A DNA stretch of 35,492 bases from a virus, in the IMG/VR virus record IMGVR_UViG_3300042307_001466, positions 1 through 35,492 of that record; one strand, written 5' to 3'. The notes beneath the pieces were generated by a model. That model had not been told where the DNA came from, did no database searches, and saw only the letters and a program-made list of their open reading frames with translations. A program made the position numbers and the translations under genes. Of the stretch, positions 1 through 35,492 are shown piece after piece (positions within the stretch are counted from its first letter, which is position 1; each line of letters starts with the position of its first letter).

Positions 1-53
1 TTGGTTGAAAATTCCGTCGGAAAAAAGTCCGGAATAGTAGTGATTGCAGCCAT
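1..53 (-). CDS. Major capsid protein, N-terminal fragment (cut by window edge)
   Basis: Only the first 17 codons are inside the window; they read MAAITTIPDFFPTEFST. The ATG is at 53 and the gene continues past base 1. A textbook Shine-Dalgarno (AAAGGAGG, complement of 61-68) lies 7 nt upstream, the strongest ribosome site in the window, as expected for the most abundant virion protein. It follows the scaffold gene on the same strand, and scaffold-then-capsid is the fixed order in T7-like podoviruses. The identification rests on that position and the strong ribosome site; the visible peptide is too short to be diagnostic alone. If right, it forms the icosahedral shell around the scaffold. Confidence 0.7.
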   Translation of the reverse strand, partial: MAAITTIPDFFPTEFST

Positions 54-304
54 TTAAGGTCCTCCTTTGGAGTGTGAGTTTTTGGTCTCCAGCGGCTGGG
101 CGAGTGTCCCGAACGGGGTCGTCGTCGCGTGGTTTAGAGATGCCGCTGGAAGGCTCGCGAGGAGGTGTCTTCCGCTTGCGATTCGAGCAATAGTAACCAA
201 ATTTCCCGCGCGCGAGCGGAAAATGAGATGGGCCCCAAAACGGTAAGGGCCCGACCAGCACACACGCGCCGATCGAGCCCCCACCGTGTTCCACCATGGA
301 TGTT
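54..304 (-). promoter_or_regulatory. 251-bp leader between scaffold and capsid genes
   Basis: This is one of the few sizeable gaps in the late operon. On the minus strand it carries an inverted repeat, GGGCCC (247-252) and GGGCCC (230-235) with an 11-nt loop, followed by an AT-richer stretch, then the capsid Shine-Dalgarno (61-68). The hairpin could be a weak terminator, attenuator or RNA-processing site that changes the amount of capsid message relative to scaffold. An open frame of 76 codons crosses it and ends in TAA touching the capsid ATG. That protein looks like low-complexity frame noise, so I do not call it as a gene. Confidence 0.4.
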
Positions 305-1159
305 TTACCCGTGGCGCATCAGGCTGCGGACAAGCTCGACGGTCTCGCTGTCGCCCTCCTGATACTTCGCGTAAAGCGGGTTACTCTTATCGGTCATGAT
401 CGCCTTTGCCCGGATCTTCCCGGCCTGCATGGACGGCGCAAACTCGCCGGTGACGAGCTTGTCTTCGCTCATCATGCCCGCGAACCGCACGAGCGCCTGC
501 ACGACCTTGGGATCGCGCAGCCCGTCGGTGTGCGGGTCGAGTCCGACCGTTTGCGCCACGCGCGCGGCGAGGCTGATGTTCTTGTCGAAGTTCGCGCCCC
601 AGGCGGTTTGCAACTCCTGCTTCCCGCGTTCGAGCTCGGCGCCGATCATCTTGCCGACTTCCTCGGCCCGCATGGATTCCTGCGAGAGTTGCAGCGCGGC
701 AAGCTCCTTCATCGCTGCGGCCGGGATGTGATGTTTGTGGGCGATCTCCGCGAAAGCTTTGCCGGTGGCGTCGTCCCAGGTCACGCCGTCGGGGAGTTTC
801 TCGGGCTTGAGGTTGTAGCCGTCCACGGTCTCGGGCACGCCCACCGCTTTCCGGTAAGCTGCGATTTCCTCGGGTGTGCTCTTCTCGCCGGGGATGTTTA
901 CCGCGGAGCTTTTCTTGCCGAGCAACTGCTGAAGCTCAAAGTGGCTCTTGGCCAACTCGGGCAAACCCCGGTATTTGGCGAGCGTCTGCTTGGCCGGGTC
1001 CAGCTCCCCGGGGAGCCTGTCCAGCCAGCCATCCGCGAAACTGCCGTCGTCGCCCACGTAGCCCCTGGGTGCGCTGGAGGGGCTGGCCTGCGCGGTTGTG
1101 TCCGTGGTTTGTGCGGTGGCTGCTGCGGAGTCGGTGGTGCCTATGAGAGTGTCTGACAT
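305..1159 (-). CDS. Capsid assembly scaffolding protein
   Basis: 284 aa. It acts inside the procapsid to shape the capsid lattice and leaves before DNA packaging. Residues 1-32 are a low-complexity Ser/Thr/Ala/Gln segment. The remainder is highly charged and helix-rich, with the pattern seen in podovirus scaffolds: a GxVPExxDGYxLxxP-like stretch near residues 106-118 (GVPETVDGYNLKPEKLPDGV), then long amphipathic helices around the LQLSQ segment (about 155-190). The basic, helical C-terminus ending in VELVRSLMRHG is where scaffolds usually contact the coat. It sits between the portal/Bbp19 group and the capsid start, the expected place. The length fits the T7 gp9-like class (about 250-310 aa). 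Start at the first ATG; the stop is TAA. Confidence 0.85.
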   Translation of the reverse strand: MSDTLIGTTDSAAATAQTTDTTAQASPSSAPRGYVGDDGSFADGWLDRLPGELDPAKQTLAKYRGLPELAKSHFELQQLLGKKSSAVNIPGEKSTPEEIAAYRKAVGVPETVDGYNLKPEKLPDGVTWDDATGKAFAEIAHKHHIPAAAMKELAALQLSQESMRAEEVGKMIGAELERGKQELQTAWGANFDKNISLAARVAQTVGLDPHTDGLRDPKVVQALVRFAGMMSEDKLVTGEFAPSMQAGKIRAKAIMTDKSNPLYAKYQEGDSETVELVRSLMRHG

Positions 1160-1165
1160 GGTGGA

Positions 1166-1330
1166 TTAGTTGAGGTGATGTTTGCGTGCGGAAAATCGTG
1201 CGACGTATTCCTCCGGGTGATATTCCCGGAGCCATTCCACGTAAGCGGGCGTCTTGTCTCCTGCCTGCGGATCCAGAGCGGGCGCCGGCGGGATCTCTTC
1301 GGATTTCTTGGGGGCGGGCTTCTTCGTCAT
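1166..1330 (-). CDS. Small late protein of 54 aa, unknown function
   Basis: Small gene that is easily overlooked. The ATG at 1330 overlaps the stop of the Bbp19-like gene as ATGA, and the TAA at 1166 is 6 nt before the scaffold start, so it fills the gap exactly. The product begins MTKKPAPKKSEEIPPAPALD: a Lys/Pro/Glu-rich disordered N-terminal half, then an ordered-looking half with YVEWLREYHPEEYVARF, which would form one amphipathic helix. No cysteines or membrane segment. Function unknown. The position between portal, Bbp19 and scaffold suggests a minor head or assembly factor. Confidence 0.75.
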   Translation of the reverse strand: MTKKPAPKKSEEIPPAPALDPQAGDKTPAYVEWLREYHPEEYVARFSARKHHLN

Positions 1331-1626
1331 GACTTCTTCACCCGGGTCTTGGGTGTCTCAATGTTGCCGTCCCCTGCCGACTGCGCGGCCAGGATCGCTT
1401 TGATATGCAGCCAAACCTGCCGTTGACCGTCCCGAATCGCCGCGTGGATGGGGTCATATTCACAGTGCCGCCCGCGCTCCTGGGGAATGAAGGCGGGCAT
1501 GTGCAGCCCGAACGTCTCGCGGATGTGGTCGAGCACAAGCTTCCCGTCTTCGGTGGCGAACAAGCGCCGGAACGCATTCCCGATCCGCTGCGACTTCTTG
1601 GCTTTTTCAATCAACGCCTCGGTCAT
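1327..1626 (-). CDS. Bbp19-like phage protein
   Basis: 99 aa. It matches the short Bbp19-type domain as I know it: a helical block with RIGNAFRRLFATEDGKLVLDHIRETFG (about residues 15-41), then a central HxPxF turn (LHMPAFIP), then a C-terminal helix with the R(D/N)GQRQVWLHI signature. In podoviruses this small protein is encoded between portal and scaffold, as here; its role is not established. It starts inside the portal stop (ATGA at 1623-1626) and ends inside the start of the 54-aa gene, so the three are probably translationally coupled. Confidence 0.75.
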   Translation of the reverse strand: MTEALIEKAKKSQRIGNAFRRLFATEDGKLVLDHIRETFGLHMPAFIPQERGRHCEYDPIHAAIRDGQRQVWLHIKAILAAQSAGDGNIETPKTRVKKS

Positions 1627-3299
1627 GCCATGTCTCCCAGTGCCTGACCGATTGCCGAGTCAGGTTTGATGCTCCCCGCTTTTGCGGCCGCGTTGGCCAT
1701 CATCTCCGCCTGTTGCGCCTGCGCCTGAGCCTGCTCAACTTCCGCGCGCGCTTGGCGCATCTCCATTACCTTCTCAAATGGCAGCATCCAATCCGCGTTG
1801 ACTCCGTTGTTGCGCGCCCTGTCCCGGGCGATCCGGTCCCAGTCGTAATTGTCGAGAATCTCCGGCCGCTGCTGGGCAATGGGCAGTGTCATCTCCATAT
1901 CCCGATCGAACGCCGAGTTCTCAAGGTTCTTGATGGCCAGCGCGATCCGGCTGTTGTAGGTCACCCGGGGCTGCGCGAGGTAGGCCCCGCTGGCGTCCTG
2001 CACGACCACCGATTCAGGCGGCGGCGGGAACAAGCCCGCGCGGAGATGGATCGAGAACACCCGCTCAAGCAACGGATTGAAAACCTCCGTGGTCATCCGG
2101 GCGAACGTGGGCGAGAACTGAATCAGCTTCTCCCCCGAGCGCTCAGAGACCTCCCGGGCGGTCATCTGTTTGTCCGTTCGGCTGAACATCTGGAAGAGGT
2201 CCACATGGTAAGCCTCTTCGATGGCGTCCCGCTTCACTTTCGCGCGCGCCTCGCCCACATCATACCGGCCAGCCGTGCCCCACTCCCTGGGGATCGCGTT
2301 GGGCATTGCCGCGTTGTAGTAGGTGATACCGCTTGAGCGCAGGTCGATGTCGCCCTCATGCGTCGAGGGGACCAAGAACCGGGGAAACGCCGCGAGCTCC
2401 GCCAGGGCGTCCATCTGCTTCTCCAGAAAATTCAGCTGCCGCGCCTCGGGGAGCGCCATCCAGCTCGGGCTCCAGCCGTAGACCTCGTTCCCCCAAGTGA
2501 GAAACCGGGAAGCCGCAAACGGCGATTCAGGGTAACCCGAGTTCCGCACAACGTGTTTACCCTTCTTCTCCACGTAAACCGACGCAATCGGCATGTTCTC
2601 CGGATCGCTTTTGCGCGGGTCGATCTGCTCCGGGTCCCTTGGGAAAACCCCGTGAATGAACGAGTGCTTCTTGTCCTGCTCCTTGCTGTCCTTGGACTCC
2701 AGCGCCTTGCGTAGTTCGGGTGAGAGATTCTCCGCGCCAAACTTCATTGCGGCCTGTCGTGCCGTAAGCTCGAAATCCCGAAAACAGGTGTCCACCAGCC
2801 CCTCATCGTCCTCGGCGATGCTGTAGCTGCCGACCGGCCAGCATGCAAACGTCACCGGGTTGCGCTTCCCGGGTTCGCAGTAGATCACCGACGTCCCGAA
2901 CGCGCCCCGGTCGAGATAAAATTCATGAATCACCGAATAGAAATTCGACCGGCTGAGTGATGCCTGGGCAATCTCTGTGCAGCGTTTGAACCACTGTTTC
3001 GCCTCGTCATCACCCTGGATCTCGGGCGGCGCGTCGAAATTGAACCACGCGCCCTCGTGCGGGGTCATCCAAGCGAGCTTCCCGTTGGCGAGGATCTGGT
3101 TGGCCCGGATCGCTGTCCCGTCGAAAAGCTGCTGCTCGTTGCTGGTGTTGGGCTGGCTTTGTGTCCGGGTGATGTTCGCTTTGCGCGGCATCACATACTG
3201 CGCGACATCCTGCCAAAACCCGTCCCACACGCTGCGCTCGTTGCGCAGAGATTCGCTGCGCTGGATCACATCCGCCCCGAGTTGGGAGAGAGATTCCAT
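1623..3299 (-). CDS. Portal protein (head-to-tail connector)
   Basis: 558 aa, typical for the T7 gp8-like head-tail connector family (about 510-560 aa). It forms the dodecameric ring at one capsid vertex through which DNA is packaged and ejected. Family landmarks are visible: an N-terminal ERSVWDGFWQDVAQYVMPR block (residues about 21-39), the LFDGTAIRANQILANGKLAWMTP block (about 58-80), FYSVIHEFYLDRGAFGTSVIY (about 118-138), an RFLTWGNEVYGWSPSWMALP segment, and a C-terminal Ala/Gln-rich coiled coil (AQAQAQQAEMMANAAAKAG) that would line the barrel. The start at 3299 overlaps the preceding stop by one base (TGATG), and the 3' end overlaps the next gene as ATGA. Confidence 0.93.
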   Translation of the reverse strand: MESLSQLGADVIQRSESLRNERSVWDGFWQDVAQYVMPRKANITRTQSQPNTSNEQQLFDGTAIRANQILANGKLAWMTPHEGAWFNFDAPPEIQGDDEAKQWFKRCTEIAQASLSRSNFYSVIHEFYLDRGAFGTSVIYCEPGKRNPVTFACWPVGSYSIAEDDEGLVDTCFRDFELTARQAAMKFGAENLSPELRKALESKDSKEQDKKHSFIHGVFPRDPEQIDPRKSDPENMPIASVYVEKKGKHVVRNSGYPESPFAASRFLTWGNEVYGWSPSWMALPEARQLNFLEKQMDALAELAAFPRFLVPSTHEGDIDLRSSGITYYNAAMPNAIPREWGTAGRYDVGEARAKVKRDAIEEAYHVDLFQMFSRTDKQMTAREVSERSGEKLIQFSPTFARMTTEVFNPLLERVFSIHLRAGLFPPPPESVVVQDASGAYLAQPRVTYNSRIALAIKNLENSAFDRDMEMTLPIAQQRPEILDNYDWDRIARDRARNNGVNADWMLPFEKVMEMRQARAEVEQAQAQAQQAEMMANAAAKAGSIKPDSAIGQALGDMA

Positions 3300-3742
3300 C
3301 AGCCCAGGAGCGTTTTCTTGCCGTCGGTCGCGGGTTGACCCGGCTTATAGCCGCCCGTTTCTCCCGCCAGTAACGTGCGCGCCATGCCGTTCTGGCGCGC
3401 GGATTGCCTGCGGGCATCGCGCTCGACTTGATCCACTGCGGGAGAATCCATCTGAGGCGGGGGCGGGGGCGGCGGAGGCGGAGGCAGCGGCGTAGGCGTG
3501 GGCATCGCTGGCATTTGGAAATCCTCTTTCCGCTGCTTTGGCGGTTTGGGGATCTCGGCCTTGCCGCCCTTGAACCAAGAGAGCGCAGGCTTTGAGTCGG
3601 CCTCTGGAGCCGTAGGCGCGTCTTCGCCTTCGAGCGCGAAAACTACTTCCGGCGGGAGAGCGTAGAGAGCCCCGGCGATGAGGACGAAAACAAGAGCGGT
3701 TTGGATGAGCATAACCTTTTTACGTGTTTTGCGTAAAAACAC
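3299..3742 (-). CDS. Proline-rich virion-associated protein with N-terminal membrane anchor
   Basis: 147 aa if translation begins at the GTG at 3742; an ATG at 3712 would give 137 aa. The N-terminus has a basic stretch (RKTRKK) and one hydrophobic segment (LIQTALVFVLIAGALYAL), a signal anchor or signal peptide. The middle has a run of ten prolines. The C-terminus (ARRQSARQNGMARTLLAG, then GKKTLLG) resembles the small protein often found next to the portal in T7-like phages, ending in a (V/K)KTLLG motif. Shine-Dalgarno evidence is poor for both starts, and the palindrome at 3717-3739 lies in the codons between them. The membrane anchor joined to that tail is unusual. Confidence 0.65.
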   Translation of the reverse strand: MFLRKTRKKVMLIQTALVFVLIAGALYALPPEVVFALEGEDAPTAPEADSKPALSWFKGGKAEIPKPPKQRKEDFQMPAMPTPTPLPPPPPPPPPPQMDSPAVDQVERDARRQSARQNGMARTLLAGETGGYKPGQPATDGKKTLLG

Positions 3743-4047
3743 CTGATCACGTTCTGTCGCTCAAAAATCACAAACTCAAGGGGAAATGGTTCCACCCTCC
3801 AAAACTCCGCCAGGTTCCCCGCTGCGAGGTAAACCATCCACGCATCCCACTCCGCGCGGGGGAACACAAACCACGGGTTAACGAGCTCTTCCCTCGGCGC
3901 GTCGTGTCGCACGGGCCGCCCCATGATGAACATCGTGGGCGTGCTGTAAACGTAGCCGTTGAAAAGGTGCGCTTCCAGATCCTCGCGGAATGTCCGGGCG
4001 CATTCCTCGCGCTCGTAGACGGCCGCAGCGAGCTCCACCGGGGTCAT
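3643..4047 (-). CDS. Small conserved podovirus protein between terminase and portal, unknown function
   Basis: 134 aa. The family is recognisable by its central WxxFPRAEWDAWMVYLAAGNL block (about residues 83-103), followed by PFPLEFVIFERQNVIRCF. Proteins of this type lie beside terminase in many podovirus-like prophages; no function is known to me. The start at 4047 overlaps the terminase large-subunit stop (ATGA), implying coupling. The 3' end overlaps the next gene by about 100 nt, and its last 20 residues (SSKPLLFSSSSPGLSTLSRRK) are low complexity, probably a by-product of that overlap. The palindrome at 3717-3739 is translated here as FYAKHVK. Confidence 0.75.
   Translation of the reverse strand: MTPVELAAAVYEREECARTFREDLEAHLFNGYVYSTPTMFIMGRPVRHDAPREELVNPWFVFPRAEWDAWMVYLAAGNLAEFWRVEPFPLEFVIFERQNVIRCFYAKHVKRLCSSKPLLFSSSSPGLSTLSRRK
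3717..3739 (-). repeat. 23-nt palindrome, copy A
   Basis: Perfect 8-bp inverted repeat TTTTTACG-N7-CGTAAAAA. The same palindrome, with a related 7-nt centre, is at 25156-25178. Here it lies at the 5' end of the proline-rich protein gene and inside the 3' end of the preceding gene. It could be a protein-binding operator or an RNA hairpin. It lacks the GC-rich stem of a standard terminator. Confidence 0.75.
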
Positions 4048-5363
4048 CGCAACACCCGGGCACTGCCGCCCCGAAAGCCGGTCAACACTCGGGCGGCCCC
4101 GTTGTTCGGCCGGCGCGCGATGGCGGAGCGATCGACTACCAGCCCGTGTTTGATGGCCTGATGACTGAGACTGAACGCGTCAGAGAAATGCGAGGCCCAG
4201 TCATGCACTGGCACGTCCTTGATGGTCACCCCGTCGCGCTCCTCCTGGGCGTGGTAGGCGTCCAGCGCCTCGATGCCGTCGCCGCATCCGCTGGCGTTGA
4301 AATGCGCGCGCGGGAACGCGTCTTGGGCGAGATTGATGCCGTCCCAGACCGAATGCTGTCGGGGCACCGGCACGACGTTGGCAAGACCAGCGACCCCCAG
4401 CGCGTCCTCCCAGAGCCCGCCATTCTGCGCGGCGGCGTCGTGCGGGATGAAATGCGCCCCGTAGGCGTAGCGTTTCGCCTTGAGGCAGCCCGCCCAGTCG
4501 GCCGGGGTTCTGCGATCCTCGCCGCCGGAGAGCGCTTCGAGGTAGTTGATGCGGTCGCCCACAAGCTGCCAGATCCAGAGCCGCTGATTCTGCGGCGCGC
4601 CCACGTCCCATGACGTGTAAACGGGCAGCTCCTTGAACCACAGCACATCGTCCGACACGCGGCGCGCGGCCCGTGCGGCTTCCAAGTGGCTCGCGTAAAT
4701 CGCGCCCGGCCTGCCCACGGCAAAACTGCACTCGTATTCCTGGGCGAACGTGTGCGGGGGTGTCCCGTTGCGGATGTCGGCGAGCTCCGACGCTGGCAGA
4801 ATCCCCGAGTCGCTCGCCCTCAGAATGAGCGTGAACCACGCCGGATCTTTGAGCGCCTCGCTCCAGAGTCGCCAAAATTGGTTGCGGCCCTTAGGCGTGC
4901 CGATGAACGTCGCCCAGCCGGTGTAGTCGCTCAGACACGGGCGGATGACCGCGTGCCACGCAGCCGGATCAATGTCGGCGTATTCGTCGATCACCACCCC
5001 ATCGAGATACAGCCCCCGCATTCGCTCATAGGACTCGCCCGAATAAAGCCGGATCGACGCCCCGCTTGGGAGCGTCACCACAAGATCCGCCTCGTTGATG
5101 CGCACCCCGGGGATCTGTCCCAAAAACTGCTTGATGTAAGCCCAGGCGATGTCCTTGGCCTGATCGCGTGTCGGGGCGATGTAGGCGTAACGCAAGGGCG
5201 GCCCGGGTCGTGTGTGAGTCAACGCCCGCAGGATCAAATCCTGAATGCAGCAAAACGTCTTGCCGCCCCGGCGATGCACGACCATACAGGCCCAGCGTTG
5301 CGAGCGTTCCAGGTAGCCCCGGAACTGCTCCCGCGGTTCGATCTCAACCGTTATCCGGGCCAC
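4044..5363 (-). CDS. Terminase large subunit (packaging ATPase-nuclease)
   Basis: 439 aa from the GTG at 5363. It pumps DNA into the procapsid through the portal and cuts it. Visible motifs: a Walker A variant VVHRRGGKT (residues 28-36), Walker B GVVIDEYAD (122-130) with the catalytic Glu after the Asp, the GTPKG coupling motif (156-160), and RNase H-like nuclease acidic residues at WDVG (Asp253), PHDAA (Asp309) and the region of Asp395. The upstream open frame reaches 5489, but its extra residues are Arg/Ser-rich and only shadow the small-subunit gene. The GTG at 5363 has a good Shine-Dalgarno (GGGGGA, 4-5 nt away) and gives a normal length. It overlaps the small subunit by 20 nt. Confidence 0.93.
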   Translation of the reverse strand: MARITVEIEPREQFRGYLERSQRWACMVVHRRGGKTFCCIQDLILRALTHTRPGPPLRYAYIAPTRDQAKDIAWAYIKQFLGQIPGVRINEADLVVTLPSGASIRLYSGESYERMRGLYLDGVVIDEYADIDPAAWHAVIRPCLSDYTGWATFIGTPKGRNQFWRLWSEALKDPAWFTLILRASDSGILPASELADIRNGTPPHTFAQEYECSFAVGRPGAIYASHLEAARAARRVSDDVLWFKELPVYTSWDVGAPQNQRLWIWQLVGDRINYLEALSGGEDRRTPADWAGCLKAKRYAYGAHFIPHDAAAQNGGLWEDALGVAGLANVVPVPRQHSVWDGINLAQDAFPRAHFNASGCGDGIEALDAYHAQEERDGVTIKDVPVHDWASHFSDAFSLSHQAIKHGLVVDRSAIARRPNNGAARVLTGFRGGSARVLR

Positions 5364-5730
5364 TGCGTCCCCCGATTTTGACCACGATATCCACCTCGCC
5401 CGCGTGCTCCACCTCGACCTTGTCCCCGTATTTCTTCGGGGCGATCTTGCTGGCCGCCCACTTGAGCGCATCCATGCGGAGCCTGCCAAGCTGAGCGTCT
5501 TTCGCGGTGCGCGCCTCCTCGACGATCATCTCCGCAAATGCGTCGGCTTGCTTCGCGCGCGCGTGCGCATACTGGGCGCGGAATTCTTCGTGCTGGTCCA
5601 ACCAACGAAGCACTGCATGTTTTCCAGGCATGCCCTTTTCTTGGCAGATCGCAATCAGTGTCTCGCCATTGGCTATTCGCTCGCAAATGGTGCGGGCGAT
5701 TGCCAAGGAGTAACTTGAGGGTCGCGCCAT
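5344..5730 (-). CDS. Terminase small subunit
   Basis: 128 aa. It recognises the packaging site and loads the large subunit. The N-terminus (SSYSLAIARTICERIANGETLIAIC, residues about 5-29) is the usual helix-turn-helix opening of this family, followed by a GMPGKHAVLRWLDQHEEF recognition-helix region (33-50). A charged helical middle (YAHARAKQADAFAEMIVEEA) would form the oligomerisation core, and the C-terminus has KVEVEHAGEVDIVVKIGG, a beta-strand tail typical of the family. It is the first gene of the leftward packaging/head block and is preceded by the heptamer array at 5.8 kb, so that DNA is a candidate for both its promoter region and its binding site. Confidence 0.88.
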   Translation of the reverse strand: MARPSSYSLAIARTICERIANGETLIAICQEKGMPGKHAVLRWLDQHEEFRAQYAHARAKQADAFAEMIVEEARTAKDAQLGRLRMDALKWAASKIAPKKYGDKVEVEHAGEVDIVVKIGGRSGPDNG

Positions 5731-5793
5731 GGCTCAAGGTCCTAGTGTCCGATTTCGCTTCGTGTCCAGACCTGTTTTTGAGGCGTCGGGTTT

Positions 5794-5902
5794 GGTCCAA
5801 TATGTCCTAGTCCAATAATTACCCCCTAAAGGGGTAATATTGGACTTATTGGACCCAAGAAGTCCAATTAGTCCAAATTGGACTTATTGGACTTATTGGA
5901 CT
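5794..5902. repeat. Heptamer array, copy 1 (iteron- or operator-like)
   Basis: TTGGACT units start at 5840, 5849 (ending C), 5878, 5887 and 5896; AGTCCAA units, the reverse complement, at 5809, 5861 and 5870, with a GGTCCAA at 5794. Like-oriented neighbours are exactly 9 bp apart. The block also has an inverted repeat centred on CCCCTAAAGGGG (5822-5834), and 5861-5902 folds back on itself almost perfectly. It lies between the leftward terminase operon and the rightward gene at 5982. A near-copy of 5809-5902 is at 17130-17225. Candidate origin iterons, operator cluster or packaging-recognition DNA. Confidence 0.85.
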
Positions 5903-5932
5903 AGGTGCGTTTTTTGGCCTGCCTGAAATTTA

Positions 5933-5953
5933 TTTGCAAATTTTGTTTGCAAA
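5933..5953. promoter_or_regulatory. Paired TTTGCAAA palindromes upstream of the 5982 gene
   Basis: Two identical 8-bp palindromes, TTTGCAAA at 5933-5940 and 5946-5953, spaced 13 bp centre to centre in an AT-rich stretch. They could be operator half-sites. A possible promoter overlaps them: TTGCAA (5947-5952), 17 bp, AATAGT (5970-5975). That would place the transcript start at or next to the ATG at 5982. The promoter call is weak; the paired palindromes are directly visible. Confidence 0.4.
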
Positions 5954-5981
5954 CGAAACGAGCCCGTGCAATAGTTCTCCC

Positions 5982-6245
5982 ATGAGCAACACCAAGCACA
6001 CCTACACAAACAACACGGGCAATTGGGCAATCGTCGGCAACCGCCGCGAGCTCATCAGCACACACGCCACAGCGGGCGAGGCCGAGCTTGCCCTGGCGGA
6101 CATTGAGATCGAGGAAAGCGAATGGGGCACGCTAGATATTCTCGCGCCGGGCCGTAGCATCAGCGGCAATTTTACCAGCGGGGAGCCGCTCCCTGACTGG
6201 AGCGTTAACGGGCGCGACTGTTTGACGGATCTAGTGGGCCGCTAA
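5982..6245 (+). CDS. Hypothetical protein, 87 aa
   Basis: First of three plus-strand genes facing the replication operon. The product starts MSNTKHTYTNNTGNWAIVGN, is acidic in the middle (ADIEIEESEWGTLDIL), and has alternating short strands suggesting a small beta-rich fold; no cysteines, no membrane segment. I do not recognise the family. The ATG at 5982 is preferred to an upstream ATG at 5934 because the extra residues lie in the TTTGCAAA regulatory stretch and look non-coding. No Shine-Dalgarno is visible, in keeping with a leaderless or near-leaderless message. It ends in TAA, with one base before the next ATG. Confidence 0.65.
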   Translation: MSNTKHTYTNNTGNWAIVGNRRELISTHATAGEAELALADIEIEESEWGTLDILAPGRSISGNFTSGEPLPDWSVNGRDCLTDLVGR

Positions 6246-6246
6246 A

Positions 6247-6714
6247 ATGATCCACCTAACACTCAACACAAACCACTCCACCCGGCAACGGGCGAGCGAC
6301 GTCAGCCCCGAGGCTATTGCCGCCTGCCGTCCGCTCGTTGAATCCGGCGGCGGGCCGATTCCTGGCGTTGCCCCGTGGCGCGTGCGCATCACACTCGCCG
6401 ACGGCGGGGCTGTCTGGAGCATCCAGCGGGGCACACAGCCCGACGCAGTGCTGTGCGGACTCGCATGGACCTCTACGGGAGCCGCTGAGGTGTGGACCGC
6501 CCTAGAGCGGGTCCACCACCAGACAAGTGACGCCCTCGCCCGTGCCGGGGCGCTCGCGGAATCCGTGGCGCAGTCCCCGGAAATGCCGGGAGAACTGCCC
6601 TGGCTGGGCGTGGTCATACTGCCCGGGCTGGCGACCTCGGCACAGTCTGACGTCTCCTGGCTGGGGGATTTTGAACGGTGCCTAGCGCAAACCATTCTCG
6701 ACCTTAAAAAATGA
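6247..6714 (+). CDS. Hypothetical protein, 155 aa
   Basis: Starts one base after the previous stop (TAAAATG). The core, PWRVRITLADGGAVWSIQRG followed by LAWTSTGAAEVWTALERVH, reads as a beta-hairpin and an amphipathic helix. The C-terminal third (MPGELPWLGVVILPGLATS) is mildly hydrophobic but too polar for a confident membrane span. I have a sense that similar proteins occur in other phages but cannot name a family. It is co-directional with the 5982 gene and overlaps the RHH-like gene at 6711 (ATGA), so the three form one small transcript, possibly regulatory. Confidence 0.7.
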   Translation: MIHLTLNTNHSTRQRASDVSPEAIAACRPLVESGGGPIPGVAPWRVRITLADGGAVWSIQRGTQPDAVLCGLAWTSTGAAEVWTALERVHHQTSDALARAGALAESVAQSPEMPGELPWLGVVILPGLATSAQSDVSWLGDFERCLAQTILDLKK

Positions 6715-6878
6715 AAAACACACACAAAACAGGCCGCAAACCTCTCCCCGCCGACAAAAAGCGAGTCCGGCTCAACACCATCGTTTCACCTGAGACGCTC
6801 GCGAAAATCCGCGAGCTTTCCGAGGCGGGAAATCTCTCCCTCGGTCAATTGGTCGATCGCTGGGCGGCAAGATACTAA
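6711..6878 (+). CDS. Small RHH/CopG-like protein, 55 aa
   Basis: Small gene. ATG at 6711 overlaps the preceding stop as ATGA; TAA at 6876-6878. The product starts with a basic arm (MKNTHKTGRKPLPADKKRVR), then LNTIVSPETLAKIREL, an RHH-type strand and first helix, a short GNLSLGQ turn and a second helix, LVDRWAARY. This is the size and pattern of ribbon-helix-helix DNA-binding proteins, which act as dimers on operator palindromes. It is the last gene of its transcript and its end overlaps by 4 nt the end of the oppositely directed ATPase gene. Possible target: the nearby TTTGCAAA pair or heptamer array (inference). Confidence 0.7.
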   Translation: MKNTHKTGRKPLPADKKRVRLNTIVSPETLAKIRELSEAGNLSLGQLVDRWAARY

Positions 6879-8176
6879 GTGCGTTTTCTGGCCCTCCACT
6901 CGCCCGGCTCAGCCTTCGATTCCTCGATCAGCTGCAGATCCTTGAGCCGCTCCCATTTAGTCCCGAATGTGGATTTTCCCCAGCCCGCAATAATCGCCCT
7001 CTTTAAAATCTCCGCATGAGTTAGCTGGTCGTCCCCCAAAAGCTTGAGGAGCTTCTCCGGCGACCACACCTCAACCCGCCCCTTGCGCGCAGGCTCAGGC
7101 TCCGGCACCTCGTCCGCCTCTGCGGGTCGCCAGCAAATAGCCCCCGGCTCCTTGGCGTGTGCGATCGACCGGTGATAAATCCGCTCCCCCTCTTCGCCCA
7201 CCCAACCCGCCCGGGCGCCGCGTTTGCCCAGGACCAGCTGGAAAACCTCATGCGAGCCCAGCCCGCGCACGGCCACAACGGCCCGGGCCCAGTTGGCCCA
7301 TTCCGCGCTGCCGCTGCCGAGGTATGCCAGGTCATTGCCAGCCCATGTGGCCTTTTCCTGCCCGCTGGGCGGCTTGTTGGTGTGGTGCACGATCACCGTG
7401 GCGCAATGGTGTTTGTGAAGGATGGGGTTGAGCCCGTTCCGCAGGAACCCGCCCACGACCTCCTGGGATTTAACGTCCCCCCCGATGTAGGCAAGCGCCG
7501 GGTCCAACCAAAGAAGATCCATCGTCTGCGAGGCGGCAATCGGCTCCACGACCTGGGAAAGAAACGCATCCCCGCTCAGGGTGTCGCAAGTGTGAACGCT
7601 CACGTTCGCTAGCGCCTTGGCCTGCTCCTCCGCAGACAGCCCGAGCCCACGGATCACGCCGTCGCGCATCTCTGCGAGGTCGCCGTCGTCGTTCTCCGCT
7701 TGGATGAGAACGGACCGGAGGGGCCGCGCCGGGCGCAGGCCGAAACATTCCCGGCCAAGGGCCCAGAGGATCATGCACTGCATGGAGAGCGACGATTTAC
7801 CGATGCCCGAGGGCCCCACCAAGAGCATCCCCCCGCCTCGGCAAAGAAACCTGTCCTTGATCAGCTCGTCGGAGTCATCCTTGGGGCGTTGCAAGCTGGC
7901 CAATGACCGAGTGAGCACCGGGGCGGCCGGTGTCGGCTTCTGCGTCTTCTTGGCCTTGGCGACGATGTCCCCAGGGCTGCCCTCGGCGATCCAGCCGCAG
8001 TATCCGCACCGACACGCCCCTTCGACCACATCGAGCGGCTCCGGCTCCGGGCAGGACGGGCAAACAAACGTCAGCGCGCCGTTGCCAATGCTGGCCGACG
8101 CATAGAGATCCGCAGCGCGCCATGCGTGGTAGAGCTGCTCTTCAAAGGTGGTTGGGGTGGTGGTGGTGGTGGACAT
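6875..8176 (-). CDS. RepA/DnaB-like replicative ATPase with N-terminal zinc ribbon
   Basis: 433 aa. A zinc ribbon is visible at the N-terminus (CPSC at 39-42, CRCGYC at 55-60), followed by a Lys/Pro linker and a RecA-fold ATPase: Walker A GPSGIGKSS (121-129), a Walker B-like LLWLDP (Asp225) and VIVHHTNKPP (261-270), the pattern of AAA_25/RepA-type hexameric helicases. The C-terminus (HAEILKRAIIAGWGKSTFGTKWERL) looks like a winged helix. A zinc ribbon on a hexameric helicase recalls primase-helicases, with the primase probably supplied by the adjacent gene. Start at 8176: an upstream extension in this frame shadows the primase-like gene. It ends the early operon. No Shine-Dalgarno. Confidence 0.82.
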   Translation of the reverse strand: MSTTTTTPTTFEEQLYHAWRAADLYASASIGNGALTFVCPSCPEPEPLDVVEGACRCGYCGWIAEGSPGDIVAKAKKTQKPTPAAPVLTRSLASLQRPKDDSDELIKDRFLCRGGGMLLVGPSGIGKSSLSMQCMILWALGRECFGLRPARPLRSVLIQAENDDGDLAEMRDGVIRGLGLSAEEQAKALANVSVHTCDTLSGDAFLSQVVEPIAASQTMDLLWLDPALAYIGGDVKSQEVVGGFLRNGLNPILHKHHCATVIVHHTNKPPSGQEKATWAGNDLAYLGSGSAEWANWARAVVAVRGLGSHEVFQLVLGKRGARAGWVGEEGERIYHRSIAHAKEPGAICWRPAEADEVPEPEPARKGRVEVWSPEKLLKLLGDDQLTHAEILKRAIIAGWGKSTFGTKWERLKDLQLIEESKAEPGEWRARKRT

Positions 8177-9153
8177 TGGAAAAAGGGGTCGAAAAAGAAA
8201 ACTTCTTGGCGGATTTCCCCGGGGGTCTCCCATCCGGGGGGTAAATGAGCTTCCGGGGCGGTCGGCGCGGACCGCACCCCGCCGGGGAGCCGGACCAACT
8301 GGCAGCGGGTCCAAGTGGCCGGGTCCGCGCCCAGCCTCACAGCCTCGGTCATGAGCTCCCGGGCCTGCTCCTCGCTCTTGCAAGGGCCATACCAGCCATG
8401 GAGGGATTTCCCCCCCGAATGCACGGCCAAACGCAACTGGGGCCAGCCCAGCGCCTCGGCAACGGCCTTGAGATGCCAATGGAGCGCCGCCTGTTCATCG
8501 AGGCTGCCGGAATCAAACTCGACCACCAGCCAGCGCCGGGGCCCGGTGTTATCGAGCGAGCGGTGAGTGAGTCGCCCATCGAGTCCGCGCCCGCTTGTGC
8601 CGGTCATTGGACTAGGGACCACCAGACAGCACCCGTCGGCCTCTCCCCAGCGCGCCCGGCTCCGGGTCCGAGCCGTGCCGGGATGCCCCGCGGCGATGCA
8701 AAGCCATTCCGCATCGGGCAACAAAGCATTGAGCCACTGCATCGCGCTCTGTTGCGGAGGCTCCACCGGGCTGCGATGAAACAGATCCACCAACCCGCCC
8801 ACGCCGTCGCGTTTGGATGCCGCCACCATGGCCGCCCTGTGCCCGGGCTCCGCTTTTGGCCAGCGCTCCCCGCTGGGGGCCCGCCGGGGAGCCTTCTCTT
8901 GCAAGTCCGGCGCATCCTGGGCAACCGGCGCCTGCCACGCGATCTCCCGTGAATTAGCAACCGCGTCCCGGATCTCCCGTGGCGTCACCCTGCGGGCCGC
9001 TCCGGCGGTTGCGGCAGTCAGGGCCGCTTCGATGACCGGCCCGGGCATATGGGCATGGAGCTGACGCGCAGTCGCGAACAGCCATGCGTGAATCCCGGCG
9101 CCCGCCGTCGGCGGGGATGCGAGTTTGTCCACCAGCCATTGCGGCAGGCTCAT
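8071..9153 (-). CDS. Primase-like protein (archaeo-eukaryotic primase superfamily, putative)
   Basis: 360 aa. Three spaced motifs suggest an AEP-type primase core: WLVVEFDSG (208-216, acidic motif), SGGKSLHGWY (246-255, the S-x-H-like motif) and RCQLVRLPGG (283-292), then QEVFFFDP (316-323), where this type of domain normally ends. The N-terminal 200 residues are helical and Pro/Arg-rich without a recognised fold. The last about 35 residues (poly-Pro, then Ser/Thr-rich) overlap the start of the ATPase gene by 106 nt and are probably dispensable. With the ATPase it would form a two-gene primase-helicase. Start ATG at 9153, overlapping the previous stop (ATGA). The family call is from motifs only. 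Confidence 0.65.
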   Translation of the reverse strand: MSLPQWLVDKLASPPTAGAGIHAWLFATARQLHAHMPGPVIEAALTAATAGAARRVTPREIRDAVANSREIAWQAPVAQDAPDLQEKAPRRAPSGERWPKAEPGHRAAMVAASKRDGVGGLVDLFHRSPVEPPQQSAMQWLNALLPDAEWLCIAAGHPGTARTRSRARWGEADGCCLVVPSPMTGTSGRGLDGRLTHRSLDNTGPRRWLVVEFDSGSLDEQAALHWHLKAVAEALGWPQLRLAVHSGGKSLHGWYGPCKSEEQARELMTEAVRLGADPATWTRCQLVRLPGGVRSAPTAPEAHLPPGWETPGEIRQEVFFFDPFFQCPPPPPPQPPLKSSSTTHGALRISMRRPALATAR

Positions 9154-9446
9154 GACGCCACCCCCGCGAGGATGTCCTCGATATACACCCCGGCTTGTTC
9201 GCGGTAACCGCGCCGGATCACCGGACCGAGCACGGGAAGAAACCCCTCGAACGCATCCGCGCCCGCCTGCGAGCCATACACGAACACCATGCGACTGCTC
9301 CCCTCCGCGCGCTCCCACGCAATCGCCAGGAGCGCCCCGCGCAGGTTGATCTCAATCCCGCCCCGCGCGCTGTTGGCAGGCACTTGGCCCAGAATCCAAT
9401 TCACCGCCGCTTTCACGCCGGGCGTGTCCGCTGCGTGCTGGCTCAT
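9150..9446 (-). CDS. Hypothetical protein in replication operon, 98 aa
   Basis: Lies between helicase and primase-like genes, overlapping both by ATGA junctions, so it is surely co-translated. The product (MSQHAADTPGVKAAVNWILG...) has a helical start, a beta-rich middle (GGIEINLRGALLAIAW, then RMVFVYGSQAGADAFEGFLPVLG) and a helical end (YREQAGVYIEDILAGVAS). No cysteine cluster and no nucleotide-binding motif. Position suggests an accessory replication factor such as a loader or helicase partner, but nothing in the sequence proves it. Confidence 0.75.
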   Translation of the reverse strand: MSQHAADTPGVKAAVNWILGQVPANSARGGIEINLRGALLAIAWERAEGSSRMVFVYGSQAGADAFEGFLPVLGPVIRRGYREQAGVYIEDILAGVAS

Positions 9447-10969
9447 GACCGGCCCCCGATCCTCTGGCCGATGACGTAACCCGCCTGCTCCCGAGTCATG
9501 AGTTCCGCATTCGGGTTACCCAGTCGGCGCAACAGCATGACCTGCTTCGGTGTCGCAAGCCCCATCTCCGCCCGGTGGGCAAGCCGGTCAATCAGTTTGG
9601 CCGCAAAGCCCCGAGTCATCCGCTCCGTCCAGATCCCCGCGCGCGAAAGCACGGCCAGCTGATTCTCGGTCGGCGGCTCCTCCTCCCAGGGCATTGTCGG
9701 TTCGTATTCCTCAAGGTCGCTGTCGTGGATGCCCACCGCCCACGCGAGCGGATCGACAAGACCCTTGGGCGCTTTCCGGTTCTTGGCAGCCTCCTCCAAC
9801 TGGGCGGCGAGGGCCTGCTCCACATCCACCTTCGCGCGCGCCTCGGCCTCGAGGAGCTCCGCGCCTGCGTCGAGGTGCGCTTGGAGCGCCTTCTTGTGGG
9901 TCTCGTTGGGGGCGGAAATGTCCGCCGGCTGACAGAGGGACAGATCCCCGCTCAACCACAGCGGGTCCAGCAACAGGCAAAACTCTTTGCCCGGCGCCGT
10001 CCGCGTGCCCCGGCCCACGATCTGACAATACAACGCCCGGCTCTTGGTGGGTCGTAGGCAAAGGATGCAGTCAATGTCGGGCTGGTCGTAGCCTTCCGTG
10101 AGCAGCATGGCGTTGCAGAGCGCCGTGCCCTGCCCAGCCGCGCGGAACCAGTCCAGCCGGTCCACCCGGTCCTCGCTGGCCCCGTCCACGTGCCGGGCGT
10201 CAATCCCCTCCTCCGCCAGCGCCTCCGCGAATTTCTCGCTGACATCGCACCTTGGGAGAAACACCAGGGTTTTCCGGTCCCAGATCTCCGCAGCGGCCGC
10301 CCGGGCGACTTCACGCAACCGAGGCTCCAGCAGACTGCTGGCAACGTCTGCCGATAAATCCGAGCCGCTGCGCAGCTTGATTGAGCGGGCGTCAATTTCG
10401 ACAGGGAGCCGAAGGGCCCTCAGATGGCAGAGGTGCCCGGCGCCGATGAGTTCCAGCAAACCGATCTCAAACGCGACGTTTTGGTAAAACGCCCCGAGCG
10501 ATTTGCGGTCGGCCCGGTCGGGGGTGGCAGTCACCCCCAGCACGCGCGCAGTTTCAAACCGCCCGAGCACCTCCTGCCATTCCTCCGAAAGACTGTGATG
10601 AGCCTCGTCGCAGATGATGAGATCAAACGCATCCGGATCGTACTTGTGCAGCCGTCGCCGGACACTCTGCACAGACCCCACCACCACGCCGTGCCCAGGC
10701 ATGGCTGTAGATGCGCCCTGTTCGACCGAGGCAAAGATCCCCGTGGCGGCGTGCAGCTTCCCGGCGGCTTGTTTTACGAGCTCCTCACGGTGTGCCAAAA
10801 TCAGCGTGCGACCTTTTTCAGCGGCGGCGATGTGGGAGAAGATCACGGTCTTGCCTCCCCCGGTGGCTGCAATGCCAAGCTGGCGCTGCCACTGGCTCCA
10901 ACCGGCCTCCACGGCGTCCACGGCCCGCTGCTGGTAGGGTCGGAGTGGCATTGAAAGCAAGACGCTCAT
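9443..10969 (-). CDS. SF2 DEAH-type DNA helicase
   Basis: 508 aa. Helicase motifs in order: Q-like RPYQQRAVDAV (10-20), Walker A ATGGGKT (35-41), ILAHREEL motif Ia (57-64), Walker B DEAH (121-124), VTATPDR motif III (146-152), a TEGYDQPDID motif V (291-300) and QIVGRGTRT motif VI (316-324). This is the RadD/type III restriction-like SF2 branch common in phage replication modules. The C-terminal 100 residues (PTENQLAVLSRAGIW, then LATPKQVMLLRRLG) look like the small tandem TPKQ-type domain that often ends these phage helicases. Start at 10969 (ATGA overlap with the upstream stop and a strong AAGGAGGG ribosome site) rather than an upstream extension. Confidence 0.9.
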   Translation of the reverse strand: MSVLLSMPLRPYQQRAVDAVEAGWSQWQRQLGIAATGGGKTVIFSHIAAAEKGRTLILAHREELVKQAAGKLHAATGIFASVEQGASTAMPGHGVVVGSVQSVRRRLHKYDPDAFDLIICDEAHHSLSEEWQEVLGRFETARVLGVTATPDRADRKSLGAFYQNVAFEIGLLELIGAGHLCHLRALRLPVEIDARSIKLRSGSDLSADVASSLLEPRLREVARAAAAEIWDRKTLVFLPRCDVSEKFAEALAEEGIDARHVDGASEDRVDRLDWFRAAGQGTALCNAMLLTEGYDQPDIDCILCLRPTKSRALYCQIVGRGTRTAPGKEFCLLLDPLWLSGDLSLCQPADISAPNETHKKALQAHLDAGAELLEAEARAKVDVEQALAAQLEEAAKNRKAPKGLVDPLAWAVGIHDSDLEEYEPTMPWEEEPPTENQLAVLSRAGIWTERMTRGFAAKLIDRLAHRAEMGLATPKQVMLLRRLGNPNAELMTREQAGYVIGQRIGGRS

Positions 10970-11250
10970 TGCGCGCCCTCCTTTTTGTGCCAAAGCCCGT
11001 ATTCGCCCTTCTGGAATCCGTCGGCGATCATCTTGGCGTCCACGTTGGCCCACATTTGCCGAATAGCGGGCGGCGTTGAGTCGTCCTCGGTGGCGGGCTT
11101 TTCTGCGACCTGTAGCTTTTCCCTCGCCTCATCGCGCTGGCGTTCCAGTTTGCGGGCGAAATCGCTGCATACAACTTCGTCTTTTTCATCCCACGGCTCT
11201 CCGGTCATCCATACTGCCGCATCCGTTTCCGGTGTAGGTCGGTCGCTCAT
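10966..11250 (-). CDS. Hypothetical early protein, 94 aa
   Basis: Start ATG at 11250 overlaps the upstream stop and has AAGGAGG upstream. The opening SDRPTPETDAAVWM and the segment CSDFARKLERQRDEAREKLQV match a recurrent phage protein layout (PxTD...ADFARxLERxxxEA), of unknown function, mostly coiled coil. The C-terminus (MIADGFQKGEYGLWHKKEGAQ) resembles the end of the 149-aa protein encoded at 11635-12084 (ADGGFKQGDDGVYRR), suggesting a shared short module. The gene ends in the AAGGAGGGCGCGCAATGA junction that begins the helicase. Confidence 0.75.
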   Translation of the reverse strand: MSDRPTPETDAAVWMTGEPWDEKDEVVCSDFARKLERQRDEAREKLQVAEKPATEDDSTPPAIRQMWANVDAKMIADGFQKGEYGLWHKKEGAQ

Positions 11251-11459
11251 TGCGCGCCTCCTTCCTCGCGCATCGCGCACTCGATCGCCGCAACCAGCAG
11301 GGCGGCCGCTTCAACCAGGGATTCCAGTCGTTTTTTGCGTGGATCGAACTGAGCCCAATACATCGCCGCGCGCTCAAACTGTTCACGGGTGCCGTCGTAT
11401 GCGTAGCGGTCATGGCGCTCGCGCGCCTGCCAGATTTGTTCGATTGCTTCGGATGTCAT
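11247..11459 (-). CDS. Hypothetical early protein, 70 aa
   Basis: The product (MTSEAIEQIWQARERHDRYAYDGTREQFERAAMYWAQFD...) is mostly helical. The C-terminal half, ESLVEAAALLVAAIECAMREEGGAQ, forms an amphipathic Ala/Leu-rich helix that could pack against a partner or a membrane surface. ATGA overlaps join it to the genes on both sides. The last residues (EEGGAQ) are dictated by the next gene's embedded ribosome-binding site. Start at 11459; an upstream extension in the same frame is Arg-rich shadow of the neighbouring genes. No recognised family. Confidence 0.7.
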   Translation of the reverse strand: MTSEAIEQIWQARERHDRYAYDGTREQFERAAMYWAQFDPRKKRLESLVEAAALLVAAIECAMREEGGAQ

Positions 11460-11638
11460 TTGCGCTCGATTTCGTAGGTCATGGAGACGGTGATTTTGAC
11501 GGGCTCGCTGTCTTCGCGGCCCTCCTCCAGCTCCTCCGCGACGTAAGCGAGGATGGCGTCTTGCTGGGCTTCGAGGCTTTTCCTCAGTTGGCCTGTCATG
11601 TCGTGCGCGATTGCGCGGACTAGGGAATGTCGGATCAT
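11456..11638 (-). CDS. Hypothetical early protein, 60 aa (short paralogue of the 149-aa protein)
   Basis: The product (MIRHSLVRAIAHDMTGQLRK...) aligns by eye over its length with residues about 5-58 of the protein encoded immediately upstream (11635-12084): shared positions include L..(Q/A)(L/I)A..M...L, AQ..(E/A)IL, A, E.G...SE(E)PVK and V.(L/M). So it is a shortened tandem paralogue lacking the C-terminal module. It starts in an ATGATC overlap with the upstream stop and has GAGGAGG upstream. Function unknown; an antagonist or alternative subunit of the longer protein is possible but speculative. Confidence 0.7.
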   Translation of the reverse strand: MIRHSLVRAIAHDMTGQLRKSLEAQQDAILAYVAEELEEGREDSEPVKITVSMTYEIERK

Positions 11639-12084
11639 CGCGCCGCCTCCTCTTCCTCCCGCCTATAAACCCCGTCGTCGCCCTGCTTGAATCCTCCGTC
11701 GGCAAGCGCGCCCTCGATCGCCCGGTGAACTTTGGCGAACGGCGCCGTCACGGGGGCGGAAAACTCACCGTCAGGGCCGGTCGTGCTGAGCGACACCGAC
11801 ACGCCCTCCAGAGGCAGCCTCCCCTGCTGGGGGTCCTCCAACGGATGCTTCTCCTTCACGCTCGTCCGGGTCGTGAAAGAAAACGCGGTCTCCACCGTGT
11901 TGGCGTCCAGGTTGAGCACCCCGCGCAGCGTGACCCCGAATTTGACGGGCTCCTCCGAGTCCGTGCCGGTCTCCGACGCCTTCGCGATCGCCCTGAGGAT
12001 TTCCTCCTCCTGCGCGCCGATGGCGTCGGCGAGGTCGTCCTGCATATGTTCCGCCAGTTGTTTCAGTAAATGGTTGTTTGACAT
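11635..12084 (-). CDS. Hypothetical early protein, 149 aa
   Basis: Starts at ATG 12084 (MSNNHLLKQLAEHMQDDLAD...) after a 115-nt gap; the upstream extension in frame is Arg-rich and unlikely. Two parts are visible. The N-terminal helical and beta part (AQEEEILRAIAKASETG, then SEEPVKFGVTLRGVLNLD) is duplicated in the next gene. The C-terminal module HRAIEGALADGGFKQGDDGVYRR resembles the end of the 94-aa protein (10966-11250). The mRNA leader is A/C-rich (CCCAAAACCAACTC before TTAAAATG) without Shine-Dalgarno. Ends in an acidic EEEEAAR tail caused by the embedded ribosome site of the next gene. No known family. Confidence 0.7.
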   Translation of the reverse strand: MSNNHLLKQLAEHMQDDLADAIGAQEEEILRAIAKASETGTDSEEPVKFGVTLRGVLNLDANTVETAFSFTTRTSVKEKHPLEDPQQGRLPLEGVSVSLSTTGPDGEFSAPVTAPFAKVHRAIEGALADGGFKQGDDGVYRREEEEAAR

Positions 12085-12199
12085 TTTAAGAGTTGGTTTT
12101 GGGAAAGGGTCCCTGCGTCCAAGCCGGTCGGCTCGGAAAGCGCGCTTCACAGCCTTTGGGAGGCACGCGCCCGGCGTTTTGCCCGCAGGGATAAAGGGG
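12085..12199 (-). other. 115-bp gap inside the early operon
   Basis: This gap separates the 27-aa membrane peptide gene from the 149-aa protein gene. I see no convincing open frame. Its downstream end forms the A/C-rich leader of the 149-aa gene. A short GGGTCCC palindrome (12107-12113) is the only symmetry noticed. A weak internal promoter here is possible but not supported by clear hexamers. Confidence 0.35.
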
Positions 12200-12283
12200 T
12201 TAGTCGGCGTGAAAGGCGAACAGGTAGGCCAAGGCCAAAAGAGCCGCCGGGATGGTGAGCAAGTCGATTGTTTCCGGGGTCAT
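12200..12283 (-). CDS. 27-aa single-span membrane peptide
   Basis: ATG at 12283 overlaps the preceding stop as ATGA, with GAGGAGGGCGCGG just upstream, an excellent ribosome site; TAA at 12200-12202. The product is MTPETIDLLTIPAALLALA followed by YLFAFHAD: a short acidic start and one hydrophobic helix of about 17 residues. The start, coupling and ribosome site are too good for chance, but the peptide is too short for homology. Phages encode many such single-span peptides that act on host membrane enzymes or lysis timing; which applies here cannot be told. Confidence 0.6.
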   Translation of the reverse strand: MTPETIDLLTIPAALLALAYLFAFHAD

Positions 12284-12471
12284 TCCGCGCCCTCCTCAGC
12301 CACCTGGTCCTTCTCCTCGCGTCGTTTCACGCCGTCGCGGACGCGCTTGATGAATGCCCGCTCGCCGGGTGTGCGCAGCCCTCGCCGGTCGATAAAATCC
12401 CCGAGGGAAGCCGAAAACGCCTTCATGTCCGCCTTGCTTGGAACGTCGCCGGATTTGCGTCGTTTGCTCAT
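12280..12471 (-). CDS. Hypothetical basic protein, 63 aa
   Basis: The product is highly charged: MSKRRKSGDVPSKADMKAFS at the start, then FIDRRGLRTPGERAFIKRVRDGVKRREEKDQ. Rich in Lys/Arg, with an amphipathic helix in the second half; it may bind nucleic acid or a replication protein. Start at 12471 overlaps the 79-aa gene's stop by the usual 4-nt junction. It ends VAEEGAE because the GAGGAGGGCGCGG ribosome site of the 27-aa gene is embedded in its last codons. No recognised family. Confidence 0.65.
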   Translation of the reverse strand: MSKRRKSGDVPSKADMKAFSASLGDFIDRRGLRTPGERAFIKRVRDGVKRREEKDQVAEEGAE

Positions 12472-12707
12472 GCCCGGAACCCCTCCAAAAGCTTGAGCAC
12501 CATCTCCAAAGAGCGCTGGTTGAGATACAACTGCGCGGAGTGGTTTGCTTGGAGGTCGCCCACGGTGGCCGCAAACTCCGAGTCCTGCTTTAGCAAGGGC
12601 CCCATGATCGCCTCGCGGAGCTCCTTGAGGGCGGAAACGGCCTCGGTTTTGCCGTTGATGTCATTGACCATAATCCGGTCGTTCAGCGTTTCGAGGATCT
12701 TGCTCAT
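12468..12707 (-). CDS. Hypothetical helical protein, 79 aa
   Basis: Nearly all-helical: MSKILETLNDRIMVNDINGK, then VSALKELREAIMGPLLKQDSEF, then LYLNQRSLEMVLKLLEGFRA. Heptad-like Leu/Ile spacing suggests a small coiled-coil dimer. No cysteine, no membrane span. The start at 12707 overlaps the stop of the 46-aa membrane protein (ATGAGC) and has AAGGGGGGCCT upstream. Function unknown; translation is clearly coupled with its neighbours. Confidence 0.7.
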   Translation of the reverse strand: MSKILETLNDRIMVNDINGKTEAVSALKELREAIMGPLLKQDSEFAATVGDLQANHSAQLYLNQRSLEMVLKLLEGFRA

Positions 12708-12844
12708 AGGCCCCCCTTCGCTTTGCGGATGATCGCCCAGAGCGCGGCGGCAAACGCGATGCTCAGCAGGCCCAGCGACCAGCGCCGGGAGGGACTCCTC
12801 TGGTTACTCAGCCAGAGCGGTGTCTGTAGTTTCAGAGATTTCAT
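12704..12844 (-). CDS. 46-aa single-span membrane protein
   Basis: Small gene. ATG at 12844 overlaps the RusA stop (ATGA); TGA at 12704 overlaps the next start. The product begins MKSLKLQTPLWLSNQRSPSR, a basic arm, followed by one hydrophobic span (WSLGLLSIAFAAALWAII) and a short basic tail (RKAKGGL). The positive charges on both sides leave topology uncertain. Function unknown; an inner-membrane peptide acting on a host target or anchoring the replication machinery are both possible. Confidence 0.65.
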   Translation of the reverse strand: MKSLKLQTPLWLSNQRSPSRRWSLGLLSIAFAAALWAIIRKAKGGL

Positions 12845-13215
12845 TCAGGGATAATGGTGATTTCGATGCGTGGGAATTTCTCGACTTCGGTAAAGGTGGG
12901 CCGCTCGGGCCAAAGGTCTTTGTCGTTTGCAACGATCCCGGCGTCTGCCAGGCCGTCGATGTAGGCTTTGAGGCTTGCCAGCAGGTTGTCCGGATCCGGC
13001 TGTCGGTTTCTCGGACCGAGAAAAACGGCGGGGTGCAACGTGGCTTTCCCCCACCGGGGGGGCGGGCACCCATCGAGCACCCGCACCGCCTCGATCCTTG
13101 CGGCTGCCCGGGCCGCTTTGACCATCCGGGCCTTGATTGCCCAGTGACTCCGGGCATTAGGCGACAACCGGCAATCCGGCAGGGGTAACTGGAACGTGAG
13201 CGCCTCAAAACTCAT
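12841..13215 (-). CDS. rusA: RusA-like Holliday junction resolvase
   Basis: 124 aa, the normal RusA size (about 120). It cuts four-way junctions formed during phage recombination, as a dimer. Visible signature: RQPDPDNLLASLKAYIDGLADAGIVANDKD (71-100), with Asp74 and Asp76, Asn77, Lys83, Asp87, and the ND and following Asp around 97-100 as the metal-binding and catalytic positions of the family. The N-terminus FQLPLPDCRLSPNARSHW matches the usual opening of strand plus SxNxxxHW. It overlaps the DUF669 gene by 11 nt, which fits a shared recombination/replication role. Confidence 0.9.
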   Translation of the reverse strand: MSFEALTFQLPLPDCRLSPNARSHWAIKARMVKAARAAARIEAVRVLDGCPPPRWGKATLHPAVFLGPRNRQPDPDNLLASLKAYIDGLADAGIVANDKDLWPERPTFTEVEKFPRIEITIIPE

Positions 13216-13585
13216 CGAACACGTAGGCCGCGATCTTGTTGTTCTTGTTCCCGTTGTGCTCCTCGACCTTCAGCACGGCCCGGAACTCCCAGCCGATCAT
13301 CTCCTCACAGTCCAAGGAGAAATCCAGACCCGGCCCAGGGTGTTTGGCGCAGGCGCTCAAAAACTGGTCGATTCTGAACAAGGTCTTTTCCGAAAAAACC
13401 AAGTATTCAAACATCGAAACTCCGAGCGTGCCGTCTTCATTCACGACCCGGCACTTGAGCTTAATCATGTCGTTGCCGCCCTTCGAGGTTTCCTCCACGG
13501 CGTCCATGACGTTGAGGGTGTATTCACCCGGCGGAACGTGGAATTGCAGCGCCTCCGGGGCCTTGGTTTTGTATGTGATAGCCAT
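13205..13585 (-). CDS. DUF669-type protein, probable single-strand DNA-binding protein
   Basis: 126 aa. The layout, YKTKAPEALQFHVPPGEYTLNVMDAVEETSKGGNDMIKLKCRVV (5-48), then SMFEYLVFSEKTLFRIDQFLSA (57-78), then GWEFRAVLKVEEHNGNKNNKIAAYV (98-122), matches the DUF669 family as I know it: an OB-like beta fold with an inserted helix, found in phage replication modules beside RusA and recombination ATPases and thought to bind single-stranded DNA. That role is inference from family and context. The mRNA leader is A/C-rich (CACAACACAAAAACAACC before GTTATG) with no Shine-Dalgarno. Confidence 0.8.
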   Translation of the reverse strand: MAITYKTKAPEALQFHVPPGEYTLNVMDAVEETSKGGNDMIKLKCRVVNEDGTLGVSMFEYLVFSEKTLFRIDQFLSACAKHPGPGLDFSLDCEEMIGWEFRAVLKVEEHNGNKNNKIAAYVFDEF

Positions 13586-13657
13586 AACGGTTGTTTTTGT
13601 GTTGTGCGCGCGTCTCTCCGCGCGGTCACGCCCGATTGCCCGGCGTTCGGCGGTTGA

Positions 13658-14635
13658 TTAGTTGCCCGACTTAGGCTTCCGAATGGTGATGTAGGCGGAC
13701 CCTGGGCTCTCCATCACCGCCTCTTCCGGGAACGGTTTCCCGGGCAGTTTGCGCCCCCAGATCTCCCGCAGCTTGGCTTCACTCATGGGCCCGTAGGCGG
13801 CCAGCACATCGGCCACCCCGAGCGCGGCCAGATTCAGCTCCACCACCCGCTCCGGAACCTTGCGGCTCCCCCGTTTGGGCGTGAGCGAAACCCCGGCGAC
13901 CTTCTCCCCGGCGATCAGACGGCTCTTGAGGATGCCCCGGGCTTCGTCCGCGAAGTCCTCGACGATCCCGGCCCGGGTCACAAACTCCCGCAGAAGCTCG
14001 CTTGGGAGCGATTCCAGAAGCGCCTTTTCTCCGATCTCCACCAGCCCCAGCGATTCCCGACGCGGGGCGCAGGTGAACCTATTGGAGCACCAGCCGCAGT
14101 ACTCGTTCAACGTGGGCGGCTCCCCGGAAACGCCCTTGGCAATCGCACCGCGCACGGCCGCCTCCGCCGATTCCCTGGTGAACCGAAGCGTCTCCACCTC
14201 CCGAAGATCGCAGTAGAGCAGATACACCGTCCATTCGTCCGAAAACGCACGGTCCATGTAGCCGATCGCGTAAGCGGCCTGTTGCTCCAGGTAGTTGCGT
14301 TTCTGGCCGCTCTTGAGGTCGGCGGACCACAGGAGCTCTTCGCAGAGCAGATCCCCCGTGCCGACCATCCCGAGCGCCTCGATCCGCAGCGAGTCCTCAT
14401 TCGCGTCCAGCGGTGAGCCGTTTGCAAGGGCTCTAGCCGTGGCCACAGCCCAAGCCACCGACTCAATTTCAATCGTGCATAAATCCTGCAAAGCCATCCA
14501 CCCGTTCTCGATGGCGCAACGGAATGCCACGTCCAGCCGGGTGCCACGTTCCGCAGCCGCACCCGCAGGAGCGCTCCGGAAAGACCCGCAAAGCGCCAAC
14601 TTGGGCAGGATGGACGGCCTCAGAAAATCACTCAT
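13658..14635 (-). CDS. Cas4/RecB-like PD-(D/E)XK exonuclease with four-cysteine cluster
   Basis: 325 aa. The nuclease core is visible: GTGDLL (Asp95), ADLKSG (Asp106-x-Lys108) and QQAAYAIGY (118-126, the QxxxY helix). Four cysteines are arranged as in iron-sulfur nucleases of the Cas4/AddB group: one early (Cys16, PKLALCGSF) and three after the core (Cys180, Cys183, Cys189 in EYCGWCSNRFTC). This matches the DUF2800-like phage branch. Probable 5'-end-processing exonuclease working with the Sak4-like ATPase and DUF669 protein in strand annealing or repair. The C-terminal 100 residues (VELNLAALGVADVLAAYGPMSEAKLREIWG) are extra helices. Start at 14635 in a GAGGAGGGTGCGGAATGA junction. Confidence 0.82.
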   Translation of the reverse strand: MSDFLRPSILPKLALCGSFRSAPAGAAAERGTRLDVAFRCAIENGWMALQDLCTIEIESVAWAVATARALANGSPLDANEDSLRIEALGMVGTGDLLCEELLWSADLKSGQKRNYLEQQAAYAIGYMDRAFSDEWTVYLLYCDLREVETLRFTRESAEAAVRGAIAKGVSGEPPTLNEYCGWCSNRFTCAPRRESLGLVEIGEKALLESLPSELLREFVTRAGIVEDFADEARGILKSRLIAGEKVAGVSLTPKRGSRKVPERVVELNLAALGVADVLAAYGPMSEAKLREIWGRKLPGKPFPEEAVMESPGSAYITIRKPKSGN

Positions 14636-14649
14636 TCCGCACCCTCCTC
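14629..14649 (-). repeat. Gene-junction repeat, copy 1
   Basis: 21 bp identical to 14910-14930. On the coding strand it holds GAGGAGGGTGCGGAATGA: ribosome site, stop and start in one cassette, joining the 94-aa gene to the nuclease gene. Related but diverged versions are at most other junctions of this operon. Confidence 0.85.
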
Positions 14650-14916
14650 TCTGGTTTCCTTTCCGCCGCCATATCTGACTTCTAAAGCGAGCTCAGAAAT
14701 AAAATCAGCAGCCTCATTCAGCTCTTGAACGTCCGCGCTTATTGAATTCGCCAACTTTTGGCAAAGCGGCCTTTCCACTCCCATTTCTCGCTTGTATCGG
14801 AAAAGGCATTCCTCGGCGTATTTTTGGCCGGCCCTAATTGACTTCTCGATCTCAAACAAGTCCTCGACGGTGAGCCATTCGGGCCACGGATTAGCCTTGG
14901 CTTTCTTGGCACTCAT
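14632..14916 (-). CDS. Hypothetical early protein, 94 aa (helical)
   Basis: The product (MSAKKAKANPWPEWLTVEDL...) has a WPEWLTVEDLFEIEKSIRAGQKYAEECLF region (11-40) and an acidic helical C-terminal half (SISADVQELNEAADFISELALEVR). Probably all-alpha. The DNA encoding it (about 14650-14870) is noticeably more AT-rich than its neighbours, which could mean a separate origin. It starts and ends in the same GAGGAGGGTGCGGAATGA junction sequence, so the gene is bounded by two identical 21-bp repeats. No recognised family. Confidence 0.7.
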   Translation of the reverse strand: MSAKKAKANPWPEWLTVEDLFEIEKSIRAGQKYAEECLFRYKREMGVERPLCQKLANSISADVQELNEAADFISELALEVRYGGGKETREEGAE

Positions 14917-14930
14917 TCCGCACCCTCCTC
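14910..14930 (-). repeat. Gene-junction repeat, copy 2
   Basis: 21 bp identical to 14629-14649, here joining the 53-aa membrane protein gene to the 94-aa gene. The two copies are in direct orientation 281 bp apart, exactly bracketing the 94-aa gene. Recombination between them would delete that gene cleanly while keeping ribosome site, stop and start intact. Confidence 0.85.
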
Positions 14931-15074
14931 GCGTTCAGACCGGCGCCCGTTGAGATACCCCTGCGCCGTGCCGATCCTTTCCCCGTCGGCGTAGCCGTGT
15001 TTGTAGGCCGCCACCGCCAACCAGAGGGACGCCATAACCAGCAGCGCCCATGAAATCATTCCGGCCGCAATCAC
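14913..15074 (-). CDS. 53-aa single-span membrane protein
   Basis: Small gene. GTG at 15074 overlaps the stop of the Sak4-like gene (GTGA) and has AGGAGG 7 nt upstream; TGA at 14913 overlaps the next start (ATGA). The product starts VIAAGMISWALLVMASLWL with the span continuing through AVAAY, followed by a soluble tail KHGYADGERIGTAQGYLNGRR and the junction-encoded EEGAE. A C-terminal G-x-x-x-G-x-A-G-like tail on a single span recalls small phage spanin- or superinfection-exclusion-type peptides, but that is only a resemblance. Function unknown. Confidence 0.65.
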   Translation of the reverse strand: MIAAGMISWALLVMASLWLAVAAYKHGYADGERIGTAQGYLNGRRSEREEGAE

Positions 15075-16114
15075 GCTGCCACCTCCTGAGGAGCGACAAC
15101 CTTTAGGAACCCAGCCGGGTTCTTGATGACTCGGGCAGCGTAAGACGGGGAGACATCCCGGAATGTTTGACCAGGCTCGATCTGCTTTTGCCGGATCAAG
15201 TAGGCGTTCACCGCCTCCTCATGCGGCGCGCAGACCCGCTCAAGCTCCGCATTGCCAGCCGGAGCAGTTTTCGGTGCGGGATTCTCCACACCGGGAATCT
15301 CGTCGTCTCCTGCGGACTCAATCACAGGCGCGGGCGCCGGTTCTGGAGTCGCTGCGGGCTGCCCCCAGGGCGCGCCCACGGAACGAAACGCCCGCTCAAT
15401 GGTGTCAATGTGCCACTTCTCGACCTCGTTGAGCCCATGCCGGTTCTTCGCGTCCCAAGCTGCCGCCCGGGTGCAGTGCATGAGCCGTTCCCTGCCGCCC
15501 ACACCTTGAAGTTTCCCGCTGTCTTTCTCGCGGATCTGAGTTTTCCAGTTCCCAAAGAGCAACGCATCCGCCCATTCCTTGATGAGCGGCGCGACGTGCT
15601 TGGTGAGCTTGAGCTCGTAGCGGTCATATGCGCCCTCCCCGTCGGGCGGTTCGAATTTGGTGACCTTGCTGTGAGCCAGGAGGACGACCGTGATCCCCGC
15701 AGCGACAACCGCGTCCAGTCGGCTGAGAAGGATCGTCACCCGCTCTTTAAGCAGCGTGTAGCCCTTCCCATAGCCGAAATCTTCCACCCCTTTGATTTTG
15801 GGGCTGGCCGCGTCGGCCACGATGGCATCCAACGCCATCGACTCCAGCCAGTCCACAGTGTCCACGATCAGCGTCCCGCATGGGCGGGCCTTTGCGACCT
15901 CTGAGAGCGCGGTTTCGACCGCCCGCAGGTCAGGCAGGTCCGCCCGTTCGATGCGATCCACATCGAGCTGCGACGTGCTGCCCTCGACGTCGAGAAACAG
16001 CGGGTTCGAAAATTGACTGGCGAGTGTGCTTTTCCCGAAACCCTCGGGGGCGTAGATGACGATTTTCTGAGCCCGGCCCTTTTTGCCGGAGCTGATTTTG
16101 CTGAGTATTGACAT
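15071..16114 (-). CDS. Sak4-like RecA-fold ATPase (single-strand annealing/recombination)
   Basis: 347 aa. RecA-fold core: Walker A APEGFGKST (22-30), LDVEGST (41-47), Walker B TLIVDTVDWL (81-90) and VVLLAHSK (143-150). This is the layout of phage Sak4/AAA_24 ATPases, which act with phage single-strand-binding proteins in annealing or homologous recombination. The C-terminal 90 residues are Pro/Ala-rich linker and a short helical tail. Start chosen at ATG 16114 (MSILSKISSGKKGRAQ); the upstream extension is non-coding and the leader is A/C-only (ACCAAAAACCACCACCACC before ATG) with no Shine-Dalgarno. First large gene of the operon; overlaps the 53-aa gene (GTGA). Confidence 0.85.
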   Translation of the reverse strand: MSILSKISSGKKGRAQKIVIYAPEGFGKSTLASQFSNPLFLDVEGSTSQLDVDRIERADLPDLRAVETALSEVAKARPCGTLIVDTVDWLESMALDAIVADAASPKIKGVEDFGYGKGYTLLKERVTILLSRLDAVVAAGITVVLLAHSKVTKFEPPDGEGAYDRYELKLTKHVAPLIKEWADALLFGNWKTQIREKDSGKLQGVGGRERLMHCTRAAAWDAKNRHGLNEVEKWHIDTIERAFRSVGAPWGQPAATPEPAPAPVIESAGDDEIPGVENPAPKTAPAGNAELERVCAPHEEAVNAYLIRQKQIEPGQTFRDVSPSYAARVIKNPAGFLKVVAPQEVAA

Positions 16115-16158
16115 GGTGGTGGTGGTTTTTGGTTGGTGGTTTTGCTGGCCCGAACGGG

Positions 16159-16338
16159 TCAGCGGAGAAACGAAGCGAGGAGATCCGAGCGGAACCTCCA
16201 CGAGTGCCCGATCTTCCGGGCGCCGGGGAGCTTCCCTGCCCGGGCGAGAACCCGGGTGTGATACTCGGAGAACCCGAGCACCGCAGCGGCCTCGGCGAGT
16301 GTGAGCATCTGGGTTAAAGCGAGAGCGGAGCGGCTCAC
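16159..16338 (-). CDS. AlpA/excisionase-type HTH protein, 59 aa
   Basis: Small gene. GTG at 16338 overlaps the RHH gene's stop (GTGA) with GAGGAGGCAGCGCA upstream; TGA at 16159-16161. The product carries the MerR-type short HTH seen in AlpA and recombination directionality factors: MLTLAEAAAVLGFSEYHTRV, then LARAGKLPGARKIGHSWRF and RSDLLASFLR. The order LTLxEAAxxLGxS...GxLPGxRKIGxxWRF is diagnostic. In temperate phages such proteins help the integrase excise the prophage or act as an early regulator. Second gene of the operon, adjacent to an RHH regulator, consistent with a switch that controls excision. Confidence 0.85.
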   Translation of the reverse strand: MSRSALALTQMLTLAEAAAVLGFSEYHTRVLARAGKLPGARKIGHSWRFRSDLLASFLR

Positions 16339-16532
16339 TGCGCTGCCTCCTCTCCGGCCCGTGGCGCCATCGTCGGGCGTGTCAGCGTGTTGGCCACCTG
16401 CGAGAGCCCGATGTTGACGCTCAGCCGGACAATGTCTTGGAGCGACAACCCGGCCCGGTCCGCAACCTGCCGGATCTCCGCGAGTTGCCCGACCCGGAAT
16501 CGGATGTTGTGTGTTCGGTATTGGTCATCCAT
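16335..16532 (-). CDS. RHH-type regulator, first gene of the early operon
   Basis: 65 aa from ATG 16532. Residues 7-41, HNIRFRVGQLAEIRQVADRA then GLSLQDIVRLSVNIGL, give the strand-helix-helix pattern of ribbon-helix-helix DNA-binding proteins (Arc/MetJ/CopG). It is divergent from a second RHH gene at 16645 and shares with it the helix-2 pattern (I/V)RL(A/S).(R/N).GL. An in-frame extension to 16592 would add 20 residues from the intergenic DNA; the shorter form has GAGG 3 nt upstream. A promoter-like TTGACC-N18-TATACG ends 6 nt before the ATG. Likely autoregulator of the lytic operon. Confidence 0.78.
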   Translation of the reverse strand: MDDQYRTHNIRFRVGQLAEIRQVADRAGLSLQDIVRLSVNIGLSQVANTLTRPTMAPRAGEEAAQ

Positions 16533-16644
16533 GCGCCTCGTATATTTCAATACTACAGCGCCGGTCAATTTAAATTCTACTTTTTCGGGCACATTTTGCG
16601 CCCGTTGGGGTTTTCTTCTGTGTCAACCAAGGTATCTTGATTGC
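16533..16644. promoter_or_regulatory. Divergent promoter/operator region between two RHH genes
   Basis: This 112-bp gap is AT-rich compared with its surroundings. Minus strand: TTGACC, 18 bp, TATACG, then 6 nt to the ATG at 16532. Plus strand: TATCTT (16633-16638), then 6 nt to the ATG at 16645, with no good -35. Symmetries that could be operators: AATTTAAATT (16566-16575), a perfect palindrome, and CGGGC-N9-GCCCG (16586-16604). The short distance from both candidate -10 boxes to the start codons suggests leaderless messages. Best candidate for the lysis-lysogeny control region. Confidence 0.55.
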
Positions 16645-16884
16645 ATGACAGCCCCTAAAAAACGCGACTACACCCAGAGTCGCCCCGGAGGTAAACCGCT
16701 GCCCATTCGGTTCCCCGAAGAGCTGATGGAGCGCGTCCAGTCTGTCGCCGAATCCCTCGGAATGTCCGTGGCGGATACCATCCGCCTCGCAACCCGCGTG
16801 GGTCTGGAAGACCTTAAGCGAGTCAACTACGACCTTGCCCAGCTTGTCGTGGACGCGGTCCACAAACGCCCGCCCGTATTGTGA
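16645..16884 (+). CDS. RHH-type regulator, divergent from the early operon
   Basis: 79 aa from ATG 16645. A basic flexible arm (MTAPKKRDYTQSRPGGK) precedes PLPIRFPEELMERVQSVAESL and GMSVADTIRLATRVGLEDL, a clear ribbon-helix-helix pattern; the C-terminal tail RVNYDLAQLVVDAVHKRPP is a further helix. In phage P22 the Arc and Mnt repressors have this fold, so a repressor role is reasonable; I see no CI-like HTH repressor elsewhere in the window. A same-frame extension to 16387 would run antisense through the other RHH gene and is rejected. Confidence 0.78.
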   Translation: MTAPKKRDYTQSRPGGKPLPIRFPEELMERVQSVAESLGMSVADTIRLATRVGLEDLKRVNYDLAQLVVDAVHKRPPVL

Positions 16885-17014
16885 GCTCCTCGGGCGGATC
16901 GGCTGACCAGACTACCAGCACGCGGCGCGCAAGCGCGGCGGGCTCCATACCGAAGCGGCGCGCCACGGCGGAAAATTCGGGGGGGAGGGGAATGCGAGCG
17001 GATTGGCGCGGCAT
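16823..17014 (-). CDS. Possible small protein convergent with the RHH gene (doubtful)
   Basis: An open frame of 63 aa from ATG 17014: MPRQSARIPLPPEFSAVARR, then FGMEPAALARRVLVVWSADPPEELTIRAG. The middle (FSAVARRFGMEPAALARRVL) could be a small HTH. Against it: no Shine-Dalgarno, a 62-nt overlap with the convergent RHH gene, and a low-complexity Arg/Gln-rich end. The stretch 16885-17129 contains nothing else convincing. A same-frame start at 17122 would give 99 aa. Confidence 0.3.
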   Translation of the reverse strand: MPRQSARIPLPPEFSAVARRFGMEPAALARRVLVVWSADPPEELTIRAGVCGPRPRQAGQGRS

Positions 17015-17129
17015 GTGGTCACGCGAACATAAAGCCAGCCGATGCGCGAACAAAAAACGACCGAACCGTGTGCGGCCCTGCTCGCTGCGCATCGTCGGGC
17101 TTGGCTCAGCCAGCAGGTCCAAAAAGGCC

Positions 17130-17225
17130 AGTCCAATAATTACCCCCTTATAGGGGTATTATTGGACTTCTTGGACCCAGAAAGTCCCATAAATCCCATA
17201 TTGGACTTATTGGACTTATTGGACT
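17130..17225. repeat. Heptamer array, copy 2 (iteron- or operator-like)
   Basis: Near-copy, in the same orientation, of 5809-5902 (96 versus 94 bp). TTGGACT units start at 17162, 17171 (ending C), 17201, 17210 and 17219; AGTCCAA at 17130; degenerate AGTCCCA at 17183 and AATCCCA at 17192. The 9-bp period is kept. The CCCC...GGGG inverted repeat is kept too, although its loop differs (CTTATA), which is some evidence of selection on the structure. Between the two copies lies the complete early gene block, about 11.2 kb. Confidence 0.85.
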
Positions 17226-17299
17226 GACTCCCAAACAGGCCTGCACGGGCACCGGGAAGCCTTGAAAAACGCCCCCCGCCGCTTCACGTTGACGCCACC

Positions 17300-17419
17300 A
17301 TGAAAACTCTCCAACTGATCATGAATGGTGTCGGCCTGCTGATCCTCGCGGCCATCTTTGTCCCGGGCGTCTTCGCCGCCATCCGGCTTACCCGGACGCT
17401 GATTTCGTGGGTGTTTTAA
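17300..17419 (+). CDS. 39-aa membrane peptide
   Basis: ATG at 17300 in a CGCCACC context, TAA at 17417-17419. The product is MKTLQLIMNGVGLLILAAIF then VPGVFAAIRLTRTLISWVF: one or two hydrophobic segments around a Pro-Gly bend, with a basic C-terminal half. It is directly downstream of heptamer array copy 2 and upstream of a second similar small frame and attP. No Shine-Dalgarno. Reading frame, codon use and hydrophobic pattern support coding moderately. Confidence 0.45.
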   Translation: MKTLQLIMNGVGLLILAAIFVPGVFAAIRLTRTLISWVF

Positions 17420-17429
17420 CTGTGCTCTC

Positions 17430-17558
17430 ATGAAAGCCCTCGATCTCGCCATCCGCATCGCCACCCTCATTGCGTTGGCGACCATCGCCCTCGCGCTGAC
17501 TCGCCTGGAAGAGCATTTCCGGGGCAGCTTAGAAGTGAGTGGTCGCGTGTCTCAGTGA
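17430..17558 (+). CDS. 42-aa membrane peptide
   Basis: ATG at 17430, 10 nt after the previous stop; TGA at 17556-17558. The product is MKALDLAIRIATLIALATIA then LALTRLEEHFRGSLEVSGRV: one clear membrane helix followed by a short amphipathic, charged tail. Both this and the preceding peptide begin MK(T/A)L(Q/D)L, so they may be diverged duplicates. Lying between the regulatory array and attP they could be expressed in the lysogen, for example as superinfection-exclusion peptides; that is speculation. Confidence 0.45.
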   Translation: MKALDLAIRIATLIALATIALALTRLEEHFRGSLEVSGRVSQ

Positions 17559-17593
17559 CCGCGCCACGGGCCCCCGGGGAGGCCCCGAAAACA

Positions 17594-17823
17594 TGGCAGC
17601 AAACTGGCAACAAAGCCGGTCTTCAGAGTAAAATGTTCGTTTCGTAAACAGCAGGTCACGGGTTCAAATCCCGTCACTGGCTCCAGTGAAATCACTCTGG
17701 AAACCCTGTGTTTAAGCCATTCTCCGGGCTTTTTGCATTCTTCAACCGGACAGGCTCAATGTTGCTGAATGTTGCTTTTTAGGGCGGTTTGGGGCCTATT
17801 TTGTGGCAGCAAAGTGGCAACAG
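17594..17823. other. Phage attachment site attP with integrase arm-type repeats
   Basis: The core is the tRNA-Thr 3' segment at 17641-17685. Arm-type candidates: TGGCAGCAA at 17594 and TGGCAACAA at 17605 on the left (11-bp spacing); TGGCAGCAA at 17804 and TGGCAACAG at 17815 on the right with the same 11-bp spacing; and inverted GTTGCT units at 17761 and 17771. The integrase gene begins at the right arm, the usual arrangement. Virion genes lie on both sides, so this is an unrecombined attP and not attL or attR. Confidence 0.8.
17641..17685 (+). other. 3' portion of tRNA-Thr(CGT) carried in attP
   Basis: The DNA reads as the 3' 45 nt of a tRNA: anticodon loop TTCGTAA (17641-17647, anticodon CGT), anticodon 3' stem ACAGC, variable loop AGGTC, T-stem ACGGG / CCCGT with loop TTCAAAT, acceptor 3' strand CACTGGC, discriminator T, and CCA at 17683-17685. 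The 5' half is absent: the bases upstream do not complete the anticodon stem properly. So it is not a working tRNA but the identity segment that rebuilds the host tRNA-Thr gene after integration. Confidence 0.85.
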
Positions 17824-17829
17824 ATCCCA

Positions 17830-19008
17830 ATGGCTAAAACGCTTTTCTCGGTCTCGCAAACGGTGCTCAGGGGGGAATCCGTCTGGGTGGCGTCGATTTC
17901 TCAGAGGGTGACCGGGAAGCGGCACCGGCTTTTCGCGGGCTCAAAAGCGGACGCCACCCGGGCAGCAAACGAGTTTCTCGCCTCTCATCAGCAGTTTGGA
18001 TCTGAGGGGCAAATCACGGCCCAGGAACGGGCGTTGCTGGCTCGCTGGCGGGGGCGGCTCAGCCTGGACGAAATGGAGCACGCGCTGCGGGTGGAGTCGG
18101 AAAAGCTGGCAACAAGTGGCAGCAAATCCATTTTGGAGGCTGCGGAGCTTTGGTTGACGGAGCAAAAACCGGCTTGGAAACCCCGGACGCTCACCGGGAA
18201 CCGGCAGCAAATTGGGATCCTTTGCCGTGAGCTCGGGGAGCTGCCCTTGGAGGAGCTCACTCCGGACCAGATCGCCCAGCACATCCGCGCGCGCGGGGCG
18301 TCGGCTCGGAATCAGTGGGGCGTGGTCGCGGCGTTTTTGCGGTGGTGTCGCACGCCGAAAGGCTGGATGTCGGGGAACCCGATGGAGCAGCTCCGGCCAC
18401 CCGCCCGGCAGACGAAACGCAAGGAGGTGTTCACCCCGGAGGATCTGCGCGCGCTTCTGGAGAACTCCCCCGCCCCGTTCCGGCGTCTGATCGCGTTGCA
18501 GGCCCTCGCCGGGTTGCGGCATTCGGAGGCGGTGCGCGCGCAGGTCCGGGATCTGGATCTTGCCCAAGGCATTCTCTACGTGGGCGAGCTCAAGACAAGC
18601 GCCCGGGGGCTGCGGGAGCGGTATGTGACGCTGCCGCCGGCCGCGCTGGCGTGGTTGCGGGCGTCGGACCTGGGTAAAACCGGGCGGATTGTCGGGGCGA
18701 ACGAGCGAAACACCCGGCGGTGGATTGAAGACGCCAAGGCGGTTGTGGGGCATTGGCCGCACAACGTGCTCAGGCGGTCGTTTGGATCGCATCACTTGGC
18801 GGCCTATCAGGACGCGGCACGCACGGCGGCCCTGATGGGGCACACCAGCGCGGAAACCACTTATTCTAAGTATTACCGGGCAATTCCGCAGCCCGTCGGG
18901 GCGGCTTGGTTTGCGGTGTTTCCTGTAAAGGACCAACCCAAAAAGCGAAAAGCCCCGGCGAGTCTCGCCGAGGCTGTGACGCCGACCGGGCTCTCCCGAT
19001 CCATTTAG
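17830..19008 (+). CDS. int: Tyrosine-family integrase
   Basis: 392 aa from ATG 17830. It joins attP to the bacterial tRNA-Thr gene. N-terminal arm-binding and core-binding helices (residues about 100-195: AAELWLTEQKPAWKPRT, then IGILCRELGELPLEEL) precede the catalytic domain: Arg230 in AGLRHSE, Lys255, HNVLRRS (311-317), LMGHTS (His338) and the nucleophile Tyr348 or Tyr349 in TYSKYYR. A GTG at 17803 would add 9 residues but lies on the arm site TGGCAGCAA, so ATG is preferred. No Shine-Dalgarno. The C-terminal tail (KDQPKKRKAPASLAEAV) contains the opposite-strand terminator, overlapping the end of the leftward late operon. Confidence 0.93.
   Translation: MAKTLFSVSQTVLRGESVWVASISQRVTGKRHRLFAGSKADATRAANEFLASHQQFGSEGQITAQERALLARWRGRLSLDEMEHALRVESEKLATSGSKSILEAAELWLTEQKPAWKPRTLTGNRQQIGILCRELGELPLEELTPDQIAQHIRARGASARNQWGVVAAFLRWCRTPKGWMSGNPMEQLRPPARQTKRKEVFTPEDLRALLENSPAPFRRLIALQALAGLRHSEAVRAQVRDLDLAQGILYVGELKTSARGLRERYVTLPPAALAWLRASDLGKTGRIVGANERNTRRWIEDAKAVVGHWPHNVLRRSFGSHHLAAYQDAARTAALMGHTSAETTYSKYYRAIPQPVGAAWFAVFPVKDQPKKRKAPASLAEAVTPTGLSRSI
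18940..18975 (-). terminator. Rho-independent terminator of the leftward late operon, inside int
   Basis: On the minus strand: AGCCTCGGC, loop GAGACTC, GCCGGGGCT (9-bp stem with one T-G pair), followed by TTTTCGCTTTT. It lies 39 nt past the endolysin stop, so it ends the late/lysis transcript. It falls within the last codons of the integrase gene, which runs the other way, so the two transcripts overlap there. Confidence 0.8.
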
Positions 19009-19013
19009 CAGCT

Positions 19014-19517
19014 TTACACCGTCGGAATGCGAATGAATGACCCGCAGAAGGAGAGGCTGCGCAGTTTGTCGTAACAGCCGTCCCCGTCGCGGGAGCCGGC
19101 GGCGTTGGTGTTGCCCTCGATGGTGTGGACCATGCCGCGACCGGCAAACCCGGCGACGATGCCGATGTGTGAGAGCCGCGGGAGAAATATCACGATGTCT
19201 CCGCGCTCGGGGAGGTAGGTTGTGGAGGTGTTGGGGAACACGATGCAGCCGGCCTGCCGCGCCCAGGGTAACCAATCGCGGACGGCGGCAAACCTGGGAG
19301 GGACGCGCAAACGGATTGCGGCGCTTTGGCGGTCGGCCTCCTGCACGCAGTAACTTGCGAACGCGGAACACCACGGCTCGCGGTTTTTGCCGCCGTCCGG
19401 GTAGTTTGTGGCAGCCCAGAATTTGTCGATCCCGGCAAAACGGTTGGGCGTGGTCTCCCGAAGCCCGATGTGTTTGGCGGCGATGTCGGCGATGATTGCG
19501 CGCGGGTTGCGGCTCAT
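19014..19517 (-). CDS. Endolysin with CHAP-type cysteine peptidase/amidase fold
   Basis: 167 aa from ATG 19517, overlapping the DUF1353 stop (ATGA). Degrades peptidoglycan at the end of infection. The CHAP-like catalytic set is visible: Cys50 in EPWCSAFASYCV, His117 in LSHIGIVAGF, and Glu134/Asn136 in HTIEGNTN. The RGDIVIFLP strand (106-113) before the His is typical. No signal peptide or separate cell-wall-binding domain, so it depends on the holin for access. A same-frame extension upstream to 19661 is Arg/Cys-rich shadow of the neighbouring gene. Last gene of the late operon, followed by a terminator. Confidence 0.85.
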   Translation of the reverse strand: MSRNPRAIIADIAAKHIGLRETTPNRFAGIDKFWAATNYPDGGKNREPWCSAFASYCVQEADRQSAAIRLRVPPRFAAVRDWLPWARQAGCIVFPNTSTTYLPERGDIVIFLPRLSHIGIVAGFAGRGMVHTIEGNTNAAGSRDGDGCYDKLRSLSFCGSFIRIPTV

Positions 19518-19993
19518 ACCACGGCCCCGAGTTTGGCGTTGCGCGTCGATTGGTTTGCCCAGGCAACCCCGCCCGCGATGCGGAGAGCACGATAAACGGT
19601 TGCGATTTTCCACCGTGGCGCGCCCACAACCTCCATCTGCTCGGCAAGCACGGCGTCGCACTGCTGGCGCGTGAGCACACGCCCGGGCATCTCCCCGCGC
19701 ATGGAATAGAGAAAATCATGGGCAAACGCCGGGTAGAGAATGTCCGGGTCGGAGTTATCGAGCAGCGCCCACACGGGCCGGGGAACGCTGGCGCCGTCGG
19801 TGAGAAACCCGTCGGGGATAACGAAACGCCCGGCGATCGCGGAACAACAAGTGAGGTCGCGGAGAAACTCGCCCCACCAACGAAGGGGCAGGCCTTTGGC
19901 GAGCATCTCCGCCCGGGGCAACTCGCGAACAATTGCGCTGGATTGGAAGCCGATCATTTTATCCGCCGCAGAGGGTGCAGGGTTGGCATTCAT
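19514..19993 (-). CDS. DUF1353-family phage protein
   Basis: 159 aa from ATG 19993. The hallmark is FVIPDGFLTDGASVPRPVWALLDNSDPDILYPAFAHDFLY (57-96): beta strand plus FxTDxASxP, then HDxLY. Such proteins sit in phage lysis cassettes next to endolysins; the biochemical role is unproven. The remaining C-terminal helix (LTRQQCDAVLAEQMEVVGAPRWKIATVYRALRIAGG) matches the usual family end. It overlaps the upstream small zinc-binding protein gene by 35 nt and the endolysin by 4 nt. Start chosen because the upstream frame shadows that neighbour. Confidence 0.85.
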   Translation of the reverse strand: MNANPAPSAADKMIGFQSSAIVRELPRAEMLAKGLPLRWWGEFLRDLTCCSAIAGRFVIPDGFLTDGASVPRPVWALLDNSDPDILYPAFAHDFLYSMRGEMPGRVLTRQQCDAVLAEQMEVVGAPRWKIATVYRALRIAGGVAWANQSTRNAKLGAVV

Positions 19994-20186
19994 CGGGGTT
20001 TCCCCAGCGCCCCCCGCGTGTGTTCCGGAACCAACGACACGCCCGGTTGTGCCGGATGCCGCTGCTGGAGATCCAATGAGCCGTGGGCGTGGGCGTGGGC
20101 GTGGGTTTGGAGGTGAGGCTCCGCGTGGTGTTGGCTGTTGCCCAAAAGAGCGCGAGGGAGGCGAGCCACGGGACACATCGGCGCAT
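19959..20186 (-). CDS. Small secreted protein with Ada-like zinc-binding module
   Basis: 75 aa. Signal-peptide-like start (MRRCVPWLASLALFWATA), then a (TP)4 linker encoded by a GTGGGC tandem repeat (about 20083-20106), then HWISSSGIRHNRACRWFRNTRG and ECQPCTLCGG. His46, Cys50, Cys67, Cys70 and Cys73 would make a zinc site reminiscent of the metal-binding domain of Ada. I recall related H..CR.(F/Y)...C..CGG modules in small secreted proteins of Verrucomicrobiota and Planctomycetota, which supports that host guess. It occupies the position where spanin genes lie in other phages. Function unknown. Overlaps DUF1353 by 35 nt. Confidence 0.7.
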   Translation of the reverse strand: MRRCVPWLASLALFWATANTTRSLTSKPTPTPTPTAHWISSSGIRHNRACRWFRNTRGGRWGNPDECQPCTLCGG

Positions 20187-20189
20187 GGG

Positions 20190-20468
20190 TCAGCCAAGTT
20201 TTTCAAGCACACGCTCCATGACGTGTTTGGTCTGCCCCACCACGTCGGCCATGCGTTCCGCCAGCTCCCGATACTGCGCCGCGTGTTGGTCCTGCTTGGA
20301 CTCCAGTGCTGCGATCCGTTCGTCTCGCTTGGCCCCGATCTGGAGCCGCTCTGCATCGCGTTTTTCGTCCCGTTTCCACAGAGCGATGACGGCCAGCGCC
20401 AGGAGCACACTAGGCCCGCCGGATGACAAAAGATTCATGAAGTTGGCGTCAGGCATCGTGTCAGGCAT
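20190..20468 (-). CDS. Holin-like or spanin-like membrane protein
   Basis: 92 aa from ATG 20468 (MPDTMPDANFMNLLSSGGP); an ATG at 20456 would remove a near-duplicate MPD. One membrane span (SVLLALAVIALW, about 15-31), then a long charged coiled coil (KRDEKRDAERLQIGAKRDER...MERVLEKLG). An N-terminal anchor plus coiled coil fits either a class III holin-like protein or an i-spanin (Rz-like). It lies upstream of endolysin in the lysis cassette, but without a second spanin gene the holin reading is slightly preferred. Overlaps the preceding gene by 8 nt. Confidence 0.6.
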   Translation of the reverse strand: MPDTMPDANFMNLLSSGGPSVLLALAVIALWKRDEKRDAERLQIGAKRDERIAALESKQDQHAAQYRELAERMADVVGQTKHVMERVLEKLG

Positions 20469-20784
20469 CGCGCTCGAGTTGTTTGGCCCGGATGATGGCG
20501 AGCAGCCCGTTGACCACTTCCCCCAGCGTGACGCTTTCCCCGGAGAGTTCCCCGGTGCCGTAATCGCGCAGAGGGTAACTCTGGGCCAGTGACGCCGGAT
20601 CAAACGAGACGCTGAACTGATGCTTGTTGGTGGGTGCCTCCAGTGTCAGCACCTGACCGCCGGCCACGATGTTTTGGGTTTCGTAGAGAGTCACATCGGC
20701 GCCGGTGGCGCGGTAGTCGATGGCGATGCCACTCACGCGCGTATAGGGCAGGCCGAGCGCTGGGTTGTAGTTGCGCCCGGACAT
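20461..20784 (-). CDS. Hypothetical late protein, 107 aa
   Basis: Begins MSGRNYNPALGLPYTRVSGIA; beta-rich core IDYRATGADVTLYETQNIVAGGQVLTLEAPTNKHQFSVSFDPASL; C-terminal LGEVVNGLLAIIRAKQLERDA helix. The regular alternating strands with a turn at GG suggest a virion-associated beta-sandwich or baseplate/tail-needle-like accessory. No known family. Starts one base inside the preceding stop (TGATG). The upstream extension in the same frame is Arg/Gly-rich shadow. Confidence 0.7.
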   Translation of the reverse strand: MSGRNYNPALGLPYTRVSGIAIDYRATGADVTLYETQNIVAGGQVLTLEAPTNKHQFSVSFDPASLAQSYPLRDYGTGELSGESVTLGEVVNGLLAIIRAKQLERDA

Positions 20785-20996
20785 CAGAGGGTGATGGGTT
20801 GCCCGACGATCTGCGAGCCCACGAGGCACACGTCTTCGTTCTCCCAAGTGTCCGCCCCGCGATCGGCGGCCGCCGCGTAAAGCAACGACTCGGCCACGGT
20901 GAACGGGACCACAACCGGGTTGTCTTGCACCAGCAGCATACACTGGCAGGTGACGGATCCGGTTGGGTATGAAATGGCGATGGATATGAGTTTCAT
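20784..20996 (-). CDS. Hypothetical late protein, 70 aa
   Basis: MKLISIAISYPTGSVTCQCM opens a beta-rich small protein (VVVPFTVAESLLYAAAADRG, then CLVGSQIVGQPITL). The first ten residues are hydrophobic but not a clear signal peptide. It is placed between the 729-aa structural protein and the 107-aa protein, co-directional with both and overlapping the latter by one base, so a minor virion or chaperone role is plausible. No Shine-Dalgarno is visible. Confidence 0.65.
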   Translation of the reverse strand: MKLISIAISYPTGSVTCQCMLLVQDNPVVVPFTVAESLLYAAAADRGADTWENEDVCLVGSQIVGQPITL

Positions 20997-21005
20997 GAGT
21001 GATTA

Positions 21006-23195
21006 TTAGGGAGCGGTATACCCTTGGAAGTTGGCGCGGACGGTGCCGGCTGCGGAAAGGTTGGCGTTGAGCGCGGTGGCGGCGGTCGTCGTGAGTTCGG
21101 TCGGGAACTCGAAGGCCACCGGGATGTTTACCGGTAGCGGTAACCTCCAGCGTTCGGTAGCACCGTCGAGGAGGATGAGATCCACGGCGGCGGCGCCGGT
21201 GTTAATCGCCTGCACCGCAGTCAAATGCCGTTTGATGCCGGCGGCGCCAGCGGTTTGGATTGGGGCGGCCGTCGTGGACGTCAGGGCCAGCGATGCGTTG
21301 AAGCCGGCTTCGGGCAGGGCGTAAGGTTTCACGATGCCCGCACCGATCATGGTGCCCATCCAACCCACGCTGTCGCCTGCGGCTGACATCGCCGTGATGT
21401 TGGCGCTGGATGCCCTGAGACCGGCTGTGACAGGGTTACCGATCGCGGAGTCCACCGCCACGGTGCCAGCGGCTGTGACGGTGCCCGAAGAAACGGTCAC
21501 GGCCCCAGAAACAGGCACCGAGCTGGCAGCATCTCCCGAGGGGCGCGGCAACATTTCCACGCGCTGCCGTTCAAACTCAGTTGGCCGCAAATACGAGACC
21601 CGCATCGTGGTGCGTTTGATGACCGCCCCTCCGCAGTTGACCAAGGCCAAATCCGGCACCGTCGGCGAAGATCCGGGGACGTTGATCAGTGTGAGGTTGG
21701 TCGTCGCAAGGTTAGCCACCTTCCAAGTGCCGTCAATTCCGATGCTGGTTAGGCCGTTGACGGCATCCCGCGCGCCGAGCACTTCCACTTCGTCCCCAAT
21801 CACCAAGCCGGCCCAAGTAGCCGAACCCACGAGAACGACCTGGTGTTGGCCGTCTGCCAAGGTGGTTTTGACCGCCGATTGGATCGACTGCGAGACTGCG
21901 CCCGGCACGGGGCACGCCGCGTTGACCTTCGCGATATAGCCGCCGAAACTGGTGTTGGTGGCAGAGGTTCCCCACACCACGGTAAACGTGGTTGGGTCAA
22001 CGACCGTAACCGCTGCGGGCGTGGTCAGCGCGGGATAAAACCCGGTGCCGGTATCCCGCACGCCATAACCCACAACTAAATCGCCCGTAACTAAACCGTG
22101 CGGCGATGCAGTAACCACGGTTGCCGTCGTCGAGCCCGCTTTGCTCACCGTCACGACCTGCGCGGAAGGGACCGTCAGCGAAGGCTCGTTCCGCGCTTTC
22201 AATCGCACACGGTAACTTTTTACCGGGTTCGGCACGACCTGCGTGCGCGTTACGCGGGGATTGCTGGCGGCGATGGAGTCAACCAGGGCATCCGACCACT
22301 GGAGCCGATCCTCCAGCAGCGTCAGCCGGTATTCGTTGGTTGGCGTAAAGCTATACGTGTAGGGCGAGCTGGCCACCAGCGGAACGCTGGCGGTGGTGCC
22401 CACCGTGGTTGCCTGCCGTGCGTTGAGCGCGTTGCCGGATCCCGATGCAAACGGGAGCGCGTCCCCGGCAGAAGCTCGGGCATAAGTGAACCCGAGCGTG
22501 GCGGTCGAGCTTTCAAAATGCAGCGAAGTCCCGTTCCTGCGGCTGGAAAGCGCAGGCCGGAAATACACAAACCCTTTTACCCCTGCCGGATTGGTCACGG
22601 TCTGTGACGGGATCGTGGAGTTCGGACCGCCGGTGGCCGTAAACTGTGTGGGGCTGGCGATCGCCGCCACAACGAGTGACGGGTAATTTACTATTGCGTT
22701 CGAGCACCCCCGGATCCCAATGCGTTTCCCTGGAACCAGGTTGTGCGGGAGCACGGTGTCCACGGTCAGCGTGGTGGTGGTCTGCGAAATCGCGGAAATC
22801 TCCATGTCCGCCACCGCCGGGATCTCGTCCACGTCGATGAACTCCACGGAACAATCCTGACCCCATGTGTTCTGACTCAGGTGCAGTCCCACAGCCAGGT
22901 CAAACGGCATGGAGAACGTATCCACCGTATCGACAAACGTTTCGGTGCCGGCGGTCAGCGGGCTCAGGGAGATTGCAAGGTAAGACGCTCCGAGGGCGTT
23001 GCCGTCGACGGCCACGATGTCGCCCGGGGCTTTGGTCTCGGTCCACTCCGGCGAGGGCCAAGATTCAAACGTCTCGCGGAAGGGCGTCTCGACGTTCCCC
23101 GTCATGAGGGCGCCGTGTTCGTTGGTCAGCAGGTCGTGGGGCGTCTGGTCGGCGCTGCGACCGGAGACAACGTTGTAAGAGCGGGGTGCGGGCAT
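21006..23195 (-). CDS. Beta-rich structural (tail-associated) protein, 729 aa
   Basis: The N-terminus MPAPRSYNVVSGRSADQTPHD is followed by long Ser/Thr/Val/Gly-rich beta segments. A short pattern recurs: PHNLVPGKRIGIRG (about 150-163), SPHGLVTGDLVVGYGVRDTG and ATWAGLVIGDEVEVLGARDA, the (H)GLxxGDxVxVxGxxD turn often seen in phage tail-fiber or baseplate repeats. The C-terminal 180 residues (VSGAVTVSSGTVTAAGTVAVD...) look like a trimeric-fiber low-complexity stalk, ending in a compact domain (GIKRHLTAVQAINTGAAAVDLILLDG) common at the ends of phage structural proteins. Between tailspike and lysis genes; probably part of the tail or receptor apparatus. Exact role unknown. Confidence 0.7.
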   Translation of the reverse strand: MPAPRSYNVVSGRSADQTPHDLLTNEHGALMTGNVETPFRETFESWPSPEWTETKAPGDIVAVDGNALGASYLAISLSPLTAGTETFVDTVDTFSMPFDLAVGLHLSQNTWGQDCSVEFIDVDEIPAVADMEISAISQTTTTLTVDTVLPHNLVPGKRIGIRGCSNAIVNYPSLVVAAIASPTQFTATGGPNSTIPSQTVTNPAGVKGFVYFRPALSSRRNGTSLHFESSTATLGFTYARASAGDALPFASGSGNALNARQATTVGTTASVPLVASSPYTYSFTPTNEYRLTLLEDRLQWSDALVDSIAASNPRVTRTQVVPNPVKSYRVRLKARNEPSLTVPSAQVVTVSKAGSTTATVVTASPHGLVTGDLVVGYGVRDTGTGFYPALTTPAAVTVVDPTTFTVVWGTSATNTSFGGYIAKVNAACPVPGAVSQSIQSAVKTTLADGQHQVVLVGSATWAGLVIGDEVEVLGARDAVNGLTSIGIDGTWKVANLATTNLTLINVPGSSPTVPDLALVNCGGAVIKRTTMRVSYLRPTEFERQRVEMLPRPSGDAASSVPVSGAVTVSSGTVTAAGTVAVDSAIGNPVTAGLRASSANITAMSAAGDSVGWMGTMIGAGIVKPYALPEAGFNASLALTSTTAAPIQTAGAAGIKRHLTAVQAINTGAAAVDLILLDGATERWRLPLPVNIPVAFEFPTELTTTAATALNANLSAAGTVRANFQGYTAP

Positions 23196-23213
23196 AAGGG
23201 TTTAAGCGAAAGT

Positions 23214-25148
23214 TCAGTTGTTTTTGATCGAGGCCTGCCACGTAAACAGGTAGTTATTAGGCACAGCCGTTAACGTCCTGACGGTAAAGCTGCTGCTGGT
23301 AATTGAGCTGCTGTCGATAAAGAGGTTGTTCGTGCCAGTGTTTACTGTGGGAGAAATAGAGAGGTTATCCACCAGCGGGGCTTCAGCGAGGCCATGCGCG
23401 ATCACCACAGAAGTGTTGCCCGTGGTAATCGTGCCCACTCCTGACGAGCGGGTGGAATAGCCGTGGTTTCCTGAAATGGTCTTACTATTCCCTGACCCCC
23501 CGTCGTAGATGCCAGCGAGTGTGTTTCCTGCCACGTCCACCCCGATTATCGAGTATCCGTCGGAGCTTCCCGAATTCACCAAAACTCCATAAGCCTGGCT
23601 TTGAGGAAAAACGATTGCTGCGCCAATTTTCCCGCCTTGGATTGAAAAATTACTTACGCCGGCTTGTATGTCGACTCCCGCCGCAGCGCCGAAAGAAGAT
23701 TGGGAGTTGCCGGAAATCAAGGGGTCCGAGAACCGCACATTGTTTCCCGCAATAATGAGAGCGCCTTGTTGACGGTTATTTAGCGCTTTGTGCTGATCAA
23801 AAATGATGCCGTCCAAAACCGAGGCGGGGGATTTCTGCACCAAAACACCGCGGTCGTTTGAGGAGGTCCAACAGCCGTTAAAAAACACGCCTCGAACACT
23901 GCCTGTCCCGGTGGGGCTTATTACCACGCCCGGCCCCGCCCCCAGATCAAAGGCCGTGTTGTTGACAAATAACCAGCTGATCACCTGACCGCTGTCCGGA
24001 GATACCACCATGCCCGAGCCGCACTGAATAAAGTCGCTGTCTGTGCACCAGATGGCTTGGCTCTGAAACAATCTCAGACCGGCTAACGGTTGGGATAACG
24101 CGGGGTTGTCCGCAACCACTCGGGCAATCATTGTGTCATTCCCGCCTGCAATATCAATAACGACGCCCGTGCTGGGGGTGGTGTTGATGGCTTCGCAGTC
24201 GCTGATCCACGTAATGACCGCGTTGGCTTTGATTGCGATCGGGTTGAATTGAGAATTAAACCGGCAAGACTTGACGGCGTTTCCGCGCACAGCAGCGGTG
24301 ACAGCAACCGTAGAGCCGCTTGTTCGGTAGGTTGGCGACTGAAAACTCATTGATTCCACTCCGCTGTAGTCACTACTCAGCGCCACCGCGTCGTAGCCGC
24401 TGCCGATCACCGTGATTTTTGTGATCTCAATACCGGCACCAATTAACATCGCCCCAGTGGTGTTAAGGATGCTGGACGTGATGGCGAAATTACCGGCAGG
24501 GAAGGTTACCCGTTTTCCGGTATTAACGGCCGCCTGAATCGCCGCCGTGTCATCCGTTACACCGTCGCCGGCGGCTCCGAAGTCTTTGACGTTGACGGCG
24601 TCGGCAAACCGGTCGCTCAGGAACCGGGCCTGCGTGCTGCCCGTGGCTGTGATCGGGCCGGTCGCCAACACGGGCAACTCCTGCCAAGAGGGCGGCTGGT
24701 TGGACGCCGCCGAAAGAACAAATTGTTGCGTGCCGGTGGGGCTTGGGATCGGGGAGAGCGGCGTGGCCTCGGTCCCCCGAATGCAATTGGTGATCCGGCG
24801 CTCCAACTGCTGCGTGATGGTCGTCAGCTTGTCCAGGGCCCGCTCATGGCTGGCGGCGGGGAATGAGTCGTTTTCGGCGTAGCTCGTCGTCTGCGTGGCT
24901 GGCACTTCCCGATAGATCGTGAGCGTGCTGGTCGCTGGCACTGCGACCGCCGTGCGCACGGTGCCGCCGTTGGGGTCGCCCGCTCCGTTGTGGTTGGTCA
25001 GTGTGACCACCGTTTCAACGCCCGCGGCGGTTTTGGCAATGGCGTTGAGGTGCGCGTTTTCCTCGAAATAAAACGGCACGGCGTAGGCCGTCACCAGTGA
25101 GTTGTTTCCAGTGTAAACAATGCGGGATGTGGCGGATGAAACACTCAC
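23214..25148 (-). CDS. Tailspike/tail fiber with T7-like anchor and pectate-lyase-type beta-helix
   Basis: 644 aa. N-terminal 150 residues (SRIVYTGNNSLVTAYAVPFYF..., then SFPAASHERALDKLTTITQQLERRI) match the T7 gp17-type virion-attachment domain. After a linker, NVKDFGAAGDGVTDDTAAIQAAV (about 186-208) is the classic opening of phage pectate-lyase-superfamily beta-helix spikes, followed by about 350 residues of short parallel strands with many N/G turns, and a small C-terminal cap. Likely binds and possibly cleaves a host surface polysaccharide; the active site is not identifiable by eye. The DNA is visibly less GC-rich over 23.2-24.5 kb than its neighbours, suggesting exchange. Starts with GTG at 25148; the only Shine-Dalgarno-like AAGGAA lies in the loop of the palindrome 16 nt upstream. 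Confidence 0.88.
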   Translation of the reverse strand: MSVSSATSRIVYTGNNSLVTAYAVPFYFEENAHLNAIAKTAAGVETVVTLTNHNGAGDPNGGTVRTAVAVPATSTLTIYREVPATQTTSYAENDSFPAASHERALDKLTTITQQLERRITNCIRGTEATPLSPIPSPTGTQQFVLSAASNQPPSWQELPVLATGPITATGSTQARFLSDRFADAVNVKDFGAAGDGVTDDTAAIQAAVNTGKRVTFPAGNFAITSSILNTTGAMLIGAGIEITKITVIGSGYDAVALSSDYSGVESMSFQSPTYRTSGSTVAVTAAVRGNAVKSCRFNSQFNPIAIKANAVITWISDCEAINTTPSTGVVIDIAGGNDTMIARVVADNPALSQPLAGLRLFQSQAIWCTDSDFIQCGSGMVVSPDSGQVISWLFVNNTAFDLGAGPGVVISPTGTGSVRGVFFNGCWTSSNDRGVLVQKSPASVLDGIIFDQHKALNNRQQGALIIAGNNVRFSDPLISGNSQSSFGAAAGVDIQAGVSNFSIQGGKIGAAIVFPQSQAYGVLVNSGSSDGYSIIGVDVAGNTLAGIYDGGSGNSKTISGNHGYSTRSSGVGTITTGNTSVVIAHGLAEAPLVDNLSISPTVNTGTNNLFIDSSSITSSSFTVRTLTAVPNNYLFTWQASIKNN

Positions 25149-25155
25149 GAAAACG

Positions 25156-25178
25156 TTTTTACGTTCCTTGCGTAAAAA
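25156..25178 (-). repeat. 23-nt palindrome, copy B
   Basis: TTTTTACG-N7-CGTAAAAA, matching the palindrome at 3717-3739; on the minus strand the loops are CAAGGAA here and CAAAACA there, so 20 of 23 positions agree. Located between the ejection-protein stop and the tailspike GTG, 7 nt upstream of the start codon. It includes the only AAGGAA ribosome-site candidate for the tailspike gene within its loop. Confidence 0.8.
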
Positions 25179-25223
25179 GTCACTGGTTTCTTCAAGTCTT
25201 TTTCATCCGACTCACCGGCTTTT

Positions 25224-28200
25224 TCACGGCTCTTCCGAGTCGGTCATGTTTTGCAAAAGCTTGGCTGCGTCGGTCGCTGTGTGGGTGAGCACCGAAAGCG
25301 CGGCGGCGTTGTCGGAGAAGAGCCCCATGGCAGAAAGAACGGTGTCGAAATCCTTGAGCACATCCACCGCCGACTGGTCTTTGGTGAGCAGATCCTCGAC
25401 CGCGTGAATCCCCTGTTTGCCCTTCGCGAGCAGCGATCCGCCGTCGCCCATCACAGCGCTGAATCCCGGGATGCCGTTGAGCGGCCCGGTGAGTGCCGCC
25501 AAGACAAGCCGTTCAATGCTCCATTTGCGTTCGTCGTCGTCGCCTTTCATCTCGCGCCACAGGTTTTTCAGGACCTGGGTGAACAGTCCGCCCACGACAA
25601 ACGTGAGGAACCCCGTCTTGACCATGCGCGAGACGTTGCCGCTGCCCATGGCCCACGCGGTGAGCGCGACCTTTTGCCGGGCCTCGCTCGCAAACGACCA
25701 CACGAGCCGGGCCATGGGATGCGTGGCGGTGAGTTCCGCAAGCGAACGGTTTGCGCCCCGAGTGGGTTGCGCGACGGTCTCGGTGTCCCGGGCTGCTTCG
25801 GCGTGTGCGAACGCCTCGGCATCGGGCCCGGTCAATCCCATCGCGGCGGCATTGCCCCGGTGGTAATCGAGCAAGATCGCGTAGGTGCCAGCGGTAAATA
25901 AACCGTCCGCCCCGCTGATGAGGCGGCCCACATTTCGGGCGGCGTATTTGATTGCGTTGGGGCTGCTGGCTGCGCCCAGTGCCTGCATGGCTTGCTGGAC
26001 AATGGCGGGCTGCTGGCTGATGCGCCGTTGGATGAACTGGGAGTTGAGCGCGTCGGACCAACTGAGATTCCCCGAGAGCAGTTTGGAGAGTCGCAACATG
26101 TAAGAGCCCACGGGCATCTTGACCGAGGCGGCTGCCAACTGCGTGGCCTGCACCATGAGCACGGAGGCCCGGCCAAAGAGCGCGATCTGGGAGCCGCGGC
26201 CGATCATGCGGCCCATGGTTTTCCCCACTTCGAGACCGGCGGCGGCATCGCGCACCCCGCCCTGGGCGAAGTAATCGAGCCAGCTACGCAAGACGGCGGC
26301 GGCTTCCGGTCCGGCCTTGGCTTTGGCGGCGTTGGTAACGTCGCGGTTTGCAAGCACCGCCTGCATGTCCACGGCGACATCATAATAAGCGGCCCAGTGA
26401 TCGAGCATCTTGCGGTGCGCGATGAACACGCTCAGGGCGTCCCGGAAATCGGGCTCGGCCACGGCGGTAAACGACCGGGACCGCAAAGAGCCCGGGGTGA
26501 GGATGGATCCGGAAACCACGCTGCCCGAAAGCGGATCGACCACTTCGCCCGCTTTAGCCTGCTGCGGGGTAAGCGAGAGCGGGGAATAGTTTTCGTGCTG
26601 CGGGAGGGCGATCCCGTGGCGCTTCTGGTAAAGGGCGCTCAGGGGGGCGTGTTCGGCGTCGTATTGCGTGCGGAGCCAGCCCAGCACCTTGAGCGCCTCG
26701 GGGGAAAGCGCGTTGGTGATCTGGTCCACAAACGCCTGATCGTAATTCCACGGGCCAGCCGGGCGCCCGTTTTCGTCCAGTGGCCCGGTCATGTGGCGTC
26801 GTCCGTCCTCTTGGCTCCACATGAGGATTGCGGTGATGCCCTCAAGCTCCGAAAATTTCCCGGCCTTTGTGTCGATGGACTTTTGGGCCATCCGAAACCG
26901 GAGTTTTTCGCCGCTGAGCTCGGTGCCAGCCAGTTGGGTGAAGAGGTCGTTGATGTCGCGGCTGACTTTCTCCGTGGCGTCCTCGCGTTGGTTGGATGCC
27001 TCGCGTTCCCGTTGGAGGAACTCGGTGGCGGTGGTGGAGTTTTTGCCGAAGACGTACTGCAGGACCTCGGAGAAAGAGGAGAGGTTGAGGAGCAGGCTGC
27101 GGCTTTTGCCCACCACGGACGCGGCGGCTTGTTCTGCGGCCACACGCTCCTGACGCAACCCGGTTTTGCCGGTGTCGGCGACCAACGCAACGCGGGCGTC
27201 TTTCCGGTTCTCTTGAAGCTGGAGTTGCTGGAATTTCCAACGGGCCCAGCCTTCGCTTCCCACCATTTTGACGGCGGCAATGGCTGAGACCAACCGGGCG
27301 GCGTCGGCGTTTTTGATGTCGCCCAGGAGGGGCAGCATGTCGCGGATGCGCCCGTATTTGATGGCGTCCTCGGGGGTTGTGTTGGGGTCGTTGGCGAGCG
27401 CGTCGAACTTGGCCACCTCGGCGGCGATTTGGATGCCGTCGAGCTCCATGGCGGCTTCTACGGTGTCGAGGATCTGCTGGGCTTCCGCGCCGATTTTGCC
27501 CTTGGGTTTTTTACCTTCCTCGCGTTTGGGCCGGTAGGAGTCCAACACGCGGTCCAACTGGGCGCGGTATTCTTTGCGGAGGGTCTTTTCCAGCTCGCGC
27601 TCCAGGCGGTCGATCCGGTCTGCGAAGAACGAGGCGCGGCCCCGGTCGGTCTTGATCTCGGCGAGCTGGACGAATCCGCCCACTTTGCCCCGGACCTCGG
27701 CGGGGAACGCGGAGAGGATGGCGTTGTATTCGGCCAGCGACTGAATGAGCCGGGTGCGCAGTTGGGTTTGGCCGGTGGTCTGAGCCAGCGCGGCGGCCAA
27801 AGCGCGATCGGCTGCGGCCCGTTTGGAGGCGAACCCGAGGCGGACGCCGTTCTGCGCCTGTTTGGTGGTTGCGGCCTGCGTGGCGGCGGCTTCCTCGGTG
27901 GCGAGTCGCTCCAAGGTGGCGGCGTGCGCGTCTTTGGCGGCTTGGATCTGTTCGGCGTTGGGGCGGGTGTCCTTGGGTTCTGCGCTGGCCTCGGCCCGGA
28001 TTTGTGCGACGAGCGCGGAGAGTTTCTTTTTGGCGTTCTCGTAGATGGTGACGCGCGCGGTGGGGTTGCGCTTGAGGGCGTCCATCTGCGCGGCAAGCCG
28101 CTCGGCGTAGTCGGCGGGGCGGAGGGAGAAGGAGGAGCCGCTGACTGCATCGGCTGCTGGGGCCTGGCCTGTGCTCACCGCTTGCCCGTTTTCTTCGAGG

Positions 28201-31200
28201 ATCTGCACAAGGCTCTCGTCGAAGATAACGTAGTTAGAAGTTCCGCTGCCGCCGTCGCGGCTGTTGCTGTTCAGGTAACGGATGCCAGGGATGCCAGCAT
28301 TTAGAAGCGCTTTTGATGCGGATTTTCTTCCGTCCATCCCGCTTCTTGTCATGCCATTTCGGCCAGCTAACCGAGCGTATGCGTCCCCCCCTTTATTAGC
28401 TACCCCGGCTGCGTGCGTGCCGTTGGTTTTCCATGCCTGCCAAACTTCATCATTGGCGAGAAGTGGCTCCATGGCATTTCGGATTTTCTCACTCTGCTCT
28501 GAAAGCGGCTTGTCCCAGTCCAGAAAATCCGCTTCATCGGGCAGGAGATCAACGGTGTAGAGGTTGCCGCCGTCAATTTTGATGTCCTCCTCCTGAAGCG
28601 TTTGAAGCTCATCGGACAGTCTTTGAAACCATGGATCATCTTTGATTTCTACGGCACGGGCGGCTGCTTCCGCTTGGGCTTCCTTGAGGTTCCAGTCTTT
28701 GCCTTGTAGTAGCCCGATAGCACCGTTACTGATGGGAGCATTACCTGCGGTCTTTCCGTCTTTACCTCGGTAAACCTGCTGACCTTTCACTTCAACCCGC
28801 ATTCCAAGCGTGTCCGCGTAGGTTTTAGCAACATTTTGGGCCTCCGCAAAATACAGCCCCCAGCCGTAAGCCTGCGCCCCTTCTCCGGTGCCGATTTTGT
28901 CGAGGCTGAACCGATCCACTTTGTGGGGCGTGCCGTGAAAGGCGCGGAGGGAGAAATGAGTCGGCCCGATCAGCGTTGAGCCGTCGGGCAGCACTGTCGC
29001 CGGAGCCTCTCCCAGCGGAGTGGCGCGGGATCCGCTGACCGGATCGGCGGGCTGGCCTGCCATCTCTTGGGCTGCTTTCGCGGTCGCCCGGTTCTGTTCG
29101 ACTACCGAATCCACGCCCACGGCCCGGGCAAGGAACGCCTCCCAATCCGCGTCCAGCTTGCCTTCCCGCTTGAGCTTGAGCATTGCGGCCGCCCGCTGAA
29201 ACGCCGCCTTGAAGAAGGCGCCCATCCGCCCGAAGAACCCTTTCACGCTCGCGGGCAGGGTGTCGATCTTGCGGAGGTTGCCCATGAAGTAGTCCACGCC
29301 CATCTCCGCGACGGCCTCGTGGATCTGCTCCGGGCTCATCGTGGCCGGGGCTTTGTCGCCGAGATACACACGCGCGGCCTTCTCGCCGGCATCCATGCTG
29401 ATGGCCCCCGAGGCGAGCTCGCGCTTGAACTGGCTGTGCGTGCGTTCGTGGACCACATCGGCGGGCGTGGAGCCTAGAAAGAGCCGCGAGACGTCCTCAT
29501 AAAGCCCTTCCCGGACTTCGCCGGTGTTGGAGCCGAACACCTGCACATCCGCCGAGCTGGTTCCGGCTGCGTAGCCAGCCAGCTTCATTTGTTCTGCGAC
29601 GGATTCCGGGCTGGCCTGAGATTCCATGTCGAGGGTCTGCTTGTTGGGCAGGATTTCCCATTTGCCGGAGTCGTCCTTGGCGGCATACCACGCCACCAGA
29701 TCACGCACGGCTTGGGCGTTCCCGTTGGCTTCCCACGCAAGCCGGTCTTGGTAGGCCACGGCGGCGGCTTCTTCGCTGGTGAACTTGGCGCTTACGGTGC
29801 CGTCGGGTTCCACCATGTGAATCTCTCCCCCCACCCGCTCCAACTGCGGGGCCTGCGGACTGGCGGCAATGGCCTGCTCCGCTGCCACGCGCGCGTCTGC
29901 GGCCTTCTTGCCGGCGGCTTTGCTCTCCTCGGTGCGGTCCCTCCATGCCTGCCGGAATGCGGCTTCTTTCTCTGACAGATTGGAAATAGTGGCAATACGC
30001 TGGGCGTCCTCCAAGAGAATGCCCGCCTCGACCATGGTTTGCGGGCTGGTGAGCGCCTGCGCCACGGCGCGGCTCTCCTTGAGGCTGCCAACCCCGGTGC
30101 CGAGAAGCGCCAGAGGGAGCACCGCGAAGAACGTCTCCGCGCGGGAGCCGGTCCAGTCGCCCAGCTCTTTTTTCCAGTCCACCCCGGGGATGTCCTTGGA
30201 GAGCGCCGAAGCGGTTTGCTGCACCACCGCCGGGGTGATGTCCTGAAGCCCCTCCTGGAGGTTCTGCTCGAAGACGTTGGCGGCCCCTTTGATGGCGAAC
30301 GAGCGCCAGAAAGAGGAGGTCGGATCGGTAACCAAGTCCACCAACCCCTTGGTGAAAGGAAGCTCTCCAAGGGTCGATTTGAGTTGGAACCGCTCAAGCA
30401 CCGCTTGAATGCCGCCCGACACAAGCGCCATGGCATAACCTTTCTCGGGGTCGATCTCGGGATGATCCAGGGTGAGCCGCTCAAACTCTTGGTTCACCAT
30501 GCTGTTGGTCATCCATGCCATGCCCACGCCGGGGACGGCTGCGGCCATCATTTGCGGCACGGACCCGGCGAGGCCGAAAAAACCGCGCTGCACCACGTCG
30601 GGCATGTAGGTCAGCACCGGCTTGACCGGATCGATCTCGTTCTTGGCCACCCGGTCCAGCTCCATGGAGAGCCGAATCAGCGCGTCGGCTTTCTTGGCGT
30701 TGGCGAGCCGCTGGGCGCGTTCCTCGGGGGTGGCCGGGCGCCACGGGCTGCCCGTGTAACTTCCGTCAGCCGATTCGATTTCACCGGGCGCTATCTTGGG
30801 CCCCAAAGGCCGATCCGGGTTCACCATGAACTCTTTCCCGCTCTCCAGCGCGTCGATTTCCTTGCGGGCGTCAAGCAGCGTAAACATGCGGCTTGTGTTG
30901 GTCACCCGCAGCGGGTCGATGCCCCGGAGGTAGGAAACCCCCATGTTCTTGAAGAACGCGCCGACTTGTTGCACCGCGCCCTGAGGGTCCTCGGGCTGAT
31001 TGTGCGCGGCGTAGGCGGTCAGCATCTGGAGCACCGCCTTGCGTTTCTCGGGCTCGGCTTCCATCAGCCGGGTGGCCGCCTCAAATGGCAGGTCAGCGCC
31101 TTGGTTGATGGCCTTCGTGCTGCGTTCGAGCGTGGATTTTACCGCCGAGAAAAGGTCCCGGTTCTCGCGGGCGACTTCGTAGGCCTTTTGGTAGGTGTCG

Positions 31201-31799
31201 CGGTATTGGGCGAAATCGGCCCCCTCCTGCGCAGGGTCGTAACCCTTGGCGGTGTTCGCCTTTGCCTGCCAGTCCGTATAGGCGGAGTCGTAAACGGGTG
31301 CCCCGGCGTCAATGGCTTGGAGAAATGCGGCGCTGGTGGCGTCTCCCTTGCGTTTTGCCTCGAATGCCGCCCGGTCGTCGCGCTGCTGAAACTTGCCCTG
31401 AATTGCGGTGTAAAAGCCCAAGTCGTCCTTGGGGCCGTTGAAATTCTCGTTGGCGTATTGGTCGCGCAACGTGTCGTAAACCGGCGCCACGCGTTCCAAG
31501 GGCATCTCGGTTGCGTGCGCGAGAAAGGCCATGTTGGCCGACTGCGCCCGGGCTTTGTTGGCGTCGGGCACGAAGGGGCCCAGCTCGGCCTGCATCTCCT
31601 TGGACCATTTGCCGCCGAGGGTTTCGACATCGGAGAACAGCGGGCGGATTTGCGCCTCGCGCGCGCTGCGTTCCGCGTCGAGCCTCTTTTGGGTGGCGTC
31701 GTGCCACTCTTGAATCTGCGGGCGGATTTGGGCCTGCATGACCGGATCCGCCTGGGGAAACGCTTCGATGAGGATGGATGCTTGCTGGTCGTCGATCAT
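25224..31799 (-). CDS. Giant ejection/internal virion protein with zincin and ADP-ribosyltransferase-like domains
   Basis: 2191 aa from ATG 31799, two bases after the previous stop; an in-frame extension to 32108 is shadow. It occupies the place of T7 gp16, which enters the host envelope with the DNA. The N-terminal 750 residues are mostly helical with Ala/Gly-rich hydrophobic patches. HERTH (784-788), in VVHERTHSQFKREL, is an HExxH zinc-peptidase motif with a later candidate third ligand (EAVAEMG). Residues about 954-1205 (FHGTPHKVDRF, IGTGEGAQAYGWGLYFAE, then GIPGIRYLNSNSRDGGSG...NYVIFD) match the ART domain of phage polyvalent proteins. A long coiled-coil region and a hydrophobic helix (TGFLTFVVGGLF, about 2062) follow. 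Delivered early, these activities could modify host proteins. Confidence 0.82.
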   Translation of the reverse strand: MIDDQQASILIEAFPQADPVMQAQIRPQIQEWHDATQKRLDAERSAREAQIRPLFSDVETLGGKWSKEMQAELGPFVPDANKARAQSANMAFLAHATEMPLERVAPVYDTLRDQYANENFNGPKDDLGFYTAIQGKFQQRDDRAAFEAKRKGDATSAAFLQAIDAGAPVYDSAYTDWQAKANTAKGYDPAQEGADFAQYRDTYQKAYEVARENRDLFSAVKSTLERSTKAINQGADLPFEAATRLMEAEPEKRKAVLQMLTAYAAHNQPEDPQGAVQQVGAFFKNMGVSYLRGIDPLRVTNTSRMFTLLDARKEIDALESGKEFMVNPDRPLGPKIAPGEIESADGSYTGSPWRPATPEERAQRLANAKKADALIRLSMELDRVAKNEIDPVKPVLTYMPDVVQRGFFGLAGSVPQMMAAAVPGVGMAWMTNSMVNQEFERLTLDHPEIDPEKGYAMALVSGGIQAVLERFQLKSTLGELPFTKGLVDLVTDPTSSFWRSFAIKGAANVFEQNLQEGLQDITPAVVQQTASALSKDIPGVDWKKELGDWTGSRAETFFAVLPLALLGTGVGSLKESRAVAQALTSPQTMVEAGILLEDAQRIATISNLSEKEAAFRQAWRDRTEESKAAGKKAADARVAAEQAIAASPQAPQLERVGGEIHMVEPDGTVSAKFTSEEAAAVAYQDRLAWEANGNAQAVRDLVAWYAAKDDSGKWEILPNKQTLDMESQASPESVAEQMKLAGYAAGTSSADVQVFGSNTGEVREGLYEDVSRLFLGSTPADVVHERTHSQFKRELASGAISMDAGEKAARVYLGDKAPATMSPEQIHEAVAEMGVDYFMGNLRKIDTLPASVKGFFGRMGAFFKAAFQRAAAMLKLKREGKLDADWEAFLARAVGVDSVVEQNRATAKAAQEMAGQPADPVSGSRATPLGEAPATVLPDGSTLIGPTHFSLRAFHGTPHKVDRFSLDKIGTGEGAQAYGWGLYFAEAQNVAKTYADTLGMRVEVKGQQVYRGKDGKTAGNAPISNGAIGLLQGKDWNLKEAQAEAAARAVEIKDDPWFQRLSDELQTLQEEDIKIDGGNLYTVDLLPDEADFLDWDKPLSEQSEKIRNAMEPLLANDEVWQAWKTNGTHAAGVANKGGDAYARLAGRNGMTRSGMDGRKSASKALLNAGIPGIRYLNSNSRDGGSGTSNYVIFDESLVQILEENGQAVSTGQAPAADAVSGSSFSLRPADYAERLAAQMDALKRNPTARVTIYENAKKKLSALVAQIRAEASAEPKDTRPNAEQIQAAKDAHAATLERLATEEAAATQAATTKQAQNGVRLGFASKRAAADRALAAALAQTTGQTQLRTRLIQSLAEYNAILSAFPAEVRGKVGGFVQLAEIKTDRGRASFFADRIDRLERELEKTLRKEYRAQLDRVLDSYRPKREEGKKPKGKIGAEAQQILDTVEAAMELDGIQIAAEVAKFDALANDPNTTPEDAIKYGRIRDMLPLLGDIKNADAARLVSAIAAVKMVGSEGWARWKFQQLQLQENRKDARVALVADTGKTGLRQERVAAEQAAASVVGKSRSLLLNLSSFSEVLQYVFGKNSTTATEFLQREREASNQREDATEKVSRDINDLFTQLAGTELSGEKLRFRMAQKSIDTKAGKFSELEGITAILMWSQEDGRRHMTGPLDENGRPAGPWNYDQAFVDQITNALSPEALKVLGWLRTQYDAEHAPLSALYQKRHGIALPQHENYSPLSLTPQQAKAGEVVDPLSGSVVSGSILTPGSLRSRSFTAVAEPDFRDALSVFIAHRKMLDHWAAYYDVAVDMQAVLANRDVTNAAKAKAGPEAAAVLRSWLDYFAQGGVRDAAAGLEVGKTMGRMIGRGSQIALFGRASVLMVQATQLAAASVKMPVGSYMLRLSKLLSGNLSWSDALNSQFIQRRISQQPAIVQQAMQALGAASSPNAIKYAARNVGRLISGADGLFTAGTYAILLDYHRGNAAAMGLTGPDAEAFAHAEAARDTETVAQPTRGANRSLAELTATHPMARLVWSFASEARQKVALTAWAMGSGNVSRMVKTGFLTFVVGGLFTQVLKNLWREMKGDDDERKWSIERLVLAALTGPLNGIPGFSAVMGDGGSLLAKGKQGIHAVEDLLTKDQSAVDVLKDFDTVLSAMGLFSDNAAALSVLTHTATDAAKLLQNMTDSEEP

Positions 31800-31801
31800 G
31801 A

Positions 31802-33718
31802 TTAGGCTTTGCGGAAGTTGGTCACTTGCACCCCGTCTTTTGCGTGCAGCCCGGAGGGGCTGAAGAAGTCGAACCGGCCGCGCAGCGGGGGGAGCCCCAG
31901 TTTCTTGGCCTGCTCGTCGGTGGCGGTGTGGTCGGAGTATTGGCGGCGGACGGTGGAGCCGTCGGCGAGTTGAAGCTCCACCCAGTCGCCCTGCTTGATG
32001 CCCCGGAGTTTGAACTGCTCTTGAATGTCCGGGGAGATGGCCAGGCTGTTTTCGTCGAGCGTGTTGTTCCACGCGCCCACCCGGTTCTTTGAGGCGTTGT
32101 CCTTCCACGGGTCGGCCTTGTAGCCGTAGCTTGTGACTTTGCCACCCATAGCCGGGGCGCTGGCGTCAGAGAGCGGTTTGCCTTGGAGGATCTTCTTTGC
32201 GTCCTCCAAAGTCTTGCGGGCCTCCTGGGGCGGCTTGTAAGTGCTCTCTGGCGAGCTGAGAAACTTGGCCGCTGCGGATGCGGGCGCGTCTTTGCCGAGC
32301 CGTTCCTTGAACCAATTATTGATCTCCACTTGGCCCCATTCAGGGTGCCGCTTGAGGATGGCTTCCCCCTCTTGCTTGATCTGGAGGGACTTCTCGTAAG
32401 CCTTTTCATTCACCGCCCGGGCCTCGGCGTCTTTCTCCTTGGCGCTCTTTTTTAGGCCGAACAGAGTAAAATCGCTGGTTGCGATGGGTGACGCCGCAAG
32501 TTTGGGGTCAAACTTCCCAAACACCTGGGCTTTGAGGGCGTTCTCCGTCAAATCTCCGAGCACCGTCTTGGCGCTGGCGTTGACCGGGCCGGAGCGACCA
32601 CCGCTCTTTTTCTTAAGGTCAGAGAGAAGCCCCGAGCGGTAATCGCTGCGCATCGTGAGCACGTTGCTCATGATGTTGAAACGCTCTTCGCTCGTCGGGT
32701 CTTTCGCCGGGTCGTAGAGCTCGATGGAGCGTTGAACCGTGTAGTATTGCTCGAAGCTCGGGGGCGCCGATGCCGTGGCGCGGTCCTCCAGCTTGGAAAA
32801 GTAGTTCGTGAGCTTTTGCTCTGCGATGGAGTCGAGCGACGGCCCGAAGAACTCTTTGGCGTCGTCCATCGTGGTGATGCGGCCCCCGTCGATCATGTCG
32901 ATCGTGGCGCCGAACCGTTCGCCGCGCAGGGCGTTGGTTTTGGAGTCTGCGAGCTGCTGGAGTTTGAGCCGCTGGATCTGGGGAAGGTCCTTGTATTGCT
33001 CCGGATCCGAAAGCGCTTTGCTGGCCGCCACCGGGTCGGCCTCGATCGCCGCTTGGGCGCGGTTGAACTGCACTAGCTTCTGCGCGTGCTGCTTCATGCC
33101 GTCCGCCTGGTCGTCGTAAACCAGCCCCTTTTGGCGCATGACATCGGCCGTGGCGGCCGCCCCCTCGACGTCGCCGGAATCAATCTGCGTCTCGTAAAGC
33201 CGGGTGTGGGCCTTGGTCGAACGATCAAAGCTTTCGCTGGCGGCCTTGAGGCTCAGCGAGTTGGCGGTTTTGCTCCCGAACTCCACGGAGTAACGCTGAA
33301 TGGCGGCTTTTGCGTCGGGCGAAAGCGCCTTGTCCGCCAAGAGTTCCTTGGTCTTGTCGCCCAGGGATTTCTGCCACCCGGTCGCCCAGGTGTTGGTGTC
33401 GGAGCCCGGGGCAAGCTGGCTTTGGTAAGTGGTGAAATGTTCGTTGAGCGCGGACTGCGCGCCAATGATTGCCGTGTCGTTGTCGGCCTTGGCTTTCTCG
33501 GCGAAGATGCTGCCGAGCATGTTGCTGGTCTGGCTCACTCCACGGGCCAGCGACCGCATCCCTTGCGCGGCCCCGTCGAACGCGCCTTGGCGAATGCCCT
33601 CTTCGCGGAGCATGTTGGCGGCTTGGCTGAAATTCGCGCCTCTCCCGGCGGCTTCGCCGGTGGGCATGGCTACGCCCTGGGGAGCGTTGGGGATCGCGGC
33701 AATGGGAATACGTGGCAT
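31802..33718 (-). CDS. Internal virion protein, gp15-like, with C-terminal double-psi barrel-like domain
   Basis: 638 aa. Residues 1-510 are charged, Ala/Lys/Gln-rich helices (for example NMLREEGIRQGAFDGAAQGM), as in core proteins ejected with the DNA. The last 110 residues differ: GGKVTSYGYKADPWKDNASK, GAWNNTLDENSLAISPDIQEQF, GDWVELQLADGSTVRRQYSDHTA. This resembles RlpA/3D-type double-psi beta-barrels that act on or bind peptidoglycan (the ASK..GAWNN..L..NSLA.S pattern with a later Asp-His). If so, it may locally open the cell wall during ejection, the job done by the gp16 lytic transglycosylase domain in T7. Domain call is from pattern only. Confidence 0.75.
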   Translation of the reverse strand: MPRIPIAAIPNAPQGVAMPTGEAAGRGANFSQAANMLREEGIRQGAFDGAAQGMRSLARGVSQTSNMLGSIFAEKAKADNDTAIIGAQSALNEHFTTYQSQLAPGSDTNTWATGWQKSLGDKTKELLADKALSPDAKAAIQRYSVEFGSKTANSLSLKAASESFDRSTKAHTRLYETQIDSGDVEGAAATADVMRQKGLVYDDQADGMKQHAQKLVQFNRAQAAIEADPVAASKALSDPEQYKDLPQIQRLKLQQLADSKTNALRGERFGATIDMIDGGRITTMDDAKEFFGPSLDSIAEQKLTNYFSKLEDRATASAPPSFEQYYTVQRSIELYDPAKDPTSEERFNIMSNVLTMRSDYRSGLLSDLKKKSGGRSGPVNASAKTVLGDLTENALKAQVFGKFDPKLAASPIATSDFTLFGLKKSAKEKDAEARAVNEKAYEKSLQIKQEGEAILKRHPEWGQVEINNWFKERLGKDAPASAAAKFLSSPESTYKPPQEARKTLEDAKKILQGKPLSDASAPAMGGKVTSYGYKADPWKDNASKNRVGAWNNTLDENSLAISPDIQEQFKLRGIKQGDWVELQLADGSTVRRQYSDHTATDEQAKKLGLPPLRGRFDFFSPSGLHAKDGVQVTNFRKA

Positions 33719-33720
33719 CG

Positions 33721-34485
33721 TTAGGGTTTCTTTTTGAACGCGCCTTTGCTGTAGGCGTCGTAAGTTTGGCCTCCCGCCTGGGCAGCGCCCGAGAGCAACG
33801 AGCCGTAACCATCCAAGCGGTACCCCTGCGCCGTGGCGCGGCCTGAGGCTTCGGTGATCTGGGCTTGCCGGAGCGCGATCTTGTTGCCGGCGGCGGCGGC
33901 TTTGTAATTGAGATCCTGCGTGAAAGCGTCGTCGAGCAGCCCTGCCCGGGTGAGCTCGCCTTTGCGGGTCAGCGCGCGGTTCTCAAGGTCGGCCTTGTAT
34001 TGGACATCCTGATTTTGAAGCTCGAACAGGCCCGCAGTCTCCGCCAACTGCGCGAGGGGCGACCCGCTCATGACCACGCCCGCCTTGGCGTAGCTGGCCC
34101 GGGTCTTTGCCATGGCGCGCGCTTTCTCTTCTTGGTTGCGCTGGATCTGGGCTTGGGCCTCCCGGGTGCGCTGGACCGCTTCGTTGTCGATCGCCTGAGA
34201 CTGGTTTTGCTGGGTCTGGATGGCGGCCTGAGCGCTGAGCGCCTGCCGCTGCTGCATCCGCATTTGAAGATCCGCCTGCTGGCGCTGGACTGCGGCGTTG
34301 TATTCCCCGATCTTCTCGCTGTTTTTGGCCTGCTGCTGAGACGAGTAGTAGGACATCCCGGCCCCGGCGAGGCCCGTCACAATGGATGCCGCCGCCAAAA
34401 CTCCGGCGGTGATCCCCACTTGTTGCTGTTGCTCCTCAAACGGCTGCCACTGCGCGCGGTCGGGCTGCTCTTGGCTGTGTTTCAT
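33721..34485 (-). CDS. Internal virion protein, gp14-like
   Basis: 254 aa. Residues about 27-50 (GVLAAASIVTGLAGAGMSYY) are a glycine-rich hydrophobic helix, followed by a long Gln/Ala/Arg-rich coiled coil (QQQAKNSEKIGEYNAAVQRQ..., AQAQIQRNQEEKARAMAKTR) and a block ASYAKAGVVMSGSPLAQLAE, a hallmark of gp14-type internal virion proteins (SYAxAGVxxxGSPL). Forms part of the ejected channel or outer-membrane portal in podoviruses. Overlaps the GNAT-like gene's stop as ATGA. The start may be a downstream residue, but 34485 has the overlap. Confidence 0.85.
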   Translation of the reverse strand: MKHSQEQPDRAQWQPFEEQQQQVGITAGVLAAASIVTGLAGAGMSYYSSQQQAKNSEKIGEYNAAVQRQQADLQMRMQQRQALSAQAAIQTQQNQSQAIDNEAVQRTREAQAQIQRNQEEKARAMAKTRASYAKAGVVMSGSPLAQLAETAGLFELQNQDVQYKADLENRALTRKGELTRAGLLDDAFTQDLNYKAAAAGNKIALRQAQITEASGRATAQGYRLDGYGSLLSGAAQAGGQTYDAYSKGAFKKKP

Positions 34486-34916
34486 GGGCGGGTGAAAAGG
34501 GTCAAGTGGGTGATTCCGCTGTCGTTGTTGTGGAACCCGAATTTCTCAAAGGCCCGGATCAATCCCGCGTTTTTGAGCGCGGCGAGCACAACCCCGTAAT
34601 CGTTCTCAAGCGCCACTTCCTTGAGCGCCCCGAGAAGGTGATTGATAGAGCGGAGGCTTTCCCGCGGGGTGTTGCCGGGGTTTGTGACTGTCCATTCCAG
34701 CATCGCCACGCCCACCGAGTTGTCCATGTAAAGCCAGGCGGCGGCTTTGGGCACGCCGTCAAGCTCCACGATGCACCCGAGTTTCGGGAGCATGTCCCGG
34801 GGAACGGCTGGCCACCCGTGCGCGGCCCACCACTCGCAGACCATCGGATAATCGGCCTCAAGCTCGATCAACCGGGCAACGTAAACGGGCAGCGGTTTAG
34901 TCTCCAAGAACGTCAT
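34482..34916 (-). CDS. GNAT-like protein in the late operon
   Basis: 144 aa. Layout of a short GNAT fold: PVYVARLIELEADYPMVCEWWAAHGWPAVP (N-terminal), IVELDGVPKAAAWLYMDNSVGVAMLEWTVTNPGNTPRESLRSINHLLGALKEVA, then GFHNNDSGITHLTLF. The acceptor-like VTNPGNTPRE turn and the AFEKFGF C-terminal helix-strand fit an acetyltransferase-like fold. Small GNAT-like proteins lie between tail tubular B and gp14 in many T7-like prophages; substrate unknown. Start at 34916 overlaps the preceding gene by 20 nt. Confidence 0.75.
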   Translation of the reverse strand: MTFLETKPLPVYVARLIELEADYPMVCEWWAAHGWPAVPRDMLPKLGCIVELDGVPKAAAWLYMDNSVGVAMLEWTVTNPGNTPRESLRSINHLLGALKEVALENDYGVVLAALKNAGLIRAFEKFGFHNNDSGITHLTLFTRP

Positions 34917-35492
34917 ATTTTGGGATCAGCGCGAGCACGGTCAACGGGAGCGGCTGGGTCTGCCGCACTTGAATGGTGCCTTTGTCCTCGTAGGGCCGCG
35001 CAACCATCACGGTTTTATCGCCGGTGAACACGGGCGGGCTGCTGCCCATCGGATCGGCGGTGTCGCGGCTATAAATGGGGTCCCATTCGCCGTCCTCCAC
35101 TTCGACCTCGCCGCCGAGGCTCTTGTAAATCCGGACCACCATGCGGTTGACCCGGAATTTGCGGCCCTGGGCGCTGCCGTCGGGAAGCTGCCCCGGATCC
35201 AGCGGCATGGGCTTGAGTGTGCTGGTGTAGGGCAGCCCGACTGTCACCACGCTGGCGGCTCTGGGCAGGGTGACTTGTCCCCCGGTGACGGTTTGATCCG
35301 GCACCACGGCCCCGTCAGCCAGGATGCTCACGGTCTCGCCGTTGAGATGGCTTAGCCCGGTCACGGTGACCGTGGGCGCGCCGCTGTAGGTTTTCCCGGC
35401 GTCCACGTAGAACCAATCCGTCTTGGTCTCCGCCTCCAACGTCTCGCGATAAGCAGGATCCATGCGTTCGATGAACCGCACCGGCACCCCGT
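34897..35492 (-). CDS. Tail tubular protein B, C-terminal portion (cut by window edge)
   Basis: At least 197 aa; the N-terminal part lies beyond the right edge. The end of the protein is distinctive: VNRMVVRIYKSLGGEVEVEDG..., PPVFTGDKTVMVARPYEDKGTIQVRQTQPLPLTVLALIPKYDVLGD, the C-terminal strand set of gp12-type tail tubes. A beta-rich part before it (DKTDWFYVDAGKTYSGAPTVTVTGLSHLNGETVSILADG) is the usual propeller-associated insertion. The gene leads into the GNAT-like gene with a 20-nt overlap. In a circular genome it would lie upstream of the right block and just downstream of capsid and tail tubular A outside the window. Confidence 0.85.
   Translation of the reverse strand, partial: GVPVRFIERMDPAYRETLEAETKTDWFYVDAGKTYSGAPTVTVTGLSHLNGETVSILADGAVVPDQTVTGGQVTLPRAASVVTVGLPYTSTLKPMPLDPGQLPDGSAQGRKFRVNRMVVRIYKSLGGEVEVEDGEWDPIYSRDTADPMGSSPPVFTGDKTVMVARPYEDKGTIQVRQTQPLPLTVLALIPKYDVLGD

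Follow-up and report, generated by a model that had tools for sequence, protein, structure and literature searches.

Paired iteron and hairpin arrays around the replication genes of a temperate podovirus-like phage: candidate origins of a RepA-like helicase

The helicases of SaPI/PICI islands and of SCCmec read iterons 3′ of their own gene through a C-terminal domain (PMC7581432; PMC6092414), and the Sulfolobus plasmid pRN1 needs a stem-loop 3′ of its replication gene that is conserved in shape (PMC4234260). Further arrangements are known in which the P4 alpha protein binds repeats with a winged helix (PMC4234260), in which a separate protein, RepC, reads the iterons of RSF1010 and RepB′ primes at hairpins (PMC4234260), and in which initiator and iterons co-vary, as in the RepA/origin modules of the Vibrio PLEs, where specificity has been swapped repeatedly (PMC8263062). 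Here we describe two arrays of short repeats, each with a C/G hairpin, in a 35.5-kb IMG/VR record (the window, 35,492 nucleotides, is the whole stretch of DNA analysed). By analogy the element would work like the origins of SaPI/PICI, SCCmec Cch2 and pRN1, which lie 3′ of an initiator gene, but by the features tested it is a member of none of these groups.

The likeness to SaPI/PICI pri-rep-ori and to SCCmec Cch2 lies in an initiator helicase with an array 3′ of its gene, an arrangement seen in four near relatives of the phage (G001–G004) and in most homologues, and displaced in the window by a three-gene insert. Iteron reading by the C-terminal domain, as in SaPI/PICI, is suggested here by co-variation between a predicted recognition helix and the repeat unit. 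In PICI origins an AT-rich region is flanked by two sets of iterons, whereas the present element combines an AT-looped C/G hairpin with iterons of mixed orientation; also unlike PICI are the RepA/RecA-type core of the helicase and the presence of two array copies 11 kb apart. With pRN1 the locus shares a stem-loop 3′ of the replication gene, the keeping of its shape while the sequence varies, and a (here predicted) winged-helix replication protein (PMC4234260), although pRN1 has no iterons and its protein is of the prim-pol/SF3 type rather than having an AAA_25/RecA-like core. The RepA helicase fold and the occurrence of iterons together with hairpins (ssiA/ssiB) recall the IncQ RSF1010 oriV, but the helicase described here, unlike that of RSF1010, carries a predicted winged helix of its own. 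Initiator–iteron co-variation is a feature held in common with the Vibrio PLEs, which differ in their RepA_N initiator and iterons of ~30 bp. In P4, both ori and crr are required, and crr lies beside the alpha gene; two separated iteron sites are likewise found here, with units that agree in the window and disagree in G004. The P4 alpha protein, a Toprim primase/SF3 helicase, is unlike the present helicase, and we know of no C/G hairpin of such a kind in P4.

Two arrays bracketing the replication block

With its portal, Sf6-like terS and tyrosine integrase, the record represents a temperate podovirus-like phage whose host is probably a member of the Verrucomicrobiota, since the best terL match in species genomes is a Verrucomicrobia MAG (75% identical). 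Array A1 (positions 5809–5902, + strand) and array A2 (17130–17225, +) bracket a leftward replication/recombination block which contains a RepA-like helicase gene (Pfam AAA_25; 6875–8176, − strand), a ResIII helicase, an exonuclease-like gene and, as the first large gene on the A2 side, a Sak4-like annealing ATPase (AAA_24; 15071–16114, −). Each array presents, in order, an inverted unit, a hairpin with a CCCC/GGGG stem and an AT-rich loop, direct units, inverted units and three direct units. In A1 these are AGTCCAA, the hairpin, TTGGACT and TTGGACC, two copies of AGTCCAA and three of TTGGACT. The A1 hairpin (5809–5846, +) is formed by unit arms, a short left-side bulge and a stem CCCC(C)-TAAA-GGGG with its core at 5822–5834, and the A2 hairpin (17130–17168, +) has the core CCCCCTTATAGGGG at 17143–17156.

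The original prediction of two near-twin arrays, of equal orientation and at the borders of the block, was confirmed, and so was its statement that nothing of this kind exists elsewhere in the window, the repeat family being confined to the A1 and A2 loci. The window contains 17 copies of TTGGACT against 2.55 expected, a number reached in 0/100 shuffles; seven copies lie in 5809–5902, five in 17130–17225, and five are lone and scattered. As many as eight copies of one 7-mer fall within 100 bp, and never more than four did so in 100 shuffles. The strict 9-bp step holds inside each run (5840/5849; 5861/5870; 5878/5887/5896; 17162/17171; 17201/17210/17219) and is, as had been pointed out, shorter than one DNA turn, a geometry that leaves the choice between models undecided. 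Other parts of the prediction needed amendment. The layout agrees between the arrays, but A2 has two degenerate central inverted units (AGTCCCAT, ATCCCAT); the CCCC...GGGG inverted repeat is present in both, but at the left end of each array and not at its centre; and the arms, said to stay constant while the loop changes, themselves differ slightly (GGGGTAAT versus GGGGTATT).

On the left of A1 lies the Sf6-like terminase small subunit gene terS (5344–5730, −), with its start codon 78 bp away. On the right, an insert of three rightward genes (5982–6878, +; 5982–6245, 6247–6714 and 6711–6878), missing in G001–G004, sits between A1 and the helicase stop codon. A2 is found ~115 bp before a leftward gene starting at 17014. 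At ~0.4 kb to the right of A2 a tRNA 3′ fragment (17640–17685, +; anticodon loop TTCGTAA, probably tRNA-Thr CGT) provides a probable attP core, no complete tRNA being found, and the tyrosine integrase gene follows at 17803–19008 (+).

Conserved layout, changing unit and the helicase

Near relatives were retrieved with Sak4 (G001–G004) and terL (L049) as queries, while the integrase gave G002 as its sole match. An exact-array search of viral contigs returned 19 matches, nearly all of them coding repeats or low complexity, with L012 the sole true relative, and among named phages and plasmids blastn found nothing matching the arrays. An element adjoins terS in every relative covering that position (G001–G004 and L049), and relatives covering the far border of the block carry one or more elements there, G002 having three whose units differ. 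The expectation that the arrays would border the replication block in relatives was borne out as far as the near relatives go, both borders being occupied in all that cover those positions. In G001–G004 the start of A1 is separated from the helicase stop codon by only a few to a few dozen bases.

The unit itself varies. TTGGACT is found in the window and G001, TTGGCCT in G002 and also at A2 of G004, TGTCCC in G003, L049 and also at A1 of G004, and TGGCACT in one of the three A2-side elements of G002. Within G001 and within G004 the A2 unit (TTGGCCT type) mismatches the A1 unit of the same genome. All unit copies of an array change in concert, and two-sided compensatory changes are present in the outer stem in seven out of ten pairs. 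The relatives thus conserve the shape and place of the element rather than any particular word.

The AlphaFold2 model of the helicase (433 aa, counted from the methionine aligned in relatives; mean pLDDT 85) presents a RecA/RepA core and a predicted C-terminal winged helix (residues 371–433, codons at 6878–7066, −), and the N-terminus appears zinc-ribbon-like from a reading of its cysteines. Foldseek matches the model to the RSF1010 RepA fold (1g8y, target TM 0.76; 1nlf, 0.71). The predicted recognition helix (residues 401–413, codons at 6938–6976, −) is the part of the protein that follows the repeats. G001 and G003 are identical at 257/261 positions of the core but at only 7/16 of the recognition helix, and their units differ; G003 and G004, with 234/261 identical in the core, share 12/16 of the recognition helix and have their A1 unit in common. 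Thus, among five distinct near-relative helicases, the recognition helix tracks the A1 unit against overall relatedness, and the winged helix of the helicase is probably the reader of the units.

A hairpin 3′ of distant helicase genes

Distant homologues of the helicase (41–61% identity) occur in viral contigs and in 26/388 Verrucomicrobiota genomes, and often have just 3′ of their gene a C-rich/AT-loop/G-rich hairpin with other repeats around it. The strongest hairpin, as ranked by GC-corrected folding energy alone (a perfect-stem detector misses bulged stems), lies no more than 400 bp past the helicase stop codon at 34 of the 52 homologue loci, viral and chromosomal, against 4.5 expected, a count that is not fully independent because the 52 loci include several sets of close relatives sharing common ancestry. 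The 7-mers of the hairpin arms recur in the flanks at 25 out of 41 loci (P < 0.05 versus shuffled). The association was also examined in reverse by scanning viral contigs, without reference to genes, for the 14-mer CCCCCTTTAGGGGG, with the opposite-polarity hairpin GGGGGTTTACCCCC as control. Among the matches listed, a helicase stop codon is found 58–514 bp upstream of CCCCCTTTAGGGGG in 28/120 contigs, and a helicase upstream of the control in 0/120. In the remaining listed contigs, the nearest upstream gene was assigned by Pfam to AAA_25 in 15 and to prim-pol in five for CCCCCTTTAGGGGG, compared with three and three for GGGGGTTTACCCCC. The hairpin pattern alone also retrieved two AT-rich contigs, L045 and L046. 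Of these L045 was inspected for the neighbouring gene, and its hairpin is preceded at 190 bp by the end of an AAA_25 gene.

The hairpin core of the distant phages is found in a single place, beside the helicase. No clear element was seen 3′ of the gene in distant named AAA_25 phages (Manatee Spring, Serratia, Wolbachia WO, Desulfofustis), one is clear 3′ of the AAA_25 gene in Eleftheria terrae, and a search for a cultured phage with a close helicase homologue found none. In five distant phages, comprising four with the element beside the helicase and one (G401) with it at the terS position, the cumulative GC skew reaches a minimum, local or global, at the element (percentiles 81–100). The same check, which had been proposed as a sign of origin activity, gave a divided answer in the clade of the window: a minimum is present at A2 in the window, G002 and G004, but A1 is not a minimum (percentiles 6–22). 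Third-codon-position skew switches sign across A2, both sides of which are coded leftward except for the integrase. The skew alone does not assign the minimum to A2 or to attP, since these are ~0.4 kb apart.

The origin reading and its alternatives

We consider it likely that A1 and A2 are copies of a replication origin composed of iterons and a C/G hairpin, with A1 bound by the helicase and A2 as a second copy at which forks probably start. Of the three roles suggested in the original prediction, origin iterons are the one that the evidence favours, given the partner helicase, the conserved layout and the skew minima. From these features we infer binding, loading, priming and a division of labour between A1 and A2, in which the C-terminal winged helix of the helicase would recognize the 7-bp units and bind A1, its proposed cognate origin or loading site, thereby loading a hexamer beside the hairpin, where the duplex would open and priming begin. 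A2, at the GC-skew minimum, would be a second origin at the other border of the block, and over evolutionary time forks would probably have started there; by analogy, a two-site arrangement like the ori and crr of P4 may fit A1 and A2. Against the origin reading stand the absence of a skew minimum at A1 in the window and the mismatch of the A2 units with the resident helicase in G001 and G004. An alternative role for A2-position arrays bearing the units of other members (that of G002 in G004 and G001, that of G003 in G002) would be to capture a competing phage's helicase, titrating or borrowing it, among mutually exclusive helicase–origin codes, which we regard as unlikely.

The arrays could instead be operators at which a phage regulator, such as an RHH protein, controls the leftward late operon from A1 and the early operon from A2. 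RHH proteins typically bind short sites in tandem, genes of RHH-like type are present near A2, and each array precedes a leftward operon (by 78 bp for terS and by ~115 bp for the 17014 gene). Yet A1 and A2 differ in their units inside one genome (G004, with TGTCCC at A1 and TTGGCCT at A2, and G002), and differing words in two arrays of the same genome argue against a single operator protein reading both. The RHH genes near A2 are, moreover, mostly non-orthologous, of differing types and with weak Pfam matches, and similar arrays are accompanied by different RHH sets. The recognition helix of the helicase tracks the A1 unit, the helicase gene ends next to A1 in G001–G004, and the architecture tracks this gene across unrelated phages. 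The proposal of an RHH operator array thus went unsupported, and an operator role of this kind is improbable; autoregulation by the helicase at its own arrays could nevertheless occur. A promoter scan found no promoter-like site around the arrays, and no RNA element at the arrays was matched in Rfam.

If the hairpin were an intrinsic terminator closing the helicase operon, and slippage and hairpin-templated repair had produced the repeats, a strong hairpin after the last early gene in relatives would be accounted for, and quasi-palindrome repair could homogenize the units. We judge this very unlikely, since at least five T in the 8-base tail are found in only 3 of 36 elements, so that the hairpins are not typical terminators, and a terminator scan at A1 gave no match; A2 is not at an operon end, iterons recur outside the hairpin and skew minima coincide with the elements. 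It is still less probable that host-type or mobile extragenic palindromic repeats (REP/MITE-like) sit in the phage by chance: several copies per genome exist in the clade, in tandem in G002, and the twin arrays A1 and A2 of the window would suggest intragenomic copying, but the hairpin pattern has no match in 84,980 bacterial and archaeal species genomes and the core is confined in distant phages to the one place beside the helicase. A covariance model run against 289 Verrucomicrobiota genomes returned no match, a result which by the tool's own warning shows nothing. The notion of recombination anchors making the 11-kb block exchangeable draws on the near-identical direct repeats that flank the block in the window; it fared poorly, as synteny of the block persists in relatives in which A1 and A2 have diverged from each other, and the block was swapped or deleted in none of the relatives examined, and we give it very little credence.

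AAA_25 proteins have no described function according to a 2022 paper (PMC8965321), and we found no description of such an element in the open-access literature searched. One design recurs, with differing repeat sequences, just 3′ of this helicase gene in many phages that are unrelated, and a class of phage replication origin not yet described thereby becomes open to test. If the origin reading is true, many phages and mobile elements would start replication by means of a self-addressed RepA-like helicase, and the origin would be recognizable by a C-TTTA-G hairpin after the helicase gene, giving origin positions in the genomes of uncultured phages. A natural series of matched helix–iteron pairs would then be available for the study of recognition codes, and it could be tested directly why a single clade retains two origins on either side of its replication genes.

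Variation around the two arrays

In the window a three-gene cassette (5982-6878, rightward), the last gene of which is short and RHH-like, has entered between the repeat array A1 (5809-5902) and the stop of the RepA-like helicase gene, and this cassette is not present in the related contigs G001-G004. At the position equivalent to the second array, A2 (17130-17225), G002 presents a tandem of three elements (29840-30223; 10830-11223 in the viral contig L035), each with its own unit sequence (TGTCCC, TGGCACT and TTGGMC respectively); the first two are absent from this position in G001.

Probable attachment site and record ends

Between A2 and the integrase lies a tRNA 3′ fragment (17640-17685), probably of tRNA-Thr (CGT), which is the probable attP core of the unintegrated genome. 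The record is a circular map that has been opened, and comparison with G004 reveals that approximately 3.8 kb are absent between its two ends (1 and 35492).

Repeats and hairpins in more distant phages

Upstream of terS in L071, a phage contig with 68% terL identity in which tblastn detected no helicase homologue, there is a CCCCCTAAAGGGGG hairpin with arms of the GGGGGAGG type (9421-9480). L094, from a phage whose terL is 51% identical, presents clusters of TTGGGCAACT/TTGCCCAA repeats upstream of terL (7634-7986) without a C/G hairpin.

In the viral contig L267, GTTGCGC iterons and a CCCCCCTAAAGGGGGG hairpin (6070-6250) are found 3′ of a gene that is related to P3 of the APSE phage (annotation: DNA helicase/VapE); the iteron and hairpin design may therefore serve a further helicase family.
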